NCBI RefSeq assembly: GCF_020510705.1
Contig: NZ_CP075184.1
Span: 744,001 to 808,000, forward strand
DNA: 64,000 nucleotides
Origin: Acidovorax radicis
GTDB taxonomy: Bacteria; Pseudomonadota; Gammaproteobacteria; Burkholderiales; Burkholderiaceae_C
Direction of reading: 5' to 3'
A program made the translations under genes and the position numbers. A model generated the notes under the pieces. It was not told the origin of the DNA. It worked only from the letters and a program-made list of their open reading frames with translations, and did no database searches. Within the stretch, counting starts at the first letter, position 1. Each line of letters starts with the position of its first letter. Below are positions 1-64,000 of this stretch, in pieces.

Positions 1-1
1 C

Positions 2-2032
2 CGCAACGCCATCTCGCCGGATCAAGCCGTATTCCTTCTCGAAAGTGCCCTGCAGGCGAATGGCTTGGCGATGGCGCGCGATGCGCGAGGCACCTACCAC
101 GTGGGGCGCGCCGACGCGTTGCGCAACGCGGGCTCCGACGTGCGTCAGGCCCGCCCGGGCACGCCCCTGTCCCCCGGCTTCGGGGCCATTGTCATTCCGC
201 TTCAATATATCGGCGCTGGTGAAATGGCCGCCATTCTGCGGCCCATGGTGGCGCCAGATGCCATCCTTCGCGTTGACACGGTGCGCAACCTGCTCGTCAT
301 GAACGGAACCCGCACCCAGGCCGAAGGCTGGCTGGAGATGGTCAACACCTTTGATGTGGATTTGCTCAAAGGAATGTCGGTGGGCGTCTTCCCGCTCAAG
401 TACGCCACCGTCGCCGAGGTAGAGAGTGCCCTGCAGCTGGTCGGCGGTGGGGGCGGTGCAGCTTCTACCGCTGGCGCGGCCGCCGCCAGGCCGGGGGCAT
501 CCGCCATTGCGGGCGCACAGACGGCGCAGCAAGGTGCGGGGGGCAGCATGGCCATGCTGGGTGAAGGCAACCCGTTGTATGGCGCGCTGCGTGTGATGCC
601 CATCGCGCGCATCAACAGTATTTTGGTCGTAACTCCCCGCGCGGAATACCTTGAGCAAGCACGCCGCTGGATCGAAAAGCTCGACCTCCCCAGCAACGGG
701 GGCAGTGGCGCGCAGTTGTTCATCTATCGCGTGCAAAACGGCAATGCGGCCCATTTGGCCAGCGTGCTCAATGGCATCTTTGGCGGCGTGGCCGCGCAAC
801 CCGCTGCCAACAGCGGCGTGGCGCCGGGGCTCAATTCCAACTATGGCAGCACAGGGGGAAGTTTTGGCAACAGTCAAAACGTCAATGCGTTTGGCAACAA
901 CAGCCTGAACCGGCAAAGCAGCTTTGGCAGCGCCGGGCGCACAGGAGCCACAGGCAGCTCCATGGGGCAGTTCGGCTCGGCATTTGGCAACACGGCCGCA
1001 TCGGGGGCAAACAACCAAGGCCAGGCGGCACCGACGGTGGCCGCCATCGGCAATGTGCGTGTCATGGCAGACGAGCTCAACAACACGTTGCTGGTGTGGG
1101 GTTCGCGTGACGAGTTCTCCAAAATCGAATCCACGCTCAAAAGACTGGATCTGCCGCCCACTCAGGTGCTGATCGAAGCCTCCATCGTCGAGGTCACGCT
1201 CAATGACAGCCTCAATTTTGGGGTGGAATGGGCGCTGAGCGGCGCCACTGGCAAATACGATGGCGTGGGGCAGCTGTCCAGCAGCAAGAATAACAGCGGC
1301 AACACGGGTAACCTCGCCGTGGCCGCCGGGTCGGGGTTTACCTATGCCCTCACCAACTCCGTGGGCAAGGTGCGCGTGGTACTCAGTGCGCTGTCTGAAA
1401 AAACGGCAGTGAAGATGATCTCCAGCCCCTCGCTCATGGTGCTTGACAACCATACCGCCATGATGTCAGTGGGTAACCAGGTGCCCGTGGTGACTTCCAC
1501 CACCAACTACATCGACAACGCCAATGCACAGACCAGCTCGGTGCAATATAAGGACACGGGCGTTAACCTGGCGGTGACGCCTTCGGTAAACGCTGGCAAC
1601 CTTGTGACCATGCAGATCGACCAGACGGTCACCGACACCTCGGAGGGGGCGTCTGCGTCCACGCAGCCTACGTTCATGCAGCGGCAGATCAGCAGCAAGG
1701 TGGCTGTGCGGTCTGGCGAGACCATCGTGTTAGGGGGGCTGATCAAAGACAGCCAAACCAGTGGCAAGAGTGGCGTGCCCCTGTTGCAAGACATCCCCTT
1801 GGTGGGCAACCTCTTTGGCACCAACAAGCGTGGTGGCGACCGTACAGAGCTGCTGGTGATCATCACCCCGCGTGTGGTGCGCACCGACCCCGAAATCCGC
1901 GAAGTCAGTGAAGACCTCCGCGAGCGTCTCAAGGGCCTGAAGGTCTTGGAGCTGCGCCAGCCCGGCCCCGCTGACGCGCGTGTGCTGCCAGCGCAACCAC
2001 CAGTTGCGCCCGGTATGTACTCCCCCCAGTAA
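2..2032 (+). CDS. gspD: Type II secretion system secretin GspD (5' end outside window)
   Basis: Outer-membrane secretin that forms the exit channel for folded periplasmic proteins in type II secretion. The reading frame is already open at base 2, and the upstream codons give a secretin-type N-domain (SPDQAVFLLESALQANG), so the ATG at 65 is internal and the true start lies before the window. About 676 residues are visible. Repeated secretin N domains are seen (motifs such as RVDTVRNLLVMNG, RINSILVVTPR, DELNNTLLVWG), followed by the secretin core starting near PTQVLIEASIVEVTL and ending with LLVIITPRVVR. Two low-complexity linkers interrupt the N domains: one Ala/Gly-rich (about 445-545) and one Gly/Asn/Ser-rich with several FG dipeptides (about 855-1015). 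No other gsp gene is present downstream, so the rest of the operon is presumably upstream. Family assignment is firm. Confidence 0.93.
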   Translation, partial: RNAISPDQAVFLLESALQANGLAMARDARGTYHVGRADALRNAGSDVRQARPGTPLSPGFGAIVIPLQYIGAGEMAAILRPMVAPDAILRVDTVRNLLVMNGTRTQAEGWLEMVNTFDVDLLKGMSVGVFPLKYATVAEVESALQLVGGGGGAASTAGAAAARPGASAIAGAQTAQQGAGGSMAMLGEGNPLYGALRVMPIARINSILVVTPRAEYLEQARRWIEKLDLPSNGGSGAQLFIYRVQNGNAAHLASVLNGIFGGVAAQPAANSGVAPGLNSNYGSTGGSFGNSQNVNAFGNNSLNRQSSFGSAGRTGATGSSMGQFGSAFGNTAASGANNQGQAAPTVAAIGNVRVMADELNNTLLVWGSRDEFSKIESTLKRLDLPPTQVLIEASIVEVTLNDSLNFGVEWALSGATGKYDGVGQLSSSKNNSGNTGNLAVAAGSGFTYALTNSVGKVRVVLSALSEKTAVKMISSPSLMVLDNHTAMMSVGNQVPVVTSTTNYIDNANAQTSSVQYKDTGVNLAVTPSVNAGNLVTMQIDQTVTDTSEGASASTQPTFMQRQISSKVAVRSGETIVLGGLIKDSQTSGKSGVPLLQDIPLVGNLFGTNKRGGDRTELLVIITPRVVRTDPEIREVSEDLRERLKGLKVLELRQPGPADARVLPAQPPVAPGMYSPQ

Positions 2033-2156
2033 ATAAACGCAACATTGGTTGCCGGGGCTGTCGTTGGCGGTCCTGATTCATGGAACTGCATACTGCCCTG
2101 AGGATCGCAGTGACTGTTTCAACACCCTATACCCATTAGCAGGAGTAAAGACTTAC

Positions 2157-2576
2157 ATGACAAATCTTCGCAAACACAGCGCCCGCGCGGCACTGGCTAT
2201 CACCGCATTCGCCGCGCTCGCCGGTTGTGCCTCTATGGGGCCTCAAACGCCTGAGCAGCAGGTCGAAAGCCGCGCTGCCACGTATTGGAAGGCCCGTGCC
2301 AGTGCAGACCCCAAAACGGCGTACGCCTTGCTGGCACCAGCCTATCGTGACCTGAAGAGCGAAAAAGACTTTGTCGGGCAATTTGGTGCAGGCGCAAACC
2401 TGCGCGACACCGGCGTTGCCAAGGTAACGTGCGAGGCGCCAGACCGCTGCACCGCCCGCATCAGCCTGACTGCGAAGCCTATGGTCCCAGGGTTGAACTT
2501 GCCAGTCGTCACGACGTATCTTGACGACACCTGGGTGCTGGAACAAGGCCAATGGTGGCGTTTTGAGGCGCCCTGA
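2157..2576 (+). CDS. Small putative lipoprotein
   Basis: A 139-residue protein with a lipoprotein signal peptide: basic start (MTNLRKHSAR), hydrophobic stretch and lipobox LAGC, giving a predicted lipidated Cys about residue 22. The mature part (YWKARASADPKTAYALLAPAYRDL and so on) looks like a small soluble domain; the conserved-looking WWRFEAP end is typical of NTF2-like or SH3-like envelope proteins, but I do not recognise the family. The start at 2157 is preferred over an upstream in-frame start at 2049 because AGGAG lies at 2141-2145 and a signal peptide begins here. It lies 124 bases after gspD and could be a T2SS accessory, but context alone supports that. Confidence 0.75.
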   Translation: MTNLRKHSARAALAITAFAALAGCASMGPQTPEQQVESRAATYWKARASADPKTAYALLAPAYRDLKSEKDFVGQFGAGANLRDTGVAKVTCEAPDRCTARISLTAKPMVPGLNLPVVTTYLDDTWVLEQGQWWRFEAP

Positions 2577-2837
2577 ACGCGGTGCATGGCCGAATAGCAA
2601 CACTTTACCGGGTAGCGATTTGTTTTGCGCTTTGATGCGATGAGTTTGTGTATATTCACTGGTCGCGATGGCTATCGGCGCGGCGCGGTACGGTAGATTG
2701 ACAGGTTTTTGTTGCGCTGTAGCAACTGATTGATGGGCGAGTTGGCTTCTTGGCATGTTTTTCAAAGGGCTGTGCTAGGATTCCCGGGCGTAATCAATCG
2801 TGGTAGTTGCGCTTATTTTTTTAACTGGAGTTAAAGC

Positions 2838-4628
2838 ATGAAAAAGAATGTATTGGCACTGAGCATTGCTGCCATGGTTGGTGGCTTTGCCGGTGTGGCC
2901 CAGGCGGACGTGTTCGCTCCTGGTGCAGCGGCTACTGGCGCTGTGTTGGGTACCAACGTTGCTGCTGAGCCAGGTGTTGCTGGTGCAGTCGCTGTAAACG
3001 CTACTGTGTTGGAAGTTAATTCCAACAACGTCGGTCACATGCTGGTGGTTCCTTACTACACGGCCCAAAACGGCAACATGTCCGTGATCCATCTGAGCAA
3101 CACCGACCGTGCAAACGGCAAGGCTGTGAAGATTCGTTTCCGTGGCGCTGCCAACTCGGACGACGTCAAGGATTTCCAATTGTTCCTGTCGCCTGGCGAC
3201 GTGTGGACTGGTGCTGTCTTGCAAGGCGCTGACGGCGCTGCTGTGTTGTACTCCGCAGACAAGAGCTGCACGGTGCCTGCCATCCCCGCTACGGGCACGG
3301 CTTTCGCCACTGCTCGTCTGAACGCAACGACCAATGTGAATGGCACGCGTGAAGGCTACGTTGAAATCTTCAACATGGCTGACATCCCGTCCGTCAAGTT
3401 GTACACCAGCACGCAAACCTCCAGCGGTACAGTGGCTGGTGCAGCTGGCACTGCCAACTCGGTGCTGTACACGGCTATCAAGCACGCCAGCGGCGTCGCT
3501 CCTTGCTCCGTGGCTGGCTCTGCTTCGCGCACGCTGCTGGACGAAATCGCTATGACCAACTACACCGCAGCTGCTCACGCAGCGTCGGTTGGTTTTGGCG
3601 CTGCCACCACGGGCCTGTCGGCTGACTGGTACATCCTGAACCTGGCGCAAACCACTGCATTCTCTGGCTCCGCAACCGCTATTGAAGCGCGTGTGGCTGC
3701 CGCTGGTGCCGCTGGTGCCGCCAACTACGTGCACTTCCCACAAACCGATGCTGGCTCTGGCGCATTCTTCGCCACGGCTAACAAGAGCGCTGACACCTAC
3801 ACGGCTGACCCATTGCTGCGTACGCTGGTGAATGACTTCGCCAAGGCTTCGGTGACGGGCCCTGTGGTGACGCCTTTGTTCATCGACCTGCCAGACATGT
3901 CGACGCCTTACCTGGCTGCTCAAGCTCCTGCTGGTGCTGCTGGTGATGCCAACCTGCCTAAGCTGCAAGCTGTTGCCCTGACTGCCGCTCTGTCGCGCAC
4001 GTCGGTCTCCAACCAGTACGCTCTGGACACTGGCATTTCGGCTCAGACCGACTGGGTGTTCTCCATGCCTACCCGTCGTTACAGCGTTGCTGCTAACTAC
4101 AAGGCTGCTACCACCTCTGCTGCCAACTACCGCCTGTACTCTGACCTGAGCGTTATTGCAACGGGCCCAGCTCTGCCAGTGGTGGCTGCTGCTACCCACG
4201 GTCTGGCTGACGAATGGTTCTACCCAGGCAACACGCAAGTGGACAGCCGTGGCAACATCTGCGTGAATGCAGACGCCATGCGCTTCTTCGACCGTGAAGA
4301 AACCACCACGGGCAATGCGCCAATCTTCTCGCCTGCTGTTGCTAGCCAACTGGCACTGTGCGGTGAGACCAGCGTGCTGTCGTTCTCTTCGGGCAAGGTG
4401 CTGGGCTCCAGCAGCGATCTGACCGCTACCACGATGGCTTCGCCTTACGTGAACGGCTGGACGCTGGTGTCTACTGCCAATGCCTTCGTTGGTGCGAACA
4501 ACACGAATGCGTTCACTGGCGGCCTGCCAATCCTGGGCGATGCGTTCATCAAGATGAAGAACGACTCGGCTGCCCAAGGCTTCGCCAGCACGTTCGGCCT
4601 GACCTGGGGTCACCGTTACGGCCGTTAA
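2838..4628 (+). CDS. Abundant-looking secreted or surface protein of unknown function
   Basis: A 596-residue protein with a classic Sec signal peptide (MKKNVLALSIAAMVGGFAGVAQA, cleavage about residue 24) preceded by a good ribosome-binding site (CTGGAG, about 2825). The mature protein is Ala/Ser/Thr/Gly/Val-rich with four Cys residues and no transmembrane segment, consistent with an exported beta-rich surface protein. I do not recognise a named family. Codon use is unlike the neighbours: GCT, GGT, AAC and CTG dominate instead of GCC/GGC, the pattern expected of a very highly expressed gene. A strong terminator follows directly (4672-4696). Upstream there is a TTGACA-like element at 2698-2703 and a TGCTAGGAT extended -10-like element about 2774, a possible promoter. 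Its position between gspD and a periplasmic prolyl isomerase suggests it may be secreted by the T2SS, which is inference. Confidence 0.85.
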   Translation: MKKNVLALSIAAMVGGFAGVAQADVFAPGAAATGAVLGTNVAAEPGVAGAVAVNATVLEVNSNNVGHMLVVPYYTAQNGNMSVIHLSNTDRANGKAVKIRFRGAANSDDVKDFQLFLSPGDVWTGAVLQGADGAAVLYSADKSCTVPAIPATGTAFATARLNATTNVNGTREGYVEIFNMADIPSVKLYTSTQTSSGTVAGAAGTANSVLYTAIKHASGVAPCSVAGSASRTLLDEIAMTNYTAAAHAASVGFGAATTGLSADWYILNLAQTTAFSGSATAIEARVAAAGAAGAANYVHFPQTDAGSGAFFATANKSADTYTADPLLRTLVNDFAKASVTGPVVTPLFIDLPDMSTPYLAAQAPAGAAGDANLPKLQAVALTAALSRTSVSNQYALDTGISAQTDWVFSMPTRRYSVAANYKAATTSAANYRLYSDLSVIATGPALPVVAAATHGLADEWFYPGNTQVDSRGNICVNADAMRFFDREETTTGNAPIFSPAVASQLALCGETSVLSFSSGKVLGSSSDLTATTMASPYVNGWTLVSTANAFVGANNTNAFTGGLPILGDAFIKMKNDSAAQGFASTFGLTWGHRYGR

Positions 4629-4671
4629 TTCGGCGGTTGAACTTTTCGCTGCAAAGCGAAATCCAAAAAAA

Positions 4672-4696
4672 GGCGGGGCAACCCGCCTTTTTTTTT
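4672..4696 (+). terminator. Rho-independent terminator after the surface-protein gene
   Basis: GGCGGG (4672-4677), loop GCAA, CCCGCC (4682-4687), followed by nine T residues and preceded by a run of A, so it can act on both strands. A weaker hairpin TTTCGC/GCGAAA lies just before it at about 4643-4661. Confidence 0.92.
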
Positions 4697-4753
4697 GCAT
4701 GGTGCGCTGCCATTGTTTATGCGCGCCTCACCTTTTTTTAAGATTCCCTACCT

Positions 4754-5749
4754 ATGCGTAAAACTGGTCAAAGTGTTCTGAATCGTGCTTCAAAAACCAT
4801 GACGTCACCTGGCGTGTGGCGGCAACAATGGGCGGCTGTTCTGTTGGCCCCTTGTCTTGTGTTTGCGGCACAGGCTGCCGAGCCCGTATTGGCAAAGGGT
4901 TCTGTCAAAGGCGCAGGCGATGTGCAGATCACGGCAGCCGATGTGACCGCAGACGTGCAGCGTATTCCACCTGAAGTGCGCCCCCAGGTGCTGACCCAGC
5001 CCAAGACAATGAACTTGCTGGTCACTAATTTGTATACCCGCCGTGCATTGGCCCAGCGCGCGCAGGCCGAGGGGCTTGCTCAGACCCCCGAGGTGGCCGC
5101 GGCCCTGGCATTGGCGCGCGATAAGGTGTTGTCCGACGCTCTGTTGGTGCAGGTCGACAAATCGAACACTCCGGCTGACGCCAAGCTGGAAGCCATGGCG
5201 AAAACCATCTACCAGGCACAATCGGCTGAGTTTGTGCAGCCCGAACAGGTGCAGGTGCGTCATATCCTGATCGCATCCACTGACAAAGATACGGACGCTG
5301 CCGCCAAGGCCAAGGCAGAAGATTTGCTCAAGCAGATTCGCGCCGGTGGTGATTTTGCAGCTTTGGCCAAAGCGCACTCGGCAGACCCTGGCAGTGCCGC
5401 CAATGGCGGTGATTTAGGTTTCTTCGCCTCGGGCCGCATGGTGCCTGAATTTGATCTTGCCGCCTTCGCGTTGCAAAAGCCCGGTGATGTGAGCGATCTG
5501 GTCAAGACCCAGTTTGGATATCACCTGCTGCAACTGGTTGCTCGCAAGCCCAAGGGCCAACAGCCGTTTGATGACGTTAAGCCCGCATTGATGGCCAAAG
5601 TACGCCAGTCCGAGCAGCAAAAGGGCCGCAATGAACTCGCCAAGTCTCTCGAAGAGACGGTGAAGCTCGACGATGCCGCCATCAAGGCCACCGTCGACAA
5701 GCTGGTAGCACCCGCGAATCCTACAAGCGCGACCCCCACCAAGCCTTGA
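4754..5749 (+). CDS. Periplasmic PpiC/parvulin-type peptidyl-prolyl isomerase
   Basis: Catalyses prolyl cis-trans isomerisation and assists folding of exported proteins. The 331-residue product has a hydrophobic export segment (about residues 25-42, ending AAQAAEP), an N-terminal helical SurA-like region, and a parvulin domain in about residues 165-270 with VQVRHILI, AKAHSADPGSAANGGDLGFF and FGYHLLQL, the hallmark parvulin motifs. A later in-frame ATG at 4799 would give 316 residues and a signal peptide of more usual length; neither start has a convincing ribosome-binding site. It follows the surface-protein gene after a terminator, so it is probably transcribed separately or by read-through. 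A chaperone role for its abundant neighbour is plausible but inferred. Confidence 0.9.
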   Translation: MRKTGQSVLNRASKTMTSPGVWRQQWAAVLLAPCLVFAAQAAEPVLAKGSVKGAGDVQITAADVTADVQRIPPEVRPQVLTQPKTMNLLVTNLYTRRALAQRAQAEGLAQTPEVAAALALARDKVLSDALLVQVDKSNTPADAKLEAMAKTIYQAQSAEFVQPEQVQVRHILIASTDKDTDAAAKAKAEDLLKQIRAGGDFAALAKAHSADPGSAANGGDLGFFASGRMVPEFDLAAFALQKPGDVSDLVKTQFGYHLLQLVARKPKGQQPFDDVKPALMAKVRQSEQQKGRNELAKSLEETVKLDDAAIKATVDKLVAPANPTSATPTKP

Positions 5750-5892
5750 TGTCATAAACCGGCCAGAAGAGCGCGCGTCCAAGCCGTGCATCATGCTGGC
5801 TTTGCTCTATGTAGCGGTGCATTCTGGTAGCTGAGCCCGTGAGTTTTGCCAGAAACGTGGTAGTTTCATCGGTTTGGTTTTGATGAGGGCGG

Positions 5893-5910
5893 GCCCATGG
5901 CGCCATGGGC
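5893..5910. repeat. Perfect 18-bp palindrome upstream of the exporter operon
   Basis: GCCCATGGC joined directly to its reverse complement GCCATGGGC, with no spacer, ending 15 bases before the wzm start codon. It could be an operator, an mRNA hairpin that covers the start region, or chance. There is no T tract, so it is not a classical terminator. The rest of 5750-5925 shows no gene. Confidence 0.6.
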
Positions 5911-5925
5911 TCGCAACAATAAAAA

Positions 5926-6729
5926 ATGCTGCATGCGTTTAGCAACGAACTGCGCGCTGTTTGGAGTGCCCGTTCCTTAGTGTGGGTGCTGACGCGCCGT
6001 GAGGTCGCAGCCCGCCATGCGGGCACCGCCGCAGGCATTGTGTGGCCCTATCTGCAACCACTGCTCACGGTGGCGGCCTACTATCTCGTGTTTGACGTGG
6101 TGTTTGCCATGCGCCTCGGCGAGGGGGCGCCCACCCATGCGGTGGGTACGTTTCTGATTGTGGGAGCGCTGCCGTGGATGGCATTCTGCGACGGACTTTC
6201 GCGCGGTATGAACAGCCTGCTGGAAGCCGGGGGCTTGTTGCACAAAAACCCCCTGCCGCCGGTGCTGTTTGTGGTGCGCTCCGTCCTTGCCAGCGCGGTG
6301 GTCTTTGCCCCGCTGCTGCTGCTGGTGGCGCTGGCTTACACGCCGTTGCACCAGTTTGCGTTGCCCGTGGTGTCGCTGCCGTTGCTGGCGCTGCTGCAGT
6401 GGGTGATCTGCATGTTGCTGGCTTACGTGTTGGCCATTTTGGCGGCTGCACTCCGCGACACGGTGCAGATGGTCGGGTTTCTGCTCTCCGTGGGTATTTA
6501 TCTGTCGCCTGTGCTGTTTCCCATCACGCTGTTCCCTGAGCGGTGGCGGTGGGTTTTATGGCTCAACCCCATCACGGCGCCGGTACAAGGCTATCAGCAA
6601 ATTTTGCTGCAGGGGGCCTGGCCGTCTGCTAGTGTGTGGTGGGTTTCCATGGCGTGGTGTGCCTTGCTCGTGTTTGTGCTCAATACGTTGATTGAGCGAA
6701 GCCGCGATCAATTGGTGGACTGGTTATGA
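5926..6729 (+). CDS. wzm: ABC-2 type polysaccharide exporter permease (Wzm-like)
   Basis: Inner-membrane half of an ABC exporter that moves undecaprenyl-linked polysaccharide (O-antigen, capsule or similar) to the periplasm. The 267-residue protein starts with the typical cytoplasmic amphipathic helix and the family motif around RREVAARHAGTAAGIVWPYLQPLL, then has about six membrane helices (for example LTVAAYYLVFDVVF, FLIVGALPWMAF, ASAVVFAPLLLLVALAY, VICMLLAYVLAILAAAL and VGFLLSVGIYLSPVLF). Its stop overlaps the start of the ATPase gene by four bases (ATGA at 6726), showing translational coupling. It opens the surface-polysaccharide cluster. Confidence 0.93.
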   Translation: MLHAFSNELRAVWSARSLVWVLTRREVAARHAGTAAGIVWPYLQPLLTVAAYYLVFDVVFAMRLGEGAPTHAVGTFLIVGALPWMAFCDGLSRGMNSLLEAGGLLHKNPLPPVLFVVRSVLASAVVFAPLLLLVALAYTPLHQFALPVVSLPLLALLQWVICMLLAYVLAILAAALRDTVQMVGFLLSVGIYLSPVLFPITLFPERWRWVLWLNPITAPVQGYQQILLQGAWPSASVWWVSMAWCALLVFVLNTLIERSRDQLVDWL

Positions 6730-8012
6730 GTGCATCCCACGCTGCCCCAGCGGCGAACATTGCCATGCCCGGTGCTGTGCTTCGGGTGCAGGATGTTTGC
6801 AAGGAGTACAAGCTCTATCCGTCGCCAAGAACCCGCCTCAAGGCCCTGCTGACGGGGCGGGCCACGCACCAGAGCCACTGGGCGCTGCGCGACGTATCGT
6901 TTGTGCTGCAACGCGGCGAATGTATTGGCGTGATTGGTGACAACGGGGCGGGTAAAAGCACGTTGCTCAAGCTTCTGGCCGGTACGCTGCAGCCCAGCCA
7001 GGGCCGCATCGACCGGGTGGGTCGGGTAACGGCGATTCTGGAGCTCGGGGCGGGGTTTCACCCCGATTTCAGTGGCCGCGACAACCTCTATTTTGCGGGG
7101 AGCCTGATCGGCATCGACCGCGAGGAGATGCTGCGACTGGAGCCAGACATCATTGCGTTCTGCGAGTTGGGTGAGGCGTTGGACCGCCCTGTCAAAACCT
7201 ACTCGTCGGGTATGACCGTGCGTTTGGCGTTTGCGCTGGTCACTGCCATCCAGCCCGACCTGCTCATCATTGATGAAGCACTCGCAGTGGGTGACCAGAA
7301 TTTCCAAAAAAAATGTGTGGAGCGCATCACGGCGTTCCGCAACAACGGCTGCACCATTCTCTTTTGCTCTCACAGCCCCTATCACATTCGCCACCTTTGC
7401 GACCGCGCTCTGTGGCTTAAAGGTGGGAAAGTGGAGCAGTTCGGTGAAACCGAGGCGGTGTTAGCAGCCTACGACGTGCACACGCGGCTGCGGGACGCCG
7501 CTGCAAAAGCAATCACGGGCCAGGCGTTGCCAGAGGCCGTAAAAGAAGAGGTCGCTCCGCCGCAGTTGCCCCACGGCCGCCAGGGTGCGGTAGAGGGCGG
7601 CAGCGCTTGTCTTCTGAGCGTGGAGGTCGCCAATCTTGGCGATGCACAGGAGGGGGACCAGCCGCGCCTGCTGAACGGGCAGGATCTTGTCGTGACCATC
7701 ACTGCCCGTGGGCGGGGCCAGGAGCGTCCTCACATTGGCTTCATGATCGAGCAGTCGAAAGGTGTGGGGATCACTTCGTTGGCCACCCACGAGGATGGAG
7801 CCGCGCCCGTCTTGCTACCAGACGGTACCTGGCGTTCCGTTCTGAGTTTTCCAGATCTGCCACTGCACAGTGGTGACTACGTGATCAGCGCGTTTCTGTT
7901 TGACGAGACCGGTCTGGCTGTTTACGACGAGTGGTTCCAATTCTTGCATTTTCGTTTCATTTTCCCCAAACCTTTGCCGGGGTTGGTTCGCCTGCCACAC
8001 CACTGGAGCTGA
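6726..8012 (+). CDS. wzt: Polysaccharide exporter ATPase with C-terminal glycan-binding-type extension (Wzt-like)
   Basis: ATPase partner of the permease. Walker A GDNGAGKST is at residues 71-79, signature SSGM at about 160-163, and Walker B LLIIDEALAVGD at 179-190. The nucleotide-binding domain is followed by about 180 extra residues (roughly 245-428) that match the Wzt C-terminal layout, a beta-sandwich that in Escherichia coli O8/O9a Wzt recognises the modified end of the glycan. That domain, together with the methyltransferase genes directly downstream, suggests export coupled to a chain-terminating modification such as methylation. The family is clear; the glycan is unknown. Confidence 0.93.
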   Translation: MSASHAAPAANIAMPGAVLRVQDVCKEYKLYPSPRTRLKALLTGRATHQSHWALRDVSFVLQRGECIGVIGDNGAGKSTLLKLLAGTLQPSQGRIDRVGRVTAILELGAGFHPDFSGRDNLYFAGSLIGIDREEMLRLEPDIIAFCELGEALDRPVKTYSSGMTVRLAFALVTAIQPDLLIIDEALAVGDQNFQKKCVERITAFRNNGCTILFCSHSPYHIRHLCDRALWLKGGKVEQFGETEAVLAAYDVHTRLRDAAAKAITGQALPEAVKEEVAPPQLPHGRQGAVEGGSACLLSVEVANLGDAQEGDQPRLLNGQDLVVTITARGRGQERPHIGFMIEQSKGVGITSLATHEDGAAPVLLPDGTWRSVLSFPDLPLHSGDYVISAFLFDETGLAVYDEWFQFLHFRFIFPKPLPGLVRLPHHWS

Positions 8013-8076
8013 GGCGCTGTAGCCGCCGCGCGCGCCAGCGGCGCCGTTGCGAGCGCACGAGATAATCCATAGCCAT

Positions 8077-8967
8077 ATGACAACGATATCCAATGAAACC
8101 AGCCTGGGCCAACGTTTACTGGCTGAGGGGCAAGAGCTGCTCTCTCAAGGCAATCGAACAGGCGCCGCCCAGGTGCTGGCAAGAGCGAGAGATGAGCGTG
8201 ACGCCCTTCTGGCCGCGCATGCACTCATCGAAAAGCATGACTTGGTGGGCTCATTTTCCAATGTGATGGGGCTCGACTGCACAATCTCCGCGCAGGACGA
8301 TATTTTTGGATTCTTTGCAGGTCACCACTCGAGCCGCAATCCCTTGCGCGATTACCTTGCCGATGGCTGGCGCACTCTTTCGGAGCTGATGATCCTTCTG
8401 GAGGCCGTGGACCAGCCCTTGCTCAAGACGCCTAGCGTTCTGGAGTTTGCAAGCGGGCACGGCCGCTTTACCCGGCATCTCGTCAAAGCATTGAGCGCTC
8501 AGCGGGTGGTGGTGTCGGATGTGGTCCCGAGCGCTGTGGAGTTCTCACGCAGCACGTTTGGCGTAGACGGTTTTCCGTCTGCCAGCGTGCCTGAAAAAGT
8601 GGAATGGCCTGCGCGCTACGAACTGGTGTTCGTTCTTTCACTTTTCAGCCACCTGCCGCGCTCCACCTGGTCGCGCTGGCTCAAGGTGTTGTACGAGGCG
8701 GTGGCCCCTGGCGGTCTGCTGGTTTTCAGCACCCACGGCATCAAGGCCGCGAATTTCGACCACGTGACACTGGACGATGAAGGCTACTTCTTTGCGGCAT
8801 CCAGCGAATCCACAGCGATCGATGAGCAAGAGTACGGAACCACATTCACGTCTGAAGCGTTTGTTTTGGCACGTATTGCCGAAACGGTTGGCGCCGACAA
8901 ACTCGTTCACAAAATGCCGGTGCACTTCTGGAACCACCAGGACGCTTATGTGCTGCGCAAGTCCTGA
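8077..8967 (+). CDS. SAM-dependent class I methyltransferase
   Basis: A 296-residue protein with a Rossmann-type methyltransferase core: motif I VLEFASGHGRF at about residues 126-136, an acidic post-I motif (RVVVSDVVPSAVEF), and motif IV-like YELVFVLSLFSHLPRSTWSRWL followed by APGGLLVFSTHG. The ATG at 8077 is preferred to an upstream TTG at 8047. An N-terminal helical region of about 60 residues precedes the core. Immediately downstream of the Wzt-like gene, it is a candidate for methylating the exported glycan, perhaps as the terminal cap, but the substrate cannot be read from the sequence. Confidence 0.85.
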   Translation: MTTISNETSLGQRLLAEGQELLSQGNRTGAAQVLARARDERDALLAAHALIEKHDLVGSFSNVMGLDCTISAQDDIFGFFAGHHSSRNPLRDYLADGWRTLSELMILLEAVDQPLLKTPSVLEFASGHGRFTRHLVKALSAQRVVVSDVVPSAVEFSRSTFGVDGFPSASVPEKVEWPARYELVFVLSLFSHLPRSTWSRWLKVLYEAVAPGGLLVFSTHGIKAANFDHVTLDDEGYFFAASSESTAIDEQEYGTTFTSEAFVLARIAETVGADKLVHKMPVHFWNHQDAYVLRKS

Positions 8968-9018
8968 CGCTACCTTGGCCCGGTCGCCCAGGGCACCTTT
9001 TCGGAAGGCAGGTCCGCA

Positions 9019-9879
9019 ATGAAATGGATGCTCAAGCTTCAGGAGCGGATTTCAGGATTGGCGCCCTGGGATGCACAGAAGATCACCGACGAATGGTTCC
9101 GCGCACACTTCGAATACGCCGCAGATGTGGTTCATCAGTGGATGGACGGGGTGCTGGACATGCGGACCGCCAGGTTCCTGAACTTTGGCTGTGGCGACGG
9201 TATCACCGATCTGTCTCTTGTTTTGCGCCATGGCGCAACGGCCATCCATGGCGTGGACATCCGCCGCGAATATGCCAAGCTGCCTCGCATTGCGCGCGAG
9301 CAATTGGGCATGGCGCGCCTTCCGTCGGCATTGACGTTTGAGACCATCCGGCCGGGTGCTTCATTGGCGGGCAAACGCGCGCTGGTGGATGGCATCATGA
9401 GTTGGTCCACTTTTGAGCACGTGCAGCGTGACCAGCTTGCCCCCATCCTGGCCGACCTGCATGCCTGTTTGCGGCCGGGGGGCTATTTCTTCCTCCAGAT
9501 CGAACCACTGTTCTATTCGCCTTATGGTTCGCACTTGCGCCGCTATGACGAAGTGCCCTGGCACCACCTGCTTGCCAGCGAAGACGAACTCTGGCAGGTC
9601 ATCCAGAACCACGATGGCCCCATCGATGCCGCTGAAGTGGATTTCGGCTTTGCCGATTTCGGGGTCGATGGATACAAGCGCTTTGTGTTCAAGGAGTACC
9701 AGGCACTTAACCGCCTGACGGCGGATGAGCTTGTTGCGTTTGCGCAAGAGGCAGGCTTTCGCCTGGAGAGGCAAGAGCGGCGCAATGTGGAGAGAGAGAT
9801 ACCGGCGCTTCTGCTCGAGAGCTACCCGCGCGAGTGGGTGCTCAACAACGAGATTATGCTGTTGCTGCGCAAGGAGTGA
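9019..9879 (+). CDS. SAM-dependent class I methyltransferase
   Basis: A 286-residue protein with motif I FLNFGCGDGITDL (about residues 53-65), motif II region IHGVDIRREYAKL and post-motif DGIMSWSTFEHVQ. The stretch LRPGGYFFLQIEPLFYSPYGSHLRRYDEVPWHHLL resembles methyltransferases found in polysaccharide and glycan-modification clusters. It is the second methyltransferase after the exporter genes and is clearly not a recent duplicate of the first, as only the SAM-binding core is alike. Its last codons contain the AAGGAG (9871-9876) that serves the next gene, implying coupling. Confidence 0.85.
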   Translation: MKWMLKLQERISGLAPWDAQKITDEWFRAHFEYAADVVHQWMDGVLDMRTARFLNFGCGDGITDLSLVLRHGATAIHGVDIRREYAKLPRIAREQLGMARLPSALTFETIRPGASLAGKRALVDGIMSWSTFEHVQRDQLAPILADLHACLRPGGYFFLQIEPLFYSPYGSHLRRYDEVPWHHLLASEDELWQVIQNHDGPIDAAEVDFGFADFGVDGYKRFVFKEYQALNRLTADELVAFAQEAGFRLERQERRNVEREIPALLLESYPREWVLNNEIMLLLRKE

Positions 9880-9884
9880 GGGCC

Positions 9885-10940
9885 TTGAGTACGTCGCCGT
9901 CCACCGAACATCACAACGCGTTCAATGCACTGCGCATCGGAGCCGCGTCTGCCGTGATCTTTAGTCACCATTTCCACATCACCGGTACGCGGCCGCCAGC
10001 ATGGCTGCATTCCGACATGGTGGGGGGCGTTGCGGTAATGACATTCTTCACGGTCAGTGGATACCTTGTCACCCTGAGTTGGCTGCGCGATCCTCGTGTG
10101 CTGGCATTTGTTGCCAAGCGCCTATTGAGGCTGTGGCCAGGCATGTTGGTGGCGATTCTGGCAGATGTGCTGCTGTTTGGACCTATGTTCACCACGCTGC
10201 CGCTGCGGGAGTTCTGGACGCATCCGGCAACCCTGGAGCACTGGCGCAATCTATTGCTGGTGGACGCTTACGTGAACTTGCCGGGCGTCTTTCCGGCCAA
10301 TCCGCTCGCCGGTTTGATGAACGGGCCGTTGTGGACGATTCCGATGGAGCTCATGTGCTACGGAGTACTGGCCGCAGCGGGCGTGCTGGGTGTGATGCGC
10401 AGGCGGGTGTTTGCATGCCTGGCGACGTTGGGGTATCTGGCCTTTTTTCTGGTCATGCGCAATGCAGATTTGACAGGAACCATGCGCCATTGGTTGGAGT
10501 ACCCCGCTTACTTCGCCTGTGGCGGGCTGATTGCTTTGTTTCGTGATGTATTTCTGCTCCATGCCCGGAGGTTGGTTCTGGCGGTGATTCCGTTGGCTGC
10601 GGCCCTTTTTTTTGGGGCGAAGCTGGAGCACTCGGCCGGACTGTTGCTGTTGCCACCATTGCTGGTTTACTGGGGAACGCGCAGGGCGCCTGTGTTTTCA
10701 TGGCTGCATCGCGCGGGCGATCCTTCGTACGGGATCTATGTGCTGGGATGCCCCATTCAGCAGGTGGTGCAGGCTGTCTGTCCTCAACTGCCTTTCTTGG
10801 CTAGCCTATCGCTCGCACTGATCTTGGCGTGGTCGGCGGGATATGCATCCTGGCATCTGGTGGAAGCCCCGGCCTTGCGTCTGAAACGCATGCTGGGTCG
10901 CGCTGGGCCGCCCGATTTGCCAAGTCGGGTGGCAGTGTGA
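9885..10940 (+). CDS. Acyltransferase-3 (OafA-like) membrane protein
   Basis: A 351-residue integral membrane protein that would transfer an acyl group (commonly acetyl) to a sugar. It has the family N-terminus FNALRIGAASAVIFSHHFHITG with the conserved R-x(n)-H pattern, GGVAVMTFFTVSGYLVTLSW, and about ten hydrophobic helices ending in a LVEAPALRLKR motif. A TTG start at 9885 is chosen because AAGGAG at 9871-9876 sits eight bases upstream and the family N-terminus begins soon after; the alternative GTG at 9834 would overlap the previous gene by 46 bases. Likely role: O-acylation of the cluster's glycan. Confidence 0.85.
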   Translation: MSTSPSTEHHNAFNALRIGAASAVIFSHHFHITGTRPPAWLHSDMVGGVAVMTFFTVSGYLVTLSWLRDPRVLAFVAKRLLRLWPGMLVAILADVLLFGPMFTTLPLREFWTHPATLEHWRNLLLVDAYVNLPGVFPANPLAGLMNGPLWTIPMELMCYGVLAAAGVLGVMRRRVFACLATLGYLAFFLVMRNADLTGTMRHWLEYPAYFACGGLIALFRDVFLLHARRLVLAVIPLAAALFFGAKLEHSAGLLLLPPLLVYWGTRRAPVFSWLHRAGDPSYGIYVLGCPIQQVVQAVCPQLPFLASLSLALILAWSAGYASWHLVEAPALRLKRMLGRAGPPDLPSRVAV

Positions 10941-11117
10941 ATGCATTTTTGAATTGCCGTGAGAGGTCTGAGTGGCAAGTGCCCGACAACTCAAACGGTT
11001 GGTGGCAGCGATGGCTCTGTTGGGGGGGGGCGAGAGGACAATCGGCACATGTTCGCTCCGCTTCGGTGGTGCGCCTTCCGCGCTGGCGATTTGCTGTAGC
11101 GAACGATCAAAACACCT

Positions 11118-12212
11118 ATGGGACTGACTAATCGGAACAACCGTTTCAACCTGTTGCGCTTGGTAGCCGCTTTGGCTGTTTTTGTAGCCCATGGGGATTT
11201 TTTATACCGCTTGCATCTGCCGGTGCCTTTCCCGGGGCACAGCCTGGGTTCGTTGGCGGTTTATGTGTTTTTTTTCATCAGTGGCTACCTAGTGTGCCAA
11301 AGCTGGTCGCGCGAGCCCGACTGGATTGCCTTCTGGATCAAGCGGATGATGCGAATCTTCCCTGGGCTCATCGTGGCGGTGGCCTTTTCGGTGTGCATTC
11401 TGGGTTGGTCGGTCACGACGCTGTCCTCTAGAGACTATTGGCAGTCTTCTGCGACATGGCTCAATCTTGTCAACAACGCGGTGGGCGTGGCCACTGTGCA
11501 GACTTTACCTGGGGTGTTTGAATCCAATCCGTTTGCGCGCGCTGTGAATGGCTCGCTTTGGACGATCAGGTACGAACTGACCATGTACTTTTTGCTGGCC
11601 ACGATAGCCTGGGGCGCGCGCGGGCGCCGTTGGGTTTATCCGGTGGGGGCCATCGTTTTGGCACTGCTGTGGGAACTTGCTCGGATAGGACACTGGGATG
11701 CCGCCATCGAGGGTGTTGGGGGGGCTTTGGCTGACGTGTTCCGCTGGCGGGATTTTTGCGGCTTCGGAGTCCCCTTCTTCATGGGAAGCACGATGGCCGC
11801 CTATGGGATTCGTCCGCGTCGGTGGATGGGGGTGATCGCTGTATTGGCTGGCGTATGCGCTCTTTATGAAACCAATGCCTTGCTGCTTCAGGGCTTGGTG
11901 TGGGGGGGCATCGTCTTTGGCACGTTCTATGTGGCACATGTCGGCCGCTCTGAGCCGCTGGGCGTGGCCAGAGTGCAGGCTGACCTTTCCTATGGTGTTT
12001 ACATTTACGCTTTTCCGGTGCAACAGGCCGCGACAGCGCTGTGTTTGCGGGAGGGGTGGTCGTTGATGGCCTGCATGTTGCTGTCGCTGGTGCCCGTCGT
12101 GTTGCTTGCGTTGCTATCGTGGTACGGCGTGGAGAAGCCCGGTATCCGGGCCGGTTCCCGATGGTTGGCCGCCGTGCGGACCGGGCGGGCTATGCCCGTA
12201 GCCAATTCTTGA
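11118..12212 (+). CDS. Second acyltransferase-3 (OafA-like) membrane protein
   Basis: A 364-residue paralogue of the preceding gene. N-terminus FNLLRLVAALAVFVAHGDFLY with the family His, then GSLAVYVFFFISGYLVCQSW, about ten membrane helices, NGSLWTIRYELTMYFLLA, and a C-terminal ADLSYGVYIYAFPVQQ segment matching its neighbour (GDPSYGIYVLGCPIQQ). The two genes are separated by 177 bases without a recognisable gene. Two different O-acyltransferases suggest two acylation positions or two acceptor sugars. It ends convergently, overlapping the 3' end of the large glycosyltransferase gene by 23 bases. Confidence 0.85.
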   Translation: MGLTNRNNRFNLLRLVAALAVFVAHGDFLYRLHLPVPFPGHSLGSLAVYVFFFISGYLVCQSWSREPDWIAFWIKRMMRIFPGLIVAVAFSVCILGWSVTTLSSRDYWQSSATWLNLVNNAVGVATVQTLPGVFESNPFARAVNGSLWTIRYELTMYFLLATIAWGARGRRWVYPVGAIVLALLWELARIGHWDAAIEGVGGALADVFRWRDFCGFGVPFFMGSTMAAYGIRPRRWMGVIAVLAGVCALYETNALLLQGLVWGGIVFGTFYVAHVGRSEPLGVARVQADLSYGVYIYAFPVQQAATALCLREGWSLMACMLLSLVPVVLLALLSWYGVEKPGIRAGSRWLAAVRTGRAMPVANS

Positions 12213-15200
12213 CTTGCCGCTGCCAGTGCGCTGGTATGCGCAGTGCAGCGCCTCGCAGGAGTGGCAGCGAGCGCAAGTAGACAAGTGCGTTCAGTGCCGC
12301 AGAGCGCGCATTAGCGCCTGCTGCGGGTTGCGGCAGATAGCGTGCGATGGTGGTGTGGTCCGGTGGAGTTGTGGCAGTGCCTGCCGTAACTTGGGCTGTG
12401 CTCGCCAAATAATCATTCCGATAGCTCCATACGTCGTCTTGCGGTGTCAGCTGGGCCTGTGGCGCAAGGGCTGGTGGCGTTGCGCTGGCAAAGTTCTGGA
12501 CACGGATTTGACGGAAGAAGTCCACCCATTCCATCGCTGACCGGTCCCAGTCGCAGACCCAGCTCCATGGCCGCGCCGCCACGCGCTCCGCAAAGGCACC
12601 GATGTCAGGCACCGCCACTGGCAAGCCCGCCTGCAATGCGGCGCTGAGGGTGTAGCTGTAGGTTTCAGGCCATTGCGCGGGGAACCACGCCAGGTCTGGC
12701 TGTAGCCATTGCAGCAGGCCGGACAAATCCTTCTCGTCGTAGGCGCCATGGATGGTTAGCCTCGCGCGGGGCTGAGTTTGCAGATGCCGGTATCCATAGC
12801 CCAGCAGATGAAACTCCACAGGCGCTTGTTGTTTGGCGGCCTCCATCGCCACGGCTTCCAGCAGGTCAGCCCCCTTAATGGCGCTGAGTGCGCCGATCAC
12901 GGCAATCTTGAGTGGCGCATTCGCCGGGTGGGGTTGCGGTGCGGGAAGGGGGAGTTCTGGTGGGAAGCCATTGCCTGCGAGATCGGTGTGGGGCACAGCA
13001 CGGACGCGTGCACCCGGCGCAAAGGCGGCCATGCGCCGAGCGGCGTCCTGGCTCGGCGCGATCACGACGCGCGCCGCAGTCAGGAAGTGCCGGTTGCGGT
13101 GGCGCCAGTCGGCCACGGTGCCGGTGCCTGCGGGGGCAGGATCATGCGGAGAGCAGCAGGCGCATTCGCCCGGGTGGGGTTCTGCGGCGTAGCGGTTGTC
13201 ACTGCCGGTAAGCGATATGTGGGTGCAGTAACTGTAGTAGTCGTGCGCGGTGAAGTCGTAGGTGGTTCCCAACTGGTTGGGCAGGTCTGCGATGGCTGCG
13301 TCGTGCCCCAGCAGGTGGTGGTAGTGAATGTGCCGCACGCCCAGTTGTCTCAGCACCTGCACCAGGTCGGGGTATTGGTCTGCGATGCGGAAAACGAGTT
13401 GAAAACCTTCGCCTTCGCCCGCCAGCTGGAGGCTGACGCAGCGATCCGGTGCGGGTGTCAGTGTGAGAAAGGTGGCCTGGGTGCTCAGGTGTTGCGCCAG
13501 CTCACGGACGTGGCGCACCGTGCCTCCCGCGCGGTCGTGCAGCACGGCCAGAACCACAGGCAGCCCTGCCTGCACGATACGGGCTGCGTCAATCGCCATG
13601 CGATATGCCTGGGCGGGGTCTTCGCGCACAAAGGCCATCACGGCGCTTTCGTAGCGCGGGTGCAGGCGGCGCAGCGTTTCCATCGCGGCTTTTTCGCGGG
13701 GGCTTTTGCTGTCCCCAAAGCTGACGCCGCCGGTGTGCAGCACGAAGGTGTCCAGCAGGTGCAGGTTGCGCCACCCAGCCTCAGCGGCGCGTTGGCAGAA
13801 ATCGTTTTCTTCGCCGTAGCCTTTGCCGAAGTTATCGGTGTCGAACAGGCCCACCTGCGCCAGGCAGTCGCGGCGGATGTACATACAAAAGCCCACGCCC
13901 GTGGGCACATCGACCACCACGCCGGGGTTGGTTTGGGCACACAGGGCATCGAGCCGGGCGGTGTCATAGCCGGCCGGCAGGCTGTTGTCCTTGCAGAACC
14001 GGGGGTAGCTGCAAATGGTGGCGTTGTTGGAGAACGGGGTGACCGACGCTACCTTGGCATCGCCATAGGCAGCGCTGCGGATACGGTCGAGCCAGTCGTT
14101 GGCGACTTCGGTGTCGCTGTTGAGCAGCAGCACATCGTTGCTGGTGCTCAGCGCCATGCCCCGGTTGACCGTGCCAACAAAGCCGAGGTTGTCGGGGTTT
14201 TCGAGAAGGGTGATGCGGCTGTCCTGGGCAGCCCGCTCACGCAGCCAGTCGGTGACTTCGGGCTCGGGACTGGCGTCGTTGATGACGATCAGTCGGTAGG
14301 TGCTCTGGTTGGCGCTGGCGAGCACCGAGTCGATGCACAGGCGGGTGTCGGCCAGGCCTCGGTACACGGGGACGATGATGTCCACCGGATGGTCGGGTGC
14401 CGGAACGGGTGTGGGCACTGGCTGGGCGGGGGTGCTGCGGGGGGCGCGGCCCAAAAGGCGATCAATGCGCATCTTGGCGTGCACGAGGGGGCGGGTGGCG
14501 CGGAACACGGTGGAGGACTCGATGTTTTTCAGGTGCTGGGCAAGCTCGTCGTAGTCATGCTGCAGGCGGGTGGCTTCCAACTGCCAAGTGGCACGCTGGC
14601 GTGTGGCGGCCTGGTTGCTTTCTTCGAGCAGTGCGTTACGGCTTTGGGCGGATGCCAGCGTGGTTTGCACCTGGTTCAGGTGGCCTTGGATATCGCGGGT
14701 GCTGGTTTCGAGTTGGGCGATGCGATCGTGCAGGGGCTGCACGCTGCCGGAAAGCGCCAAGTAATCCGCAGACATGGGCCAGCCCAGTTGGATGTCGAGA
14801 ACCATGCCTTCTGGCGGGCAGGCGGCCAGTGTTTCAGGCGCAATGGGCAGCTCAAACCAGGGGTCGTCGCCCGCGAGCAGCAGCAGGGTAGCGTCGGAGA
14901 CTGTTGGCAGGGGCGCGTGCCAGACGATCTGACTGTGCGGTGTGGCTGCCAGCAAAGAGCGTGGGCTGGTCTGTGCATCCCATTCCCACACCGCATCACC
15001 TTGCGCATTGCGCAAGGTGATGCGGTACAGGTGCAGAAAGCCGGCACGGTCGGCCGGGTCCAGGCGCAGGTGGGATAGCGGCTGGCTCTGGCGTGGCAAA
15101 GCGAAGCGCAGGGTTTGGCGCTCTGTGCCGATGGTGCCGGTCGTGGTGAGTTTTGTGGACTCTGCGTATTGGCCGTCTTGGCCGTTGTAGCCCAGATAGA

Positions 15201-15963
15201 GCTGGGCCGTGAACCGCGCCTGGGCCGGCGCACCGGTCGGTGGCGTTGGCCCCTCGGTCAATTGCGGTTGAGCGACCGGGTGGGCGACGCAGATGAACTG
15301 ATACGTCAAGGCATCGGGCGCGCCGAGCAGGTGCCGGGCCACGGAGGGTGGCAGGCTGTCAAAGGCGACGTTGAACTCCGATTCCGGCAATTCACGGGCG
15401 ATGGTGTCGATCGAGTCAAGCCCCCAGCGGTGTTCGCCGAGAAAGCGGGTCAGTGAGCGGCGCGTAAAAAAACGCAGGTGGGTGCGGTCCAGCAGGCCTT
15501 CCTCGCGGTAGAGAAATTCCCCCCCCAGCAATTCGGCAATGAGGCCGCTGTATCCGGCATTGGGCACGGAAATGAGCAGCTTTCCGTCTGGCTGGAGCAG
15601 TTGGCGGCAGGCGGCCAGCACCTGTTCGGGGCGGCTCAGGTGTTCCAGCACGTCCGCGCACACGATGAAGTCATAGCGGTTGCCTGCAAAGGTGGCAACC
15701 AAGTCACAGGATTCCAAGTTGTCCACCACTACGCGCCGGTAATGGGGGCGTGCATGGGCTGCCTCGGCTTCGCTGAGGGTCACGCCATCCATCGTGCAAT
15801 CCTGCGTGGCAGAAAGGTGCAGCCCCAGGGCGCCGCTGCCGCAGCCCAGATCTAGCACCGTGGACTGGTTGCGCACCAGGCCCGCCAACACCGATAAAGA
15901 GGTGCGCTCGCCCGGGGTAATGCTGCGCAGATAAACGTGCAAATCTTCCATTGAATGCGTCAT
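12190..15963 (-). CDS. Large methyltransferase, coiled-coil, GT2 and GT4-type glycosyltransferase fusion
   Basis: A 1257-residue multi-domain protein. From the N-terminus: a class I methyltransferase (motif I STVLDLGCGSGALG, about residues 33-47; VCADVLEHLSRPEQVL), a beta-rich region (about 250-390), a predicted coiled coil (about 410-485), a GT-A family 2 glycosyltransferase (VDIIVPVYRGLADTRLCIDSVL, then LLLNSDTEV with the DXD-like acidic centre, about 525-780), and a C-terminal GT-B-like lobe (LKIAVIGALSAIKGADLLEAV, WFPAQWPETYSYTLSAALQAGLPV). The start at 15963 (MTHSMEDLHVY) is preferred to an open-frame start at 16026 because the methyltransferase fold begins there. Likely role: building and methylating the surface glycan in one polypeptide. 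It is transcribed opposite to its neighbours. Confidence 0.88.
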   Translation of the reverse strand: MTHSMEDLHVYLRSITPGERTSLSVLAGLVRNQSTVLDLGCGSGALGLHLSATQDCTMDGVTLSEAEAAHARPHYRRVVVDNLESCDLVATFAGNRYDFIVCADVLEHLSRPEQVLAACRQLLQPDGKLLISVPNAGYSGLIAELLGGEFLYREEGLLDRTHLRFFTRRSLTRFLGEHRWGLDSIDTIARELPESEFNVAFDSLPPSVARHLLGAPDALTYQFICVAHPVAQPQLTEGPTPPTGAPAQARFTAQLYLGYNGQDGQYAESTKLTTTGTIGTERQTLRFALPRQSQPLSHLRLDPADRAGFLHLYRITLRNAQGDAVWEWDAQTSPRSLLAATPHSQIVWHAPLPTVSDATLLLLAGDDPWFELPIAPETLAACPPEGMVLDIQLGWPMSADYLALSGSVQPLHDRIAQLETSTRDIQGHLNQVQTTLASAQSRNALLEESNQAATRQRATWQLEATRLQHDYDELAQHLKNIESSTVFRATRPLVHAKMRIDRLLGRAPRSTPAQPVPTPVPAPDHPVDIIVPVYRGLADTRLCIDSVLASANQSTYRLIVINDASPEPEVTDWLRERAAQDSRITLLENPDNLGFVGTVNRGMALSTSNDVLLLNSDTEVANDWLDRIRSAAYGDAKVASVTPFSNNATICSYPRFCKDNSLPAGYDTARLDALCAQTNPGVVVDVPTGVGFCMYIRRDCLAQVGLFDTDNFGKGYGEENDFCQRAAEAGWRNLHLLDTFVLHTGGVSFGDSKSPREKAAMETLRRLHPRYESAVMAFVREDPAQAYRMAIDAARIVQAGLPVVLAVLHDRAGGTVRHVRELAQHLSTQATFLTLTPAPDRCVSLQLAGEGEGFQLVFRIADQYPDLVQVLRQLGVRHIHYHHLLGHDAAIADLPNQLGTTYDFTAHDYYSYCTHISLTGSDNRYAAEPHPGECACCSPHDPAPAGTGTVADWRHRNRHFLTAARVVIAPSQDAARRMAAFAPGARVRAVPHTDLAGNGFPPELPLPAPQPHPANAPLKIAVIGALSAIKGADLLEAVAMEAAKQQAPVEFHLLGYGYRHLQTQPRARLTIHGAYDEKDLSGLLQWLQPDLAWFPAQWPETYSYTLSAALQAGLPVAVPDIGAFAERVAARPWSWVCDWDRSAMEWVDFFRQIRVQNFASATPPALAPQAQLTPQDDVWSYRNDYLASTAQVTAGTATTPPDHTTIARYLPQPAAGANARSAALNALVYLRSLPLLRGAALRIPAHWQRQVKNWLRA

Positions 15964-16037
15964 CCGGGGATTATGACGGCGGGCGCTGCGCATTTGTAAC
16001 CGGGTAGTGCGCCAGAACAGGGACAATCACCGCCTTG

Positions 16038-16823
16038 ATGAATGTTCCATTTTCTTCGCCGTCCTCCCTTGTGGTCTCTGTGATCAGCCACGGCCATGGC
16101 CCTTGTGTGCAGGCCTTGCTGGAGGATCTGGCCAGGTTTTCCGCTGCCACGGTGCGCCGTGTGGTGCTGACACAAAACCTGCACGAAGCACCGCCGAAAG
16201 CGCCTGCGGCGGGATGGCCCTTCATATTACAAGTCGTCAAAAATGAGAGGCCCGCCGGGTTTGGCGCGAATCACAACCGGGCGCTGACCAGCGCGACAGA
16301 GGATTTCGTCTGCGTGCTCAATCCTGACGTTGGTCTGGGTGGGCATGATCCGTTTGCCGCGTTGACGCAGACCGCTGCGCTGCAGGGCGCGGGGTGCAGT
16401 TATCCGGTACAGCTGGATGAACACGGTCGGGTGCAGGACAGCGAGCGCGAAGTCCCGTCCCCTCTGGCGCTGTTGCGCAGGCGCCTGCTGGGGCGCTCCG
16501 AAACCCGTGTGGACTGGGTCAACGCCGCTTGCCTGGTGCTACCCGGTGCCGTTTGGCGGGACGTGGGAGGGTTTGACGAGCGGTATTTCATGTATTGCGA
16601 AGATGTGGATTTTTGCCTGCGCCTGCGATTGCGGGGGCTCCGCCTGGTGAAGGCGCCGGTGCAGATCATCCATGCGGGCCAACGCGCCAGTGGGCGCCGG
16701 TTGAATCATCTGGCGTGGCATGTGCGAAGCCTTTGGCTCTTGTGGAGATCGCCTGTTTACCGCCAGGCGCAACACTTGCTAACCGTGACCCCCGCCACCA
16801 AGGGTACGATCGGCGCCCCATGA
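16038..16823 (+). CDS. Family 2 glycosyltransferase
   Basis: A 261-residue GT-A glycosyltransferase of the rhamnosyltransferase-like type. Visible motifs are LVVSVISHGHGPCVQALLEDL at the N-terminus, NHNRAL, FVCVLNPDVGLGGHDPF (the NPD motif in place of DXD, usual in this subgroup), WVNAACLVLPGAVWRDVGGFDERYFMYCEDVDFCLRLRLRG and a C-terminal HAGQRASGR. It lies divergently from the large fusion gene with about 74 bases between the starts. Its stop overlaps the next start (ATGA at 16820-16823), so the two are co-translated. Confidence 0.9.
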   Translation: MNVPFSSPSSLVVSVISHGHGPCVQALLEDLARFSAATVRRVVLTQNLHEAPPKAPAAGWPFILQVVKNERPAGFGANHNRALTSATEDFVCVLNPDVGLGGHDPFAALTQTAALQGAGCSYPVQLDEHGRVQDSEREVPSPLALLRRRLLGRSETRVDWVNAACLVLPGAVWRDVGGFDERYFMYCEDVDFCLRLRLRGLRLVKAPVQIIHAGQRASGRRLNHLAWHVRSLWLLWRSPVYRQAQHLLTVTPATKGTIGAP

Positions 16824-17923
16824 TTTGGTTGTCTGTGGTTGGTTTTCTGGTGGCGGCGTTGGCTGCAGGTCTTATCGTTCGATGGGGGCGTGGACATGCC
16901 TCTGTGTATGGCGATGCCATGCCACAGCGCTTTCATTTGGGCGATGTTCCCCGCCTGGGCGGCGCTGCACTGCTGGTTGGCATGGCGTTGAGCTGGGGTT
17001 TGGGCATCTGGCAGACAACACTGTGGGGCGACCCTGGTTCTTTAAAATTGGGCGCCTGGGCGTGGGCGTGGCTCGTGGTGTTGTTACCCGCTGCCCTTGG
17101 CGGAATTGCCGAGGACGTGACCCAGCGCTTGTCGGTGCGCTACCGCCTGACGCTCACGGCGGCTTCGGGCGGCCTTGCGGTCGGGCTGCTCGGTCTCGCC
17201 CTGCCCAGTGTGGGCTGGCCCTGGCTGGACGCCGTGCTGGCAACTGCCCCTTGGCTGGGCGTGGCCATCGTGGTCCTGGCGGTTGCGGGCCTGCCCCATG
17301 CTTTCAACATCATTGATGGCTATAACGGCCTGGCGGGCATGGTGGCGCTGATTGTGTGCCTTGCGCTGGCGCATGTGGCGCTGCAGGTGGGTGACCGCGC
17401 CTTGGCAGCGTTGCTGGTGTCCACTGCTGCCGCCACGGCGGGGTTTCTGGTGTGGAACTATCCGCGTGGCATGTTGTTTGCCGGTGATGGCGGGGCGTAT
17501 GTCTGGGGTGTGGTGATTGCCATGGCCAGCATCTCTCTGGTGCAGCGCAACACCGATGTGTCGCCGTGGTTTCCCATGTTGTTGCTGATCTATCCGGTGT
17601 GGGAAACGGTTTTTTCGATCTACCGCAAGGCGGTGCGGGGGGTGTCGCCCGGGGTGGCCGACGCGCTGCATTTTCACCAACTGATTTACCGGCGCATCGT
17701 GCGCGGGGTGTTTCACGACGATGAATCGCGCCGCGTGCTGATGCGCAACAACCGCACATCGCCTTACCTGTGGGGTTTTACCCTGCTGACCGTGGTGCCT
17801 GCGGTGCTGTTCTGGAACAACACGCCTTTGCTCATGGCGTTTTGTGGGCTGTTTGTGATCAGCTATGTGATGGCGTACATGGCCATCGTGCGGTTCAAGG
17901 TTCCCCACTGGCTTCGCCGCTGA
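16820..17923 (+). CDS. WecA/MraY-like polyprenyl-phosphate sugar-1-phosphate transferase
   Basis: Integral membrane enzyme that attaches the first sugar phosphate to undecaprenyl phosphate and so primes glycan synthesis. The 367-residue protein shows the family features: [13 protein letters not shown] near the N-terminus, [16 protein letters not shown] in place of the usual GxxDD-type loop, [16 protein letters not shown] (the NxxDGxNGL motif) and [15 protein letters not shown], plus [13 protein letters not shown] (the HxH-like cytoplasmic loop). About ten helices are visible. Start chosen at the ATG overlapping the GT2 stop. It completes the polysaccharide locus: priming, elongation, modification and ABC export are all represented. 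Confidence 0.9.
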
Positions 17924-18008
17924 AAGATGGTGTGCCCGCCTGCAGCGGCGCGGCCCGCAGATGCGGCACAATTTGCGCCTCATCAATTTCTGCGGATGGC
18001 ACGCCTCC

Positions 18009-18899
18009 ATGACCGACCTTCTTTCGATTGCACCACGCGACAAGGCTGAAATTCTGGCCCAGGCGCTGCCCTATATCCGCAAGTTCCATGGCAAAACCAT
18101 GGTCATCAAATATGGCGGCAATGCCATGACAGACCCGGCGCTGCAGGCGGATTTTGCCGAAGACGTGGTGCTTCTCAAGCTGGTGGGCATGAACCCGGTG
18201 GTGGTGCATGGGGGTGGCCCGCAGATTGAGACGGCACTCAATCGTCTGGGCAAGAAGGGTGAGTTCATCCAGGGCATGCGGGTGACCGATGCCGAGACCA
18301 TGGAAGTGGTCGAGTGGGTGTTGGCCGGTGAGGTGCAACAAGACATCGTGGGCCTGATCAACCAGGCCGGTGGCAAGGCCGTGGGCCTGACGGGCCGTGA
18401 CGGCGGCATGATCCGCGCGCAAAAGCTCAAGCTGCTCGACAACAAAGACCCCTCCATCGAACACGATGTGGGGCAGGTGGGCGACATCGTCTCCATCGAC
18501 CCCAGTGTGGTCAAGGCCTTGCAGGACGATGCGTTTATCCCGGTCATCAGCCCTATTGGTTTTGGCGAGAACAACGAGAGCTACAACATCAATGCCGACG
18601 TGGTGGCCAGCAAACTCGCCACCGTGCTGCGGGCGGAAAAGCTGATGCTGCTGACCAACACCCCCGGCGTGTTGGACAAGGCGGGCAACTTGCTCACCGA
18701 TCTCACCGCCCGCCGCATCGACGAGCTGTTTGAGGACGGCACTATCTCGGGCGGCATGCTGCCCAAGATCGCCGGTGCCCTCGATGCCGCCAAGGCCGGT
18801 GTCAACGCAGTGCACATCATCGATGGGCGCGTGCCCCATGCCCTGTTGCTGGAGATCCTGACCGATCAGGCGTATGGGACGATGATCCGTAGCCATTGA
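18009..18899 (+). CDS. argB: Acetylglutamate kinase
   Basis: Phosphorylates N-acetyl-L-glutamate in arginine biosynthesis (cytoplasm). The 296-residue protein carries the amino-acid-kinase motifs: [12 protein letters not shown] at the N-terminus, [10 protein letters not shown] (substrate and phosphate binding), [28 protein letters not shown], and [27 protein letters not shown] near the C-terminus. The length is normal for bacterial ArgB. The ATG at 18009 is preferred to an upstream start at 17961 because the family N-terminus begins here. It is a single biosynthetic gene, not obviously part of the flanking clusters. Confidence 0.97.
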
Positions 18900-19009
18900 A
18901 GTGAAACACCCCCTGAGCCGCTTCGCGTTGTCCTCCTCTGCCGCTGCGCGGGAGAGGGGGCGCCCGTCTCGTGGGCTGTGGGCGGCGCACAGCGCAGGGA
19001 GGCACTGGC

Positions 19010-19702
19010 ATGCGGCTGTTGCTGGTTGAAGACGATGTGATGGTGGCCAGCGGCATCAAGCTGGGGCTGTCTGACGCGGGCTATGCGGTGGACTGGGTGG
19101 GCAGCGGTGAACGCGCTGAAGAGGTGTTGCGCGCCGAATCATTTGATGCCGCGATCATCGACATCGGCCTGCCGGCCATGGACGGCCTGGAGCTGACCCG
19201 CCGCTTGCGGCGCCCCGACATGGCCAACCCGGCGATGCCGGTGCTGATCTTGACTGCCCGCGACGCCCTGCATGACCGGGTGCAGGGGCTCGACTTGGGG
19301 GCGGACGACTACATGGTCAAGCCCTTTGAGTTGCCCGAGCTGCTGGCACGCCTGCGGGCCCTGCTGCGCCGCTCGCAGGCGGCCACCACGGCGGTGCTGA
19401 GTTTTGGCCCGCTGGAGCTGGACACCGCCGGCCGACGTGCCTGCATCCGCGGCGTGGATGGCGAGTTGGGCATCGACCTGGGGCCGCGCGAGTGGACGGT
19501 GCTGGAATATCTGCTCATCAATGCCCCCAAGCCGGCCAGCAAGGACAAACTCCTGCAGGCGCTGACGGGCTGGGACAAAGAGATCACGCCCAATGCGGTC
19601 GAGGTCTATGTGTCGCGGTTGCGCGGCAAGCTCGAACCCCATGGCGTGGCCTTGCGCTCCATCCGTGGGTTTGGGTATCGGCTGGAACTCCAGACGTCCT
19701 GA
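19010..19702 (+). CDS. OmpR-family response regulator
   Basis: A 230-residue two-component regulator. Receiver domain: RLLLVEDDVMVASGIK, phospho-acceptor Asp at residue 51 (AAIIDIGLPAMDG), LTARD and the conserved Lys in MVKPFELPELLARL. The C-terminal winged-helix DNA-binding domain ends with VEVYVSRLRGKLEPHGVALRSIRGFGYRL. Start supported by GGGAGG at about 18998-19003. It lies 28 bases before a histidine kinase gene, its evident partner; the pair resembles QseBC or TctDE systems. The signal and targets cannot be read from the sequence. Confidence 0.95.
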   Translation: MRLLLVEDDVMVASGIKLGLSDAGYAVDWVGSGERAEEVLRAESFDAAIIDIGLPAMDGLELTRRLRRPDMANPAMPVLILTARDALHDRVQGLDLGADDYMVKPFELPELLARLRALLRRSQAATTAVLSFGPLELDTAGRRACIRGVDGELGIDLGPREWTVLEYLLINAPKPASKDKLLQALTGWDKEITPNAVEVYVSRLRGKLEPHGVALRSIRGFGYRLELQTS

Positions 19703-19729
19703 TTCCGGCACAGCGCGCGCCTATTCGCC

Positions 19730-21223
19730 ATGCTGCATCAAAAGCCCCATGCCCCGCGTTTCGGGTTGCGGGCGATGACCTCCGACCTGCGCACCCGCCT
19801 GCTGTTGATGCTGGTGTTGCCGCTGTGCCTTTTGGCGATGGTGGGCGTGTGGCTGGACTACCGCTCGGCCGATGAGGCGGCGGTGCAGCACGATCAGCGG
19901 CTGCTGCGGCTGATGCCCGCGCTGGCCGATTCGGTGCTGGCGCCGCCCATTCACGACAACGAGCCGCCGTTGCTGCTGCTTGCACCGCCGATCGAGGATT
20001 TTCTGCGGCTGAATGCGGGGTTTTCCGGCTACAGCGTGCGCAATACGGCAGGGCTGCTGCTGCTGGGCGACGAGTGGGTGAATGGCACCGTGCCCACCAC
20101 CCAGGCGCCCGAGTTTCACAGCGTGGAGTATGGGGGCGTGACCTACCGGGTGGCGGTGCAGCGTGGGCGCACTGGCGCTGGCGAGCTGGTGGTGGCCCTG
20201 GCCGATGGCTCCGACCCGCGCCAGAAGTGGGCGCAGCAGCTGCTGCTGCGCGTGCTGCTGCCCAATCTGGTGCTGTTGATGGCAGCGGGGTTTGCCATTC
20301 ATTGGGCCGTGCGCCAGGCGTTCAAACCGCTGGTGGTGCTGGCCGAGGCGGTGGAGCGCCGGTCCCCGCGCGACCTCAGCCCCATTGACGAAGCAGCCTC
20401 GCCCGATGAAGTGCGGCCTCTGGTGCATTCGCTCAACCACTTGTTTGCGCTGGTCAACGCACAGGCCGAAGGACAACGCCGCTTTGTGGCAGACGCCGCG
20501 CACCAGCTGCGCACCCCGTTGGCGGGCCTGCAGGCCCAGGTGGAGGCCTGGGCCATGATGGCGAAGGCGGCGGCTCCCTCGCGCAGCCTGCCGTCAGACT
20601 TTGATAAAAAACAGCCTCCAACCCAAGAGGGACAAGCGCAAGGTGCTATTGTTTTAGGAGTCGATCAGATCGAAAAGCTGCGCAACGCCACCCGTCGCAC
20701 TTCGCAGCTTGCGCATCAGTTGCTGGCACTGTCGCGCGCGGATGCCCGCAGCCTGGACGCACAGCCGCCACAGCGGGTGGACATCAAAGACCTCTGTGAA
20801 TCGCTGCTGGAGACGTTTCTGGATGCGGCCACAGGCAAGGGACTTGATTTGGGGCTGGACATGCAGCCAGTCCACGTCACCGGCCATGGGTGGTTGTTGC
20901 GGGAGTTGTTGTCCAACCTCGTGGACAACGCCATCAGGTACACCCAGCCGGGGGGGGTGGTCACCATCCGCTGCGGCCTGCGCCTTGGGCGAACGGGCCT
21001 GCCCAAGGCCTTTGTCGAGGTCGAAGACGATGGCCCCGGTGTGCCCGAGGACGAGCGCGCGCGTGTGCTGCAGCGCTTTTACCGGGTGCCCGGCGCAGGG
21101 GGCGAAGGCACGGGCCTGGGCTTGGCGATTGCCGACGAGATCACCCGGGTGCATGGCGCAACCCTCACGCTGGACCAGGGCCCCCATGGCCGTGGGCTGT
21201 TGGTGACGGTGCGGTTTGCGTGA
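19730..21223 (+). CDS. Sensor histidine kinase
   Basis: A 497-residue membrane kinase. Transmembrane segments at about residues 21-41 and 171-193 flank a periplasmic sensor region of about 130 residues. The H box FVADAAHQLRTPLAGLQAQVE has the phospho-acceptor His at residue 258. The ATP-binding domain shows LLRELLSNLVDNAIRYTQ (N box), VEDDGPGVPEDERARVLQRFYR and GEGTGLGLAIADEI. The region about 290-311 (SDFDKKQPPTQEG...) between the H box and the next helix is encoded by a dispersed repeat (20600-20660) that reads through in frame, lengthening the dimerisation helix loop. Partner of the preceding regulator. Confidence 0.93.
   Translation: MLHQKPHAPRFGLRAMTSDLRTRLLLMLVLPLCLLAMVGVWLDYRSADEAAVQHDQRLLRLMPALADSVLAPPIHDNEPPLLLLAPPIEDFLRLNAGFSGYSVRNTAGLLLLGDEWVNGTVPTTQAPEFHSVEYGGVTYRVAVQRGRTGAGELVVALADGSDPRQKWAQQLLLRVLLPNLVLLMAAGFAIHWAVRQAFKPLVVLAEAVERRSPRDLSPIDEAASPDEVRPLVHSLNHLFALVNAQAEGQRRFVADAAHQLRTPLAGLQAQVEAWAMMAKAAAPSRSLPSDFDKKQPPTQEGQAQGAIVLGVDQIEKLRNATRRTSQLAHQLLALSRADARSLDAQPPQRVDIKDLCESLLETFLDAATGKGLDLGLDMQPVHVTGHGWLLRELLSNLVDNAIRYTQPGGVVTIRCGLRLGRTGLPKAFVEVEDDGPGVPEDERARVLQRFYRVPGAGGEGTGLGLAIADEITRVHGATLTLDQGPHGRGLLVTVRFA
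20600..20660 (+). repeat. Dispersed repeat, copy inside the histidine kinase gene
   Basis: The stretch from TTTGATAAAAAACAGCCTCC through AAGCGCAAGG to GCTATTGTTTTAGGAG has the layout of a repeat seen at 24853-24915, 32588-32650, 41436-41500 and 60463-60536: AT-rich ends, a CCTC-type block, an AAGCGC core and a final GCTATT-G/A-TTTT. It is much more AT-rich than the gene around it and lies in frame. Confidence 0.65.
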
Positions 21224-21461
21224 TGGCGATGGCGATGGCGATGATGAAGGGGGATCGGGATCGTCTGGCGGGCGGCTGTTCATGCATGGCCCGTGGGTGA
21301 GGCGGCGCGAGCGGCGGCGTGGAAGGTGTTCGCAGGGCGTGTGCGAGAATCATTTCCACACATGACTTACGCCTTTTCGCGGCCCCACGCTGCCCATTCG
21401 GCCGCAATGGGGCGAGCCTGACACCATTGGCCGATGGGCCTTATCGGAACCTTTGCCCTGC

Positions 21462-22124
21462 ATGTCTGACTTTTTGCCCATTCCCGAGCCCGTCCTTCCT
21501 GTCGATGCAACTGAAGCACCGAGTGCGCGCAAACGCCCCAAGCCGGGCGAGCGGCGCGTGCAGATCCTGCAGGCGCTGGCTTCCATGCTGGAGCAGCCGG
21601 GCGCTGAACGCATCACCACGGCGGCATTGGCGGCGCGCCTGTCGGTCAGCGAGGCCGCTCTTTACCGACACTTCGCCAGCAAGGCGCAGATGTTTGAAGG
21701 GCTCATTGATTTCATCGAGCAGACCGTGTTCACCCTGGTCGGCCAGATCACGGGGCGCGACGCGCCCGATCCCGCGCAATCCCCCGAGGTCGGCACCCGC
21801 CAGGCGGCGCGCATTGTGGCTTTGCTATTGCAGTTTGGTGAGCGCAACCCCGGCATGGTGCGGGTGATGGTGGGCGATGCGCTGGTGTTTGAGCATGAGC
21901 GCCTTCAGCAGCGCATGAACCAGTTTTTTGACCGCATCGAGTCCACCCTGCGCCAGTGTCTGCGCGGGGCCTCGGCGGCGTCGGCCACGCCCACGGTGGA
22001 CGCCCAGGTGGCGGCCAGTGTGCTCGCGGCATTTGCTGTGGGACGCCTGCAGCGCTATGCTCGCTCCGGTTTCAAGCGCCAGCCTACCGAACACCTGGAG
22101 GCGAGCCTCGCGCTGATGCTGTAG
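21462..22124 (+). CDS. slmA: Nucleoid occlusion factor SlmA-type TetR regulator
   Basis: SlmA binds chromosomal sites and blocks FtsZ ring assembly over the nucleoid. The 220-residue protein has a Pro-rich N-terminus (PEPVLPVDATEAPSARKRPKPGERR), then the TetR-type HTH ITTAALAARLSVSEAALYRHFASKAQMFEGLIDFIEQTVF, very close to the SlmA consensus including ALYRHFxSKxxMFEGLI. The ATG at 21462 is preferred to a TTG at 21453. It commonly sits near argB in this group of bacteria, which fits the present position three genes downstream. Confidence 0.85.
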   Translation: MSDFLPIPEPVLPVDATEAPSARKRPKPGERRVQILQALASMLEQPGAERITTAALAARLSVSEAALYRHFASKAQMFEGLIDFIEQTVFTLVGQITGRDAPDPAQSPEVGTRQAARIVALLLQFGERNPGMVRVMVGDALVFEHERLQQRMNQFFDRIESTLRQCLRGASAASATPTVDAQVAASVLAAFAVGRLQRYARSGFKRQPTEHLEASLALML

Positions 22125-22261
22125 GCCGCTGCATGGATGCCGCAGCTGTGTCTGTGGGCATCGGTAAATACCCGGGGTGACGCGGCGGCGACACACCTTT
22201 GAGCGCCGCTCCCTATTTTTTTGGAGGGATTTGGCTGGGCGCTGAATTTGTTGCAGAATAG

Positions 22262-22275
22262 AACGAACGTTCGTT
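22262..22275. promoter_or_regulatory. Perfect TetR-type operator palindrome upstream of the TetR gene
   Basis: AACGAACGTTCGTT, a perfect 14-bp palindrome 14 bases before the chosen start of the adjacent TetR gene, is the classic position for an autoregulatory operator. The sequence following it (TTTATTTT) and the palindrome itself resemble the reverse complement of a site at 54475-54488. Confidence 0.7.
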
Positions 22276-22289
22276 TTTATTTTGCACGC

Positions 22290-23027
22290 ATGCCCTCCCT
22301 CCCCGAATCCAGCACCATTACCCGCATTCCGCGCTCCCGCAGTGGCACCGGGCGTGCGATGCAAAAAGGCCAGCAGACCAAGGCCGTCATTGTCGAGGCC
22401 GCGCTGGGCCTGGCCACCCACATTGGGCTGGAGGGCCTGTCCATCGGGGCGCTGGCCGACGTCACCGGCATGAGCAAGTCGGGCGTATTTGCGCACTTCG
22501 GCTCACGCGAAGAGCTGCAGATTTCGGTGGTTCGCGAATACCACGCCCGCTTCGAGCAAGAGGTGTTCTACCCCGCGATGTCTGTGCCGCGTGGCGTGGC
22601 GCGCCTTTCTGCGCTGTTCGACAACTGGATGAAACGCACCTCCATCGAAATCGACTCGGGCTGCATCTACATCAGTGGTGCGGTGGAGTTTGACGACCGC
22701 ACCGGCCCCGTGCGCGATGCGCTGGCCAGCTCGGTGCTGACCTGGCACGCCGCAATGCGCCGCGCCATCGAGCAGTGCAAGGAGCTGGGCGAATTGCGCG
22801 CCGACACGAATGAAGAGCAGATGCTTTTTGAAATCCACGGCCTCATCCTCGCGCTGCATTACGAAGCGCGTTTTCTGCAAACCCCCGGCTCCATGGGCCG
22901 TGCGGTGCAGGGCTTTCACAACATCCTGGCGCGCTACAGCGCCGAGACGCTAACCGCCGCTGCAGCGGCCCCTGCGGCCACCAAGCGCCGCAAAGTTTCC
23001 AACCAAACCACCACATCCAAGGAGTAA
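22290..23027 (+). CDS. TetR family transcriptional regulator
   Basis: A 245-residue regulator with an N-terminal HTH (QQTKAVIVEAALGLATHIG, then LSIGALADVTGMSKSGVFAHFGSREELQ, about residues 27-80 from this start) and a helical ligand-binding domain. The operator palindrome at 22262-22275 implies autorepression. An alternative start at 22359 would begin right at the HTH; neither has a clear ribosome-binding site. The gene is followed after 4 bases by an acyl-CoA dehydrogenase and a beta-oxidation run, so an acyl-CoA ligand is likely. A related palindrome before the substrate-binding protein gene at 54.4 kb suggests a distant target. Confidence 0.9.
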   Translation: MPSLPESSTITRIPRSRSGTGRAMQKGQQTKAVIVEAALGLATHIGLEGLSIGALADVTGMSKSGVFAHFGSREELQISVVREYHARFEQEVFYPAMSVPRGVARLSALFDNWMKRTSIEIDSGCIYISGAVEFDDRTGPVRDALASSVLTWHAAMRRAIEQCKELGELRADTNEEQMLFEIHGLILALHYEARFLQTPGSMGRAVQGFHNILARYSAETLTAAAAAPAATKRRKVSNQTTTSKE

Positions 23028-23031
23028 ACCC

Positions 23032-24828
23032 ATGCCTACCTATACGCCGCCCCTGCGCGACATGCAATTCGTCATGCACGAAGTGCTCAAGGTCAGCGAT
23101 GAATTCAAGGCCCTGCCGGCCCACGCCGAAGTGGATGTGGACACCATCAACGCCGTGATCGAAGAGGCTGGCAAGTTCGCAGCCGAAGTCGCTTTCCCGC
23201 TCAACATCAGCGGCGACACCGAAGGCTGCGTGCTGGACAAGGCCACCCACGAAGTGAAGACCCCCACCGGCTTCAAGGACGCCTACGCCAAGTATGTCGA
23301 AGGCGGCTGGGCCGCGCTCTCCTGCGATACCGCCTACGGCGGCCAGGGCCTGCCTTTCGTGCTGAACCAGTGCCTGTACGAGATGATGAACTCGGCCAAC
23401 CAGGCCTGGACCATGTACCCCGGCCTGAGCCACGGCGCCTATGAAGCCCTGCATGCCCACGGCACCGACGAGCAAAAGGCCCTGTACCTGCCCAAGCTCA
23501 CCAGCGGCGAGTGGACCGGCACCATGTGCCTGACCGAACCCCATTGCGGCACCGACCTGGGCCTGTTGCGCACCAAGGCCGAGCCGCTGCCCGATGGCAC
23601 CTACAAGCTCACCGGCAACAAGATTTTCATCAGTGCCGGTGAACACGACATGGCCACCAACATCGTGCACCTGGTGCTGGCCCGCCTGCCCGACGCACCC
23701 AAGGGCAGCAAGGGCATCAGCCTGTTCGTCGTGCCCAAGTTCAACATCAAGGCCGACGGATCGCTGGGCGAGCGCAACCCCATCTTCTGCACGGGCCTGG
23801 AGCACAAGATGGGCATCCACGGCAACGCCACCGCGCAGATCGCCATCGACGGCGCCATCGGCACCCTGGTGGGCCAGCCCAACAAGGGCCTGGCCGCCAT
23901 GTTCGTGATGATGAACGCCGCCCGCCTGGGCGTGGGCAACCAGTCGCTGGGCCTGACCGAAGTGGCTTACCAGAACGCGCTGGCCTACGCCAAGGACCGC
24001 ATCCAGATGCGCAGTCTGTCGGGTACCAAAGCCAAGGACAAGGAAGCCGACCCCATCATCGTGCACCCCGACGTGCGCAAGATGCTGCTCACCGCCAAGG
24101 CCTATGCCGAAGGGGGCCGCGCGCTGCAGATCTTCTGCACGCTGCTGCTCGACAAGGAACACAACCACCCCGATGAAAAGGTGCGCAAGGATTCAGGCGA
24201 ACTGGTGGCGCTGCTGACGCCCATCGTCAAGGCCTTCATCACCGACAACGGCCACATTGCCACCAACGCCTGCATGCAGGTCTTCGGCGGCCATGGCTTC
24301 ATCAAGGAATGGGGCATGGAGCAGTACGTGCGCGACAACCGCATCAACATGATCTATGAAGGCACCAACACCATCCAGTCGCTGGACCTGCTGGGCCGCA
24401 AGATCCTGGGCAACAACGGTGCCACGCTGCGCAAGTTTGGCAAGCTGGTGGGGGCCCTGGTGGAAGAAGAAGGCGTGAACGAGAAGATGGCCGAGTTCAT
24501 CAACCCCGTCGCCTACCTGGCCGACCAGATGACCAAGTTCACCACCGAGATCGGCTTCAAGGGCCTGCAGAACCCCGACGAAGTGGGCGCTGCCGCCGTG
24601 GACTACCTGCGCGTGGCCGGCCACCTGGTGTTTGGCTACCTGTTCGCCCGCATGGCCCAGGTCGCGCTGCGCGAAATCGCTGCAGGCAACACCGACCCGT
24701 TCTATGGCGCCAAGCTGCAGACAGCCCGCTTCTACTTCGCCAAGCTGTTCCCTGAGACCGCGACGCTGATGCGCACCGCACGCGCAGGCAGCAAGGTGCT
24801 GATGGACACCAATCTGGCCCTGGCCTGA
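23032..24828 (+). CDS. Acyl-CoA dehydrogenase with C-terminal extension (about 600 aa class)
   Basis: FAD enzyme that oxidises an acyl-CoA to the trans-2-enoyl-CoA. The 598 residues match the long ACAD class related to DmdC and 3-methylmercaptopropionyl-CoA dehydrogenase. Motifs: CLTEPHCGTDLGLLRTKA (FAD and substrate loop), KIFISAGEHDM, MMNAARLGVGNQSLG, and MEQYVRDNRINMIYEGTNTIQSLDLLGRKIL containing the catalytic-base region (YEGT). An additional helical C-terminal domain of about 130 residues follows. It starts 4 bases after the TetR gene, so the two are one transcription unit, and it precedes other beta-oxidation genes. Confidence 0.94.
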   Translation: MPTYTPPLRDMQFVMHEVLKVSDEFKALPAHAEVDVDTINAVIEEAGKFAAEVAFPLNISGDTEGCVLDKATHEVKTPTGFKDAYAKYVEGGWAALSCDTAYGGQGLPFVLNQCLYEMMNSANQAWTMYPGLSHGAYEALHAHGTDEQKALYLPKLTSGEWTGTMCLTEPHCGTDLGLLRTKAEPLPDGTYKLTGNKIFISAGEHDMATNIVHLVLARLPDAPKGSKGISLFVVPKFNIKADGSLGERNPIFCTGLEHKMGIHGNATAQIAIDGAIGTLVGQPNKGLAAMFVMMNAARLGVGNQSLGLTEVAYQNALAYAKDRIQMRSLSGTKAKDKEADPIIVHPDVRKMLLTAKAYAEGGRALQIFCTLLLDKEHNHPDEKVRKDSGELVALLTPIVKAFITDNGHIATNACMQVFGGHGFIKEWGMEQYVRDNRINMIYEGTNTIQSLDLLGRKILGNNGATLRKFGKLVGALVEEEGVNEKMAEFINPVAYLADQMTKFTTEIGFKGLQNPDEVGAAAVDYLRVAGHLVFGYLFARMAQVALREIAAGNTDPFYGAKLQTARFYFAKLFPETATLMRTARAGSKVLMDTNLALA

Positions 24829-24852
24829 TTGCCGCTACTCAGCGGACGCCGG

Positions 24853-24915
24853 ATTTCAAGCCTTTTTGCCATGGAGCGTATATGTATAAAGCGGTAACAG
24901 CTATTGTTTTTGTAG
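24853..24915 (+). repeat. Dispersed repeat overlapping the start of the DUF2147 gene
   Basis: Runs from TTTCAAGCCTTTTTGCC through ATAAAGCGGTAACAGCTATT to GTTTTTGTAGC. It has the same order of blocks as the copies at 20600, 32588, 41436 (reverse) and 60463. The start codon (24882) and first eleven or so codons of the downstream gene fall inside it. Confidence 0.65.
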
Positions 24916-25316
24916 CGGCTTCGGTGCCCGCCTGGGCGCAGATGACGCCCGAGGGCCTGTGGCGCAACATCGACGACAAGACCGGTGAGGCCAAGGCAGA
25001 AATCCGCATCCGCGACAACGGCAGCGGCCTGAACGGCGTGCTCGAAAAGCGTCTGGCCAAGGACGCCAAGCCCGAGGACCTGTGCAAGGAATGCAGCGAT
25101 GACCGCAAGGACAAGCCGCTGCTGGGCCTGGAGATCATCCGTGGCGCCAAGAAGGCTGAAGGCAAAGAGGTGTGGGAGGGCGGCAAGATTCTCGACCCCG
25201 AGAACGGTCGCAACTACACGCTGCGCATGACGCCTGTCGAGGGCGGCAAGAAGCTCGAAGTGCGCGGCTCCATCGGCCCCTTTGGGCGCACCCAGACCTG
25301 GATCCGGGTCCAGTAA
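24882..25316 (+). CDS. DUF2147 domain secreted protein
   Basis: A 144-residue exported protein of unknown function. Signal peptide MYKAVTAIVFVAASVPAWA-Q (cleavage about residue 20), then a DUF2147 domain: GLWRNIDDKTGEAKAEIRI, CKECSDDRKDKPLLGLEIIRG, GGKILDPENGRNYTLRM and KLEVRGSIGPFGRTQTWIRV. The family is widespread in proteobacteria and usually annotated only by its DUF. The first part of the signal peptide is encoded by a copy of a dispersed repeat. It sits between two beta-oxidation genes, but nothing in it suggests a catabolic role. Confidence 0.9.
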   Translation: MYKAVTAIVFVAASVPAWAQMTPEGLWRNIDDKTGEAKAEIRIRDNGSGLNGVLEKRLAKDAKPEDLCKECSDDRKDKPLLGLEIIRGAKKAEGKEVWEGGKILDPENGRNYTLRMTPVEGGKKLEVRGSIGPFGRTQTWIRVQ

Positions 25317-25409
25317 CGACGACAACACCGTGTGCGCCGAGCGCTGGCACGGCACACACAACAACGAGGGCAGGGCGCCAGCCGCTGCCGCCCTTCTGGA
25401 GAAATACCG

Positions 25410-27809
25410 ATGTCAAGATTCCAAGTGAAGAAAGTCGCCGTGCTCGGCGCGGGCGTGATGGGCGCGCAGATTGCTGCGCACCTGGTCAACGTCAAGGTGC
25501 CCGTGGTGCTGTTCGACCTGCCGGCCAAAGAGGGCCCCAAGAACGGCATCGTCACCCGTGCCATTGACAACCTCAAGAAGCTCAAGCCCGCCCCACTGGG
25601 TGTGGCCGACGATGCCGCGCTGATTGGCCAGGCCAACTACGAAGAGCATCTGGAGCAACTGCGCGACTGTGACCTCATCATCGAGGCCATCGCCGAGCGC
25701 ATGGACTGGAAGCTCGACCTCTACAAGAAGATCGCGCCTTTCGTCGCGCCGCACGCCATCGTGGCATCCAACACCTCGGGCCTGTCGATCACCAAGCTCA
25801 GCGAAGCGCTGCCCGAGAACATCAAGCCGCGCTTTTGCGGCATCCACTTCTTCAACCCCCCGCGCTACATGACGTTGGTGGAGTTGATCAACACCCCCAC
25901 CACCGCCCCCGAGGTGCTCGACCAGCTCGAAGCCTTCGTCACCAGCGGCCTGGGCAAAGGCGTGGTGCGCGCACACGACACGCCCAACTTCATCGCCAAC
26001 CGCGTTGGCATCGCCGGCATGCTGGCCACGATGAAGGAAGTCGAGAACTTCGGCCTGACCTTCGACGTGGTGGATGACCTCACGGGCAAGAAGCTCGGCC
26101 GCGCATCGAGCGGCACCTTCCGCACCGCCGACGTGGTGGGCCTCGACACCATGGCCCACGTCATCAAGACGCTGCAGGACAACCTGGACGAGAACAGCGA
26201 CCCGTTCTACGCCAGCTTTGAAACGCCCGCCGTGCTGAAAAAGCTGCTGGAGCTGGGCAACCTGGGCCAGAAGGCCAAGGCCGGTTTCTATAAGAAGGTT
26301 GGCCGCGATGTGCTGCGCTTTGACCTGGAATCCGAAGAGTACGTGCCCGGCGGCCAGAAGGCCGACGAGGTGTATGGCCGCATGCTCAAGAAGCCCGCTG
26401 CCGAGCGCCTGAAGCTGCTGCGCAACGCCGAGGGCGCGCAAGGCCAGTTTCTCTGGGCCATTTTGCGCAACAGCTTTCACTACGCCGCTGTGCACCTGGG
26501 CACCATTGCGGACAACGCCCGCGACGTGGACCAGGCCATGCGCTGGGGCTTCGGCATGAAGCAAGGCCCCTTTGAGCTGTGGCAAGAGGCGGGCTGGCTC
26601 GACGTGGCGAAGATGATCCAGGAAGACATCGATGCCGGCAAGGCGCTCAGCAAGGCGCCGCTGCCCGAGTGGGTGTTCAAGGGCCCCGTGGCCGAAGCCG
26701 GTGGCGTGCACACCGCACAAGGCTCATGGAGCGCATCTGCTAATAAATTCATAGCGCGTCGCGCTTTGCCCGTCTACGCCAAGCAGCATTTCCCCGAGAA
26801 ACTGCTGGGTGAAACGCTGCCTGACTTCACGACCGCAGGCAAGACGCTGCACGAAGACGATGCGATCCGCCTGTGGACGCTGGATGACGAAGTCGTCATT
26901 GCCAGCATCAAGACCAAGATGCACGCCATCAGCCCCGACGTGGCCGAAGGCCTGGCGATGGCGGTGGACATCGCCGAGAAGGACTACAAGGCCGTGGTGG
27001 TCTGGTCGGGCGACGAGCCCTTCAGCGCCGGTGCCGACCTGCAGGCCATGCTGCCCGCGTTCATGATCGCGGGCGTCAGCGCCATCGAAGGCGCCGAGCA
27101 AGAGCTGCAGAACACCATGCTGCGCATCCGCTATGCCAACGTGCCCGTGGTCTCGGCCGTGCGCGGCCTGGCTTTGGGCGGTGGGTGTGAGCTGGCCGTG
27201 CACTCGGCCCGCCGCGTGGTGCACATGGAAAGCTACATCGGCCTCGTCGAAGTGGGCGTGGGCCTGGTGCCCGGCGCGGGCGGCCTGACCTACATCGCCC
27301 GCCGTGCGGCCGAGAACGCCGCCCCCTCCACGGGCAAGGACATCCTGCCCTTCCTGACCGAAGGCTTCACCGCCGCCGCCATGGCCAAGGTGGGCACCAG
27401 CGCGCTCGAATCGCGCAAGCTGGGCTACCTGCTCGACAGCGACGTCATCGTGCCGCACAAGGACGAGCTGCTGTACGTGGCCATCAACGAAGCCAAGGCC
27501 CTGGCCAACGGCGGCTGGCGCGCCCCGCACAAGCGCCTGTTCCCGGTGGCGGGCCGCAGCGGCATTGCCACCATCAAGGGCTCGCTGGTCAATATGAAGG
27601 ACGGCGGCTTCATCAGCCAGCACGACTTCCACATCGCCAGCCTGATTGCGGAAGTGGTGTGCGGCGGCGACGTGGACGCCGGCACGCTGGTGAGCGAGGA
27701 GTACCTGATGACGCTGGAGCGCAAGGCGTTCTGCGCGCTCATCGAGCACCCCAAGACGCAAGAGCGCATCCTGGGCATGCTGTCTACCGGCAAACCGGTA
27801 CGCAACTGA
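25410..27809 (+). CDS. Bifunctional 3-hydroxyacyl-CoA dehydrogenase/enoyl-CoA hydratase (FadN-type order)
   Basis: Catalyses hydration of enoyl-CoA and NAD-dependent oxidation of 3-hydroxyacyl-CoA. The 799-residue protein has the dehydrogenase first: VAVLGAGVMGAQIAAHLV (NAD fold), IIEAIAERMDWKLDLY, SNTSGLSI and FCGIHFFNPPRYMTLVELI. The crotonase domain is at the C-terminus: FSAGADLQAML, ALGGGCELAVHSARRVVHMESYIGLVEVGVGLVPGAGGL. This order is the reverse of classic FadB and matches FadN-type enzymes. A linker at about 440-450 (SASANKFIARRALP) is AT-rich and may contain a partial dispersed repeat. Start at 25410 is supported by CTGGAG upstream. Its stop overlaps the next start. Confidence 0.94.
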   Translation: MSRFQVKKVAVLGAGVMGAQIAAHLVNVKVPVVLFDLPAKEGPKNGIVTRAIDNLKKLKPAPLGVADDAALIGQANYEEHLEQLRDCDLIIEAIAERMDWKLDLYKKIAPFVAPHAIVASNTSGLSITKLSEALPENIKPRFCGIHFFNPPRYMTLVELINTPTTAPEVLDQLEAFVTSGLGKGVVRAHDTPNFIANRVGIAGMLATMKEVENFGLTFDVVDDLTGKKLGRASSGTFRTADVVGLDTMAHVIKTLQDNLDENSDPFYASFETPAVLKKLLELGNLGQKAKAGFYKKVGRDVLRFDLESEEYVPGGQKADEVYGRMLKKPAAERLKLLRNAEGAQGQFLWAILRNSFHYAAVHLGTIADNARDVDQAMRWGFGMKQGPFELWQEAGWLDVAKMIQEDIDAGKALSKAPLPEWVFKGPVAEAGGVHTAQGSWSASANKFIARRALPVYAKQHFPEKLLGETLPDFTTAGKTLHEDDAIRLWTLDDEVVIASIKTKMHAISPDVAEGLAMAVDIAEKDYKAVVVWSGDEPFSAGADLQAMLPAFMIAGVSAIEGAEQELQNTMLRIRYANVPVVSAVRGLALGGGCELAVHSARRVVHMESYIGLVEVGVGLVPGAGGLTYIARRAAENAAPSTGKDILPFLTEGFTAAAMAKVGTSALESRKLGYLLDSDVIVPHKDELLYVAINEAKALANGGWRAPHKRLFPVAGRSGIATIKGSLVNMKDGGFISQHDFHIASLIAEVVCGGDVDAGTLVSEEYLMTLERKAFCALIEHPKTQERILGMLSTGKPVRN

Positions 27810-28330
27810 TGGCCTTAGTCATGGCGGACCGCGCCCCCAACAAACTGCAGCGCTCGCTGATGCGCTTGGACGAGGCCCCCGCGTTCATGCGCGGCTTTGT
27901 GCAGAACATCATCCTGCGCCGTGCGGTGCCTTTCACCGGCACGGCCGGGGTCCGGTTTGTGTCGCTGACGCCCGAGCGGGTCGAGGTGCGCCTGACCAAC
28001 GAGCACCGCGTGCAGAACCACATTGGCGGCGTGCACGCCTCGGCCATGAACCTGCTGGCCGAAACGGCCACCGGCATGGTCGTGGGCATGAACGTGCGCG
28101 ACGACTGCACCCCGTTGGCCAAGCAGTTCAGCATGGCGTTCAAAAAGCGCGCCACAGGCGGCCTCAAGGCCGTGGCCACGCTCACGCCTGAGCAGTGCGC
28201 CGCCATGCAGGCCAGCGACAAGGGCGAGGTTCAGGTCACCGTCACCGTGACCGACGAGGCTGGCATCGAGCCGGTCGAATGTGTATTTACGTGGGCCTGG
28301 GTTCCAGCCAGCCGCCCCGCCAAGAATTGA
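27809..28330 (+). CDS. DUF4442-type hotdog-fold thioesterase-like protein
   Basis: A 173-residue protein of the hotdog fold: VRFVSLTPERVEVRLTNEHRVQNHIGGVHASAMNLLAETATGMVVGMNV is the typical N-H-x-G-G-x-H-A helix motif of acyl-CoA thioesterases and DUF4442 proteins. It probably hydrolyses or binds an acyl-CoA produced by neighbouring enzymes. TGATG overlap with the preceding gene and an RBS-spaced start 12 bases before the next gene place it inside the beta-oxidation operon. A second in-frame ATG at 27821 is possible. Confidence 0.8.
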   Translation: MALVMADRAPNKLQRSLMRLDEAPAFMRGFVQNIILRRAVPFTGTAGVRFVSLTPERVEVRLTNEHRVQNHIGGVHASAMNLLAETATGMVVGMNVRDDCTPLAKQFSMAFKKRATGGLKAVATLTPEQCAAMQASDKGEVQVTVTVTDEAGIEPVECVFTWAWVPASRPAKN

Positions 28331-28342
28331 AGGAGTTACCCC

Positions 28343-29542
28343 ATGGCCAAACAAGTCCAGGAAGCCTACATCGTCGCTGCCACGCGCACGCCCATCGGGC
28401 GTTCGCACCGCGGCTTCTTCCGCAACATGCGTCCCGATGACCTGCTGGCGACCACGCTCAAAGCCGCGCTGGCGGCAGTGCCCGGGCTCGACCCAAAGGC
28501 CATCGAGGACATCATCTGCGGCTGCGCCATTCCTGAGGCGCAACAAGGCCTGAACGTGGCGCGCATCGGTGCCGTGCTGGCTGGCCTGCCCCCCAGCGTG
28601 GGCGGCATCACCGTCAACCGCTTTTGCGCATCGGGCCTGTCGGCCGTGCAGATGGCGGCCGACCGCATCCGCGTGGGCGAGGCCGATGTGATGATTGCTG
28701 CTGGTGTGGAAAGCATGAGCATGGTGCCCATGATGGGCAACAGCCCCAGCCTGTCACCCAGCATCTTCGAGCGCGATGGCGACGTAGGCATTGCCTACGG
28801 CATGGGCCTCACGGCCGAGAAGGTGGCCCAGCAGTGGAAGGTGAGCCGCGACGCACAAGACGCGTTTGCGCTGGCCTCGCACCAAAAGGCCTTGGCCGCG
28901 CAACAGGCGGGCTACTTTGCCGACGAGACCACCCCCATCGAAGTGACCGACCGCACGGCCAACCTGGAAACAGGCGAGACCATTGCCACGACGCGCATCG
29001 TCAGCATGGACGAAGGCGCACGCCCCGACACCAGCCTGGAAGGCCTGGCCAAGCTCAAGACGGTGTTTGCTGCGCGCGGCAGCGTGACGGCGGGCAACAG
29101 CTCGCAGACCAGCGACGGCGCCGGTGCGTTGATCCTGGCCAGCGAGTCGGCCGTGAAGCGCTTTGGCCTCACACCGCTGGCGCGTTTCGTGAGCTACGCA
29201 GCCAAGGGCGTGCCGCCGCACATCATGGGCATCGGGCCCATCGAGGCCATCCCTGCCGCGCTGCGCTATGCGGGCCTGACCCTGCAGGACATGGACTGGT
29301 TTGAGCTGAACGAGGCGTTTGCGGCGCAGTCGCTGGCCGTGATGAACACGCTGGGGATGGACCCGAGCAAGGTGAACCCGATGGGTGGGGCCATTGCGCT
29401 GGGGCACCCGCTGGGGGCCACGGGGGCCATTCGCTCGGCGACGGTGGTGCATGCATTGAGGCGCAACAAGCTCAAGTACGGGATGGTGACCATGTGTGTA
29501 GGCATGGGACAAGGCGCCGCCGGCATCTTCGAAGCTGTTTGA
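28343..29542 (+). CDS. fadA: Acetyl-CoA C-acyltransferase (thiolase)
   Basis: Cleaves 3-ketoacyl-CoA with CoA to give acetyl-CoA and a shortened acyl-CoA. The 399-residue protein shows all thiolase motifs: [30 protein letters not shown] (nucleophilic Cys about residue 93), [32 protein letters not shown] and MVTMCVGMGQGAAGIFE (second active-site Cys). RBS AAGGAG precedes the ATG. With the FadN-type gene and the acyl-CoA dehydrogenase upstream it completes a beta-oxidation set. Confidence 0.95.
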   Translation: MAKQVQEAYIVAATRTPIGRSHRGFFRNMRPDDLLATTLKAALAAVPGLDPKAIEDIICGCAIPEAQQGLNVARIGAVLAGLPPSVGGITVNRFCASGLSAVQMAADRIRVGEADVMIAAGVESMSMVPMMGNSPSLSPSIFERDGDVGIAYGMGLTAEKVAQQWKVSRDAQDAFALASHQKALAAQQAGYFADETTPIEVTDRTANLETGETIATTRIVSMDEGARPDTSLEGLAKLKTVFAARGSVTAGNSSQTSDGAGALILASESAVKRFGLTPLARFVSYAAKGVPPHIMGIGPIEAIPAALRYAGLTLQDMDWFELNEAFAAQSLAVMNTLGMDPSKVNPMGGAIALGHPLGATGAIRSATVVHALRRNKLKYGMVTMCVGMGQGAAGIFEAV

Positions 29543-29553
29543 TTGTTGGCTGG

Positions 29554-29663
29554 CTACCGAGCGGGCGATCTGCGTCGTTGGGCGGTGCTCGCCATCCTCA
29601 CGTACCTTGAGTACGTTCCGGTGGCTGTGCTCCGTCCGCCTAGCAGCTCATCCCGCTCGCTAC
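29554..29663. repeat. Long imperfect inverted repeat after the thiolase gene
   Basis: Two arms of about 53 bases, CTACCGAGCGGG...CACGTAC and GTACGTTCCGG...CCCGCTCGCTAC, face each other around CTTGA at about 29606-29610. Identity between arms is roughly two thirds, concentrated at the outer ends (GAGCGGG) and the centre (ACGTAC). It may serve as a transcription terminator or processing hairpin, or be a dispersed element. No gene lies in 29543-29747. Confidence 0.6.
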
Positions 29664-29747
29664 GCCCTTGAGGGTGGGGTGGGAAGACAGGGCCGCATCG
29701 TTTTCTTTTCAAACCGACGCAGATCGGTGTGAACCAAGGAGACAGAT

Positions 29748-30647
29748 ATGAACAAGCAAACCTTGCAGGTCCACGGTGCCGATGGCGCGGTAGCGCTGGC
29801 GCTGCGTGTCTATGAGCCCGATGGCGCTGCGCGCGCCAGCGTCGTGATTGGCGGGGCCATGGGGGTGCGGCAGTCGTTCTATGGGGCCTTTGCGTTGTGG
29901 CTGGCGCAGCAGGGGTTTCGGGTCACCACGTTCGACTACCGGGGCCACGGTGATTCGCTGCAGGGCGCCATGCGCGATGTGAAGGCCGATTTGTTTGACT
30001 GGGCCGACGACTACGAGGCGGTGATCTCTGCCGCCAAGGCCGCGCTACCGGCGCAGCCGCTGTACTTGCTAGGCCACAGCCTGGGCGCGCAGTTGCCCGG
30101 TCTGCTTCAGCGGCCGGAACAGGTGGCTGGCCTGCTCAGCGTGGCGGCGGGCAGCGGCTACTGGCGCGACAACGCGCCGCAGCTCAAGCGCATCGTCCCG
30201 TATTTCTGGTGGGTGCTGGTGCCGCTGGCCACGCGGTTGTGCGGGTATTTTCCGGGTCGCGCGCTCAAGAAGGTGGGTGACTTGCCTGCGGGTGTGATCC
30301 TGCAGTGGCGCCGCTGGTGCCTGGACCCTGCTTACAGCGTGGGCGCCGAGGGGCCAGCGGTGGCGCAGAGTTATGGCGCGGTGCGGTTCCCCGTGCTGGC
30401 GCTGTCGATGGCAGACGACGAGCTGATGACCTTGCGCGGCACGCACAACCTGGTGAACCTGTACGCCAACGCCGCGCGCCGTGTGGAGAGCATTACGCCA
30501 GCTGACGTGCAGGTGCGGCGCATCGGGCACTTTGGTTTCTTTCGCGACCAGTTCCGCCAGAGCCTGTGGCCGCGTGCGGTGGCAGCGCTGGCTGCTCTGG
30601 GCGGCGGTGCCATGCCCCGTCACGAAGTCTCCGGTACGACGGTCTGA
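29748..30647 (+). CDS. Alpha/beta hydrolase
   Basis: A 299-residue alpha/beta-hydrolase-fold protein. Visible are the oxyanion-hole region GGAMGVRQSFYGAFALWLAQ, strand and loop VTTFDYRGHGDSLQGAM, the nucleophile elbow LLGHSLGAQLPGL (Ser about residue 110), an acidic loop (SMADDELMT), and the catalytic His in RRIGHFGFFRDQF. RBS AGGAG precedes the ATG. The substrate is unknown; its position between acyl-CoA genes suggests an ester or thioester. It is separated from the thiolase gene by the inverted repeat. Confidence 0.88.
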   Translation: MNKQTLQVHGADGAVALALRVYEPDGAARASVVIGGAMGVRQSFYGAFALWLAQQGFRVTTFDYRGHGDSLQGAMRDVKADLFDWADDYEAVISAAKAALPAQPLYLLGHSLGAQLPGLLQRPEQVAGLLSVAAGSGYWRDNAPQLKRIVPYFWWVLVPLATRLCGYFPGRALKKVGDLPAGVILQWRRWCLDPAYSVGAEGPAVAQSYGAVRFPVLALSMADDELMTLRGTHNLVNLYANAARRVESITPADVQVRRIGHFGFFRDQFRQSLWPRAVAALAALGGGAMPRHEVSGTTV

Positions 30648-30674
30648 GCGGTCGTTTCGCGGCACACTTGCAAC

Positions 30675-31538
30675 ATGACTTCTTCCTCTTCCCATTCATC
30701 GCCGTCTTCCTCCATCCACCCGTTGGACGAAGCGCTGCAGCTGACGGCCTCGTCCTCTGCGACCGGTCAGTACGAAGGGCAGACCCACCCCGGCTACTGG
30801 AACATGGTGGGCCCGTTTGGCGGCGTCACCGCTGCCACGCTGCTGCAGGCTGTCCTGCAGCACCCTGACCGGCTGGGCGACCCGCTGTCGCTCACCGTCA
30901 ACTACGCGGGCGCCCTGACAGCCGGTGCGTTCACGGTGCAGGCAACGCCCGTGCGCACCAACCGATCGACCCAGCACTGGACGCTGTCGATCCTGCAGGC
31001 CGGTGCCGACGGCGCGCCGGTGGTCACCACCACCGCTACCGCCGTCACGGCGGTGCGCCGCGAGACCTGGAGCGTGGGCGATGTGCCCATGCCCCAGGTG
31101 CCGCCCCCCGCAGAACAAAAGGCCATCGTCGCCCCATTGGGTGCCGTGGAGTGGCTTAACCGTTATGAGATGCGCCCTATCTCCGGCTTCATCCCGCGCA
31201 CCTGGGACGGCAGCGGAGACCACAGCCTGACGCAGCTGTGGATGCGCGACACACCACCCCGGCCGCTCGACTTTGTGGCGCTGTCTGCATTGGCCGATGT
31301 GTTCTTCCCCCGCGTGTGGCTGCGCCGTGCGCGCCAGGTGCCTGCGGGCACGGTGTCCATCACCGTGTACTTCCACGCCACGGCAGAGCAGCTGCAGGCC
31401 ACGGGCACGGGCTTCCTGCTCGGCCAGGCGCGCGGGCAGGAGTTCCGCAACGGTTTCTTCGACCAGACCGTGCAGCTTTGGAACGAGGCGGGCACCATGC
31501 TCGCCACCAGCCACCAGATCGTTTATTACAAGGAATAG
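30675..31538 (+). CDS. Acyl-CoA thioesterase family protein (TesB-like double hotdog)
   Basis: A 287-residue protein with two hotdog-like halves: N-terminal YWNMVGPFGGVTAATLLQAVLQHPDRLGDPLSLTVNYAGAL and a C-terminal half containing TWDGSGDHSLTQLWMRDTPPRPLDFVALSALADVFFPRVWLRRA. This layout matches the TesB/acyl-CoA thioesterase-like family that hydrolyses acyl-CoA to free acid. It lies 27 bases after the hydrolase gene in the same direction and 78 bases before an enoyl-CoA hydratase, probably in one transcript. Confidence 0.82.
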   Translation: MTSSSSHSSPSSSIHPLDEALQLTASSSATGQYEGQTHPGYWNMVGPFGGVTAATLLQAVLQHPDRLGDPLSLTVNYAGALTAGAFTVQATPVRTNRSTQHWTLSILQAGADGAPVVTTTATAVTAVRRETWSVGDVPMPQVPPPAEQKAIVAPLGAVEWLNRYEMRPISGFIPRTWDGSGDHSLTQLWMRDTPPRPLDFVALSALADVFFPRVWLRRARQVPAGTVSITVYFHATAEQLQATGTGFLLGQARGQEFRNGFFDQTVQLWNEAGTMLATSHQIVYYKE

Positions 31539-31616
31539 GAAGTCGGCCTGTTGCTCTGCGCCGTGCATTCCTTTCCCCGTCATCATCATCATCCAGACCC
31601 CGGAACTTTCACCACC

Positions 31617-32396
31617 ATGACCGAAGCCACCACCCAAGACATCCTCGTCCACTCCGAAGCGGGCGTGACCACCGTCACCTTCAACCGCGTGGACAAGAAG
31701 AACTCCATCACGCGCGACATGTATGCTGCCATGGCCGATGCGCTCGACGCCGCCAAGGCCGACGCCAGCGTGCGCGTGGTCGTGTTCCAGGGCGATGTGG
31801 CCATCTTCAGCGCGGGCAACGACATTGGCGACTTTTTGCAGCAGCCGCCTGCCACGCAGGACTCGCCCGTGTTCCGTTTTCTGCGCGGCATCGCCGCCTT
31901 CCCCAAGCCCGTGATCGCCTCGGTCTGCGGCCCGGCCGTGGGCATTGGCACCACCATGCTGTTCCATTGCGATCTGGTCTATGCGGGCGACAACGCGGCG
32001 TTCTCCATGCCGTTCGTCAACCTGGGCCTGTGCCCTGAAGCCGCATCGAGCCTGCTGGTGCCGCAGATGCTGGGTTATCACCGCGCTGCCGAAGCCTTGC
32101 TGTTGGGCGAGCCTTTCATGGCCGAGGCTGCGTTGGAAGTCGGCCTGGTGAACCGTGTGGTGCCGCCGACCGAATGCAATGGCGTCGCGCAGGCGCAGGC
32201 GAAGAAGCTGGCGGCCAAGCCGTTGTCGTCGCTCATCGAAACCAAGCGGTTGATGAAGGGTGGGCAGACGGCGAAGGTGTTGGAAGTGATGGCGGAAGAG
32301 GGCGAGAGCTTTGGTCGCATGTTGCGCGAGCCTGCGGCGCGGGAGGCGTTTTCGGCGTTTATGGAAAAGAGAAAGCCTGATTTCAGCAAGAGCTGA
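31617..32396 (+). CDS. Enoyl-CoA hydratase/isomerase family protein
   Basis: A 259-residue single-domain crotonase. Motifs: VTFNRVDKKNSITRDMYAAMADAL, VVFQGDVAIFSAGNDIGDFL (first oxyanion-hole element, with Asn-Asp), ASVCGPAVGIGTTMLFHCDLVYAGDNAAFSMPFVNLGLCPEAASSLLVP (second element and the position of catalytic acids). The ATG at 31617 is preferred to 31551, which would add a histidine-rich run. It ends the beta-oxidation run before the repeat island at 32.4 kb. Confidence 0.92.
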   Translation: MTEATTQDILVHSEAGVTTVTFNRVDKKNSITRDMYAAMADALDAAKADASVRVVVFQGDVAIFSAGNDIGDFLQQPPATQDSPVFRFLRGIAAFPKPVIASVCGPAVGIGTTMLFHCDLVYAGDNAAFSMPFVNLGLCPEAASSLLVPQMLGYHRAAEALLLGEPFMAEAALEVGLVNRVVPPTECNGVAQAQAKKLAAKPLSSLIETKRLMKGGQTAKVLEVMAEEGESFGRMLREPAAREAFSAFMEKRKPDFSKS

Positions 32397-32587
32397 AATC
32401 TGGCCGCCGCGGTAGCGGTGCAGACCGCGTAGCGGGCTGGATGATCTTTCGGTAAAAGCGCCGCCCCGACTTCAGCGCAGTCTGAAGGTAGGTAGGCGCG
32501 TCAGCGGCGTGGACTGCGTGGCAGGCCGACGTCGGTTTCGCTACAAGCGTAAGCCGGATTTCAGCGCGGTTTGAGTCACTGGTGTTG

Positions 32588-32650
32588 AAGTTTTTTGGCT
32601 GCGGGCGCTTACGCAGAAAGCGCTGGCAGCTATTGTTTTTACAGTTTTGT
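32588..32650 (+). repeat. Dispersed repeat, intergenic copy
   Basis: From AAGTTTTTTGGCTGCGG through GCGCTTACGCAGAAAGCGCT to GGCAGCTATTGTTTTTACAG. The core contains an inverted pair (AGCGC-type arms) and the same GCAGCTATTGTTTTT ending as at 24.9 kb. This copy is in non-coding DNA, showing the usual location of the family. Confidence 0.65.
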
Positions 32651-32727
32651 TCTCGTCCCATCCGTTCGGGTTGGGCCTGTCGAGGCTCTTGTGCGTTGGC
32701 TACTGCATGCCCGTGTTGAGTGCGGGA

Positions 32728-33404
32728 GCCGGGAGTCGCCCGGCGTGCGAGTAACTTTCTTTTGCTTCGCCAAAAGAAAGTCACCAAAGAAAAGGCGACC
32801 CCCAGTCTGCGACCCCTTCGCTGTGCGAAGGGGCAAACCTGCGGAGGGGCGGTTGCGGGGTGCGCCGTGGAACTCGCTTTGCGCTGCGCGCGCCGCTCGG
32901 ACAACCACGGCGAGTCAGAGCACGAAGCATGGGCGCTTCGACGCCCATGCCACCCCGCAACCGCCCCGCCGCAGGCGCAGCCAGCAGGGGGTGGGCAGCC
33001 GAACATCCAAACAGCCGGACATCCGTTCGGGCCATCGCTTTGCTCGGCCCAGCTTTCGCAGCGCGTGGCGCTTGCGCCCGCAAGACTGGGTCGAGCGCAG
33101 CGTAGCGAAGCAATGGCCCGTGTGGATGTCCGCTCCCCGGGTTCCCTTCTGCGCGTGCCGATAAGCGCAGGGCAGGGGGTGCGTGCGTGTGCCGAAGGAC
33201 ACACGCACTTCGTGCACTGACTTGCCGCAGTTGTTTGAGCGGAGCGCGTAGCGCGCAGTGAGTTCTGCGGCGCCCCGCCTGTCCGAGCATCGCAGGTTGC
33301 CCGTAGCGCAGTGGAGGGACGCGCGCAGTAGGGTCGCCCTTTCTTTGGTGACTTTCTTTCGGCGACGCGAAAGAAAGTTACTCGCACGCCGGGCGACTCC
33401 CGGC
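32728..33404. repeat. Composite repeat island bounded by long inverted repeats
   Basis: A left arm at 32728-32802 (GCCGGGAGTCGCCCGG...AAAGGCGACCC) and a right arm at 33331-33404 are near-perfect reverse complements over about 74 bases; each arm also holds its own hairpin (CTTTCTTTTGC/CAAAAGAAAG, and a GC variant on the right). Inside are further nested inverted pairs such as GGGGCGGTTGCGGGGTG with CACCCCGCAACCGCCCC. Several open frames exist here but they lack starts with ribosome-binding sites and follow the repeat symmetry, so I see no gene. The flanking 32397-32727 and 33405-33520 also hold none; a CCGTTCGGG...CCTGTCGAGG motif at about 32660-32685 belongs to another repeat, also seen at 54564. 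Confidence 0.75.
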
Positions 33405-33520
33405 CTCCACCCTTCGCACAATCACGCCGTTTGATTACAAACACATAGCAAATCAGGTAGTCAATACTGGCGCTTCACCTCAAAAAGCACCCGTAGCAAT
33501 CACGATCAGACAAGCCATTT

Positions 33521-33550
33521 ATTTTTACAAAGCACTTGCTTGCTAAAAAT
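33521..33550. promoter_or_regulatory. 30-bp palindrome, likely operator of the second TetR regulator (site A)
   Basis: ATTTTTA-CA-AAGCA, spacer CT, TGCTT-GC-TAAAAAT: perfect 7-base outer arms and perfect 5-base inner arms, with a two-base mismatch between. It ends 24 bases before the start codon of the TetR gene. Highly similar 30-bp palindromes lie at 53164-53193 and 60174-60203. Confidence 0.75.
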
Positions 33551-33574
33551 AAACAGTTTTGCTATCGTGCCTGC

Positions 33575-34312
33575 ATGGATTCACCCGTGCCGCGCACCAG
33601 CGCCATCGCCCCCGCTCCCAAGAAACCGCCGGCCCGCACTGGCAGCAAGGCCGTAGCCTCCTCCGACGCCAACGCAGCCACTGTGGAGGCAACCCCTACC
33701 CGCCGCCCCCGTGGCCGCCCCCGCAAGACCGCCGAGGAACTGGACGACGGCAATCGCCGCCGCAAGCTCATGGACGGCGCGGCCAAGCTCTTCCGCACCC
33801 AGGGCTTTGCCGCCACCAGCACGCGCGACATTGCGGCGGCCGCAGGCATGCACAGCGGCTCGCCCTTCTACCACTTCGAAAGCAAAAGCGCGCTGCTCTA
33901 CGCCGTAATGAGCGAGGGCATGACCATGGCCACGCAAAGCCAGCAGCAGGCACTCGATGCACTGCCCGCCGCGGCCACGCCGCGCGAGCAGTTGCACACG
34001 CTCATTCGCCACCACTTCGAGATCCTGCTCGGGCCGCGCAGTAGCTTCATCCCTGTGATGCTTTACGAGTGGCGTTCGCTCACGCCTGCGCAGCGCAAGG
34101 GCATTGCCCGCATCAAGGACAGCTACGAGGCCACCTGGATGCCCGTGCTGGAAGCGCTGGCAAAGCAGGGTGCGCTGCAGGCCGAGCCCGGCGTGGCGCG
34201 GCTGTTCATCTTTGGGGCGCTCAACTGGGCGGTGCAGTGGTTCTCGCCCAAGAAGGGCAAATCGCTCGACGCGCTCACCGACGAGGCGCTGGCCTTGTTC
34301 ATCCGTTCATAA
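33575..34312 (+). CDS. TetR family transcriptional regulator
   Basis: A 245-residue regulator with a disordered, Ala/Pro/Arg-rich N-terminus of about 50 residues ending in an AT-hook-like RRPRGRPRK (about 46-54), then the TetR HTH: RRRKLMDGAAKLFRTQGFAATSTRDIAAAAGMHSGSPFYHFESKSALLYAVM. The C-terminal ligand domain is TetR_C-like. The 30-bp palindrome just upstream implies autoregulation, and the first structural gene follows after 28 bases. By position and neighbours it resembles AtuR or other acyl-CoA-responsive repressors. Start at 33575 is preferred to an AT-rich upstream in-frame start that would lie in the operator. Confidence 0.92.
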   Translation: MDSPVPRTSAIAPAPKKPPARTGSKAVASSDANAATVEATPTRRPRGRPRKTAEELDDGNRRRKLMDGAAKLFRTQGFAATSTRDIAAAAGMHSGSPFYHFESKSALLYAVMSEGMTMATQSQQQALDALPAAATPREQLHTLIRHHFEILLGPRSSFIPVMLYEWRSLTPAQRKGIARIKDSYEATWMPVLEALAKQGALQAEPGVARLFIFGALNWAVQWFSPKKGKSLDALTDEALALFIRS

Positions 34313-34340
34313 CAAAAAACCCCATCAAGGCAGAGTCACC

Positions 34341-35270
34341 ATGGCCCCCACCGCGCGCAACGCCTACCAGTCAGTGTTTGCTCCGGGCCTGTTTCAGGGC
34401 CAGGTGGTGGTCGTCACCGGCGGCGGCTCGGGCATTGGCCGGTGCACGGCACATGAGCTGGCGCACCTGGGCGCGCATGTGGTGTTGGTGGGGCGCAAGC
34501 CAGAAAAGTTGCTGGCCGTGGCCGAAGAGATCACTGCCGATGGCGGCCGTGTGTCCTGCGAGGTGTGCGACATCCGATCCGAAGGAGGCGTGGTGGCGCT
34601 GGTGCAGCAGATCATCGCTGCGCAGGGTCGCATCGATGCGCTGGTCAACAACGCAGGCGGGCAGTTCATGTCGCCGCTCGAATCCATCAGCGCCAAGGGC
34701 TGGGAGGCCGTGCTGCACACCAACCTCACCGGCGGCTTTTTGATGGCGCGTGAGTGTTATCGGCAGTGGATGGCGCAGCACGGTGGCTCCATCGTCAACA
34801 TCGTGGCCGACATGTGGGGCTCCATGCCGGGCATGGGGCACAGCGGGGCTGCGCGCGCGGGCATGGTCAGCTTCACCGAAACCGCCGCGTTGGAATGGGC
34901 GCACAGCGGTGTGCGCGTGAACGCTGTGGCGCCGGGCTACATCGCCTCCAGCGGCATGGACAACTACCCGCCCGAGGCGGCCGACATGCTGCGCGCCATG
35001 CCGCGCACGGTGCCGCTGGGCCGCTTTGGCAACGAGGCCGAGGTGTCGGCGGCCATCACCTTTTTGCTCAGCCCGGCAGCCAGCTTCATCAGCGGCACCA
35101 CGCTGCGGGTGGACGGCGCACGGCCCCAGGTGCGCATGGGCTGGCCGCAGCGCCCGCCCGGTGCCACCGCTGCAGCACACCCGGCCGTGCAGCCGTTTGA
35201 CGGCTTTCACCGCGCACAGGTGCCGCAGGTGTTTGCACCTTCCCATACCCCCAAGACCGAGGCCGCATGA
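34341..35270 (+). CDS. SDR-family protein, PECR/AtuB-like, lacking the YxxxK catalytic pair
   Basis: A 309-residue short-chain dehydrogenase/reductase-fold protein. The NAD(P)-binding motif VTGGGSGIG (residues 25-33) and VNNAGG (102-107) are intact. The region HSGAARAGMVSFTETAALEW aligns by eye with the peroxisomal trans-2-enoyl-CoA reductase pattern SGAARAGVYNLTKSLALEW, but residue 176 is Val where Tyr is expected and residue 180 is Glu where Lys is expected. The usual SDR catalytic Tyr and Lys are therefore both missing, so activity may be altered or lost. An unusual C-terminal tail of about 50 residues (Pro/Gln-rich) follows. Its stop overlaps the next start (ATGA at 35267). Confidence 0.88.
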   Translation: MAPTARNAYQSVFAPGLFQGQVVVVTGGGSGIGRCTAHELAHLGAHVVLVGRKPEKLLAVAEEITADGGRVSCEVCDIRSEGGVVALVQQIIAAQGRIDALVNNAGGQFMSPLESISAKGWEAVLHTNLTGGFLMARECYRQWMAQHGGSIVNIVADMWGSMPGMGHSGAARAGMVSFTETAALEWAHSGVRVNAVAPGYIASSGMDNYPPEAADMLRAMPRTVPLGRFGNEAEVSAAITFLLSPAASFISGTTLRVDGARPQVRMGWPQRPPGATAAAHPAVQPFDGFHRAQVPQVFAPSHTPKTEAA

Positions 35271-36880
35271 CTGCCGTCTTCACCTCCCGCTTCAACCCAG
35301 GCAGCGCCGAGGCCACCCAGCGCCGCGCAGCGCTGCAGGCCCGCCTTCATGCTCTGCGCGCGCTGGAAGAGCGTGCCGCCGCCGCCTCGGCCCGGTCGCT
35401 GCCCCAGTTTGAAAAACGCGGCCAGCTGCTGCCGCGCCAGCGGGTGGCACTGCTGCTGGATGCGGGTGCGCCCTGGCTGCCGCTGTGCACGCTGGCGGGC
35501 TACCTGCAGGACGTGAAAGACCCCGAGAAGTCCGTGCCCGGTGGCGGCATGGTCGCGGGCATCGGCTTTGTGAGTGGCGTGCGCTGCATGGTGGTGGCCA
35601 GCGACTCGGGCATCGAGGCCGGAGCCATCCAGCCCATGGGCCTGGAAAAGATTTTGCGCGTGCAGGAGATCGCGCTGCAAAACCGCTTGCCGTTCATCCA
35701 CTTGGTCGAGAGCGCGGGCGCCAACCTCATGCGCTATCGCGTGGAGGGCTTTGTGCACGGCGGCACGCTGTTCCGCAACCTCGCGCGGTTGTCGGCAGCG
35801 GGCATTCCGGTCATCACCGTGCAGCACGGCTCGGGCACTGCAGGCGGCGCTTACATGCCCGGCTTGTCGGACGTGGTCATCATGGTGCAGGGCCGCTCGC
35901 GCGCCTTTCTGGCCGGGCCGCCGTTGCTCAAGGCCGCTACTGGCGAGATCGCTACCGAGGAGGAGCTGGGCGGCGCCGAGATGCATACGGCGGTCTCTGG
36001 CCTGGGCGAATACCTGGCCCAGGACGACCGCGAGGCCATTGGCCTGGCACGCGATGTGGTGGCGCAGCTGGGGTGGAGTACGCACCGGCGAACCAGCGCA
36101 CCCGGGCCCACCTTGCCCGCCGACGACCTGCTGGCCCTGATGTCTGCCGACCTGCGCCAACCCGTGGACATGCGCGAGGTGATGGCGCGGCTGGTGGACG
36201 GCTCCGAGCTGCTCGAATTCAAGGCCCGCTACGGCATGGCCACCGTGTGCGCGCAGGGCCACATCCAGGGCCATGCGGTGGGCTTCATCAGCAACAACGG
36301 CCCCATCGACGTGGCGGGCGCCAACAAGGCCACGCACTTCATCCAGTGGATGTGCCAGCTGGGCCACCCCATCATCTACCTGCAGAACACCACGGGCTAC
36401 ATGGTGGGCAAGGACAGCGAGCAGGGCGGCATGATCAAGCACGGCAGCAAGATGATCCAGGCCGTGACCAACGCCACCGTGCCGCAGATCACCATCCAGT
36501 GCGGCGCCAGCTTTGGTGCGGGCAACTACGGCATGTGCGGGCGCGGCTATGCGCCGCGCTTCCTGTTCAGCTGGCCCGGTGCCAAGACGGCGGTGATGGG
36601 CGGCGAGCAGGCTGCGCGCACCATGCAGATCGTGACCGAGGCGGCGCTGGCGCGCAAAGGCATCACGCCCGACCCGGCCGAATCGCAGGCACAGTTCGAC
36701 AAGATCGTCGCCATGTTCGAGGCCCAGGCCGATGCGCTCTACACCAGCGGTCTGCTGCTGGACGACGGCGTGATCGACCCGCGCGACACGCGGGCCGTGC
36801 TGGCGTTTTGCCTGGACACCTGTGCCGAGGCGCAGGCCCGCACGCTGCGGCCCCTGAGCTTTGGCGTGGCGCGGATGTAA
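35267..36880 (+). CDS. Acyl-CoA carboxylase beta (carboxyltransferase) subunit
   Basis: Transfers carboxyl from biotin to an acyl-CoA. The 537 residues carry both carboxyltransferase halves: GGGMVAGIGFVSGVRCMVVASDSGIEAG, LPFIHLVESAGANLM, VQHGSGTAGGAYMPGLSDVVIMV, FISNNGPIDVAGANKATHFIQWMCQ, YLQNTTGYMVGKDSEQGGMIKHGSKMIQAV and CGASFGAGNYGMCGRGYAPRFLFSWP. These closely follow the methylcrotonyl-/geranyl-CoA carboxylase type rather than propionyl-CoA carboxylase. Its biotin-bearing partner is encoded 3.2 kb downstream (40073). Together with the SDR, dehydrogenase and hydratase genes this suggests an atuC-like role, but methylcrotonyl-CoA or another branched enoyl-CoA cannot be excluded. Confidence 0.92.
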   Translation: MTAVFTSRFNPGSAEATQRRAALQARLHALRALEERAAAASARSLPQFEKRGQLLPRQRVALLLDAGAPWLPLCTLAGYLQDVKDPEKSVPGGGMVAGIGFVSGVRCMVVASDSGIEAGAIQPMGLEKILRVQEIALQNRLPFIHLVESAGANLMRYRVEGFVHGGTLFRNLARLSAAGIPVITVQHGSGTAGGAYMPGLSDVVIMVQGRSRAFLAGPPLLKAATGEIATEEELGGAEMHTAVSGLGEYLAQDDREAIGLARDVVAQLGWSTHRRTSAPGPTLPADDLLALMSADLRQPVDMREVMARLVDGSELLEFKARYGMATVCAQGHIQGHAVGFISNNGPIDVAGANKATHFIQWMCQLGHPIIYLQNTTGYMVGKDSEQGGMIKHGSKMIQAVTNATVPQITIQCGASFGAGNYGMCGRGYAPRFLFSWPGAKTAVMGGEQAARTMQIVTEAALARKGITPDPAESQAQFDKIVAMFEAQADALYTSGLLLDDGVIDPRDTRAVLAFCLDTCAEAQARTLRPLSFGVARM

Positions 36881-36902
36881 GAGGCGATATCACCAGCGCG
36901 AC

Positions 36903-38033
36903 ATGGCCGAGCCTCTCAAATACCTGCTGAACGACACCGTGCCCCCGCGCATCGCGGCCATGGTGCGGCGCGCGTGGCGGTCTTTCGACACCAAGGCGTT
37001 CTTGCGCCAGATCGAGCCCGGCTACGAATCGCTGGAGCTGATGGCGCGCGGCCAGCGCATTGCGCAGGCCCTGCAGATACACCTGCCGCAAGACGTGCCG
37101 CGTGCGCTGGGTGTGCTGGTCGATTCGATGGACCCGCCGATGGGTATCGATGCGGCGGGTGAGCCCGATGCGGCTGACCGCCCTTACAGCGCATTTCTGT
37201 ACCTGCCATACAGCATGTACATCGGCGTACAGGGGCTCGCGCACTTTGAGGCGGCCATGGTCGCGCAGCACGCGCTCACTCAGCGCTTTACGGCGGAGTT
37301 CTGCATTCGCCCCTACCTGCTGCACCACCAGGGCGCCACGCTCGCGCGGCTGCACGACTGGGCGCAGGACGACAACGCCCATGTGCGCCGTCTGGTGAGC
37401 GAAGGCACGCGGCCCCGCCTGCCCTGGGCGCCGCGTTTGCCTGCATTCCAGAACAACCCGCAACTGGCCCTGCCGTTGCTCGATGCGCTCAAGGACGACC
37501 CATCGTCCTACGTGCGTCGCTCCGTGGCCAACCACCTGGGCGACATCGCCAAGGACCACCCCGACCTGGCCGTGGGCACCGCGCGCACCTGGCTGCAGGG
37601 CGCGCCCGCACCGCGCGAGGCCCTGGTGCGCCACGGCCTGCGTTTTCTCATCAAACGCGGCGACGCCGCTGCGCTCGATGCCCTGGGCGTGGGCCATGCC
37701 GTGGCGCTGGATGTGCGGGCCGCGCGCGTGCTGCCCGCCCGCGCACGCATCGGCGACAAGGTGCGCATCGAGGTCGAACTGCACAACCCCACACCCCAGC
37801 CCCAGCGCGTGCTGGCGGACCTGAAGGTGCACTACGTCAAGGCCCACGGCGGTGCGGCGCCCAAGGTGTTCAAGCTGCAGACGCTGGACATCGCCCCCGG
37901 CGCCACCGTGGCGGTGGGCAAGACGCTGTCACTGCAGCAGATGACCACACGCACCCACTACCCCGGCGCGCACCAGGTGGAGCTGGTGCTCAACGGGCGG
38001 CCCCAGCCGCTGGGGCAGTTTCAGCTTTCGTGA
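36903..38033 (+). CDS. AlkC/AlkD-like HEAT-repeat DNA alkylation repair protein
   Basis: A 376-residue helical-repeat protein. Family marks are DWAQDDNAHVRRLVSEGTRPRLPWAPRLPAF and ALPLLDALKDDPSSYVRRSVANHLGDIAKDHPDLAV, characteristic of the AlkC branch of alkylpurine glycosylases, which remove alkylated bases without base flipping. The C-terminal part (about 270-376) is a beta-rich tail ending in RTHYPGAHQVELVLNGR. It lies 22 bases after the carboxylase beta gene and 53 bases before an acyl-CoA dehydrogenase, in the middle of a catabolic operon where a DNA repair enzyme is unexpected. Start at 36903. Confidence 0.85.
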   Translation: MAEPLKYLLNDTVPPRIAAMVRRAWRSFDTKAFLRQIEPGYESLELMARGQRIAQALQIHLPQDVPRALGVLVDSMDPPMGIDAAGEPDAADRPYSAFLYLPYSMYIGVQGLAHFEAAMVAQHALTQRFTAEFCIRPYLLHHQGATLARLHDWAQDDNAHVRRLVSEGTRPRLPWAPRLPAFQNNPQLALPLLDALKDDPSSYVRRSVANHLGDIAKDHPDLAVGTARTWLQGAPAPREALVRHGLRFLIKRGDAAALDALGVGHAVALDVRAARVLPARARIGDKVRIEVELHNPTPQPQRVLADLKVHYVKAHGGAAPKVFKLQTLDIAPGATVAVGKTLSLQQMTTRTHYPGAHQVELVLNGRPQPLGQFQLS

Positions 38034-38086
38034 TCGAGGTTTGCAGGCACACCAACACACAGACGCAACAGCAGGAGACAAGCACC

Positions 38087-39265
38087 ATGCAGTTCACACA
38101 CGAGCACCGCGAGATCCAGAAGACCCTCAAGCGTTTCATCGACGAAGAGATCAACCCCCATGTGGACGAATGGGAAGCGGCCGAGATCTTCCCCGCACAC
38201 GAGGTCTTCAAGAAGATGGGCAACCTGGGCCTGCTGGGCCTGTGCAAGCCCGAGGAATATGGCGGCGCAGGGCTGGACTACTCCTACAGCCTGGCCATGG
38301 CCGAGGCGCTGGGCCACATCCACTGCGGCGGCGTGCCCATGGCCATCGGCGTGCAGACCGACATGTGCACCCCGGCGCTGGCGCGCTACGGCAGCGAAGA
38401 ACTCAAGCGGAACTTTCTGGCCCCTGCGATTGCGGGCGACATGGTGGGCTGCATTGGCGTGAGCGAGCCTGCGGCGGGCAGCGATGTGTCGGGCATCAAA
38501 AGCGTGGCGCGCAAGGATGGTGACGACTACGTGATCACCGGCCAGAAGATGTGGATCACCAACAGCCTGCAGGCCGACTGGATGTGCATGCTGGTCAACA
38601 CGGGCGAAGGCCCCGTGCACAAGAACAAGAGCCTGGTGATGGTGCCCATGCGCGATGGCCCGGGTGGCAAGCTCACCAAGGGCATCGAGGTGGCGCAAAA
38701 GATCCGCAAGATCGGCATGCACAGCAGCGACACCGGCCTGATCTACTTTGACGAGGTGCGCGTTCCGCAGCGTTACCGCATCGGTGCCGAAGGGCAGGGC
38801 TTCATCTACCAGATGCAGCAATTCCAGGAAGAGCGCCTGTGGTGCGCCGCCAGCACGCTTGAATCGCTGAACCACTGCATCCAGTGGACCATCGACTACG
38901 CGCAGGAGCGCAAGCTGTTTGGCGCCACGCTGGCCGACCAGCAGTGGGTGCAGTTCAAGCTGGCCGAGCTCAAGACCGAGGTCGAGGCCCTGCGCGCGCT
39001 CACCTACCGCGCCTGCGATCTGTACGTGAACGGGCAGGACGTGCTGGAGCTCGCCAGCATGGCCAAGCTCAAGGCCGGCCGCCTGAACCGCGAGGTGCCC
39101 GACACCTGCCTGCAGTTCTGGGGCGGCATGGGCTTCACGCTGGAGAACAAGGTCTCGCGCATGTACCGCGACGGGCGGCTGGCGTCCATCGGCGGGGGCG
39201 CGGATGAAGTGATGCTGGGCATTCTCGCCAAGCTCATGGGCATCGCCAAGCGGCCCGTGCACTGA
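38087..39265 (+). CDS. Acyl-CoA dehydrogenase (AtuD-like)
   Basis: A 392-residue FAD-dependent acyl-CoA dehydrogenase: GCIGVSEPAAGSDVSGIKSVARKDGDDYVITGQKMWITNSLQADWM, KIGMHSSDTGLIYFDEVRVPQRYRIG, FQEERLWCAASTLESL, and C-terminal FWGGMGFTLENKVSRMYRDGRLASIGGGADEVML. The last segment holds the position of the catalytic base. The N-terminal INPHVDEWEAAEIFPAHEVFKKMG and CGGVPMAIGVQTDM are like citronellyl-CoA dehydrogenases of atu clusters, by memory. The RBS GGAG (38073) and ATG at 38087 define the start. It follows the AlkC-like gene. Confidence 0.93.
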   Translation: MQFTHEHREIQKTLKRFIDEEINPHVDEWEAAEIFPAHEVFKKMGNLGLLGLCKPEEYGGAGLDYSYSLAMAEALGHIHCGGVPMAIGVQTDMCTPALARYGSEELKRNFLAPAIAGDMVGCIGVSEPAAGSDVSGIKSVARKDGDDYVITGQKMWITNSLQADWMCMLVNTGEGPVHKNKSLVMVPMRDGPGGKLTKGIEVAQKIRKIGMHSSDTGLIYFDEVRVPQRYRIGAEGQGFIYQMQQFQEERLWCAASTLESLNHCIQWTIDYAQERKLFGATLADQQWVQFKLAELKTEVEALRALTYRACDLYVNGQDVLELASMAKLKAGRLNREVPDTCLQFWGGMGFTLENKVSRMYRDGRLASIGGGADEVMLGILAKLMGIAKRPVH

Positions 39266-39266
39266 C

Positions 39267-40076
39267 ATGGCTGATTCGCTGGTGATCGACCGCGCGCCGC
39301 TTGCCAGCGGCAGCGTGGAAACCTGGACGCTCAACGACCCGGCCAGCCGCAATGCGCTGTCAGAAGCCATGGTGGACGGTTTGATAGCCGCGTGTGAGCA
39401 GGCTGCGGCCGATGCCGACCTGCGCGGCGTGGTGTTGCGCGGTGCCGGTGGGCACTTCTGCGCGGGGGGCAGCCTGGGCGGCTTTGCCAAGACCATTGGC
39501 CAGCCCCTGGCTGCCGGCACAGCCGACCCGCTGGTGCCACTGAACCGCCGCTTTGGCGCGTTGCTGCAGGCCCTGTGCGCACTTCCGCAGTGGCTCATCG
39601 TGGCGGTGGAGGGCGCGGCCCTGGGTGGCGGCTTTGGGATCGTGTGCTGCGCCGACCATGTGCTGGCCCATACCAGCGCGCAGTTCGCCACGCCCGAGGT
39701 CACGCTGGGCATCGTGCCTGCGCAGATTGCGCCCTTTGTGGTACGGCGCCTTGGCTCAGTGGCGGCGCGGCGGTGTTTGCTTACTGGGGAGCGCTGGGAT
39801 GCTGCGAAAGCTCAACGCGCAGGGCTGGTGGATGAGGTGGTCGCTGGCGACATGGAGACTGCTGTGCAAGCCGTCATCGCGCGCCACGTCGCCGCAGCGC
39901 CGCAGGCCGTGGCCGCCACCAAACGCTTATTGCTGGCCCAGTCCGAGACGCCGTTGCCTGCGCTGCTGGATGAAGCGGCGATTGCTTTTGCGCAAGCGCT
40001 GCGTGGGTCCGAGGCGCCGCAAGGGCTGGTGGCGTTTGCTGCGCGCAAGGCACCACCCTGGAGTGCGAAACCATGA
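39267..40076 (+). CDS. Enoyl-CoA hydratase (glutaconyl-type, LiuC/AtuE-like)
   Basis: A 269-residue crotonase family enzyme. Motifs: GGHFCAGGSLGGFAK (first oxyanion-hole element), VAVEGAALGGGFGIVCCADHVLAHTSAQFATPEVTLGIVPAQIAPFVVRRLG. The PAQIAPFVVRRLG stretch is characteristic of methylglutaconyl- and isohexenylglutaconyl-CoA hydratases, the step right after a carboxylase of the LiuBD or AtuCF type. That fits its position between the dehydrogenase and the biotin carboxylase genes. It begins one base after the previous stop, and its own stop overlaps the next start by four bases. Confidence 0.9.
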   Translation: MADSLVIDRAPLASGSVETWTLNDPASRNALSEAMVDGLIAACEQAAADADLRGVVLRGAGGHFCAGGSLGGFAKTIGQPLAAGTADPLVPLNRRFGALLQALCALPQWLIVAVEGAALGGGFGIVCCADHVLAHTSAQFATPEVTLGIVPAQIAPFVVRRLGSVAARRCLLTGERWDAAKAQRAGLVDEVVAGDMETAVQAVIARHVAAAPQAVAATKRLLLAQSETPLPALLDEAAIAFAQALRGSEAPQGLVAFAARKAPPWSAKP

Positions 40077-42097
40077 AAAAGATACTTGTAGCGAACCGAT
40101 CCGAGATCGCCCGCCGCATCATCCACACCGCTCACCGCATGGGCATCGAAACGGTCGCCGTCTACTCCGACCCCGATGCCAACGCCCAACATGTGCGCGA
40201 AGCCACCCAGGCCGTCGCGCTAGGCGGCGCAGCCAGCGCCGACACCTACCTGCGTACCGACAAGCTGCTGGCCGCAGCCCGAGCTACAGGTGCCGATGCT
40301 GTACATCCCGGATATGGCTTCCTCAGCGAGAACGCCGACTTTGCCCAAGCGGTGGTCGATGCGGGCCTGACCTGGATCGGCCCCGCGCCCGCCGCCATAC
40401 GTGCGCTGGGCAGCAAGTCCGGTGCGAAGGCTTTGGCGGCCACGCATGGGGTGCCCTGTCTGCCGGGTTATGCGGGGGACGACCAGAGTGATGAACGTTT
40501 TGCGCAAGAGGCCGCGCGCATCGGCTACCCCGCCATGGTCAAGGCCGTGGCGGGTGGGGGAGGGCGCGGCATGCGGCTAGTCACCGATGCGGCGCAACTG
40601 CCCGCCGCACTGGCCAGCGCGCGGTCCGAAGCGCTGGTGGGCTTTGGCTGTGGTGACTTGCTCATCGAACGCGCACTGCTGCAGCCCCGCCATGTGGAGG
40701 TGCAAATCTTTGCCGACGCCCACGGCGCGTGCATCCACCTGGGCGAGCGCGATTGCTCGGTGCAACGCCGCCACCAGAAGGTCATTGAGGAGTCCCCCAG
40801 CCCCGCCGTGGACGCAGCGCTGCGCGAGCGCATGGGCGCCTGCGCTGTGGCGCTGGCGCAGGCCGCTGGCTATGTGGGTGCGGGCACGGTGGAATTCCTT
40901 CTGGATGGGGCTGAATTCTTCTTAATGGAGATGAACACCCGCCTGCAAGTGGAGCACCCGGTGACCGAAGCGCTCACGGGGCTGGACCTGGTGGAATGGC
41001 AAATCCGCGTGGCACGTGGCGAGCCGCTGCCGCTCACGCAAGACCAGGTGCATCTGCAAGGCCACGCCATCGAAGTGCGCCTGTGCGCCGAAGACGCGCA
41101 CTTTCGCCCGCACACCGGCCGCGTGCTGCACTTCAGCGCGCCGCCTGCCGCAGCCTTCGAGCGCACTGCCATGGGCGCCTTGCGCTTCGATCACGCGCTA
41201 GAAGAGGGCGCCGAGGTATCGCCCCACTACGACGCCATGCTGGGCAAGCTCATCGTGCACGCCGCCACGCGGGCCGATGCCATTGACGCGCTGGTCCGCG
41301 CGCTGCAGGGCACCAGCGTGCTGGGCCTGCTCACCAACCGCGCGTTTTTGGCAGCGTGCCTTGGCCACCCAGTGTTTCGCGACGGCAAAGCGCTGGTGCC
41401 GTTTCTGGCCGAGCATGCCAAAGAGCTGCAAGCGTCGCTATTGAAAGAGGAGCTATCAGCGCTTATCCCATCAGCGCTATCGGCCATTTTTACTTCAAAT
41501 TGTTCTGCGCCAGCCTCCGCAAGCCTGCCTTGCACCCTGGCCCGCCCGCTGCGCCTGCGCCACCAGGGCGAAGTGCACGCGCTTGCCGTGCGCGAGCTGG
41601 GCGCGGGCCGGCTGCACGTGGAGCACACAGACGCGACCACGGGCCAGCTGAATACCACCACCGTGCAACTCACCCCGCACCCCGGCGGCGCCATACGCAC
41701 CACCACGCGCAGCGGGGCAGAGGGCGGCGTGCAGGCTGACCACACCGTCCGCACCTTGCGCGTGGCCCCCTTGCGATGGCACTGGCAAGCGGGCGGCGTG
41801 GACGGCTGGATGGAAGACGCATCGTGGGAGCCCGCCGCGCGCGCAGGTGCCGCCGGTGGCGCCACCGAGCTGCGCGCGCCCTTCAACGGCAAGGTGGTCG
41901 CGCTGCCTGTGGCTGCAGGGCAGGCGCTGGCGGCAGGCGACACCGTGTTGGTCATCGAATCCATGAAGCTCGAACACAGCCTGGCATGCCCCGTGGCCGC
42001 CACAGTGGCCGAGCTGCTGGTCGCGCCCGGCCAGCAGGTGTCGCCCGGCCAGGTGCTGGCCCGCTTTGCGCCCGCCACGCCAGGAGCCACCGCATGA
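40073..42097 (+). CDS. Biotin carboxylase/biotin carrier (acyl-CoA carboxylase alpha subunit)
   Basis: Carboxylates biotin with bicarbonate and ATP, then delivers it to the beta subunit. The 674 residues contain the biotin carboxylase N-domain (KKILVANRSEIARRIIHTA), the ATP-grasp domain (MVKAVAGGGGRGMRLV; RHVEVQIFADAHGACIHLGERDCSVQRRHQKVIEESPSP; FFLMEMNTRLQVEHPVTE), the C-domain (EVRLCAEDAHFRPHTGR) and a C-terminal biotinyl domain with VIESMKLEHS, where Lys632 is the biotin site. Residues about 455-476, in the linker before the BT-like domain, are encoded by a reverse copy of the dispersed repeat (41436-41500). Partner of the beta subunit at 35267. Confidence 0.94.
   Translation: MKKILVANRSEIARRIIHTAHRMGIETVAVYSDPDANAQHVREATQAVALGGAASADTYLRTDKLLAAARATGADAVHPGYGFLSENADFAQAVVDAGLTWIGPAPAAIRALGSKSGAKALAATHGVPCLPGYAGDDQSDERFAQEAARIGYPAMVKAVAGGGGRGMRLVTDAAQLPAALASARSEALVGFGCGDLLIERALLQPRHVEVQIFADAHGACIHLGERDCSVQRRHQKVIEESPSPAVDAALRERMGACAVALAQAAGYVGAGTVEFLLDGAEFFLMEMNTRLQVEHPVTEALTGLDLVEWQIRVARGEPLPLTQDQVHLQGHAIEVRLCAEDAHFRPHTGRVLHFSAPPAAAFERTAMGALRFDHALEEGAEVSPHYDAMLGKLIVHAATRADAIDALVRALQGTSVLGLLTNRAFLAACLGHPVFRDGKALVPFLAEHAKELQASLLKEELSALIPSALSAIFTSNCSAPASASLPCTLARPLRLRHQGEVHALAVRELGAGRLHVEHTDATTGQLNTTTVQLTPHPGGAIRTTTRSGAEGGVQADHTVRTLRVAPLRWHWQAGGVDGWMEDASWEPAARAGAAGGATELRAPFNGKVVALPVAAGQALAAGDTVLVIESMKLEHSLACPVAATVAELLVAPGQQVSPGQVLARFAPATPGATA
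41436..41500 (-). repeat. Dispersed repeat, in-frame copy in the carboxylase alpha gene
   Basis: Read on the minus strand this is TTTGAAGTAAAAATGG, CCGATAGCGCTGATGGG, ATAAGCGCTGATAGCT, CCTCTTTCAATAGC: the same AT ends and AGCGC core pair as the other copies, in the opposite orientation. It translates in frame as an AT-rich stretch (SLLKEELSALIPSALSAIFTSN) within an otherwise GC-rich gene. Confidence 0.7.
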
Positions 42098-43278
42098 CGG
42101 CCACGACCGGCACGGGTGTAACGACGGCGGTGGCCAGCGATGAAGACCGCACCGCCCTCACCGACACCGTCACCCGATTCGCCCGCACCGAGATCGCGCC
42201 GCATGTGGACGCGTGGGATGCCGCCGGTGAATTCCCTCGCAGCCTGTACCGCCGCGCGGCCGACCTGGGCCTGCTGGGGCTGGGCTACCCCGAACAGTAC
42301 GGCGGCACGCCCGCCAGCTACCTGCTTCGCCTGCCACTGTGGCGCGCGCTCAGCCGCCATGGCGCCAGCGGCGGTGTGCTGGCCAGCCTGCTGTCGCACA
42401 ACATCGGCCTTCCGCCCGTGCTGGCGCATGGCAGCGACGCGGTGCGCGCCGAGGTCATTCCACCGGTGCTGGCGGGCGAACAGATTGCCGCGCTGGCGAT
42501 CACCGAGCCCGGTGGCGGGTCGGACGTGGCGCAGCTCAAGACCACCGCGCGGCGTGAGGGCGATGAGTACATCGTCAACGGTGAAAAGGTGTTCATCACC
42601 TCCGGCATGCGCGCGGACTGGATCACGGTGGCTGTGAGGACCGGGGAGGTCGGATGCAAGGGCAGCGCAGGCATCTCCATGCTGCTCATCCCGGGCCACA
42701 GCGCAGGCCTGTCGCGCAGCAAGCTCGACAAGATGGGCTGGCTCTGCTCCGACACCGCCCACCTGCGCTTTGACAGCGTGCGTGTGCCCGCCCGCTACCT
42801 GCTGGGCGAAGAGGGCGCGGGCTTTCGCATCATCATGGCCAACTTCAACGGCGAGCGCTTTGGCCTCGCCGCGTCGGCCCTGGGCTTTGCCGAGGCCTGC
42901 TACGACGAGGCCCTGGCCTGGGCTCGCCAGCGCAAGACCTTTGGCGCCGCGCTGGTCGAGCACCAGGTCATCCGCCACAAGCTGGTGGACATGCAGATGC
43001 GCATCCAGTCCACCGCCGCGTGGTGCGAATCCGTGGCCGCGCAGGCCGACGCGGGGCGCACCGGCCCCGAGTTGGTTGCCAACGTCTGCCTGCTGAAAAA
43101 CCACGCCACCCAAACCATGCAGTTCTGCGCCGACCAGGCCGTGCAGATCCTGGGCGGCATGGGCTTCATGCGCGGCACCGTCAGCGAGCGCATTTACCGC
43201 GAGGTCAAGGTCATGATGATCGGCGGCGGTGCGGAAGAGATCATGAAGGACCTGGCTGCAAAACAGCTCGGCATTTGA
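42094..43278 (+). CDS. Acyl-CoA dehydrogenase
   Basis: Second acyl-CoA dehydrogenase of the operon, 394 residues. Motifs: LAITEPGGGSDVAQLKTTARREGDEYIVNGEKVFITSGMRADWI, KMGWLCSDTAHLRFDSVRVPARYLLGEEGAGF, NFNGERFGLAASALGFAEACYDEAL, and FCADQAVQILGGMGFMRGTVSERIYREVKVMMIGGGAEEIMKDL. It is distinct from the dehydrogenase at 38.1 kb. The ATG overlaps the carboxylase stop by four bases. With two dehydrogenases on either side of a carboxylase, one probably makes the carboxylase substrate and the other acts on a later or alternative acyl-CoA. Confidence 0.93.
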   Translation: MTATTGTGVTTAVASDEDRTALTDTVTRFARTEIAPHVDAWDAAGEFPRSLYRRAADLGLLGLGYPEQYGGTPASYLLRLPLWRALSRHGASGGVLASLLSHNIGLPPVLAHGSDAVRAEVIPPVLAGEQIAALAITEPGGGSDVAQLKTTARREGDEYIVNGEKVFITSGMRADWITVAVRTGEVGCKGSAGISMLLIPGHSAGLSRSKLDKMGWLCSDTAHLRFDSVRVPARYLLGEEGAGFRIIMANFNGERFGLAASALGFAEACYDEALAWARQRKTFGAALVEHQVIRHKLVDMQMRIQSTAAWCESVAAQADAGRTGPELVANVCLLKNHATQTMQFCADQAVQILGGMGFMRGTVSERIYREVKVMMIGGGAEEIMKDLAAKQLGI

Positions 43279-43296
43279 ATGAAGGAGACAGCCACC

Positions 43297-44193
43297 ATGC
43301 ACAGCACCGACCACGGCAACAAAGCCATCATCACCTGCGCCATCACCGGCGTGCTGACGGACCCCGGCCAGCACCACGTGCCCGTCACGCCCGAGCAACT
43401 GGCAAAAGAGGCCCGCCGTGCGTACGACGCTGGCGCCGCCGTGGTGCACGTGCACTTTCGCAACCAGGAGCCCGGCAAGGGCCACCTGCCCAGCTGGGAC
43501 CCGCAGGTGGCGCGCAACTGCGTGCAAGCCATGCGCGAGGCCTGCCCGGGTTTGATCATCAACCAGACCACCGGCGTGGTCGGCCCCAATTACCAAGGCC
43601 CGCTCGACTGCCTGCGCGCCACCCGCCCCGAGATGGCGGCCTGCAACGCCGGCTCGCTCAACTACCTGAAGGTGCGCAGCAACGGCACCTGGGCCTGGCC
43701 GCCCATGCTGTTCGACAACCAGCCCGCCAAGGTCAAGGACTTCATCGACGTGATGCTGGAGACCGGCACGCTGCCCGAGTTTGAATGCTTTGACGTGGGC
43801 ATCGTGCGCTGCGTGGAGATGTATGTGCAGACCGGCATGTACACCCAAGGCCTGCCCGAATACAACTTTGTGATGGGCGTCGAATCCGGCATGCCTGCGG
43901 ACCCGGACCTGCTGCCCATTTTGCTCAAGCTCAAGATCAAGGACGCCCCCTGGCAAGCCACCGTCATCGGCCGCAGCGAGATCTGGCCCGTGCACCAGCG
44001 CGTGGCAGAGCTGGGCGGGCATCTGCGCACGGGGCTGGAGGACACGTTCTATCTGCCGGACGGGACCAAGGCGGATTCGAACGGACCGTTGATTGAACAG
44101 CTGGCGCAGTACGCGCGCAACGCGGGGCGGGAGGTGGCGTCGCCGCAGGAGGCGCGGGGGATGTTGGGGTTGAAGACTGCGGTCATGCCATAA
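43297..44193 (+). CDS. BKACE-family (3-keto-5-aminohexanoate cleavage-type) enzyme
   Basis: Zinc-dependent TIM-barrel enzyme that splits a beta-keto acid with acetyl-CoA to give a CoA ester and acetoacetate. The 298-residue protein carries the family marks KAIITCAITGVLTD, AGAAVVHVHFRNQEPGKGHLPSWD with the metal-binding HxH (about residues 47-49), LIINQTTGVVG and FECFDVGIVRCVEMYVQTGMY. The RBS AAGGAG (43282-43287) precedes the ATG at 43297; an in-frame ATG at 43279 lies at the RBS and is disfavoured. Last gene of the carboxylase operon, it could supply the cleavage step that HMG-CoA-type lyases provide in liu and atu pathways, which is inference. Confidence 0.9.
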   Translation: MHSTDHGNKAIITCAITGVLTDPGQHHVPVTPEQLAKEARRAYDAGAAVVHVHFRNQEPGKGHLPSWDPQVARNCVQAMREACPGLIINQTTGVVGPNYQGPLDCLRATRPEMAACNAGSLNYLKVRSNGTWAWPPMLFDNQPAKVKDFIDVMLETGTLPEFECFDVGIVRCVEMYVQTGMYTQGLPEYNFVMGVESGMPADPDLLPILLKLKIKDAPWQATVIGRSEIWPVHQRVAELGGHLRTGLEDTFYLPDGTKADSNGPLIEQLAQYARNAGREVASPQEARGMLGLKTAVMP

Positions 44194-44228
44194 AGGCTGG
44201 CGCGTTCCTTTGCCTGCTTGTTCATTCC

Positions 44229-44259
44229 TGCAAATTGATCGCCAGCTGATCAATTTGCA
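44229..44259. repeat. Inverted repeat after the BKACE gene
   Basis: TGCAAATTGATC and GATCAATTTGCA, perfect 12-base arms around GCCAGCT, with partial extension outwards (ATTCC/GGAT). It lies 35 bases after the operon stop. There is no T tract. It could be a factor-independent end point, an operator or an integration scar. Confidence 0.6.
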
Positions 44260-44287
44260 AGGATGAGATCGGGTTATGGCGTCTTAG

Positions 44288-44316
44288 GTCGGGTCAGCCG
44301 AATGGCGTAAGCCGAC
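44288..44316. repeat. REP-like small imperfect palindrome
   Basis: GTCGG-GTCA-GCC-GAAT-GGC-GTAAG-CCGAC forms a short stem-loop and resembles the TCGGGTTAGCCGAA-type extragenic palindromes common in proteobacteria. The rest of 44194-44375 contains no gene. Confidence 0.5.
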
Positions 44317-45222
44317 ACTCCTGCCCCGGGATGGAGCGGCGTAGGGATACGCTGTGTTAAACCGATCTACGGAGATTATCGGCGGTTACTGCTCTCTATA
44401 GCCCTTATTCCTTCCATGTATGAACCGAGAATTCCGTATTGATCAAGCAGCCGGAACGAGTTTTTCTGAGCAGCATTTTGCCGGTGTGAGTCGTCAATCA
44501 AACACCATGAGCAATGGGTTCGATCTGCTTTGATTGGCTCGCTACAAGTACGGCAGGTAGCAGCAACTGGTGAGAGCTTTTCGTCACAGAACGCAAATTT
44601 CTGTCCCGACGGAGAGTCGAAGTGCGGGATCCCTGTGCTTCTTCCAATGCGCATTCGAAAAAACCCGCAGCTGTTTTTAACGGCCTCTTTTTGTAGTTGG
44701 TTGACCAAGTCGTCTTTCGCACGCGGACCGCAAATGATGGACTTCACATATGAAGTCGGAACATCGAGAAGAGTCAGTCCATCTAGCTTTCGTACATCGG
44801 CTTCATCGATGATCATGCGTCGCTCTTTTTCATATGCCCAACAGGATTGTTTGGTGTAGTAGGCGGCACTAAAAACTGAGCGTCTTAGAAAGTGCATGTA
44901 GCGAAATTTCCCTATTGCATAGGCTCTATAGAGATTTTCTGCGACGGCAGCGCTTGGTTCATCTTGGTAGTCAACGTCGCCGAAGCCACTACTGGGAAAG
45001 ATTTTTGAGAGGCGTTGTTCATCAATCTCAAGAACGAATCCTTGGAGATTACTTGCATAGTGTGCCCACATTGGGGGGACCGCAGGGGAACGGGAGAAGC
45101 AGGTAGTGGGTAGTTGGGGAATTTCCCCCACGACGTCACCGTAGAAGGCGATCAACTCTGGTCTCGCCGTGAAATCCATTGTGAGAAAAAGCTCATAGGG
45201 ATCGTTGAACTCAGATGGGTAT

Positions 45223-46610
45223 GAGCCTGTCAGAAGTTTTGTGTGTGAGGCATAGCATGTCAACAAGGAGCATGAATGCCACGCAAGACGAAGACAACCG
45301 CAGCAGCGGACAAGGCGGCGCAGCCACAATTCTCAGCCGTAGCGCTTGAGCAACTGATCCCCGGGCCGGTGACGCCAGCCGAGCTTGAGGGCATCTTCCA
45401 GCAGTTCAAGAGGTCGTATTGGAGCGCGCACTGGGCGCCGAGATGAGTCACCACCTGGGCTACGCGCCCGGTCAGGCCAAACCCGAAGGGGCTGCCACCA
45501 ATCACCGCAATGGCAAGAGCGCCAAGACCGTTCTCACCGACGTCGGCGCTTTGCGCATCGACGTCCCCCGCGATCGCGAGGGCACCTTCGAGCCGCAACT
45601 CATTGGCAAGCATGAGCGCCGCTTTACGGGCTTTGATGACAAGATCATCGCCATGTACGCGCGCGGCATGACGGTGCGCGAGATCCAGGGCTTTCTTTCC
45701 GAGATGTACTCGGTGGACGTCTCGCCCGACCTCATCAGCAGCGTCACCGACGCCGTGATGAGCGAGGTCACGGCCTGGCAGAGTCGCCCGCTGGAGTCGA
45801 TGTACCCGGTCGTGTTCTTTGACGCGCTGCGGGTCAAGATCCGCGAGGAAGCCGTGGTGCGCTCCAAGGCCGTTTATCTGGCCCTGGGCGTGCTGCCCGA
45901 TGGCAGCCGCGATATCCTGGGCATCTGGATCGAGAACACCGAGGGAGCCAAGTTCTGGATGAAGGTCTTCAACGACCTGAAGACGCGCGGGGTCCATGAC
46001 ATCCTGATCGCCGTCACCGACGGGCTCAAGGGCATGCCAGAGGCGCTGGGCGCAGTGTTCCCGGCCACTACGCTGCAGACCTGTATCGTGCACCTGATCC
46101 GGGGCAGCCTGGACTTTGCGTCATGGAAGGACCGCAAGAGCCTGGCCACGGCCATCAAACCGATCTACACGGCGGTGAGCGCCGAGGCCGCTGAGGCCGA
46201 GTTGACTGCGTTTGAAGCCGGGCCCTGGGGCCAGAAGTTCCCCACTGTCGTGGGCGCCTGGCGCAGGGTCTGGGACAAGGTCATACCGTTCTTTGCCTTC
46301 CCGCCCGAGGTGCGCCGCGTGATCTACACGACCAACGCGATTGAGAGCGTGAATGCGAGGCTGCGCAAGATCATCAAAACCCGAGGGCACTTCCCCAGTG
46401 ACGATGCAGCCACCAAGCTAATCTGGCTGGCACTGCGCAACATCGCCGAAGACTGGGGGCGGGCAGCCAACAACTGGAAGTCAGCGATGAACCAATTTGC
46501 GATCCTCTACGAGGACCGGTTCACGAAATCGAGCACGTAAGATACTCATTCACCTTCACAATATCGGTGAAGGTTCAGCGAGCCTCACACACGGAAACTC
46601 GGACAGGCCC
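45223..46610 (+). mobile_element. IS256-family insertion sequence (1388 bp)
   Basis: Imperfect terminal inverted repeats lie at 45223-45251 (GAGCCTGTCAGAAG...GTGTGTGAGGC) and 46582-46610 (GCCTCACACACGG...GGACAGGCCC). The element is flanked by a perfect 8-bp target duplication ATGGGTAT at 45215-45222 and 46611-46618; 8 bp is the usual IS256-family duplication. The single transposase gene fills most of it. Confidence 0.92.
45276..46540 (+). pseudogene. IS256-family transposase with a frameshift near the N-terminus
   Basis: Mutator-type transposase with the DDE pattern: PVVFFDALRVKIREEAVV (first Asp), IAVTDGLKGMPEAL (second Asp), TTNAIESVNARLRKIIKTRGHFPSD (Glu). The start ATG at 45276 has GGAG 6 bases upstream and codes for MPRKTKTTAAADKAAQ up to FQQFK, but then runs into a stop at 45444. 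From about 45410 the rest continues in another frame as EVVLERALGAEMSHH. One missing base around 45408-45412 (probably AAGGAGG reduced to AAGAGG) would restore a 421-residue product, the expected size. A shortened protein could start at TTG 45419 or ATG 45443, but without the N-terminal region. Confidence 0.85.
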
Positions 46611-46700
46611 ATGGGTATCCGCATTTGAGCGTCACAAATCCAGGTGAGCGGAATACTTTATCTACACTTTCAGGTCCAGCATATTTGTAGAGACTTCTAG

Positions 46701-47878
46701 GGAAGCTCTTCACAAATCGGTTCTGGCTGTGCCGTAGCGATGCCCGAACTAAAACAGCGCCCGCGTTGGGTCATTGGGCACTCCCGGCAGGCGCTGCGCG
46801 AGGGCCATTGCCCGGTTTCGCGGGGCATTAAGCCCCCTGCACGCGCACCTGCCCCATGCAGGCCAGCAACTTGTGCCTTGCCATCCACAGATTGCCCAGC
46901 GCAAACAGCGTGACGATCTGCGCCGTGTTCTTCATGAGCCCCCGGTAGCGCACCTTCACGTACCCGAACTGCTGCTTGAGCACCCGAAACGGGTGCTCCA
47001 CCTTGGCCCGGATGCTGGCCTTGGTGCGTTCAAGTTGGTCGATCAGCGCATCCACAGGCTTGTTTTTGTCCAAAGCCCGGCGCAACCCCGGGCGCATGGC
47101 TACATGCCAGCGCACGTTCTTGTTGGCATCGGGCCGCTTGTCCACTCCTTGGTAGCCCGCATCGCCAAAGGCATCCGTTTCTTGCCCGTGCAGCAGGCTG
47201 TTGGCTTCTATCACGTCGTTCACATTGCCACTGGTGCCGCGCACGCTGTGCACCAGGCCTGAATCCGCATCCACGCCAATGTGAGCCTTCATGCCAAAGT
47301 ACCACTCGTTGCCCTTCTTGCTTTGATGCATCTCGGGGTCTCGTGCCTTGCCTTCATTCTTGGTGGACGTCGGCGCCGCAATCAGCGTGGCATCCACCAC
47401 CGTGCCTGCTTTGAGTTGCAGCCCTTTGGCTTGCAGCAGGGCATTGACCGTAGCGAGGATCTGATCGGCCAGTTTGTGGCGCTCCAGCAGATGCCGAAAA
47501 CGCAGGATGCTCGATTCACTGGGAATGTGTTCGTCCCAGTGAGACAGGTCGGCAAAGTCCCGAAAGGCTGGCACGTCGTGCAGTGCTTCTTCCATGGCTG
47601 GGTCGCTAAGCTTGAACCACTGCTGCATAAAGTGGATGCGCAGCAGGGTCTGCACTGCAAAGGGCTGCTGGCCCCGGCGTCCGATCTCTGGGGCGTAGGG
47701 CTCAATGAGCGAGACCAACTCGGCCCAGGGCACCACCAACTCCATCGCATCAAGGAACTCGCGCTTGCGTGTGCGCTTGATGGTATTGCTCAGGCCCAGG
47801 CTGCTTTGCTTCATGCGCTTATTGTCTGGGCTTCAGGCCTGTTCAATCACATCTCACAGGGATTCGTGCAGAGAATCC
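46701..47878 (-). mobile_element. IS5-family insertion sequence (1178 bp)
   Basis: Ends GGAAGCTCTTCACAAATC (46701 onward) and the inverse of GGATTCTCTGCACGAATC (to 47878) form imperfect terminal inverted repeats, and CTAG flanks both sides (46697-46700 and 47879-47882), a target preference typical of IS5-group elements. The transposase is intact, so the element may still be active. It lies in the same DUF2971 gene as the IS256 element, about 82 bases away. Confidence 0.9.
46828..47814 (-). CDS. IS5-family transposase
   Basis: A 328-residue DDE transposase of IS5-group type. N-terminal LSNTIKRTRKREFLDAMELVVPWAELVSLIEPYAP and GRRGQQPFAVQTLLRIHFMQQWFKLSDPAMEEALHDV match the DUF772-type DNA-binding region. 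Catalytic residues: GTVVDATLI (Asp), DAFGDAGYQGVDKR (Asp), and RAKVEHPFRVLKQQFGY (Glu). The frame is uninterrupted and length is normal, with about 64 bases to one end of the element and 127 to the other. Confidence 0.94.
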   Translation of the reverse strand: MKQSSLGLSNTIKRTRKREFLDAMELVVPWAELVSLIEPYAPEIGRRGQQPFAVQTLLRIHFMQQWFKLSDPAMEEALHDVPAFRDFADLSHWDEHIPSESSILRFRHLLERHKLADQILATVNALLQAKGLQLKAGTVVDATLIAAPTSTKNEGKARDPEMHQSKKGNEWYFGMKAHIGVDADSGLVHSVRGTSGNVNDVIEANSLLHGQETDAFGDAGYQGVDKRPDANKNVRWHVAMRPGLRRALDKNKPVDALIDQLERTKASIRAKVEHPFRVLKQQFGYVKVRYRGLMKNTAQIVTLFALGNLWMARHKLLACMGQVRVQGA

Positions 47879-48046
47879 CTAGTGTTATCTAGCACGAGCT
47901 CTGGTGCATCATCTGTGACAGCTTCGCGTCGCTCTCTTTTTATCCGCGATTTTTTTCCCATTCCGATCTCCGCTGTGACTTTTCTCTGCTAGTGTGCCAG
48001 TGGATCGGCTACGCCAATTCTGTTCTTTCATAGCGGAGGCTTTGAT

Positions 48047-50218
48047 TTAGTAAATCGGCCGAGGCGCTTCAATCAAAGCCTGCGCCTTCACATCCAGCGC
48101 AAACCCGGTCCCGTGCTTGGCCGCCAGTTCATCAGCACGCTTGAGGAACGTCTCAACACCCGTTCCGTAGATGAACTGCATCGCCCCTCCCGTCCACGCC
48201 GGAAACCCAATCCCAAAAATCGACCCAATGTTCGCGTCATGCACGCTGGTCAGCACGCCCTCGGCCAGACAGCGCGCGGTTTCGATGGCCTGGCGGTAGA
48301 GCAAACGGTCCTGAATCTCCTGCGCGCTCCACTCCGCGTCGGGCTTCTCGAACAGAGGCTTCAACTCCGGTCACAGGTGCTTCTTGGCGCCTGCGGGGTA
48401 GTCGTAAAAGCCGCCGCCACCGACGCGGCCGGGGCGCTTTAGTTCCTTGACCATGCGTTCCACCAGCAGCTCGCCAGGTGTGGCGGTGTAGGTCTTGCCT
48501 TCGGCCGCATAGTCCGCGCGGGTCTGGTCCAGCACGTGCACGCTCAGGGTCAGCGCGGTTTCGTCCAGCACGGCCAGCGGGCCCACGGGCAGGCCGGCCT
48601 GCATGGCGGCGTTTTCAATCGCGGCGGCGGGGATGCCTTCGCCCAGCATGGCGGCGCCTTCCATCACAAAGGTGCCGAAGGTGCGGCTGGTGTAGAAGCC
48701 GCGTGAGTCGTTGACCACGATGGGCACTTTGCCCAGGGCCTGCACGTAGTCGAACGCGCGGGCCACGGTTTCGTCATCGGTCCGCTTGCCCCGGATGATC
48801 TCCACCAGCTTCATCTTGTCCACGGGGCTGAAGAAGTGGATGCCGACAAACTTCTCAGGCCGGCTGCTGGCCGTGGCCAGGCCGCTGATGGGCAGGGTGG
48901 AGGTGTTGCTGGCAAAGAAGCCGCCGGGTGCCAATTGCGGCTCGGCTTCTTGTGTGACCTTGGCTTTCAGGTCGCGGCTTTCAAACACGGCTTCTATGAT
49001 GAGGTCGCAGCCCGCCAGGTCGGCCGCGCTGGCGGTGGGCGTGATGCGCGAGAGCAGCGCTTGCTGCGCCTCGGCCGTCATGCGGCCCTTGTCCACGCGG
49101 GCCTGGGTGAGCTTGGCGCTGTAGGCCTTGCCGGCCTCGGCCTTCTCCGCGCTCACGTCCTTGAGCACGGTGGCGATGCCCCGGCTGGCCTGGGCCCAGG
49201 CAATGCCTGCGCCCATCATGCCGGCGCCCAGGATGCCGACCTTTTGGGGCTTGTAGCGCGGGGCCGAGCCAGGGCGTGACTTGCCGCTCTTGATCGCGTT
49301 CATGTCGAAGAAGAACGTGTTGATCATGTTGCGCGCCACGGGGCCGGTCATCAGGCGGGCGAGGTAGCGGCTTTCGATGCGCAGGGCGGTGTCGTAGTCC
49401 ACCATCGCGCCTTCGACCATGGCGGCGAGGGCCGCCTCGGGCGCGGGGTAGCGGCCGCGCGTGGTCTTCTTGAGCATGGCGGGCGCGACGGTGAGGGCGC
49501 CTGCAATCTTGGGGCTGGCGGGTGTGCCGCCGGGCATTTTGTAATTCTTGTCGTCCCACGGCTGCACGGCGTGCGGGTGGGTGGCGATGTGGGCCAGGGC
49601 GGCGGGCAGCAGCTGATCGCGCGTGGCCACCAGCTCGTGCACCAGTTGCAGCTCCAGCGCTTCGGCGGGGTTGAAGAGCTTGCCTTCCAGCAGGTAGGGC
49701 TGCGCGCCGATCAGGCCCAGCAGGCGCGTCATCTTGGTCACGCCGGTGGCGCCGGGCATCAGGCCCAGCGTGACCTCGGGCAGACCGAACTGGATCTTGG
49801 GGTCGGCCACAGCAATGCGGTAGTGGGCGACCAGGGCTACCTCCCACCCGCCGCCCAGCGCCGCGCTGTTGAGGCAGGCCACCACGGGGATGCCCAGGGT
49901 TTCGAGCGTGCGGAAGTGCTTCTTCATGCGCTCGATTTCGCCAAACGCGTTGGGCGCATCGGCGGGTGCGAGGCGCATGGTGGCCTTGAGGTCGGCACCG
50001 GCAAAGAAGCTGGTCTTGGCGGATGCGAGCACGATGCCTTTGAGCGCAGTGCCCAGGCGTTCGCGGTCGCCAAGCACCTGGGCCGTGACCTCGCCCAGCT
50101 CTTGCTGCCACTGGCGGCACATGGTGTTGACAGGGGAGTTGGTTTCGTCAAACGTGATGACGGCGACCTGGCCTTCGGTGCCCTGGGCGGGGATGAGTTC
50201 GTAGCGGATGGTTTGCAT
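48047..50218 (-). pseudogene. fadB: FadB-type multifunctional enoyl-CoA hydratase/3-hydroxyacyl-CoA dehydrogenase with internal stop
   Basis: The reading frame would code for 723 residues: N-terminal crotonase (FFAGADLKATM, ALGGGWEVALVAHYRIAVADPKIQFGLPEVTLGLMPGATG) and then the dehydrogenase (VGILGAGMMGAGIAWAQASRG, IIEAVFESRDLKAKV, NTSTLPIS, FVGIHFFSPVDKMKLVEIIRG). A TGA at 48373-48371 (codon 616, context CAC CTG TGA CCG GAG) interrupts the last dehydrogenase domain; the same frame continues without shift as PELKPLFEKPDAEW to IEAPRPIY. A Trp codon TGG is the likely ancestor. The truncated 615-residue product lacks the C-terminal 107 residues and may be inactive. The thiolase gene lies 22 bases upstream, a fadAB-type pair. 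Confidence 0.85.
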
Positions 50219-50240
50219 GATGTTCTTGTCTCCTGCCCGT

Positions 50241-51446
<1,206 letters not shown>

Positions 51447-51592
51447 GAATGGTCTCCGGTGGTTTCTCTAAACTTCAAGCAGATGGGGCGGTGAAGCCGC
51501 TGGGCTGGCTCACGCCACTACAAGGTGCTTTCTGACGCGGGTGCAGTGGTTTTTGCACTATCGTTCGGCGGTTGCTATCTACATTTCTGGCC

Positions 51593-51895
51593 ATGGAACG
51601 AAATACATCTTCTGCATTGCAGCGCATGGCGCGCAGCGCTATCGAATACGACGACACGCGCGAAGGGTTTGCGCTGGAGCACCATGTCGTGCTGGCAGCA
51701 TCCAGTGCGCTGGCGGTGGCGGCCTTCATGGCGCCCAGCCGCAGCGCGGCGGCCATCCGCGGCATTGGCGCAGGCTTGCTGCTGATGCGCGCGCTGAGCG
51801 GCAGCCAGGGTGTGCGCTCCTGGCTGAATGTCACCGACCGCCGCCCCGGTGCACCGCTGAGCCCCGAGGAAGCCCGCGCCGCCTGGTATCTGTGA
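51593..51895 (+). CDS. Small hypothetical protein with hydrophobic segment
   Basis: A 100-residue open frame: MERNTSSALQRMARSAIEYDDTREGFALEHH, then hydrophobic VVLAASSALAVAAFMAPS, GIGAGLLLMRALSGSQG and a polar tail rich in Arg and Glu. I do not recognise it. Two short hydrophobic stretches could be membrane helices. It is the only plus-strand gene between minus-strand catabolic genes, and the frame has a codon composition like coding DNA, but no ribosome-binding site is obvious. Confidence 0.5.
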   Translation: MERNTSSALQRMARSAIEYDDTREGFALEHHVVLAASSALAVAAFMAPSRSAAAIRGIGAGLLLMRALSGSQGVRSWLNVTDRRPGAPLSPEEARAAWYL

Positions 51896-51991
51896 CGGCG
51901 TTTGGCGTCCATCGCGGCGCTAGCCGTGGCGCTGTTCATGGCACCATCCATCGCGTGGGGCATGGCACTGTGCATGGCACCTTTCATGGCG

Positions 51992-53155
51992 CTATTTGCC
52001 CAGGCCCATGGCGCGCGCAATCACTTCTTTCATGATCTCGTTGGTGCCGCCGTAAATGCGCTGCACGCGTGCATCGGCGTAGGCGCGGGTGATGGGGTAT
52101 TCCCACATATAGCCGTAGCCGCCAAACAGCTGCACGCACTCGTCCATCACCTTGCACTGCAGGTCGGTCGTCCAGTACTTGGCCATGCTGGCGGTCTGGG
52201 TGTCGAGCTGGTCGCGCACGATCAGCTCGCAGCATTTGTCCACGAACACGCGGGCCACCTGCACCTGCGTTTGCAGCTCGGCCAGGGTGTGGCGGGTGTT
52301 CTGGAAGGCAGCCACGCTCTGGCCGAAGACCTTGCGCTGCTTGACGTAGTCCACCGTCCAGTCGATGGCGGCCTGGGCGGCGGCCACGGCGGTGATGGCG
52401 ATCTGCAGGCGCTCCCAGGGCAGTTGTTCCATTAGGCAGATGAAGCCGCGTCCTTCCATTGCGGGGCCGCCCAGCAGGTTGGCGGCGGGTACTTTCACGT
52501 CAGTGAAGAACAGCTCGGAGGTGTCCTGCGCCTTCATGCCCATCTTTTTGAGGCGCTGGCCTTTTTCAAAGCCGGGCATGCCACGCTCCACCAGGAAGAG
52601 GCTGGTGCCCTTGGCGCCAGCAGCCGGGTCGGTCTTGGCGACCACGATCACCAGGTCGGCATGCCAGCCGTTGGTGATGAAGGTCTTGCTGCCGTTGAGC
52701 ACGTAGTGCGAACCGTCCGCACTCTTGATGGCCGTGGTCTTGATGCCCTGCAAGTCGCTGCCCGCAGCGGGCTCGCTCATGGCGATGGCGCCCACTACTG
52801 AGCCGCTGGCCATCTGCGGCAGGTACTCTTGCTTTTGCTCTTCGGTGCCGTAGTGCAGGATGTACGGCGCCACGATCTCGCTGTGCAGGCCAAAGCCGAT
52901 GCCTGTGGTGCCCGCGCGTGCCAGCTCTTCCATCTGTGCCACCGAATACAGCTTGTCGGCCCCGGCGCCGCCGTATTCCTCAGGCAGGCTCATGCACAGA
53001 AAACCGTTGGCACCCGCCTGGCTCCACACCTCGCGCGCCACGTAGCCCTGGTCTTCCCAGGCGGCGTGGTGGGGCGTCACTTCTTTCTCGATGAAGCGGC
53101 GAAAGCTGTCGGCAAAGGCCTGGTGGTCGGGCTGAAAGAGGGTGCGTTCGATCAT
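51992..53155 (-). CDS. Acyl-CoA dehydrogenase
   Basis: A 387-residue acyl-CoA dehydrogenase: IERTLFQPDHQAFADSFRRFIEKEVTPHHAAWEDQGYV at the N-terminus, GAIAMSEPAAGSDLQGIKTTAIKSADGSHYVLNGSKTFITNGWHADLV, KKMGMKAQDTSELFFTDVKVPAANLLG, and VQLFGGYGYMWEYPITRAYADARVQRIYGGTNEIMKEVIARAMG (catalytic-base region). The start at 53155 matches the family N-terminus; a longer frame to 53200 would run through the palindrome at 53164-53193, and neither has a strong ribosome-binding site. That palindrome matches the second TetR gene's own operator, so it is probably a member of that regulon. Confidence 0.93.
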   Translation of the reverse strand: MIERTLFQPDHQAFADSFRRFIEKEVTPHHAAWEDQGYVAREVWSQAGANGFLCMSLPEEYGGAGADKLYSVAQMEELARAGTTGIGFGLHSEIVAPYILHYGTEEQKQEYLPQMASGSVVGAIAMSEPAAGSDLQGIKTTAIKSADGSHYVLNGSKTFITNGWHADLVIVVAKTDPAAGAKGTSLFLVERGMPGFEKGQRLKKMGMKAQDTSELFFTDVKVPAANLLGGPAMEGRGFICLMEQLPWERLQIAITAVAAAQAAIDWTVDYVKQRKVFGQSVAAFQNTRHTLAELQTQVQVARVFVDKCCELIVRDQLDTQTASMAKYWTTDLQCKVMDECVQLFGGYGYMWEYPITRAYADARVQRIYGGTNEIMKEVIARAMGLGK

Positions 53156-53163
53156 GGTGGGGT

Positions 53164-53193
53164 ATTTATAAAAAGCAGATGCTTTGTTAAATT
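53164..53193. promoter_or_regulatory. 30-bp palindrome upstream of an acyl-CoA dehydrogenase (site B)
   Basis: ATTTATAAA-AAGCA, spacer GA, TGCTT-TGTTAAATT: inner arms are perfect and AT-rich flanks are conserved relative to sites A (33521) and C (60174). It lies just before the start codon of the minus-strand dehydrogenase at 53155. Confidence 0.7.
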
Positions 53194-53276
53194 CTGCCAT
53201 GCAAGTGGGTGTTGTGCATCTCCTCGCAAACGAGAAGGCCGCCCGGGGGCGGCCTGTTGCGAGCGCCAGGACTTAT

Positions 53277-54443
53277 TCAGGGCTTTACATAGTCAGAAAC
53301 AACCTTCCACTTGCCGTCCTGAATCTGCGACAGCCGTGACAGATCGCTACCCAGCCGTTTGGTGGGGCTGAAGGTGGCTTCCGAGCTGCCGAACATGTCT
53401 GTCGGTATCACCATGGTGTCCATGGCCTTGATGAAGGTGTCGGTGGTCAGGTTGGGGCCTGCCTTCTGCGCGGCCCGGATAAATGCGTCCACCGCGCTGT
53501 AGCCATACACGGAGAACACCGTGGGGTCTTCGTTGAACTTGGTTTTGTATTTGTTGGCCCAGAAGCGGATGGGTTGCGATGACTCATCGAGATAGGGGTG
53601 TTGCACCGTCATGGTGGCGTACAGGCCGTCCATGGGCTTGCCACCCAGCTTGTGGATGAGGTCGGTATAGGCCGCGCTGGAGCCCAGGAAGGTGGGGTTG
53701 AAGCCCGTCTTGCGCGCCTCGCCAATGGTGCCGATGGTCTCGCGGATGATGGTTCCGAGCACCACGAAGTCGCATCCGGCCGCCTTCATCTTGGCCACTT
53801 GCGATGAGAAGTCGGTTGCGCCGCGTTTGAACGATGTCTTTTCGGCATATTCCATGCCCATGGCTTTGAGCGCCGCTTCACCGCCGCGTTCTACTTCCAG
53901 GCCAAACTCGTCGTCCTGGTAGATGGTGCAGATCTTCTTGGCGCTCTTTTCTTTGGCGAGCTTGGGCAGGGCCAGGCGGATCTGGTCGTAGTAGGTGGCG
54001 GCAAACGAGTACTTGAGCTTGTGGAAGGGCTCGTACATCTCGCGCGCGGCCGTCACCGGGAAGAAGTTGATCACGTTCTTGCTGAACTGCACGGGCATGG
54101 CCGCCAGGTTTTGCGCCGTGCCGATGTGCGCGATCATCATGAAGATCTTGTCCTGGTTCACGAGCTTCTGCGCGGCCAGCACGGCTTTCTTGGGGTCGTA
54201 GCCCGAGTCTTCCACCTTCAGGTCAAGCTTGCGGCCGTTGACACCGCCTTGCTCATTGGCCTCGTCCACGCGCAGCATCATGCCCAGCCGCACCTGCTTG
54301 CCAAAGCCCGCCAGCGGGCCCGACAGATCCTGGATGGAACCCAGCGTGATGGTGTCCTTGCTTACGCCCTGGCTGGGCTGCGCCTGCGCGTAGGCGCCGG
54401 ACACAGTCACGAGGGCCAGCGCGGCGATGTGATGAAACTTCAT
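53277..54443 (-). CDS. livK: Liv-type ABC transporter substrate-binding protein
   Basis: A 388-residue periplasmic binding protein of the type I fold. Signal peptide MKFHHIAALALVTVSGAYAQA, then ITLGSIQDLSGPLAGFGKQVRLGMMLRVDEANEQGGVNGRKLDLKVEDSGYDP, ILVDQKIFMMIAHIGT-type ligand core (QDKIFMMIAHIGTAQNL) and GFNPTFLGSSAAYTDLIHKLGG. These are characteristic of the branched-chain amino-acid/aromatic acid receptor family, which also binds many carboxylates. RBS AAGGAGA precedes the ATG at 54443. A TetR-type palindrome (54475-54488) lies upstream. The gene has its own promoter region, separate from the livHMGF operon behind it. The symbol reflects the family, not substrate. Confidence 0.9.
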   Translation of the reverse strand: MKFHHIAALALVTVSGAYAQAQPSQGVSKDTITLGSIQDLSGPLAGFGKQVRLGMMLRVDEANEQGGVNGRKLDLKVEDSGYDPKKAVLAAQKLVNQDKIFMMIAHIGTAQNLAAMPVQFSKNVINFFPVTAAREMYEPFHKLKYSFAATYYDQIRLALPKLAKEKSAKKICTIYQDDEFGLEVERGGEAALKAMGMEYAEKTSFKRGATDFSSQVAKMKAAGCDFVVLGTIIRETIGTIGEARKTGFNPTFLGSSAAYTDLIHKLGGKPMDGLYATMTVQHPYLDESSQPIRFWANKYKTKFNEDPTVFSVYGYSAVDAFIRAAQKAGPNLTTDTFIKAMDTMVIPTDMFGSSEATFSPTKRLGSDLSRLSQIQDGKWKVVSDYVKP

Positions 54444-54474
54444 GACACGTCTCCTTCGGTTGGATCGAAACAAA

Positions 54475-54488
54475 AACGATCGCTCGTT
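54475..54488. promoter_or_regulatory. TetR-type palindrome upstream of the binding-protein gene
   Basis: AACGATCGCTCGTT, an imperfect palindrome (one non-symmetric pair near the centre), 31 bases before the substrate-binding protein start. Read on the minus strand it is AACGAGCGATCGTT followed by TTTGTTT, which matches AACGAACGTTCGTT plus TTTATTT at 22262. Both fit AACGA-N-CG-N-TCGTT. Confidence 0.62.
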
Positions 54489-54563
54489 ATAGAACGATGC
54501 CCAGGGTGGGGCACCAGCACTTTCCCTATCTCGGATCGGGCGCTGGCTTGCGGCGTGCCTTGG

Positions 54564-54656
54564 CTTCGACAGGTTCAGCCCGAACGGTTTGTGGGGTGCG
54601 AACCCGCACCAAAACCGAGCCCTCCCCCCCATCTGTTCAGCCTGTGCCTGTCGAAG
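54564..54656. repeat. CTTCGACAGG-type dispersed inverted repeat
   Basis: CTTCGACAGG (54564-54573), followed by TTCAGCCCGAACGG, and the inverted CCTGTCGAAG (54647-54656). This is the widespread cttcgacaggctcagcccgaacgg-type extragenic repeat; a related copy is at about 32660-32685. It lies between the ligase stop and the binding-protein promoter. Confidence 0.6.
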
Positions 54657-54664
54657 GCCCGCCC

Positions 54665-56521
54665 CTAGCGGTACATGGCGTCAATTTGGGGCGCGTACTT
54701 CTGCTGCACCAGCTTGCGCTTGAGCTTCATGGTGGGCGTCAGCTCTTCATCCTCGGCCGTGAGTTGCGTATCGAGCAGGAAGAATTTCTTGATCTGCTCC
54801 ACGCGGGCGAACTTGGTATTGACGCGGTCGATCTCGGCCTGAATCAGCTCCTGCACCTCGCGCGTGCGGGTCAGGCTGGCGTAGTTGGAAAACGGAACGT
54901 CGTTGTCCTGCGCGTACTTCTCCACGTTCTCCTGGTCGATCATGATGATGACCGTGAGGTAGGGCAGCTTGTCGCCAATGACCACCGCGTCGGTGACGTA
55001 GGGGCTGAACTTGAGCTCGTTCTCCAGCTCACTCGGCGTGATGTTCTTGCCGCCCGCCGTGATGATGATGTCCTTCATGCGGTCGGTGATGCGCAGGTAG
55101 CCATCGGCGTCGATCAGGCCCACATCGCCTGTGTGCAGCCAGCCTTCGGGGTCGATGGTTTCGGCCGTTTTCTCGGGCTGGTTGAGGTAGCCCTTGAACA
55201 CATTGGGGCCACGCACCAGGATCTCGCCCGTGGCGGGGTCGATGCGCACCTCGTTGTAGCTGGCCGCCGGGCCGATGGAGCCCGGTTTGATGCGGCTGGC
55301 CGGCATACCGGTGGAGGCGCCGCAGGTCTCGGTCATGCCCCACACCTCCAGCATGGGCACGCCCAGCGCCAGATACCACTTCACCAGATTGGGCGAGATG
55401 GGCGCTGCGCCCGTGACGAGGAAGCGCGCACGGTGGATGCCGATGAGCTTGCGCACGTTGTTCAGCGCCAGAAAACGCGCCAGCATGAACTGCGCCTTCA
55501 GCAGCCCACCCACCGGCTGGCCTGCCAGCACGCGGTCTGCAATGCGGGTACCCACGCCAATCGACCAGGCATAGGCCGCCTGTTGCATGCGCGTGGATTC
55601 CTTCAGGGCAATCATCACGCCGGAGTAGAACTTCTCCCACACCCGGGGCACGGCGGTGAACACGGTGGGTGCGATCTCACGCACGTTCTCGGGCACGGTG
55701 TCGGGGTTCTCCACAAAGTTCAGGCGCGCGCCGGTGTACAGCGAGAAGTATTCGCCCCCCATGCGCTCGGCAATGTGGCACAGCGGCAAAAAGCAAATGG
55801 TCTCGTCCGCCTCGCTGCGCGAGATGAGCGTGTTGTAGCCGCGCACGGTGTAGGTGAGCGCACCGTGCGTGTGCATGGCGCCCTTGGGCTTGCCCGTGGT
55901 GCCCGAGGTGTAGACCAGAATGGCCAGGTCTTCGGGGCGGCAGGCCTTCACGCGCTGCATCAGTGCGTCGGGGTGTTGTGTATTCCAGGCGCGGCCCAGC
56001 TCGCGCAGGGCCGCGAGGCTCATCACACCGGGGTCGTTGAGGCTGCGCAGGCCTTCCATGTCGAACACCACGACCTTGCGCAGCAGGGGCCGCCCATCGC
56101 GCACTTCCAGCGCCTTGTCGAGCTGTTCATCGTCTTCCACAAACAGCACGGTGGTTCGAGAGTCTTCGCTCAGGTAGTGCACCTGCGCCGCTGCATCAGT
56201 GGGGTAGATGCCATTGGCCACGCCGCCGCAGCTCAGCACGGCCAGGTCGGCCAGCACCCATTCGATGTTGGTGTTCGAGAGGATGGACGCGCATTCACCC
56301 GGCGCAAAACCCAGCGACATCAGGCCACCCGCAATCTCGCGCACTGCCTCGGCCGTCTGGTCCCAGGTCCAGCTCTTCCAGATGCCCAGCTCCTTCTGGC
56401 GCATCCACACGCGCGGGCCGCGCTCGGCCACGGCGTTCCAGAACATGGCGGCAATGGTGTCGCCCGCGAGCACGTCGGTGCCTGCGGGCTGGATGTGGTC
56501 GAGGTCCCAGAGGTTAGACAT
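54665..56521 (-). CDS. AMP-forming acyl-CoA ligase (long-chain fatty acid-CoA ligase family)
   Basis: Activates a carboxylic acid to its CoA thioester via an acyl-adenylate. The 618 residues show ILVYTSGTTGKPKGAMHTHGAL (the AMP/P-loop motif), EVWGMTETCGASTG, GWLHTGDVGLIDADGYLRITDRMKDIIITAGGKNITPSELENELKFSPYV (core motif and C-terminal lid) and the lid Lys region VEQIKKFFLLDTQLTAEDEELTPTMKLKRKLV. Length and motifs match FadD/AMP-binding ligases fused with transporter operons in several betaproteobacteria. It lies 6 bases after livF, so it should be transcribed with livHMGF. Confidence 0.95.
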   Translation of the reverse strand: MSNLWDLDHIQPAGTDVLAGDTIAAMFWNAVAERGPRVWMRQKELGIWKSWTWDQTAEAVREIAGGLMSLGFAPGECASILSNTNIEWVLADLAVLSCGGVANGIYPTDAAAQVHYLSEDSRTTVLFVEDDEQLDKALEVRDGRPLLRKVVVFDMEGLRSLNDPGVMSLAALRELGRAWNTQHPDALMQRVKACRPEDLAILVYTSGTTGKPKGAMHTHGALTYTVRGYNTLISRSEADETICFLPLCHIAERMGGEYFSLYTGARLNFVENPDTVPENVREIAPTVFTAVPRVWEKFYSGVMIALKESTRMQQAAYAWSIGVGTRIADRVLAGQPVGGLLKAQFMLARFLALNNVRKLIGIHRARFLVTGAAPISPNLVKWYLALGVPMLEVWGMTETCGASTGMPASRIKPGSIGPAASYNEVRIDPATGEILVRGPNVFKGYLNQPEKTAETIDPEGWLHTGDVGLIDADGYLRITDRMKDIIITAGGKNITPSELENELKFSPYVTDAVVIGDKLPYLTVIIMIDQENVEKYAQDNDVPFSNYASLTRTREVQELIQAEIDRVNTKFARVEQIKKFFLLDTQLTAEDEELTPTMKLKRKLVQQKYAPQIDAMYR

Positions 56522-56527
56522 TTGCGC

Positions 56528-57349
56528 TTATCTCCAGGTCTTCTTTTTCTTCCAGCGCCGCTCTCCGCGCACGCCGACATCCTTCATGCCCAGGTAGAAC
56601 TCCTTGATGTCGTCCTTCTCGCGCAGGCGCTCGCAGCTGTCTTCCATCACGATGCGGCCGTTTTCCAGCACGTAGCCGTAGTCCGATGCGTTGAGCGCCA
56701 TGTTGGCGTTCTGCTCCACCAGCAAGATGGTGGCACCGCGCTCACGGTTGATGCGCACCACAATCTCGAAGATCTCCTTGGTGAGCTTTGGGGACAGGCC
56801 CAGGCTGGGCTCGTCCAGCAGGATGAGCTCGGGGTTGGCCATGAGCGCACGCGAGATGGCCAGCATCTGCTGCTGCCCGCCCGAGAGCAAACCGGCATCC
56901 TGCGCGGCGCGCTCCTTCAGGATGGGGAAGTAGCCATACACCGTTTCGATGTCGCGGGCCACAGCATCAGCGTCGCTGCGCGTGTAGGCGCCCATGAGCA
57001 GGTTGTCGCGCACCGAGAGCAGCGCAAACACCTCGCGCCCCTCGGGCACATGCATGAGGCCCCGGCGCACGATGGCGGCCGGGTCGTTGGCGGTGATGTC
57101 GGCGCCCTGGAATTCGATGGAGCCCTTGCGCGGGGCGATGATGCCGCTGATGGTCTTGAGGATCGTCGTCTTGCCGGCGCCGTTGCTGCCCAGCACGGCA
57201 GCGATCTCGCCGCGCCGCACCTGCAGGCTCACGCCCCGGATGGCCTTGATGGGGCCGTAGGCGCTCTCCACGTTCTGCAGGCGCAGCAGGGGCTGGTCAG
57301 CGGTGCTGGCCGCCGGGCTGGTGGCGGGGGTGGACAGCACGGCGTTCAT
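56528..57349 (-). CDS. livF: Liv-type ABC transporter ATPase (LivF-like)
   Basis: A 273-residue ATPase: AVLGSNGAGKTTILKTISG (Walker A), LLSGGQQQMLAISRALMANPELILLDEPSLGLSP (signature and Walker B) and MVEQNANMAL-type H-loop (LLVEQNANMALNASDYGYVLENGRIVMED). Shape and sequence match LivF. Its start overlaps the livG stop by four bases. The C-terminal tail is basic (GERRWKKKKTWR). Confidence 0.94.
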   Translation of the reverse strand: MNAVLSTPATSPAASTADQPLLRLQNVESAYGPIKAIRGVSLQVRRGEIAAVLGSNGAGKTTILKTISGIIAPRKGSIEFQGADITANDPAAIVRRGLMHVPEGREVFALLSVRDNLLMGAYTRSDADAVARDIETVYGYFPILKERAAQDAGLLSGGQQQMLAISRALMANPELILLDEPSLGLSPKLTKEIFEIVVRINRERGATILLVEQNANMALNASDYGYVLENGRIVMEDSCERLREKDDIKEFYLGMKDVGVRGERRWKKKKTWR

Positions 57350-58203
57350 GTGCGGACTCCCATGCTGGAGCCCGCCGGGCGGCGCAGGTTGCTCACGTCG
57401 TCGATGGTGCCCAGGTACGCCTCCACCACGCCGGGGTGCGTCTGCACCTCGCGCGGCGTGCCCATCGCCACCACCTCGCCCTGGTTCATCGCCAGCACGC
57501 GGTCGGACACCTTGGAGACAAGCGACATGTCGTGCTCCACCATCAGCACGGTGATGCCCAGCTCTTGCTGGATGTCCTGAATCCAGAAGGCCATGTCATC
57601 GGTCTCCTCCACGTTCAGGCCCGACGAGGGCTCGTCGAGCAGCAGCAGTTGCGGCTCGGTGCACAGCGCACGGGCCAGCTCCACCACCTTGCGCACGCCA
57701 TACGGCAGGCCGGCGACCATGGTGTCGCGGTAGTGCTGCAGGTCAAGAAAGTCGATGACCTGCTCGGCCTTCTCGCGGGCCTGAATTTCGCCTTCGCGCA
57801 CCTTGCGGGTGAAGAACATCTCGGCCCACAGGCTGCTGTGCTGCCGGGTGTGGCGGCCTATCAGCAGGTTGTGCAGCACGCTGGCGTGTTCGAAGAGTTC
57901 GATGTTCTGGAAGGTGCGCGCAATGCCCAGGCCTGCCACCTTGTGCGGCGGCTGGTCCGTCAGCGGCAGCAGGGCTCCGCCCGGGCCCGCGTACGCGATG
58001 GTGCCGGTCGTGGGTGTGTAGATGCGGCTGATGAGGTTGAACACCGTCGTCTTGCCCGCGCCGTTGGGGCCGATGAGGGTGAACACCTCGCCACGGCGCA
58101 CGTCAAAGCTCACGTTGTTGACCGCCAGCACGCCGCCAAAGCGCACGCTGAGGTTTTGGGCCGAAAGCAGCACGTCTGGGTTCATGGTGGTCGCCGCGCT
58201 CAT
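57346..58203 (-). CDS. livG: Liv-type ABC transporter ATPase (LivG-like)
   Basis: A 285-residue ATPase: FTLIGPNGAGKTTVFNLISRIYTPTTGTI (Walker A), GLGIARTFQNIELFEHASVLHNLLIGRH (LivG-type insertion), LPYGVRKVVELARALCTEPQLLLLDEPSSGLN (signature and Walker B) and MVEHDMSLVSKVSDRVLAMNQGEVV. The start at 58203 (MSAATTMNPD) overlaps the livM stop by four bases; a longer frame upstream is antisense noise of livM. Part of the livHMGF-ligase operon. Confidence 0.94.
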   Translation of the reverse strand: MSAATTMNPDVLLSAQNLSVRFGGVLAVNNVSFDVRRGEVFTLIGPNGAGKTTVFNLISRIYTPTTGTIAYAGPGGALLPLTDQPPHKVAGLGIARTFQNIELFEHASVLHNLLIGRHTRQHSSLWAEMFFTRKVREGEIQAREKAEQVIDFLDLQHYRDTMVAGLPYGVRKVVELARALCTEPQLLLLDEPSSGLNVEETDDMAFWIQDIQQELGITVLMVEHDMSLVSKVSDRVLAMNQGEVVAMGTPREVQTHPGVVEAYLGTIDDVSNLRRPAGSSMGVRT

Positions 58204-59276
58204 TTCAAGCGATCCGATTTCTGGAACGACTTCTGCCGCTTGAACAGGCCCTTGCGGTAGAACGGGAACATCTGCAGCCAGGTGCGCACCTTGAGCCAGC
58301 GGCCATACAGGCCCATGGGCTCGAACAGCACAAACGCGATCAGCACCACGCCATAGACCACCGCCTGCAGCCCTGGCGCCTGGCCGATGGCGGTGGGGAG
58401 CCAATCTTTGCTGAGCGAGATGAGCTGGGGCATCGAGATCAGGAAGATCGCGCCCAGGAACGCGCCATGCACCGATCCCAGCCCACCGATCACGATCATG
58501 AGCAGCAGGTCGATGGACTGCAGGATGTTGAACTGATCTGGCGAGATGAACTGCAGCTTGTGGGCATACAGCGCACCGCCGATGCCGGCAAGTGCGGCCG
58601 ATATCGAGAACGACAGCGTTTTGTAGCGCGCCAGGTGGATGCCCATGCTCTGCGCCGAGATCTCTGAATCACGAATCGCCACAAAGGCCCGGCCCGTGGG
58701 CGAGCGCAGCAGGTTCAGAATGGCCAGCGTGCTGACCACAGCGATCACGAGGCACAAAAAGTAAAACGACTCGGTGGATTCGAACGAGTAGCCCGCGATC
58801 TGCGGTGGCACCAGGTGCTTGCCTGAGTTGCCGCCCGTCACCGACTCCCACCGCGCGAACACCTCCTCCACGATGAAGCCGAACGACAGCGTGGCCATGC
58901 CCAGGTAGATGCCCTTCACCCGCAGCGCGGGCAGCCCCACCACCACGCCCACGGCGGCCGACAACCCCGCCGCGCAGGCTAGCGACAGCGCAAATGGCCA
59001 GCCCATGCCCGTGAGCACGGCTTGCGTGTACGCCCCCACGCCCAGGAAGGCCGCATGCCCGAGCGAGAACAGCCCCGTGAACCCCGCCAGCAACATGAGC
59101 CCCAGGCCCACGATGGCGTAGATCAGCACAAAGGTGAGCTGGGCCAGCCAATACTCGGGCGCCACCCAGGGCGCTGCGACCAGCGCCACGGCCAGCAGGC
59201 TGTACCAGAAGACATGCCCGCCATGTTTGGCCAGGCGCAGGTCTTGTTCGTAGCTGGTCTTGAAGATGAATCTCAT
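58200..59276 (-). CDS. livM: Liv-type ABC transporter permease (LivM-like)
   Basis: A 358-residue permease with about nine membrane helices. Family markers: YAIVGLGLMLLAGFTGLFSLGHAAFLGVGAYTQAVL and GAFLGAIFLISMPQLISLSK. It forms the translocation pathway together with LivH. It lies 4 bases downstream of livH, forming a coupled operon. The transported substrate is not fixed by these families and, given the neighbouring CoA ligase, may be an organic acid. Confidence 0.94.
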   Translation of the reverse strand: MRFIFKTSYEQDLRLAKHGGHVFWYSLLAVALVAAPWVAPEYWLAQLTFVLIYAIVGLGLMLLAGFTGLFSLGHAAFLGVGAYTQAVLTGMGWPFALSLACAAGLSAAVGVVVGLPALRVKGIYLGMATLSFGFIVEEVFARWESVTGGNSGKHLVPPQIAGYSFESTESFYFLCLVIAVVSTLAILNLLRSPTGRAFVAIRDSEISAQSMGIHLARYKTLSFSISAALAGIGGALYAHKLQFISPDQFNILQSIDLLLMIVIGGLGSVHGAFLGAIFLISMPQLISLSKDWLPTAIGQAPGLQAVVYGVVLIAFVLFEPMGLYGRWLKVRTWLQMFPFYRKGLFKRQKSFQKSDRLK

Positions 59277-59280
59277 GGGG

Positions 59281-60156
59281 TCACACCTTCTTGCGCAGCT
59301 TTTCGCCGAACAGTCCGTTGGGCTTCACCATCAGCATGATCAGCACCACGATGTACGCGGCCGTGTCCTTGAAACCATCGGGCAGATAGAAGCCCGAGAG
59401 CGATTCGACAATGCCAATGACCAGCCCGCCCACGATAGCGCCCGGCAGGCTGCCAAAACCGCCCACCACGGCGGCCGGGAAGGCCTTGAGCCCGATGAGA
59501 CCCATGTTCGCGTGCACGAAGGTGATGGGCGCCAGCAGCAAGCCCGCCACCGCGGCCACGGCGGCGGCCAGGCCCCAGGCCAGGCCATTGAGCCGCTGCA
59601 CAGGGATGCCCATGTAGTAGGCCGCCAGCTGGTTTTGCGACGACGCCTGCATCGCAATGCCCAGCTTGCTGTAGCGAAACAGTGCAAACAGCAACACGCA
59701 CAACAAAGCGGTGGCGGCGATCACCACCAGCTGCTCGGCGTTGAGCACCAGTGCGCCGAGGCGAAAAGACAGGTCCTTGTAGGGCACGGGCAGGGTGTGC
59801 GTTTCGGTGCCGATGTTGGGGATCATGGTCACCAGCCCGCGCAGCACATACCCGATGCCGATGGTGAGCATGACGATGGAGAAGGCGGGCTGGCCCAGGA
59901 TGGGGCGGATCACCGCGCGCTCGAGCACCACGCCAAAAAGGCCCATGGCCAGGATGCTGGCGAGCACCGCCGCCCAGAAGGGAAACCCCAGCACCGTCAT
60001 GAGCGCCAGGCCGCAGAAGGCACCCAGCATCATCAACTCGCCTTGCGCGAAGCTCACCGTTTCGGTGGCCTTGTAGATGAGCACAAATCCGAGTGCGATC
60101 AACCCATAGATACACCCTTGGGAGATACCGCTGATCAACAGTTGCACAAATTGCAC
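59281..60156 (-). CDS. livH: Liv-type ABC transporter permease (LivH-like)
   Basis: First gene of the transporter operon, 291 residues with about eight helices. Markers: LLISGISQGCIYGLIALGFVLIYKATETVSFAQGELMMLGAF and GLAAAVAAVAGLLLAPITFVHANMGLIGLKAFPAAVVGGFGSLPGAIVGGLVIG. Start is GTG at 60156 with GGGAG seven bases upstream. The palindrome at 60174-60203 lies immediately upstream, so the whole operon is probably repressed by the second TetR protein. Confidence 0.94.
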   Translation of the reverse strand: MQFVQLLISGISQGCIYGLIALGFVLIYKATETVSFAQGELMMLGAFCGLALMTVLGFPFWAAVLASILAMGLFGVVLERAVIRPILGQPAFSIVMLTIGIGYVLRGLVTMIPNIGTETHTLPVPYKDLSFRLGALVLNAEQLVVIAATALLCVLLFALFRYSKLGIAMQASSQNQLAAYYMGIPVQRLNGLAWGLAAAVAAVAGLLLAPITFVHANMGLIGLKAFPAAVVGGFGSLPGAIVGGLVIGIVESLSGFYLPDGFKDTAAYIVVLIMLMVKPNGLFGEKLRKKV

Positions 60157-60173
60157 CCAGGCTCTCCCAGAGT

Positions 60174-60203
60174 ATTTTTACAAAGCGATTGCTTTGCATA
60201 AAT
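60174..60203. promoter_or_regulatory. 30-bp palindrome upstream of livH (site C)
   Basis: ATTTTTACA-AAGCG, spacer AT, TGCTT-TGCATAAAT. The left half is identical to site A (33521) over 13 of 14 bases. It lies 17 bases before the livH GTG and between livH and a divergent thioesterase gene (60591), so it could control both. Confidence 0.75.
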
Positions 60204-60462
60204 AATGGTGCCTGCGCTGGCCGCACCCCGCACTCGGTGCTAACCCTGATGGAGATTCGGGACGCGCTGGCGGCTGTGCATATTGACGCAGGGTGCCGCC
60301 CGGTGCAATAAGGGTTGCGTCTGATAAACCCGGACTGCGCTGCAGAAAAAGGCCAGGGCTCTTGGTGGCAACAGATCCAGCGTGGGTCAGGCGCGTGGCA
60401 TCGGATCGGGTCGATGCACCCGGTGATTTTGTCGCCGCGGCCACTGGGCCTGTTGGCGAAGT

Positions 60463-60536
60463 TGCTATGATGTTTTTATATAAAAATGCAGCTAACGCTT
60501 ATTGGTAAAGCGGTTAAAGCTATTAAATTAATAGCA
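60463..60536 (+). repeat. Dispersed repeat, intergenic copy upstream of the thioesterase gene
   Basis: GCTATGATGTTTTTATATAAAA through ACGCTTATTGGTAAAGCGGT to AAAGCTATTAAATTAATAGC. It keeps the CGCTTAT/ATAAGCG-type core and the terminal GCTATT block of the family, and is the most AT-rich copy. The rest of 60204-60590 shows no gene. Confidence 0.6.
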
Positions 60537-60590
60537 ATCTATTCGTCCAGCATTGAAAGCCCGCAGCGGGCCGCGCCCCACAGGAACTCC

Positions 60591-61076
60591 ATGAGCCAAG
60601 CCATCAACACGCCGTCACAGCCGTTCGAACCTGAATTCATCGCCGGACTGAAGTCGATCTTTGAGGAGAAGATCGTGTTCAACAAAGTGCTGGGCCTGCA
60701 GATCACATCGCTTCGACCCGAAGGCGTGGTGGGGCGTATCGAGATGAAGCCGGAGCTGGTGGGGCACTATGCGTACAACCGCATCCACGGAGGTGTCATC
60801 AGCGCGGGGCTTGACGCGATGGGTGGGCTGGCGGTCATGGCCGCGATTGGCGCAAAGCACATGGACGAACTGCCCGAGCAGCGCCTGCACCGCTTTGCCA
60901 AGCTGGGCACCATTGATTTGCGCATCGACTACCTGCGCCCGGGCATCGGCAGCCATTTTGAGCTGCGCGCCCACGTGTTGCGCCTGGGCTCGCGCGTGGC
61001 CAGCACGCGCATGGAGTTTTTGGGGCCGGACGGGCAGATCATGTCGGCAGGGGCTGCGGCGTACATCGTCTCTTGA
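60591..61076 (+). CDS. Hotdog-fold thioesterase (PaaI/YiiD-C-like)
   Basis: A 161-residue hotdog protein: LRPEGVVGRIEMKPELVGHYAYNRIHGGVISAGLDAMGGLAVMAAIG contains the N-R-x-H-G-G-x-x-x-x-x-x-D helix motif with the catalytic Asp, and LGTIDLRIDYLRPGIGSHFELRAHVLRLGSRVASTRME matches the strand pattern. It probably hydrolyses small acyl-CoA esters. The ATG at 60591 has AGGAA upstream; an open frame back to 60486 lies in the AT-rich repeat and is discarded. It is divergent from livH. Confidence 0.88.
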   Translation: MSQAINTPSQPFEPEFIAGLKSIFEEKIVFNKVLGLQITSLRPEGVVGRIEMKPELVGHYAYNRIHGGVISAGLDAMGGLAVMAAIGAKHMDELPEQRLHRFAKLGTIDLRIDYLRPGIGSHFELRAHVLRLGSRVASTRMEFLGPDGQIMSAGAAAYIVS

Positions 61077-61391
61077 ATGAGGGCTTCGCTGCGCCGCTTG
61101 GGCGTGGCGACGGGGCCCTTGCCGGGAGGCGCTGGGCCCTTGCGTGACCTGCCGCCGCGTTGGGATGCGTCAGTCGTGTGGGCGGCGCGTCGTGCTCCGC
61201 ACCATCAAAAGAGAGCGGAACGGTCATGCGCCGAGGCCGGCGCAATGAAGGATGTAACGCAACGGATGTGTGATACCGCAAGCCTTGCAAGTGCATGCTA
61301 CGAGAGAACCGTTTGGTTACCGTTCTTGCGTAACGGGGGCATCTTTCATAGGGCCTGAAACCTACGATGGGTCTCTTTTCAAGGAGATCTG

Positions 61392-61955
61392 ATGGCCGTG
61401 CAAAACCCCTTCTTTGGCAAGCGTGAACCCGAGTCGTTTCAACCCCGTCAGAGCACCTCACCGTCATCGGTTTTAGGTGGTGCAGCAGCCAGTAGTTCCG
61501 TGTCCGTGCCATCGTCGGCTACCCCCGTGGCGCCCAAATCCGTGGCGGGCGACTCTACCGGCAGCAAGCTGACCGTGGGCCCCAACATCAAGCTCAAGGG
61601 CGTGGAGATCACCGATTGCGACACGCTGGTGGTGGAGGGCACGGTGGAGGCCACCATGGATTCGCGCGTGATCCATATCTCGGAGCATGGGGCATTCAAG
61701 GGCTCCGCAGAAATTGATATCGCGGAGATCCACGGCGAATTCAATGGCTCGCTGACCGTGCGCCAAAAGCTCGTGATTTACAGCACAGGCAAGGTCAGCG
61801 GCAAGATCCGCTACGGCAAACTGGTGGTGGAAGAGGGCGGGCAGCTGACGGGTGAGATTGAATCCGGTCTGGCCCATAGTGTTGCCGCCAGCGGCGGCGT
61901 GCAACGCGTTGCGCCCCCAACGCGCGTGGAGCAGGCTGCGCTAGCCGTGGCCTGA
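61392..61955 (+). CDS. Bactofilin (polymer-forming cytoskeletal protein)
   Basis: A 187-residue bactofilin: disordered Ser/Pro-rich N-terminus (about 1-55), then a right-handed beta-helix domain with repeats GPNIKLKGVEITDCDTLVVEGTVEATMDSRVIHISEHGAFKGSAEIDIAEIHGEFNGSLTVRQKLVIYSTGKVSGKIRYGKLVVEEGGQLTGEI. Bactofilins polymerise into filaments that localise cell-wall or polar factors. Start at 61392 has AAGGAG eight bases upstream. It is preceded by 315 bases without a gene (61077-61391). Confidence 0.93.
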   Translation: MAVQNPFFGKREPESFQPRQSTSPSSVLGGAAASSSVSVPSSATPVAPKSVAGDSTGSKLTVGPNIKLKGVEITDCDTLVVEGTVEATMDSRVIHISEHGAFKGSAEIDIAEIHGEFNGSLTVRQKLVIYSTGKVSGKIRYGKLVVEEGGQLTGEIESGLAHSVAASGGVQRVAPPTRVEQAALAVA

Positions 61956-61978
61956 AAAGCACCTTTCTTTCAGACTCC

Positions 61979-62009
61979 AGCCGCAGCCCATCCAACGGGC
62001 GCAGCGGCT
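61979..62009. terminator. Possible hairpin terminator between convergent genes
   Basis: AGCCGC (61979) pairs with GCGGCT (62004), with GCCC/GGGC inside, forming a stable hairpin just after the bactofilin stop. There is no T tract, so intrinsic termination is uncertain. Confidence 0.35.
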
Positions 62010-62035
62010 GCCATGCCTGTCAGTGTCCTTTGCAC

Positions 62036-62079
62036 TTCCCGGGGCCAATTTCCCGGGGCCAATGTTCCCGGGGCCAACG
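62036..62079. repeat. Short tandem repeat (three units of 14-15 bp)
   Basis: Three copies of TTCCCGGGGCCAA-T/G in a row at 62036-62049, 62050-62064 and 62065-62079, between the bactofilin gene and the convergent thioesterase gene. Confidence 0.75.
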
Positions 62080-62140
62080 GGAGCTGTCGCCTTGTTTGAG
62101 CAGGCGGCATACGCGCACACGCGCTGCGTTCAGTGTGTGC

Positions 62141-62563
62141 TCAGGCGGTTGCCACGGGGTGGGGCACCGCGCGGGGCCGTCCCTGGTCATCGATGGCCAC
62201 ATACGTCAGCTTGGCTTCCGTGACTTTGACGTAGCGGCCCTGGTCTGAAAAACGCTCGGCATACACCTCCACCTGCACGGTGATAGAGGTGTTGCCCACG
62301 CGTGCGACCGATGCAAAAAACGACAGGATGTCGCCCACGCGCACGGGCTGCTTGAACACGAATTCATTGACCGCCACGGTGGCCATGCGCCCTTGCATGT
62401 AGCGTGCGGGCAGCACCGAGCCCGCCAAATCCACCTGCGCCATTACCCAGCCGCCAAAAATGTCGCCATTGCCGTTGGTGTCGGCAGGCATGGGGATGAC
62501 CTTGAGCACCAGCTCTTTGTCGGTGGGTAATGCGGCGGGCGGTGGGCTGAAAACGGCGGACAT
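62141..62563 (-). CDS. YciA-like acyl-CoA thioesterase
   Basis: A 140-residue hotdog thioesterase: VLKVIPMPADTNGNGDIFGGWVMAQVDLAGSVLPARYMQGRMATVAVNEFVFKQPVRVGDILSFFASVARVGNTSITVQVEVYAERF. The DTNGNGDIFGGWVMAQVDLAG motif is the YciA/acyl-CoA hydrolase signature, with catalytic Asp. The ATG at 62563 (MSAVF) is preferred to an in-frame GTG at 62569. It converges with the bactofilin gene and likely acts on broad-range acyl-CoAs. Confidence 0.92.
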   Translation of the reverse strand: MSAVFSPPPAALPTDKELVLKVIPMPADTNGNGDIFGGWVMAQVDLAGSVLPARYMQGRMATVAVNEFVFKQPVRVGDILSFFASVARVGNTSITVQVEVYAERFSDQGRYVKVTEAKLTYVAIDDQGRPRAVPHPVATA

Positions 62564-62712
62564 GGGCACAATCTCGACAATGTAAGTAAATAAACGGCTG
62601 AGCCTGTCTGCGGGAAACCTCTGGTCTCACCGCGTGGCAAGCCCTTGCAAGGTCTACCTGGGCATCCGCCGGGTCGGTCAAAGTAAAACAACAACGACTG
62701 GAATTGTCCCCC

Positions 62713-64000
62713 ATGCGCCACCACGGCGAAACCGCGCCTCCTGCTTCTGGCAGCACCGCACCCGCTCATTCCGATTGGGCGACCCTTCACCGCCTTTTGC
62801 CCTATTTGTGGCGCTACAAGTGGCGCGTCGTGGGCGCCATTGTGTTCATGGTGGGCGCCAAGTTCGCCAATGTGGGCGTGCCCCTGCTGCTCAAGACACT
62901 GGTGGATGCGATGAACTTCAAACCAAGCGAGCCTGCCGCGCTGCTGGTGGTGCCGGTGGGCCTGCTGGTGGCCTATGGCGGGCTGCGGCTGTCCACCTCG
63001 CTGTTCACCGAGCTGCGCGAACTGGTGTTTGCCAAGGCCACACAAGGCGCAGCGCGGTCGATTGCGCTGGAAACGTTCCAACACCTGCATGCCTTGAGCC
63101 TGCGGTTTCACCTGGAGCGCCAGACCGGGGGCATGACGCGTGACATCGAGCGGGGCGTGCGCGGCATCGAGTCATTGATCTCGTTCACGCTGTTCAACGT
63201 GGTAGCCACGCTGGTGGAGGTGGTGCTGGTGCTCTCGGTGCTGGCCATCAAGTTCGATGCCTGGTTCGCGTGGATCACGCTGGCTGCGCTGGTGTTCTAC
63301 ATCACCTTCACGGTGCTGGTGACCGAGTGGCGCACCCAGTTCCGCCGCCAGGCCAACGAGTTTGATTCGGCGGCACACACCAAGGCGGTGGATTCGTTGC
63401 TCAACTACGAAACCGTCAAATACTTCAACAACGAAGGTTTTGAAGCCCGCCGTTACGACGAAAGCCTCGAGCGCCTGCGCCTGGCGCGCCTCAAGAGCCA
63501 GACCACACTGTCCATGCTCAATGCGGGCCAGCAGTTCATCATTGCGCTGGGCTTGGTGGCGATGTTGTGGCGTGCCACCCAAGGGGTGGTCGATGGGAGC
63601 ATGACACTGGGTGACCTGGTCATGGTGAATGCCTTCATGATCCAGCTGTATATCCCGTTCAACTTCCTGGGCGTGATCTACCGCGAGATCAAACAAAGCC
63701 TCACCGATCTGGACAAGATGTTTGTGTTGATGGACAAGGAGCGCGAGGTGGCAGACGCGCCTGGTGCGCAAGCTTTGGCGGGGCTCGACGCCCCCACGGT
63801 GCGTTTTGAGAACGTGTACTTTGCGTACGACCCCGGTGACGCCGCAGCAGGCGGGCGCGCCATTTTGCAAAGTGTGAGTTTTGAGATCCCCGCCGGCAAG
63901 ACCGTGGCGGTGGTGGGCCCTTCGGGCTCGGGTAAGTCCACGCTGGCGCGGTTGCTGTTTCGGTTCTATGACATTCAGCAGGGCCGCATCACCATTGCAG
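62713..64000 (+). CDS. Atm1-like ABC exporter, fused permease and ATPase (3' end outside window)
   Basis: A homodimeric exporter half-transporter cut by the window end after 429 codons. The membrane domain begins with WATLHRLLPYLWRYKWRVVGAIVFMVGAKFANVGVPLLLKTLVDAM and contains the Atm1/ABCB7-type stretch SLRFHLERQTGGMTRDIERGVRGI and NYETVKYFNNEGFEARRYDESL. The ATPase begins with VRFENVYFAYDP and Walker A VVGPSGSGKST (about residues 402-412). Start at ATG 62713 matches the family N-terminus. Atm1-type exporters carry glutathione-bound metals or sulfur compounds. Confidence 0.9.
   Translation, partial: MRHHGETAPPASGSTAPAHSDWATLHRLLPYLWRYKWRVVGAIVFMVGAKFANVGVPLLLKTLVDAMNFKPSEPAALLVVPVGLLVAYGGLRLSTSLFTELRELVFAKATQGAARSIALETFQHLHALSLRFHLERQTGGMTRDIERGVRGIESLISFTLFNVVATLVEVVLVLSVLAIKFDAWFAWITLAALVFYITFTVLVTEWRTQFRRQANEFDSAAHTKAVDSLLNYETVKYFNNEGFEARRYDESLERLRLARLKSQTTLSMLNAGQQFIIALGLVAMLWRATQGVVDGSMTLGDLVMVNAFMIQLYIPFNFLGVIYREIKQSLTDLDKMFVLMDKEREVADAPGAQALAGLDAPTVRFENVYFAYDPGDAAAGGRAILQSVSFEIPAGKTVAVVGPSGSGKSTLARLLFRFYDIQQGRITIA

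Follow-up and report, generated by a model that had tools for sequence, protein, structure and literature searches.

Three palindromes define a candidate AtuR-type TetR regulon of carboxylation, beta-oxidation and Liv-type import genes in Acidovorax radicis

In a 64-kb stretch of the Acidovorax radicis genome (positions 744001-808000, referred to here as the window), the genes for a TetR-family regulator, an acyl-CoA dehydrogenase and a livH-like permease each start beside a similar palindrome, and the question raised by this locus is whether one repressor could govern all three. An earlier sequence-only reading had noted three near-identical 30-bp palindromes just before these genes and proposed that they define a candidate regulon joining an atu-like carboxylase operon, a dehydrogenase and a Liv/CoA-ligase importer. 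We examined the palindromes, the genes behind them and their counterparts in related genomes by computational analysis.

The three palindromes are found at 33521-33550 (site 1, ATTTTTACAAAGCACTTGCTTGCTAAAAAT), 53164-53193 (site 2, ATTTATAAAAAGCAGATGCTTTGTTAAATT) and 60174-60203 (site 3, ATTTTTACAAAGCGATTGCTTTGCATAAAT), with 12, 10 and 12 symmetric pairs out of 15, respectively. Each of these putative operators lies 8-24 bp upstream of a start codon: site 1 is 24 bp before the ATG of tetR, site 2 is 8 bp before the ATG of acyl-CoA dehydrogenase 3 and site 3 is 17 bp before the GTG start of livH. A search of the window for the core pattern ACAAAGCANNTGCTTTGT, with up to three mismatches allowed, returned three matches, a number reached by none of 100 dinucleotide shuffles. 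Across the genome, scanned as one contig of 4,995,154 bases, the same search found 12 places and its reversed control one, and at two mismatches or fewer exactly three places remained, namely sites 1-3. The nine weaker matches were set aside, having 3-10 A/T among the 16 flank bases as against 13-15 for sites 1-3. A longer 30-bp pattern, ATTTWYRSMAAGCRNNYGCTTKSYRWAAAT, was drawn from sites 1-3 together with the tetR sites of relatives; at up to three mismatches it matches three times in the window (shuffle mean 0.00) and nowhere else in the 5.0-Mb genome (reversed control 0), site 3 fitting it with 0 mismatches and site 2 standing exactly at the 3-mismatch limit. The palindromes are thus as described in the sequence-only reading and far above chance, and the genome-wide scan for random motif matches that it had proposed shows no random scatter with either pattern. 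When the three sites were scanned with the sigma-70 consensus, none had a promoter-like match oriented towards its gene.

Site 1 heads a series of genes on the + strand that opens with tetR (33575-34312), encoding a TetR-family protein of 245 amino acids, and continues with a short-chain dehydrogenase (SDR; 34395-35270, start estimated), an AtuC-like carboxylase beta subunit (35267-36880), a HEAT-repeat/DNA-alkylation-repair-like protein (36903-38033, start estimated, matches below curated cut-offs), acyl-CoA dehydrogenase 1 (38030-39265), an enoyl-CoA hydratase (39267-40076) and a biotin carboxylase alpha subunit (40073-42097), these last three being AtuD-, AtuE- and AtuF-like by position, followed by acyl-CoA dehydrogenase 2 (42121-43278, start estimated) and a BKACE-family beta-keto acid cleavage enzyme (43279-44193). 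The HEAT-repeat gene is found within the catabolic operon mainly in Acidovorax-type loci. Upstream of tetR, at 28343-32396 on the + strand, there is a further acyl-CoA gene set (thiolase, hydrolase, thioesterase, enoyl-CoA hydratase) without a site.

The other two sites face genes on the - strand. Site 2 precedes acyl-CoA dehydrogenase 3 (51992-53155), for which 53155 is the conserved start although a longer frame from 53200 exists. The sequence-only reading had named the dehydrogenase as the target; the site does lie before it, but it is not a lone gene, as an acetyl-CoA C-acyltransferase (thiolase; 50241-51446, model NF006090, 697.5 bits, over the cut-off) and a FadB-like enoyl-CoA hydratase/3-hydroxyacyl-CoA dehydrogenase (48371-50200, with the start near 50200 estimated within an ORF of 48371-50335) follow on the same strand. 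Within the 545-base gap between dehydrogenase 3 and thiolase (51447-51991) lie two degenerate tandem repeats, both short (18 and 12 bases). Site 3 precedes livH (59281-60156), followed by a livM-like permease (58200-59276), a livG-like ATPase (57346-58404, a long ORF that matches from residue 78), a livF-like ATPase (56528-57349), an AMP-binding acyl-CoA ligase (54665-56521, whose nearest model is FadD11, below that model's cut-off) and a Liv-type periplasmic binding protein (53277-54632), and a terminator-like hairpin (53236-53255, - strand) separates this liv operon from site 2. Two transposase genes, of the Mutator type and the IS5 family, occupy 45419-47814 between the BKACE and FadB-like genes, where they separate the tetR operon from the other two gene sets.

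The site recurs before tetR in relatives. From at least 492 confirmed relatives the best 80 loci were taken, 79 of them with sequence upstream of tetR, and a site precedes tetR in 74 of the 79 when five mismatches and overlap with the matched start are permitted. If only the 350 bases ahead of the matched start are counted, with no overlap, 65/79 loci have a site with three mismatches or fewer and 72/79 with four or fewer, and shuffled upstream regions never fell below nine mismatches. Named TetR homologues at 97-98% identity come from Acidovorax, among them that of the sequenced strain GW101-3H11 at 97%. A symmetric matrix was built from the 50 distinct tetR sites of relatives minus the one identical to the window's own tetR site. 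Sites 2 and 3, which lie outside its training set, score 40.9 and 49.1 bits, and site 1 scores 54.2 bits, a value that is partly dependent since sites of close relatives are within a base or two of it; no other place in the 64 kb exceeds -1.1, and 20 Markov sequences reached 4.8 at most.

The distribution of the site follows that of the regulator. In a sample of 150 genomes of the family, that of A. radicis included, a TetR match (E ≤ 1e-20) is found in 50 and the 30-bp pattern in 35, all of them among those 50, with 0 of the 100 genomes lacking a TetR match carrying the site; the reversed pattern is found in 3/150. A close TetR, with at least 55% identity and split frames counted, is present in 37 genomes, 35 of which have the site and two of which do not. 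The genomes are kin to each other, so a Fisher test on this co-occurrence overstates their independence, and the counts of tetR sites are not independent of the pattern, which was partly drawn from them, while the sites elsewhere and the empty genomes are. Outside the family, the homologues listed from 200 genomes of the order are 31-48% identical and have no 30-bp site, their best places showing 7-13 mismatches, though a related core is present at one of these loci (L221). A TetR of about 46% identity from another Burkholderiales family faces an AtuA gene (L202:2-2112), with a different palindrome, TAAATCAATCGATTGATTTA, in the gap.

The regulator and its sites could alternatively belong to FadP or LiuQ, predicted regulators of acyl-CoA degradation in betaproteobacteria. 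FadP has been reported for Comamonadaceae and is tied to beta-oxidation operons (PMC5343134, PMC12543098), and site 2 does head a beta-oxidation set. Against this stand the size of those regulons, which by our calculation from Table 1 of PMC5343134 amount to about 7.8 sites and 17.9 genes per genome (FadP) or 3.9 sites and 5.2 genes (LiuQ), as compared with three sites here, as well as the 31-48% identity and missing 30-bp site of the homologues listed outside the family, and we regard the assignment to FadP or LiuQ as unlikely.

The preferred reading, in which the three sites are operators of the window's own TetR, can be examined at the sites away from tetR. The 35 genomes hold 68 sites, 34 before tetR and 34 not at tetR; by classes assigned by hand, the latter comprise 23 (in 22 genomes) at acyl-CoA dehydrogenase 3 and/or thiolase-fadB, six at livH and five elsewhere, near an SDR gene, a fatty-acid hydroxylase/YhhN gene, a sensor kinase, priA and the prfA region. 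The thiolase was placed by protein match in 21 relatives of the dehydrogenase/thiolase class. In 17 of these the site (two sites in one genome) separates divergently oriented dehydrogenase and thiolase genes, two (G072 and G095) have the dehydrogenase followed by the thiolase in tandem, the same layout as in the window, and in the remaining two dehydrogenase 3 was not found in the stretch examined. Some relatives have an extra gene between site and dehydrogenase, and in G085 the dehydrogenase site is present at four mismatches only. The site and the start codon of the dehydrogenase align across 10 selected sequences, that of A. radicis and those of nine chosen relatives. In three lineages tetR itself has one of these gene sets, dehydrogenase or thiolase-fadB, as its neighbour, with a single site; in several relatives the neighbours of the tetR operon include liv or ligase genes. 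That the sites occur together merely through gene neighbourhood was considered and rejected, as the dehydrogenase site of many relatives is on a different contig from tetR or far from it. Conservation upstream of orthologues, the comparison suggested by the sequence-only reading, is therefore seen at both tetR and the dehydrogenase/thiolase genes.

The livH branch is more restricted. We searched for livH in 12 chosen relatives, each of which gave one match at 79-98% identity, and a site with up to three mismatches lies within 400 bases upstream in five of the 12, four of them with 0 mismatches; the other seven have an orthologous livH and no site in that interval, their best places showing at least 11 mismatches. 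Among the 35 genomes with sites, a site before livH is found in six, those of A. radicis, G085, G072, G095, G002 and G146. In G085, G072, G095 and G002 the 0-mismatch site starts 45-52 bp before the matched livH start, and the distance between the livH and dehydrogenase sites is 7.0 kb in G072, 6.8 kb in G095 and 7.0 kb in A. radicis. All seven relatives without a livH site have a liv gene on the same contig within about 25 kb of tetR, which makes a functional link between liv and tetR plausible. The putative direct control of livH by TetR is thus lineage-specific, and the inclusion of livH in the regulon, as first proposed, is supported by a site in A. radicis and in five of the 12 relatives but not in the other seven. 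It could be argued from the same counts that the live operators are those of tetR and the dehydrogenase alone, and that livH carries a relic, or a site lately gained in its lineage and of little effect. Decay would be expected without selection, and the livH site shows 0 mismatches in A. radicis, G085, G072, G095 and G002, so that we consider this explanation rather improbable. The high AT content and symmetry of the palindromes might also suggest a repeat element or a family of hairpins that regulates nothing, an idea strongly disfavoured by the finding that the genome contains only three of them, each standing 8-24 bp ahead of a start codon, and by the confinement of the sites, among 150 genomes, to those with this TetR.

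Two further lines of evidence, the type of carboxylase and the kinship of the regulator, bear on the atu-like character of the operon. The carboxylase beta subunit matches the geranyl-CoA carboxylase (GCC) of Pseudomonas aeruginosa (5ikl_B) with 589 bits, as against 469 bits for the methylcrotonyl-CoA carboxylase (MCC) beta subunit. Gly162 of GCC has been set against Phe191 of MCC (Nat Commun 2015), and the window's subunit has Gly at this place, as read off the printed alignment. For the alpha subunit the best solved match is MCC alpha, and no chain named GCC alpha was among the matches listed. On the score and the residue of its beta subunit, the carboxylase is of the geranyl-CoA type. A class-level search for such carboxylases scored three candidates per genome and is not exhaustive, one gene-bearing genome being missed. 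AtuA is absent from the operon, and a search of the genome for the AtuA family found a single gene, 1.4 Mb away near 2206600 (L231:8532-9938), adjoining the gene of a TctC binding protein. In five relatives (L139, L152, L192 (Comamonas), L133 and L148) an AtuA homologue of 38-44% identity lies behind the tetR operon in the same orientation.

The regulator has the domains TetR_N and TetR_C_24, the same pair as the AtuR-like proteins listed. A TetR that faces atuA in another genome (G352) finds the window TetR as its best match in A. radicis with 119 bits, the next having 33, and in the reverse search the atuA-facing protein is the best match with 116 bits, the next having 34; this two-way match comes from the one genome searched in both directions. 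In two other genomes with an AtuA-carboxylase cluster (G456 and G572) the AtuR-like TetR is on a different contig from the cluster, and a third (G370) has no matching TetR above 31 bits. The window TetR shares 36-38% identity with the G352 protein, with a Halopseudomonas protein called 'Atu genes repressor' in one source and with a Pseudomonas protein; its identity to four further AtuR-like proteins is 30-37%. In a tree, the Comamonadaceae proteins and the AtuR proteins each form a single group, and TetRs of other Burkholderiales branch between the two in no resolved order, for which reason we speak of an AtuR-type regulator rather than AtuR; with identities of 30-38% and this tree, strict orthology is no more than possible.

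The putative operators can also be compared with those of AtuR in their core. The repeats reported for AtuR read AGCAAGCGCTTGG in one orientation and its reverse complement in the other (PMC9973270), and this 13-mer is found exactly in the gap between atuA and tetR of G352. Placed in register on sites 1, 2 and 3 it matches at 11/13, 9/13 and 11/13 positions; five unrelated 13-mers of the window also reach 11/13, so the 13-mer alone proves little. The same core is found at two further loci, L249 and L255, 6 and 5 mismatches from the 30-bp pattern, respectively, and starting 69 bp before the matched atuA start. Together, the carboxylase type, the AtuR-like regulator and the operator core bear out the description of the operon as atu-like.

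Taken together, these data make it probable that an AtuR-type repressor encoded at 33575-34312 controls all three gene sets through the three palindromes and is released by a CoA ester. The sites, their uniqueness, their co-occurrence with TetR, their recurrence in relatives and the AtuR-like core are seen in the sequences, and binding, repression, ligand and substrate are inferred. The TetR, as a dimer or a pair of dimers, would bind AAGC-N4-GCTT with its AT-rich arms near the gene starts, sitting at each promoter, and the 8-24 bp between the sites and the start codons would suit steric repression. It would repress tetR itself (autoregulation) together with the geranyl-CoA-type carboxylase operon behind it, the acyl-CoA dehydrogenase/thiolase/FadB-like beta-oxidation set, and the Liv-type importer with its acyl-CoA ligase. 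The substrate would probably be an acid of the methyl-branched or terpenoid kind, and a CoA ester derived from it would release the TetR, so that import, activation, carboxylation at the branch and beta-oxidation would come on together; the substrate class is suggested by the carboxylase type and by Atu biochemistry. That one repressor jointly turns on the tetR operon, the beta-oxidation set and the import operon is strongly suggested by the comparisons made here, and the candidate regulon put forward in the sequence-only reading gains support from the uniqueness of the sites and their recurrence at orthologues.

Three anonymous acyl-CoA gene sets, present in many Comamonadaceae, could in this way be treated as a single regulon that has a defined operator and is open to testing. 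A likely substrate class would be gained for the Liv-type importer and its acyl-CoA ligase, and a laboratory strain of Acidovorax would allow the inducer to be tested directly. The operator logic of AtuR would also reach past the divergent clusters of the Pseudomonas type. Acids resembling the diffusible signal DSF are a further option for the substrate, since RdmA, a regulator 86% similar to AtuR, responds to DSF (PMC9973270). A bolder reading, which we hold to be improbable, is that an AtuR-type repressor has been rewired in Comamonadaceae so that its regulon runs from transport to oxidation, with an importer of the Liv type and an acyl-CoA ligase dedicated to the task. The substrate would then be a so far unrecognised acid, either branched or cis-2-unsaturated, and DSF-type signals might be among such compounds. 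If true, this reading would represent a family-wide route for scavenging or quenching such acids.

A thin literature search returned no account of an AtuR-type regulon in Comamonadaceae or Burkholderiales, and a prediction under another name may exist. The predicted betaproteobacterial regulons of FadP, reported in Comamonadaceae among others, and LiuQ share with this locus the control of acyl-CoA degradation by a TetR-family protein, and their reported numbers of sites and genes are unlike the three sites found here. The nearest known system is AtuR with the atuRABCDEFGH cluster of P. aeruginosa and P. citronellolis, where a TetR-family repressor is likewise accompanied by an SDR, geranyl-CoA-type carboxylase subunits, an acyl-CoA dehydrogenase and an enoyl-CoA hydratase, and where the 13-bp repeat fits the middle of the palindromes described here at 9-11 of 13 positions. 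As far as the sources consulted describe that cluster, atuR faces atuA and is served by two 13-bp repeats 40 bp apart, whereas in A. radicis tetR heads the operon, the operon lacks AtuA, a single 30-bp palindrome with AT-rich arms takes the place of the repeats, and the candidate regulon adds beta-oxidation and Liv importer genes. RdmA of Pseudomonas nitroreducens, the AtuR-like TetR of the dmg cluster for DSF degradation, has the same 13-bp repeats as AtuR and is relieved of repression by a fatty-acid-like compound; it differs from the present regulator in serving a divergent dmgA-H cluster, and the part of that report consulted mentions no Liv importer (PMC9973270). The control of a geranyl-CoA carboxylase cluster by AtuR is thus already known, and what differs here is the tandem layout, the single extended 30-bp palindrome, the beta-oxidation set and, in some lineages, the Liv-type importer.
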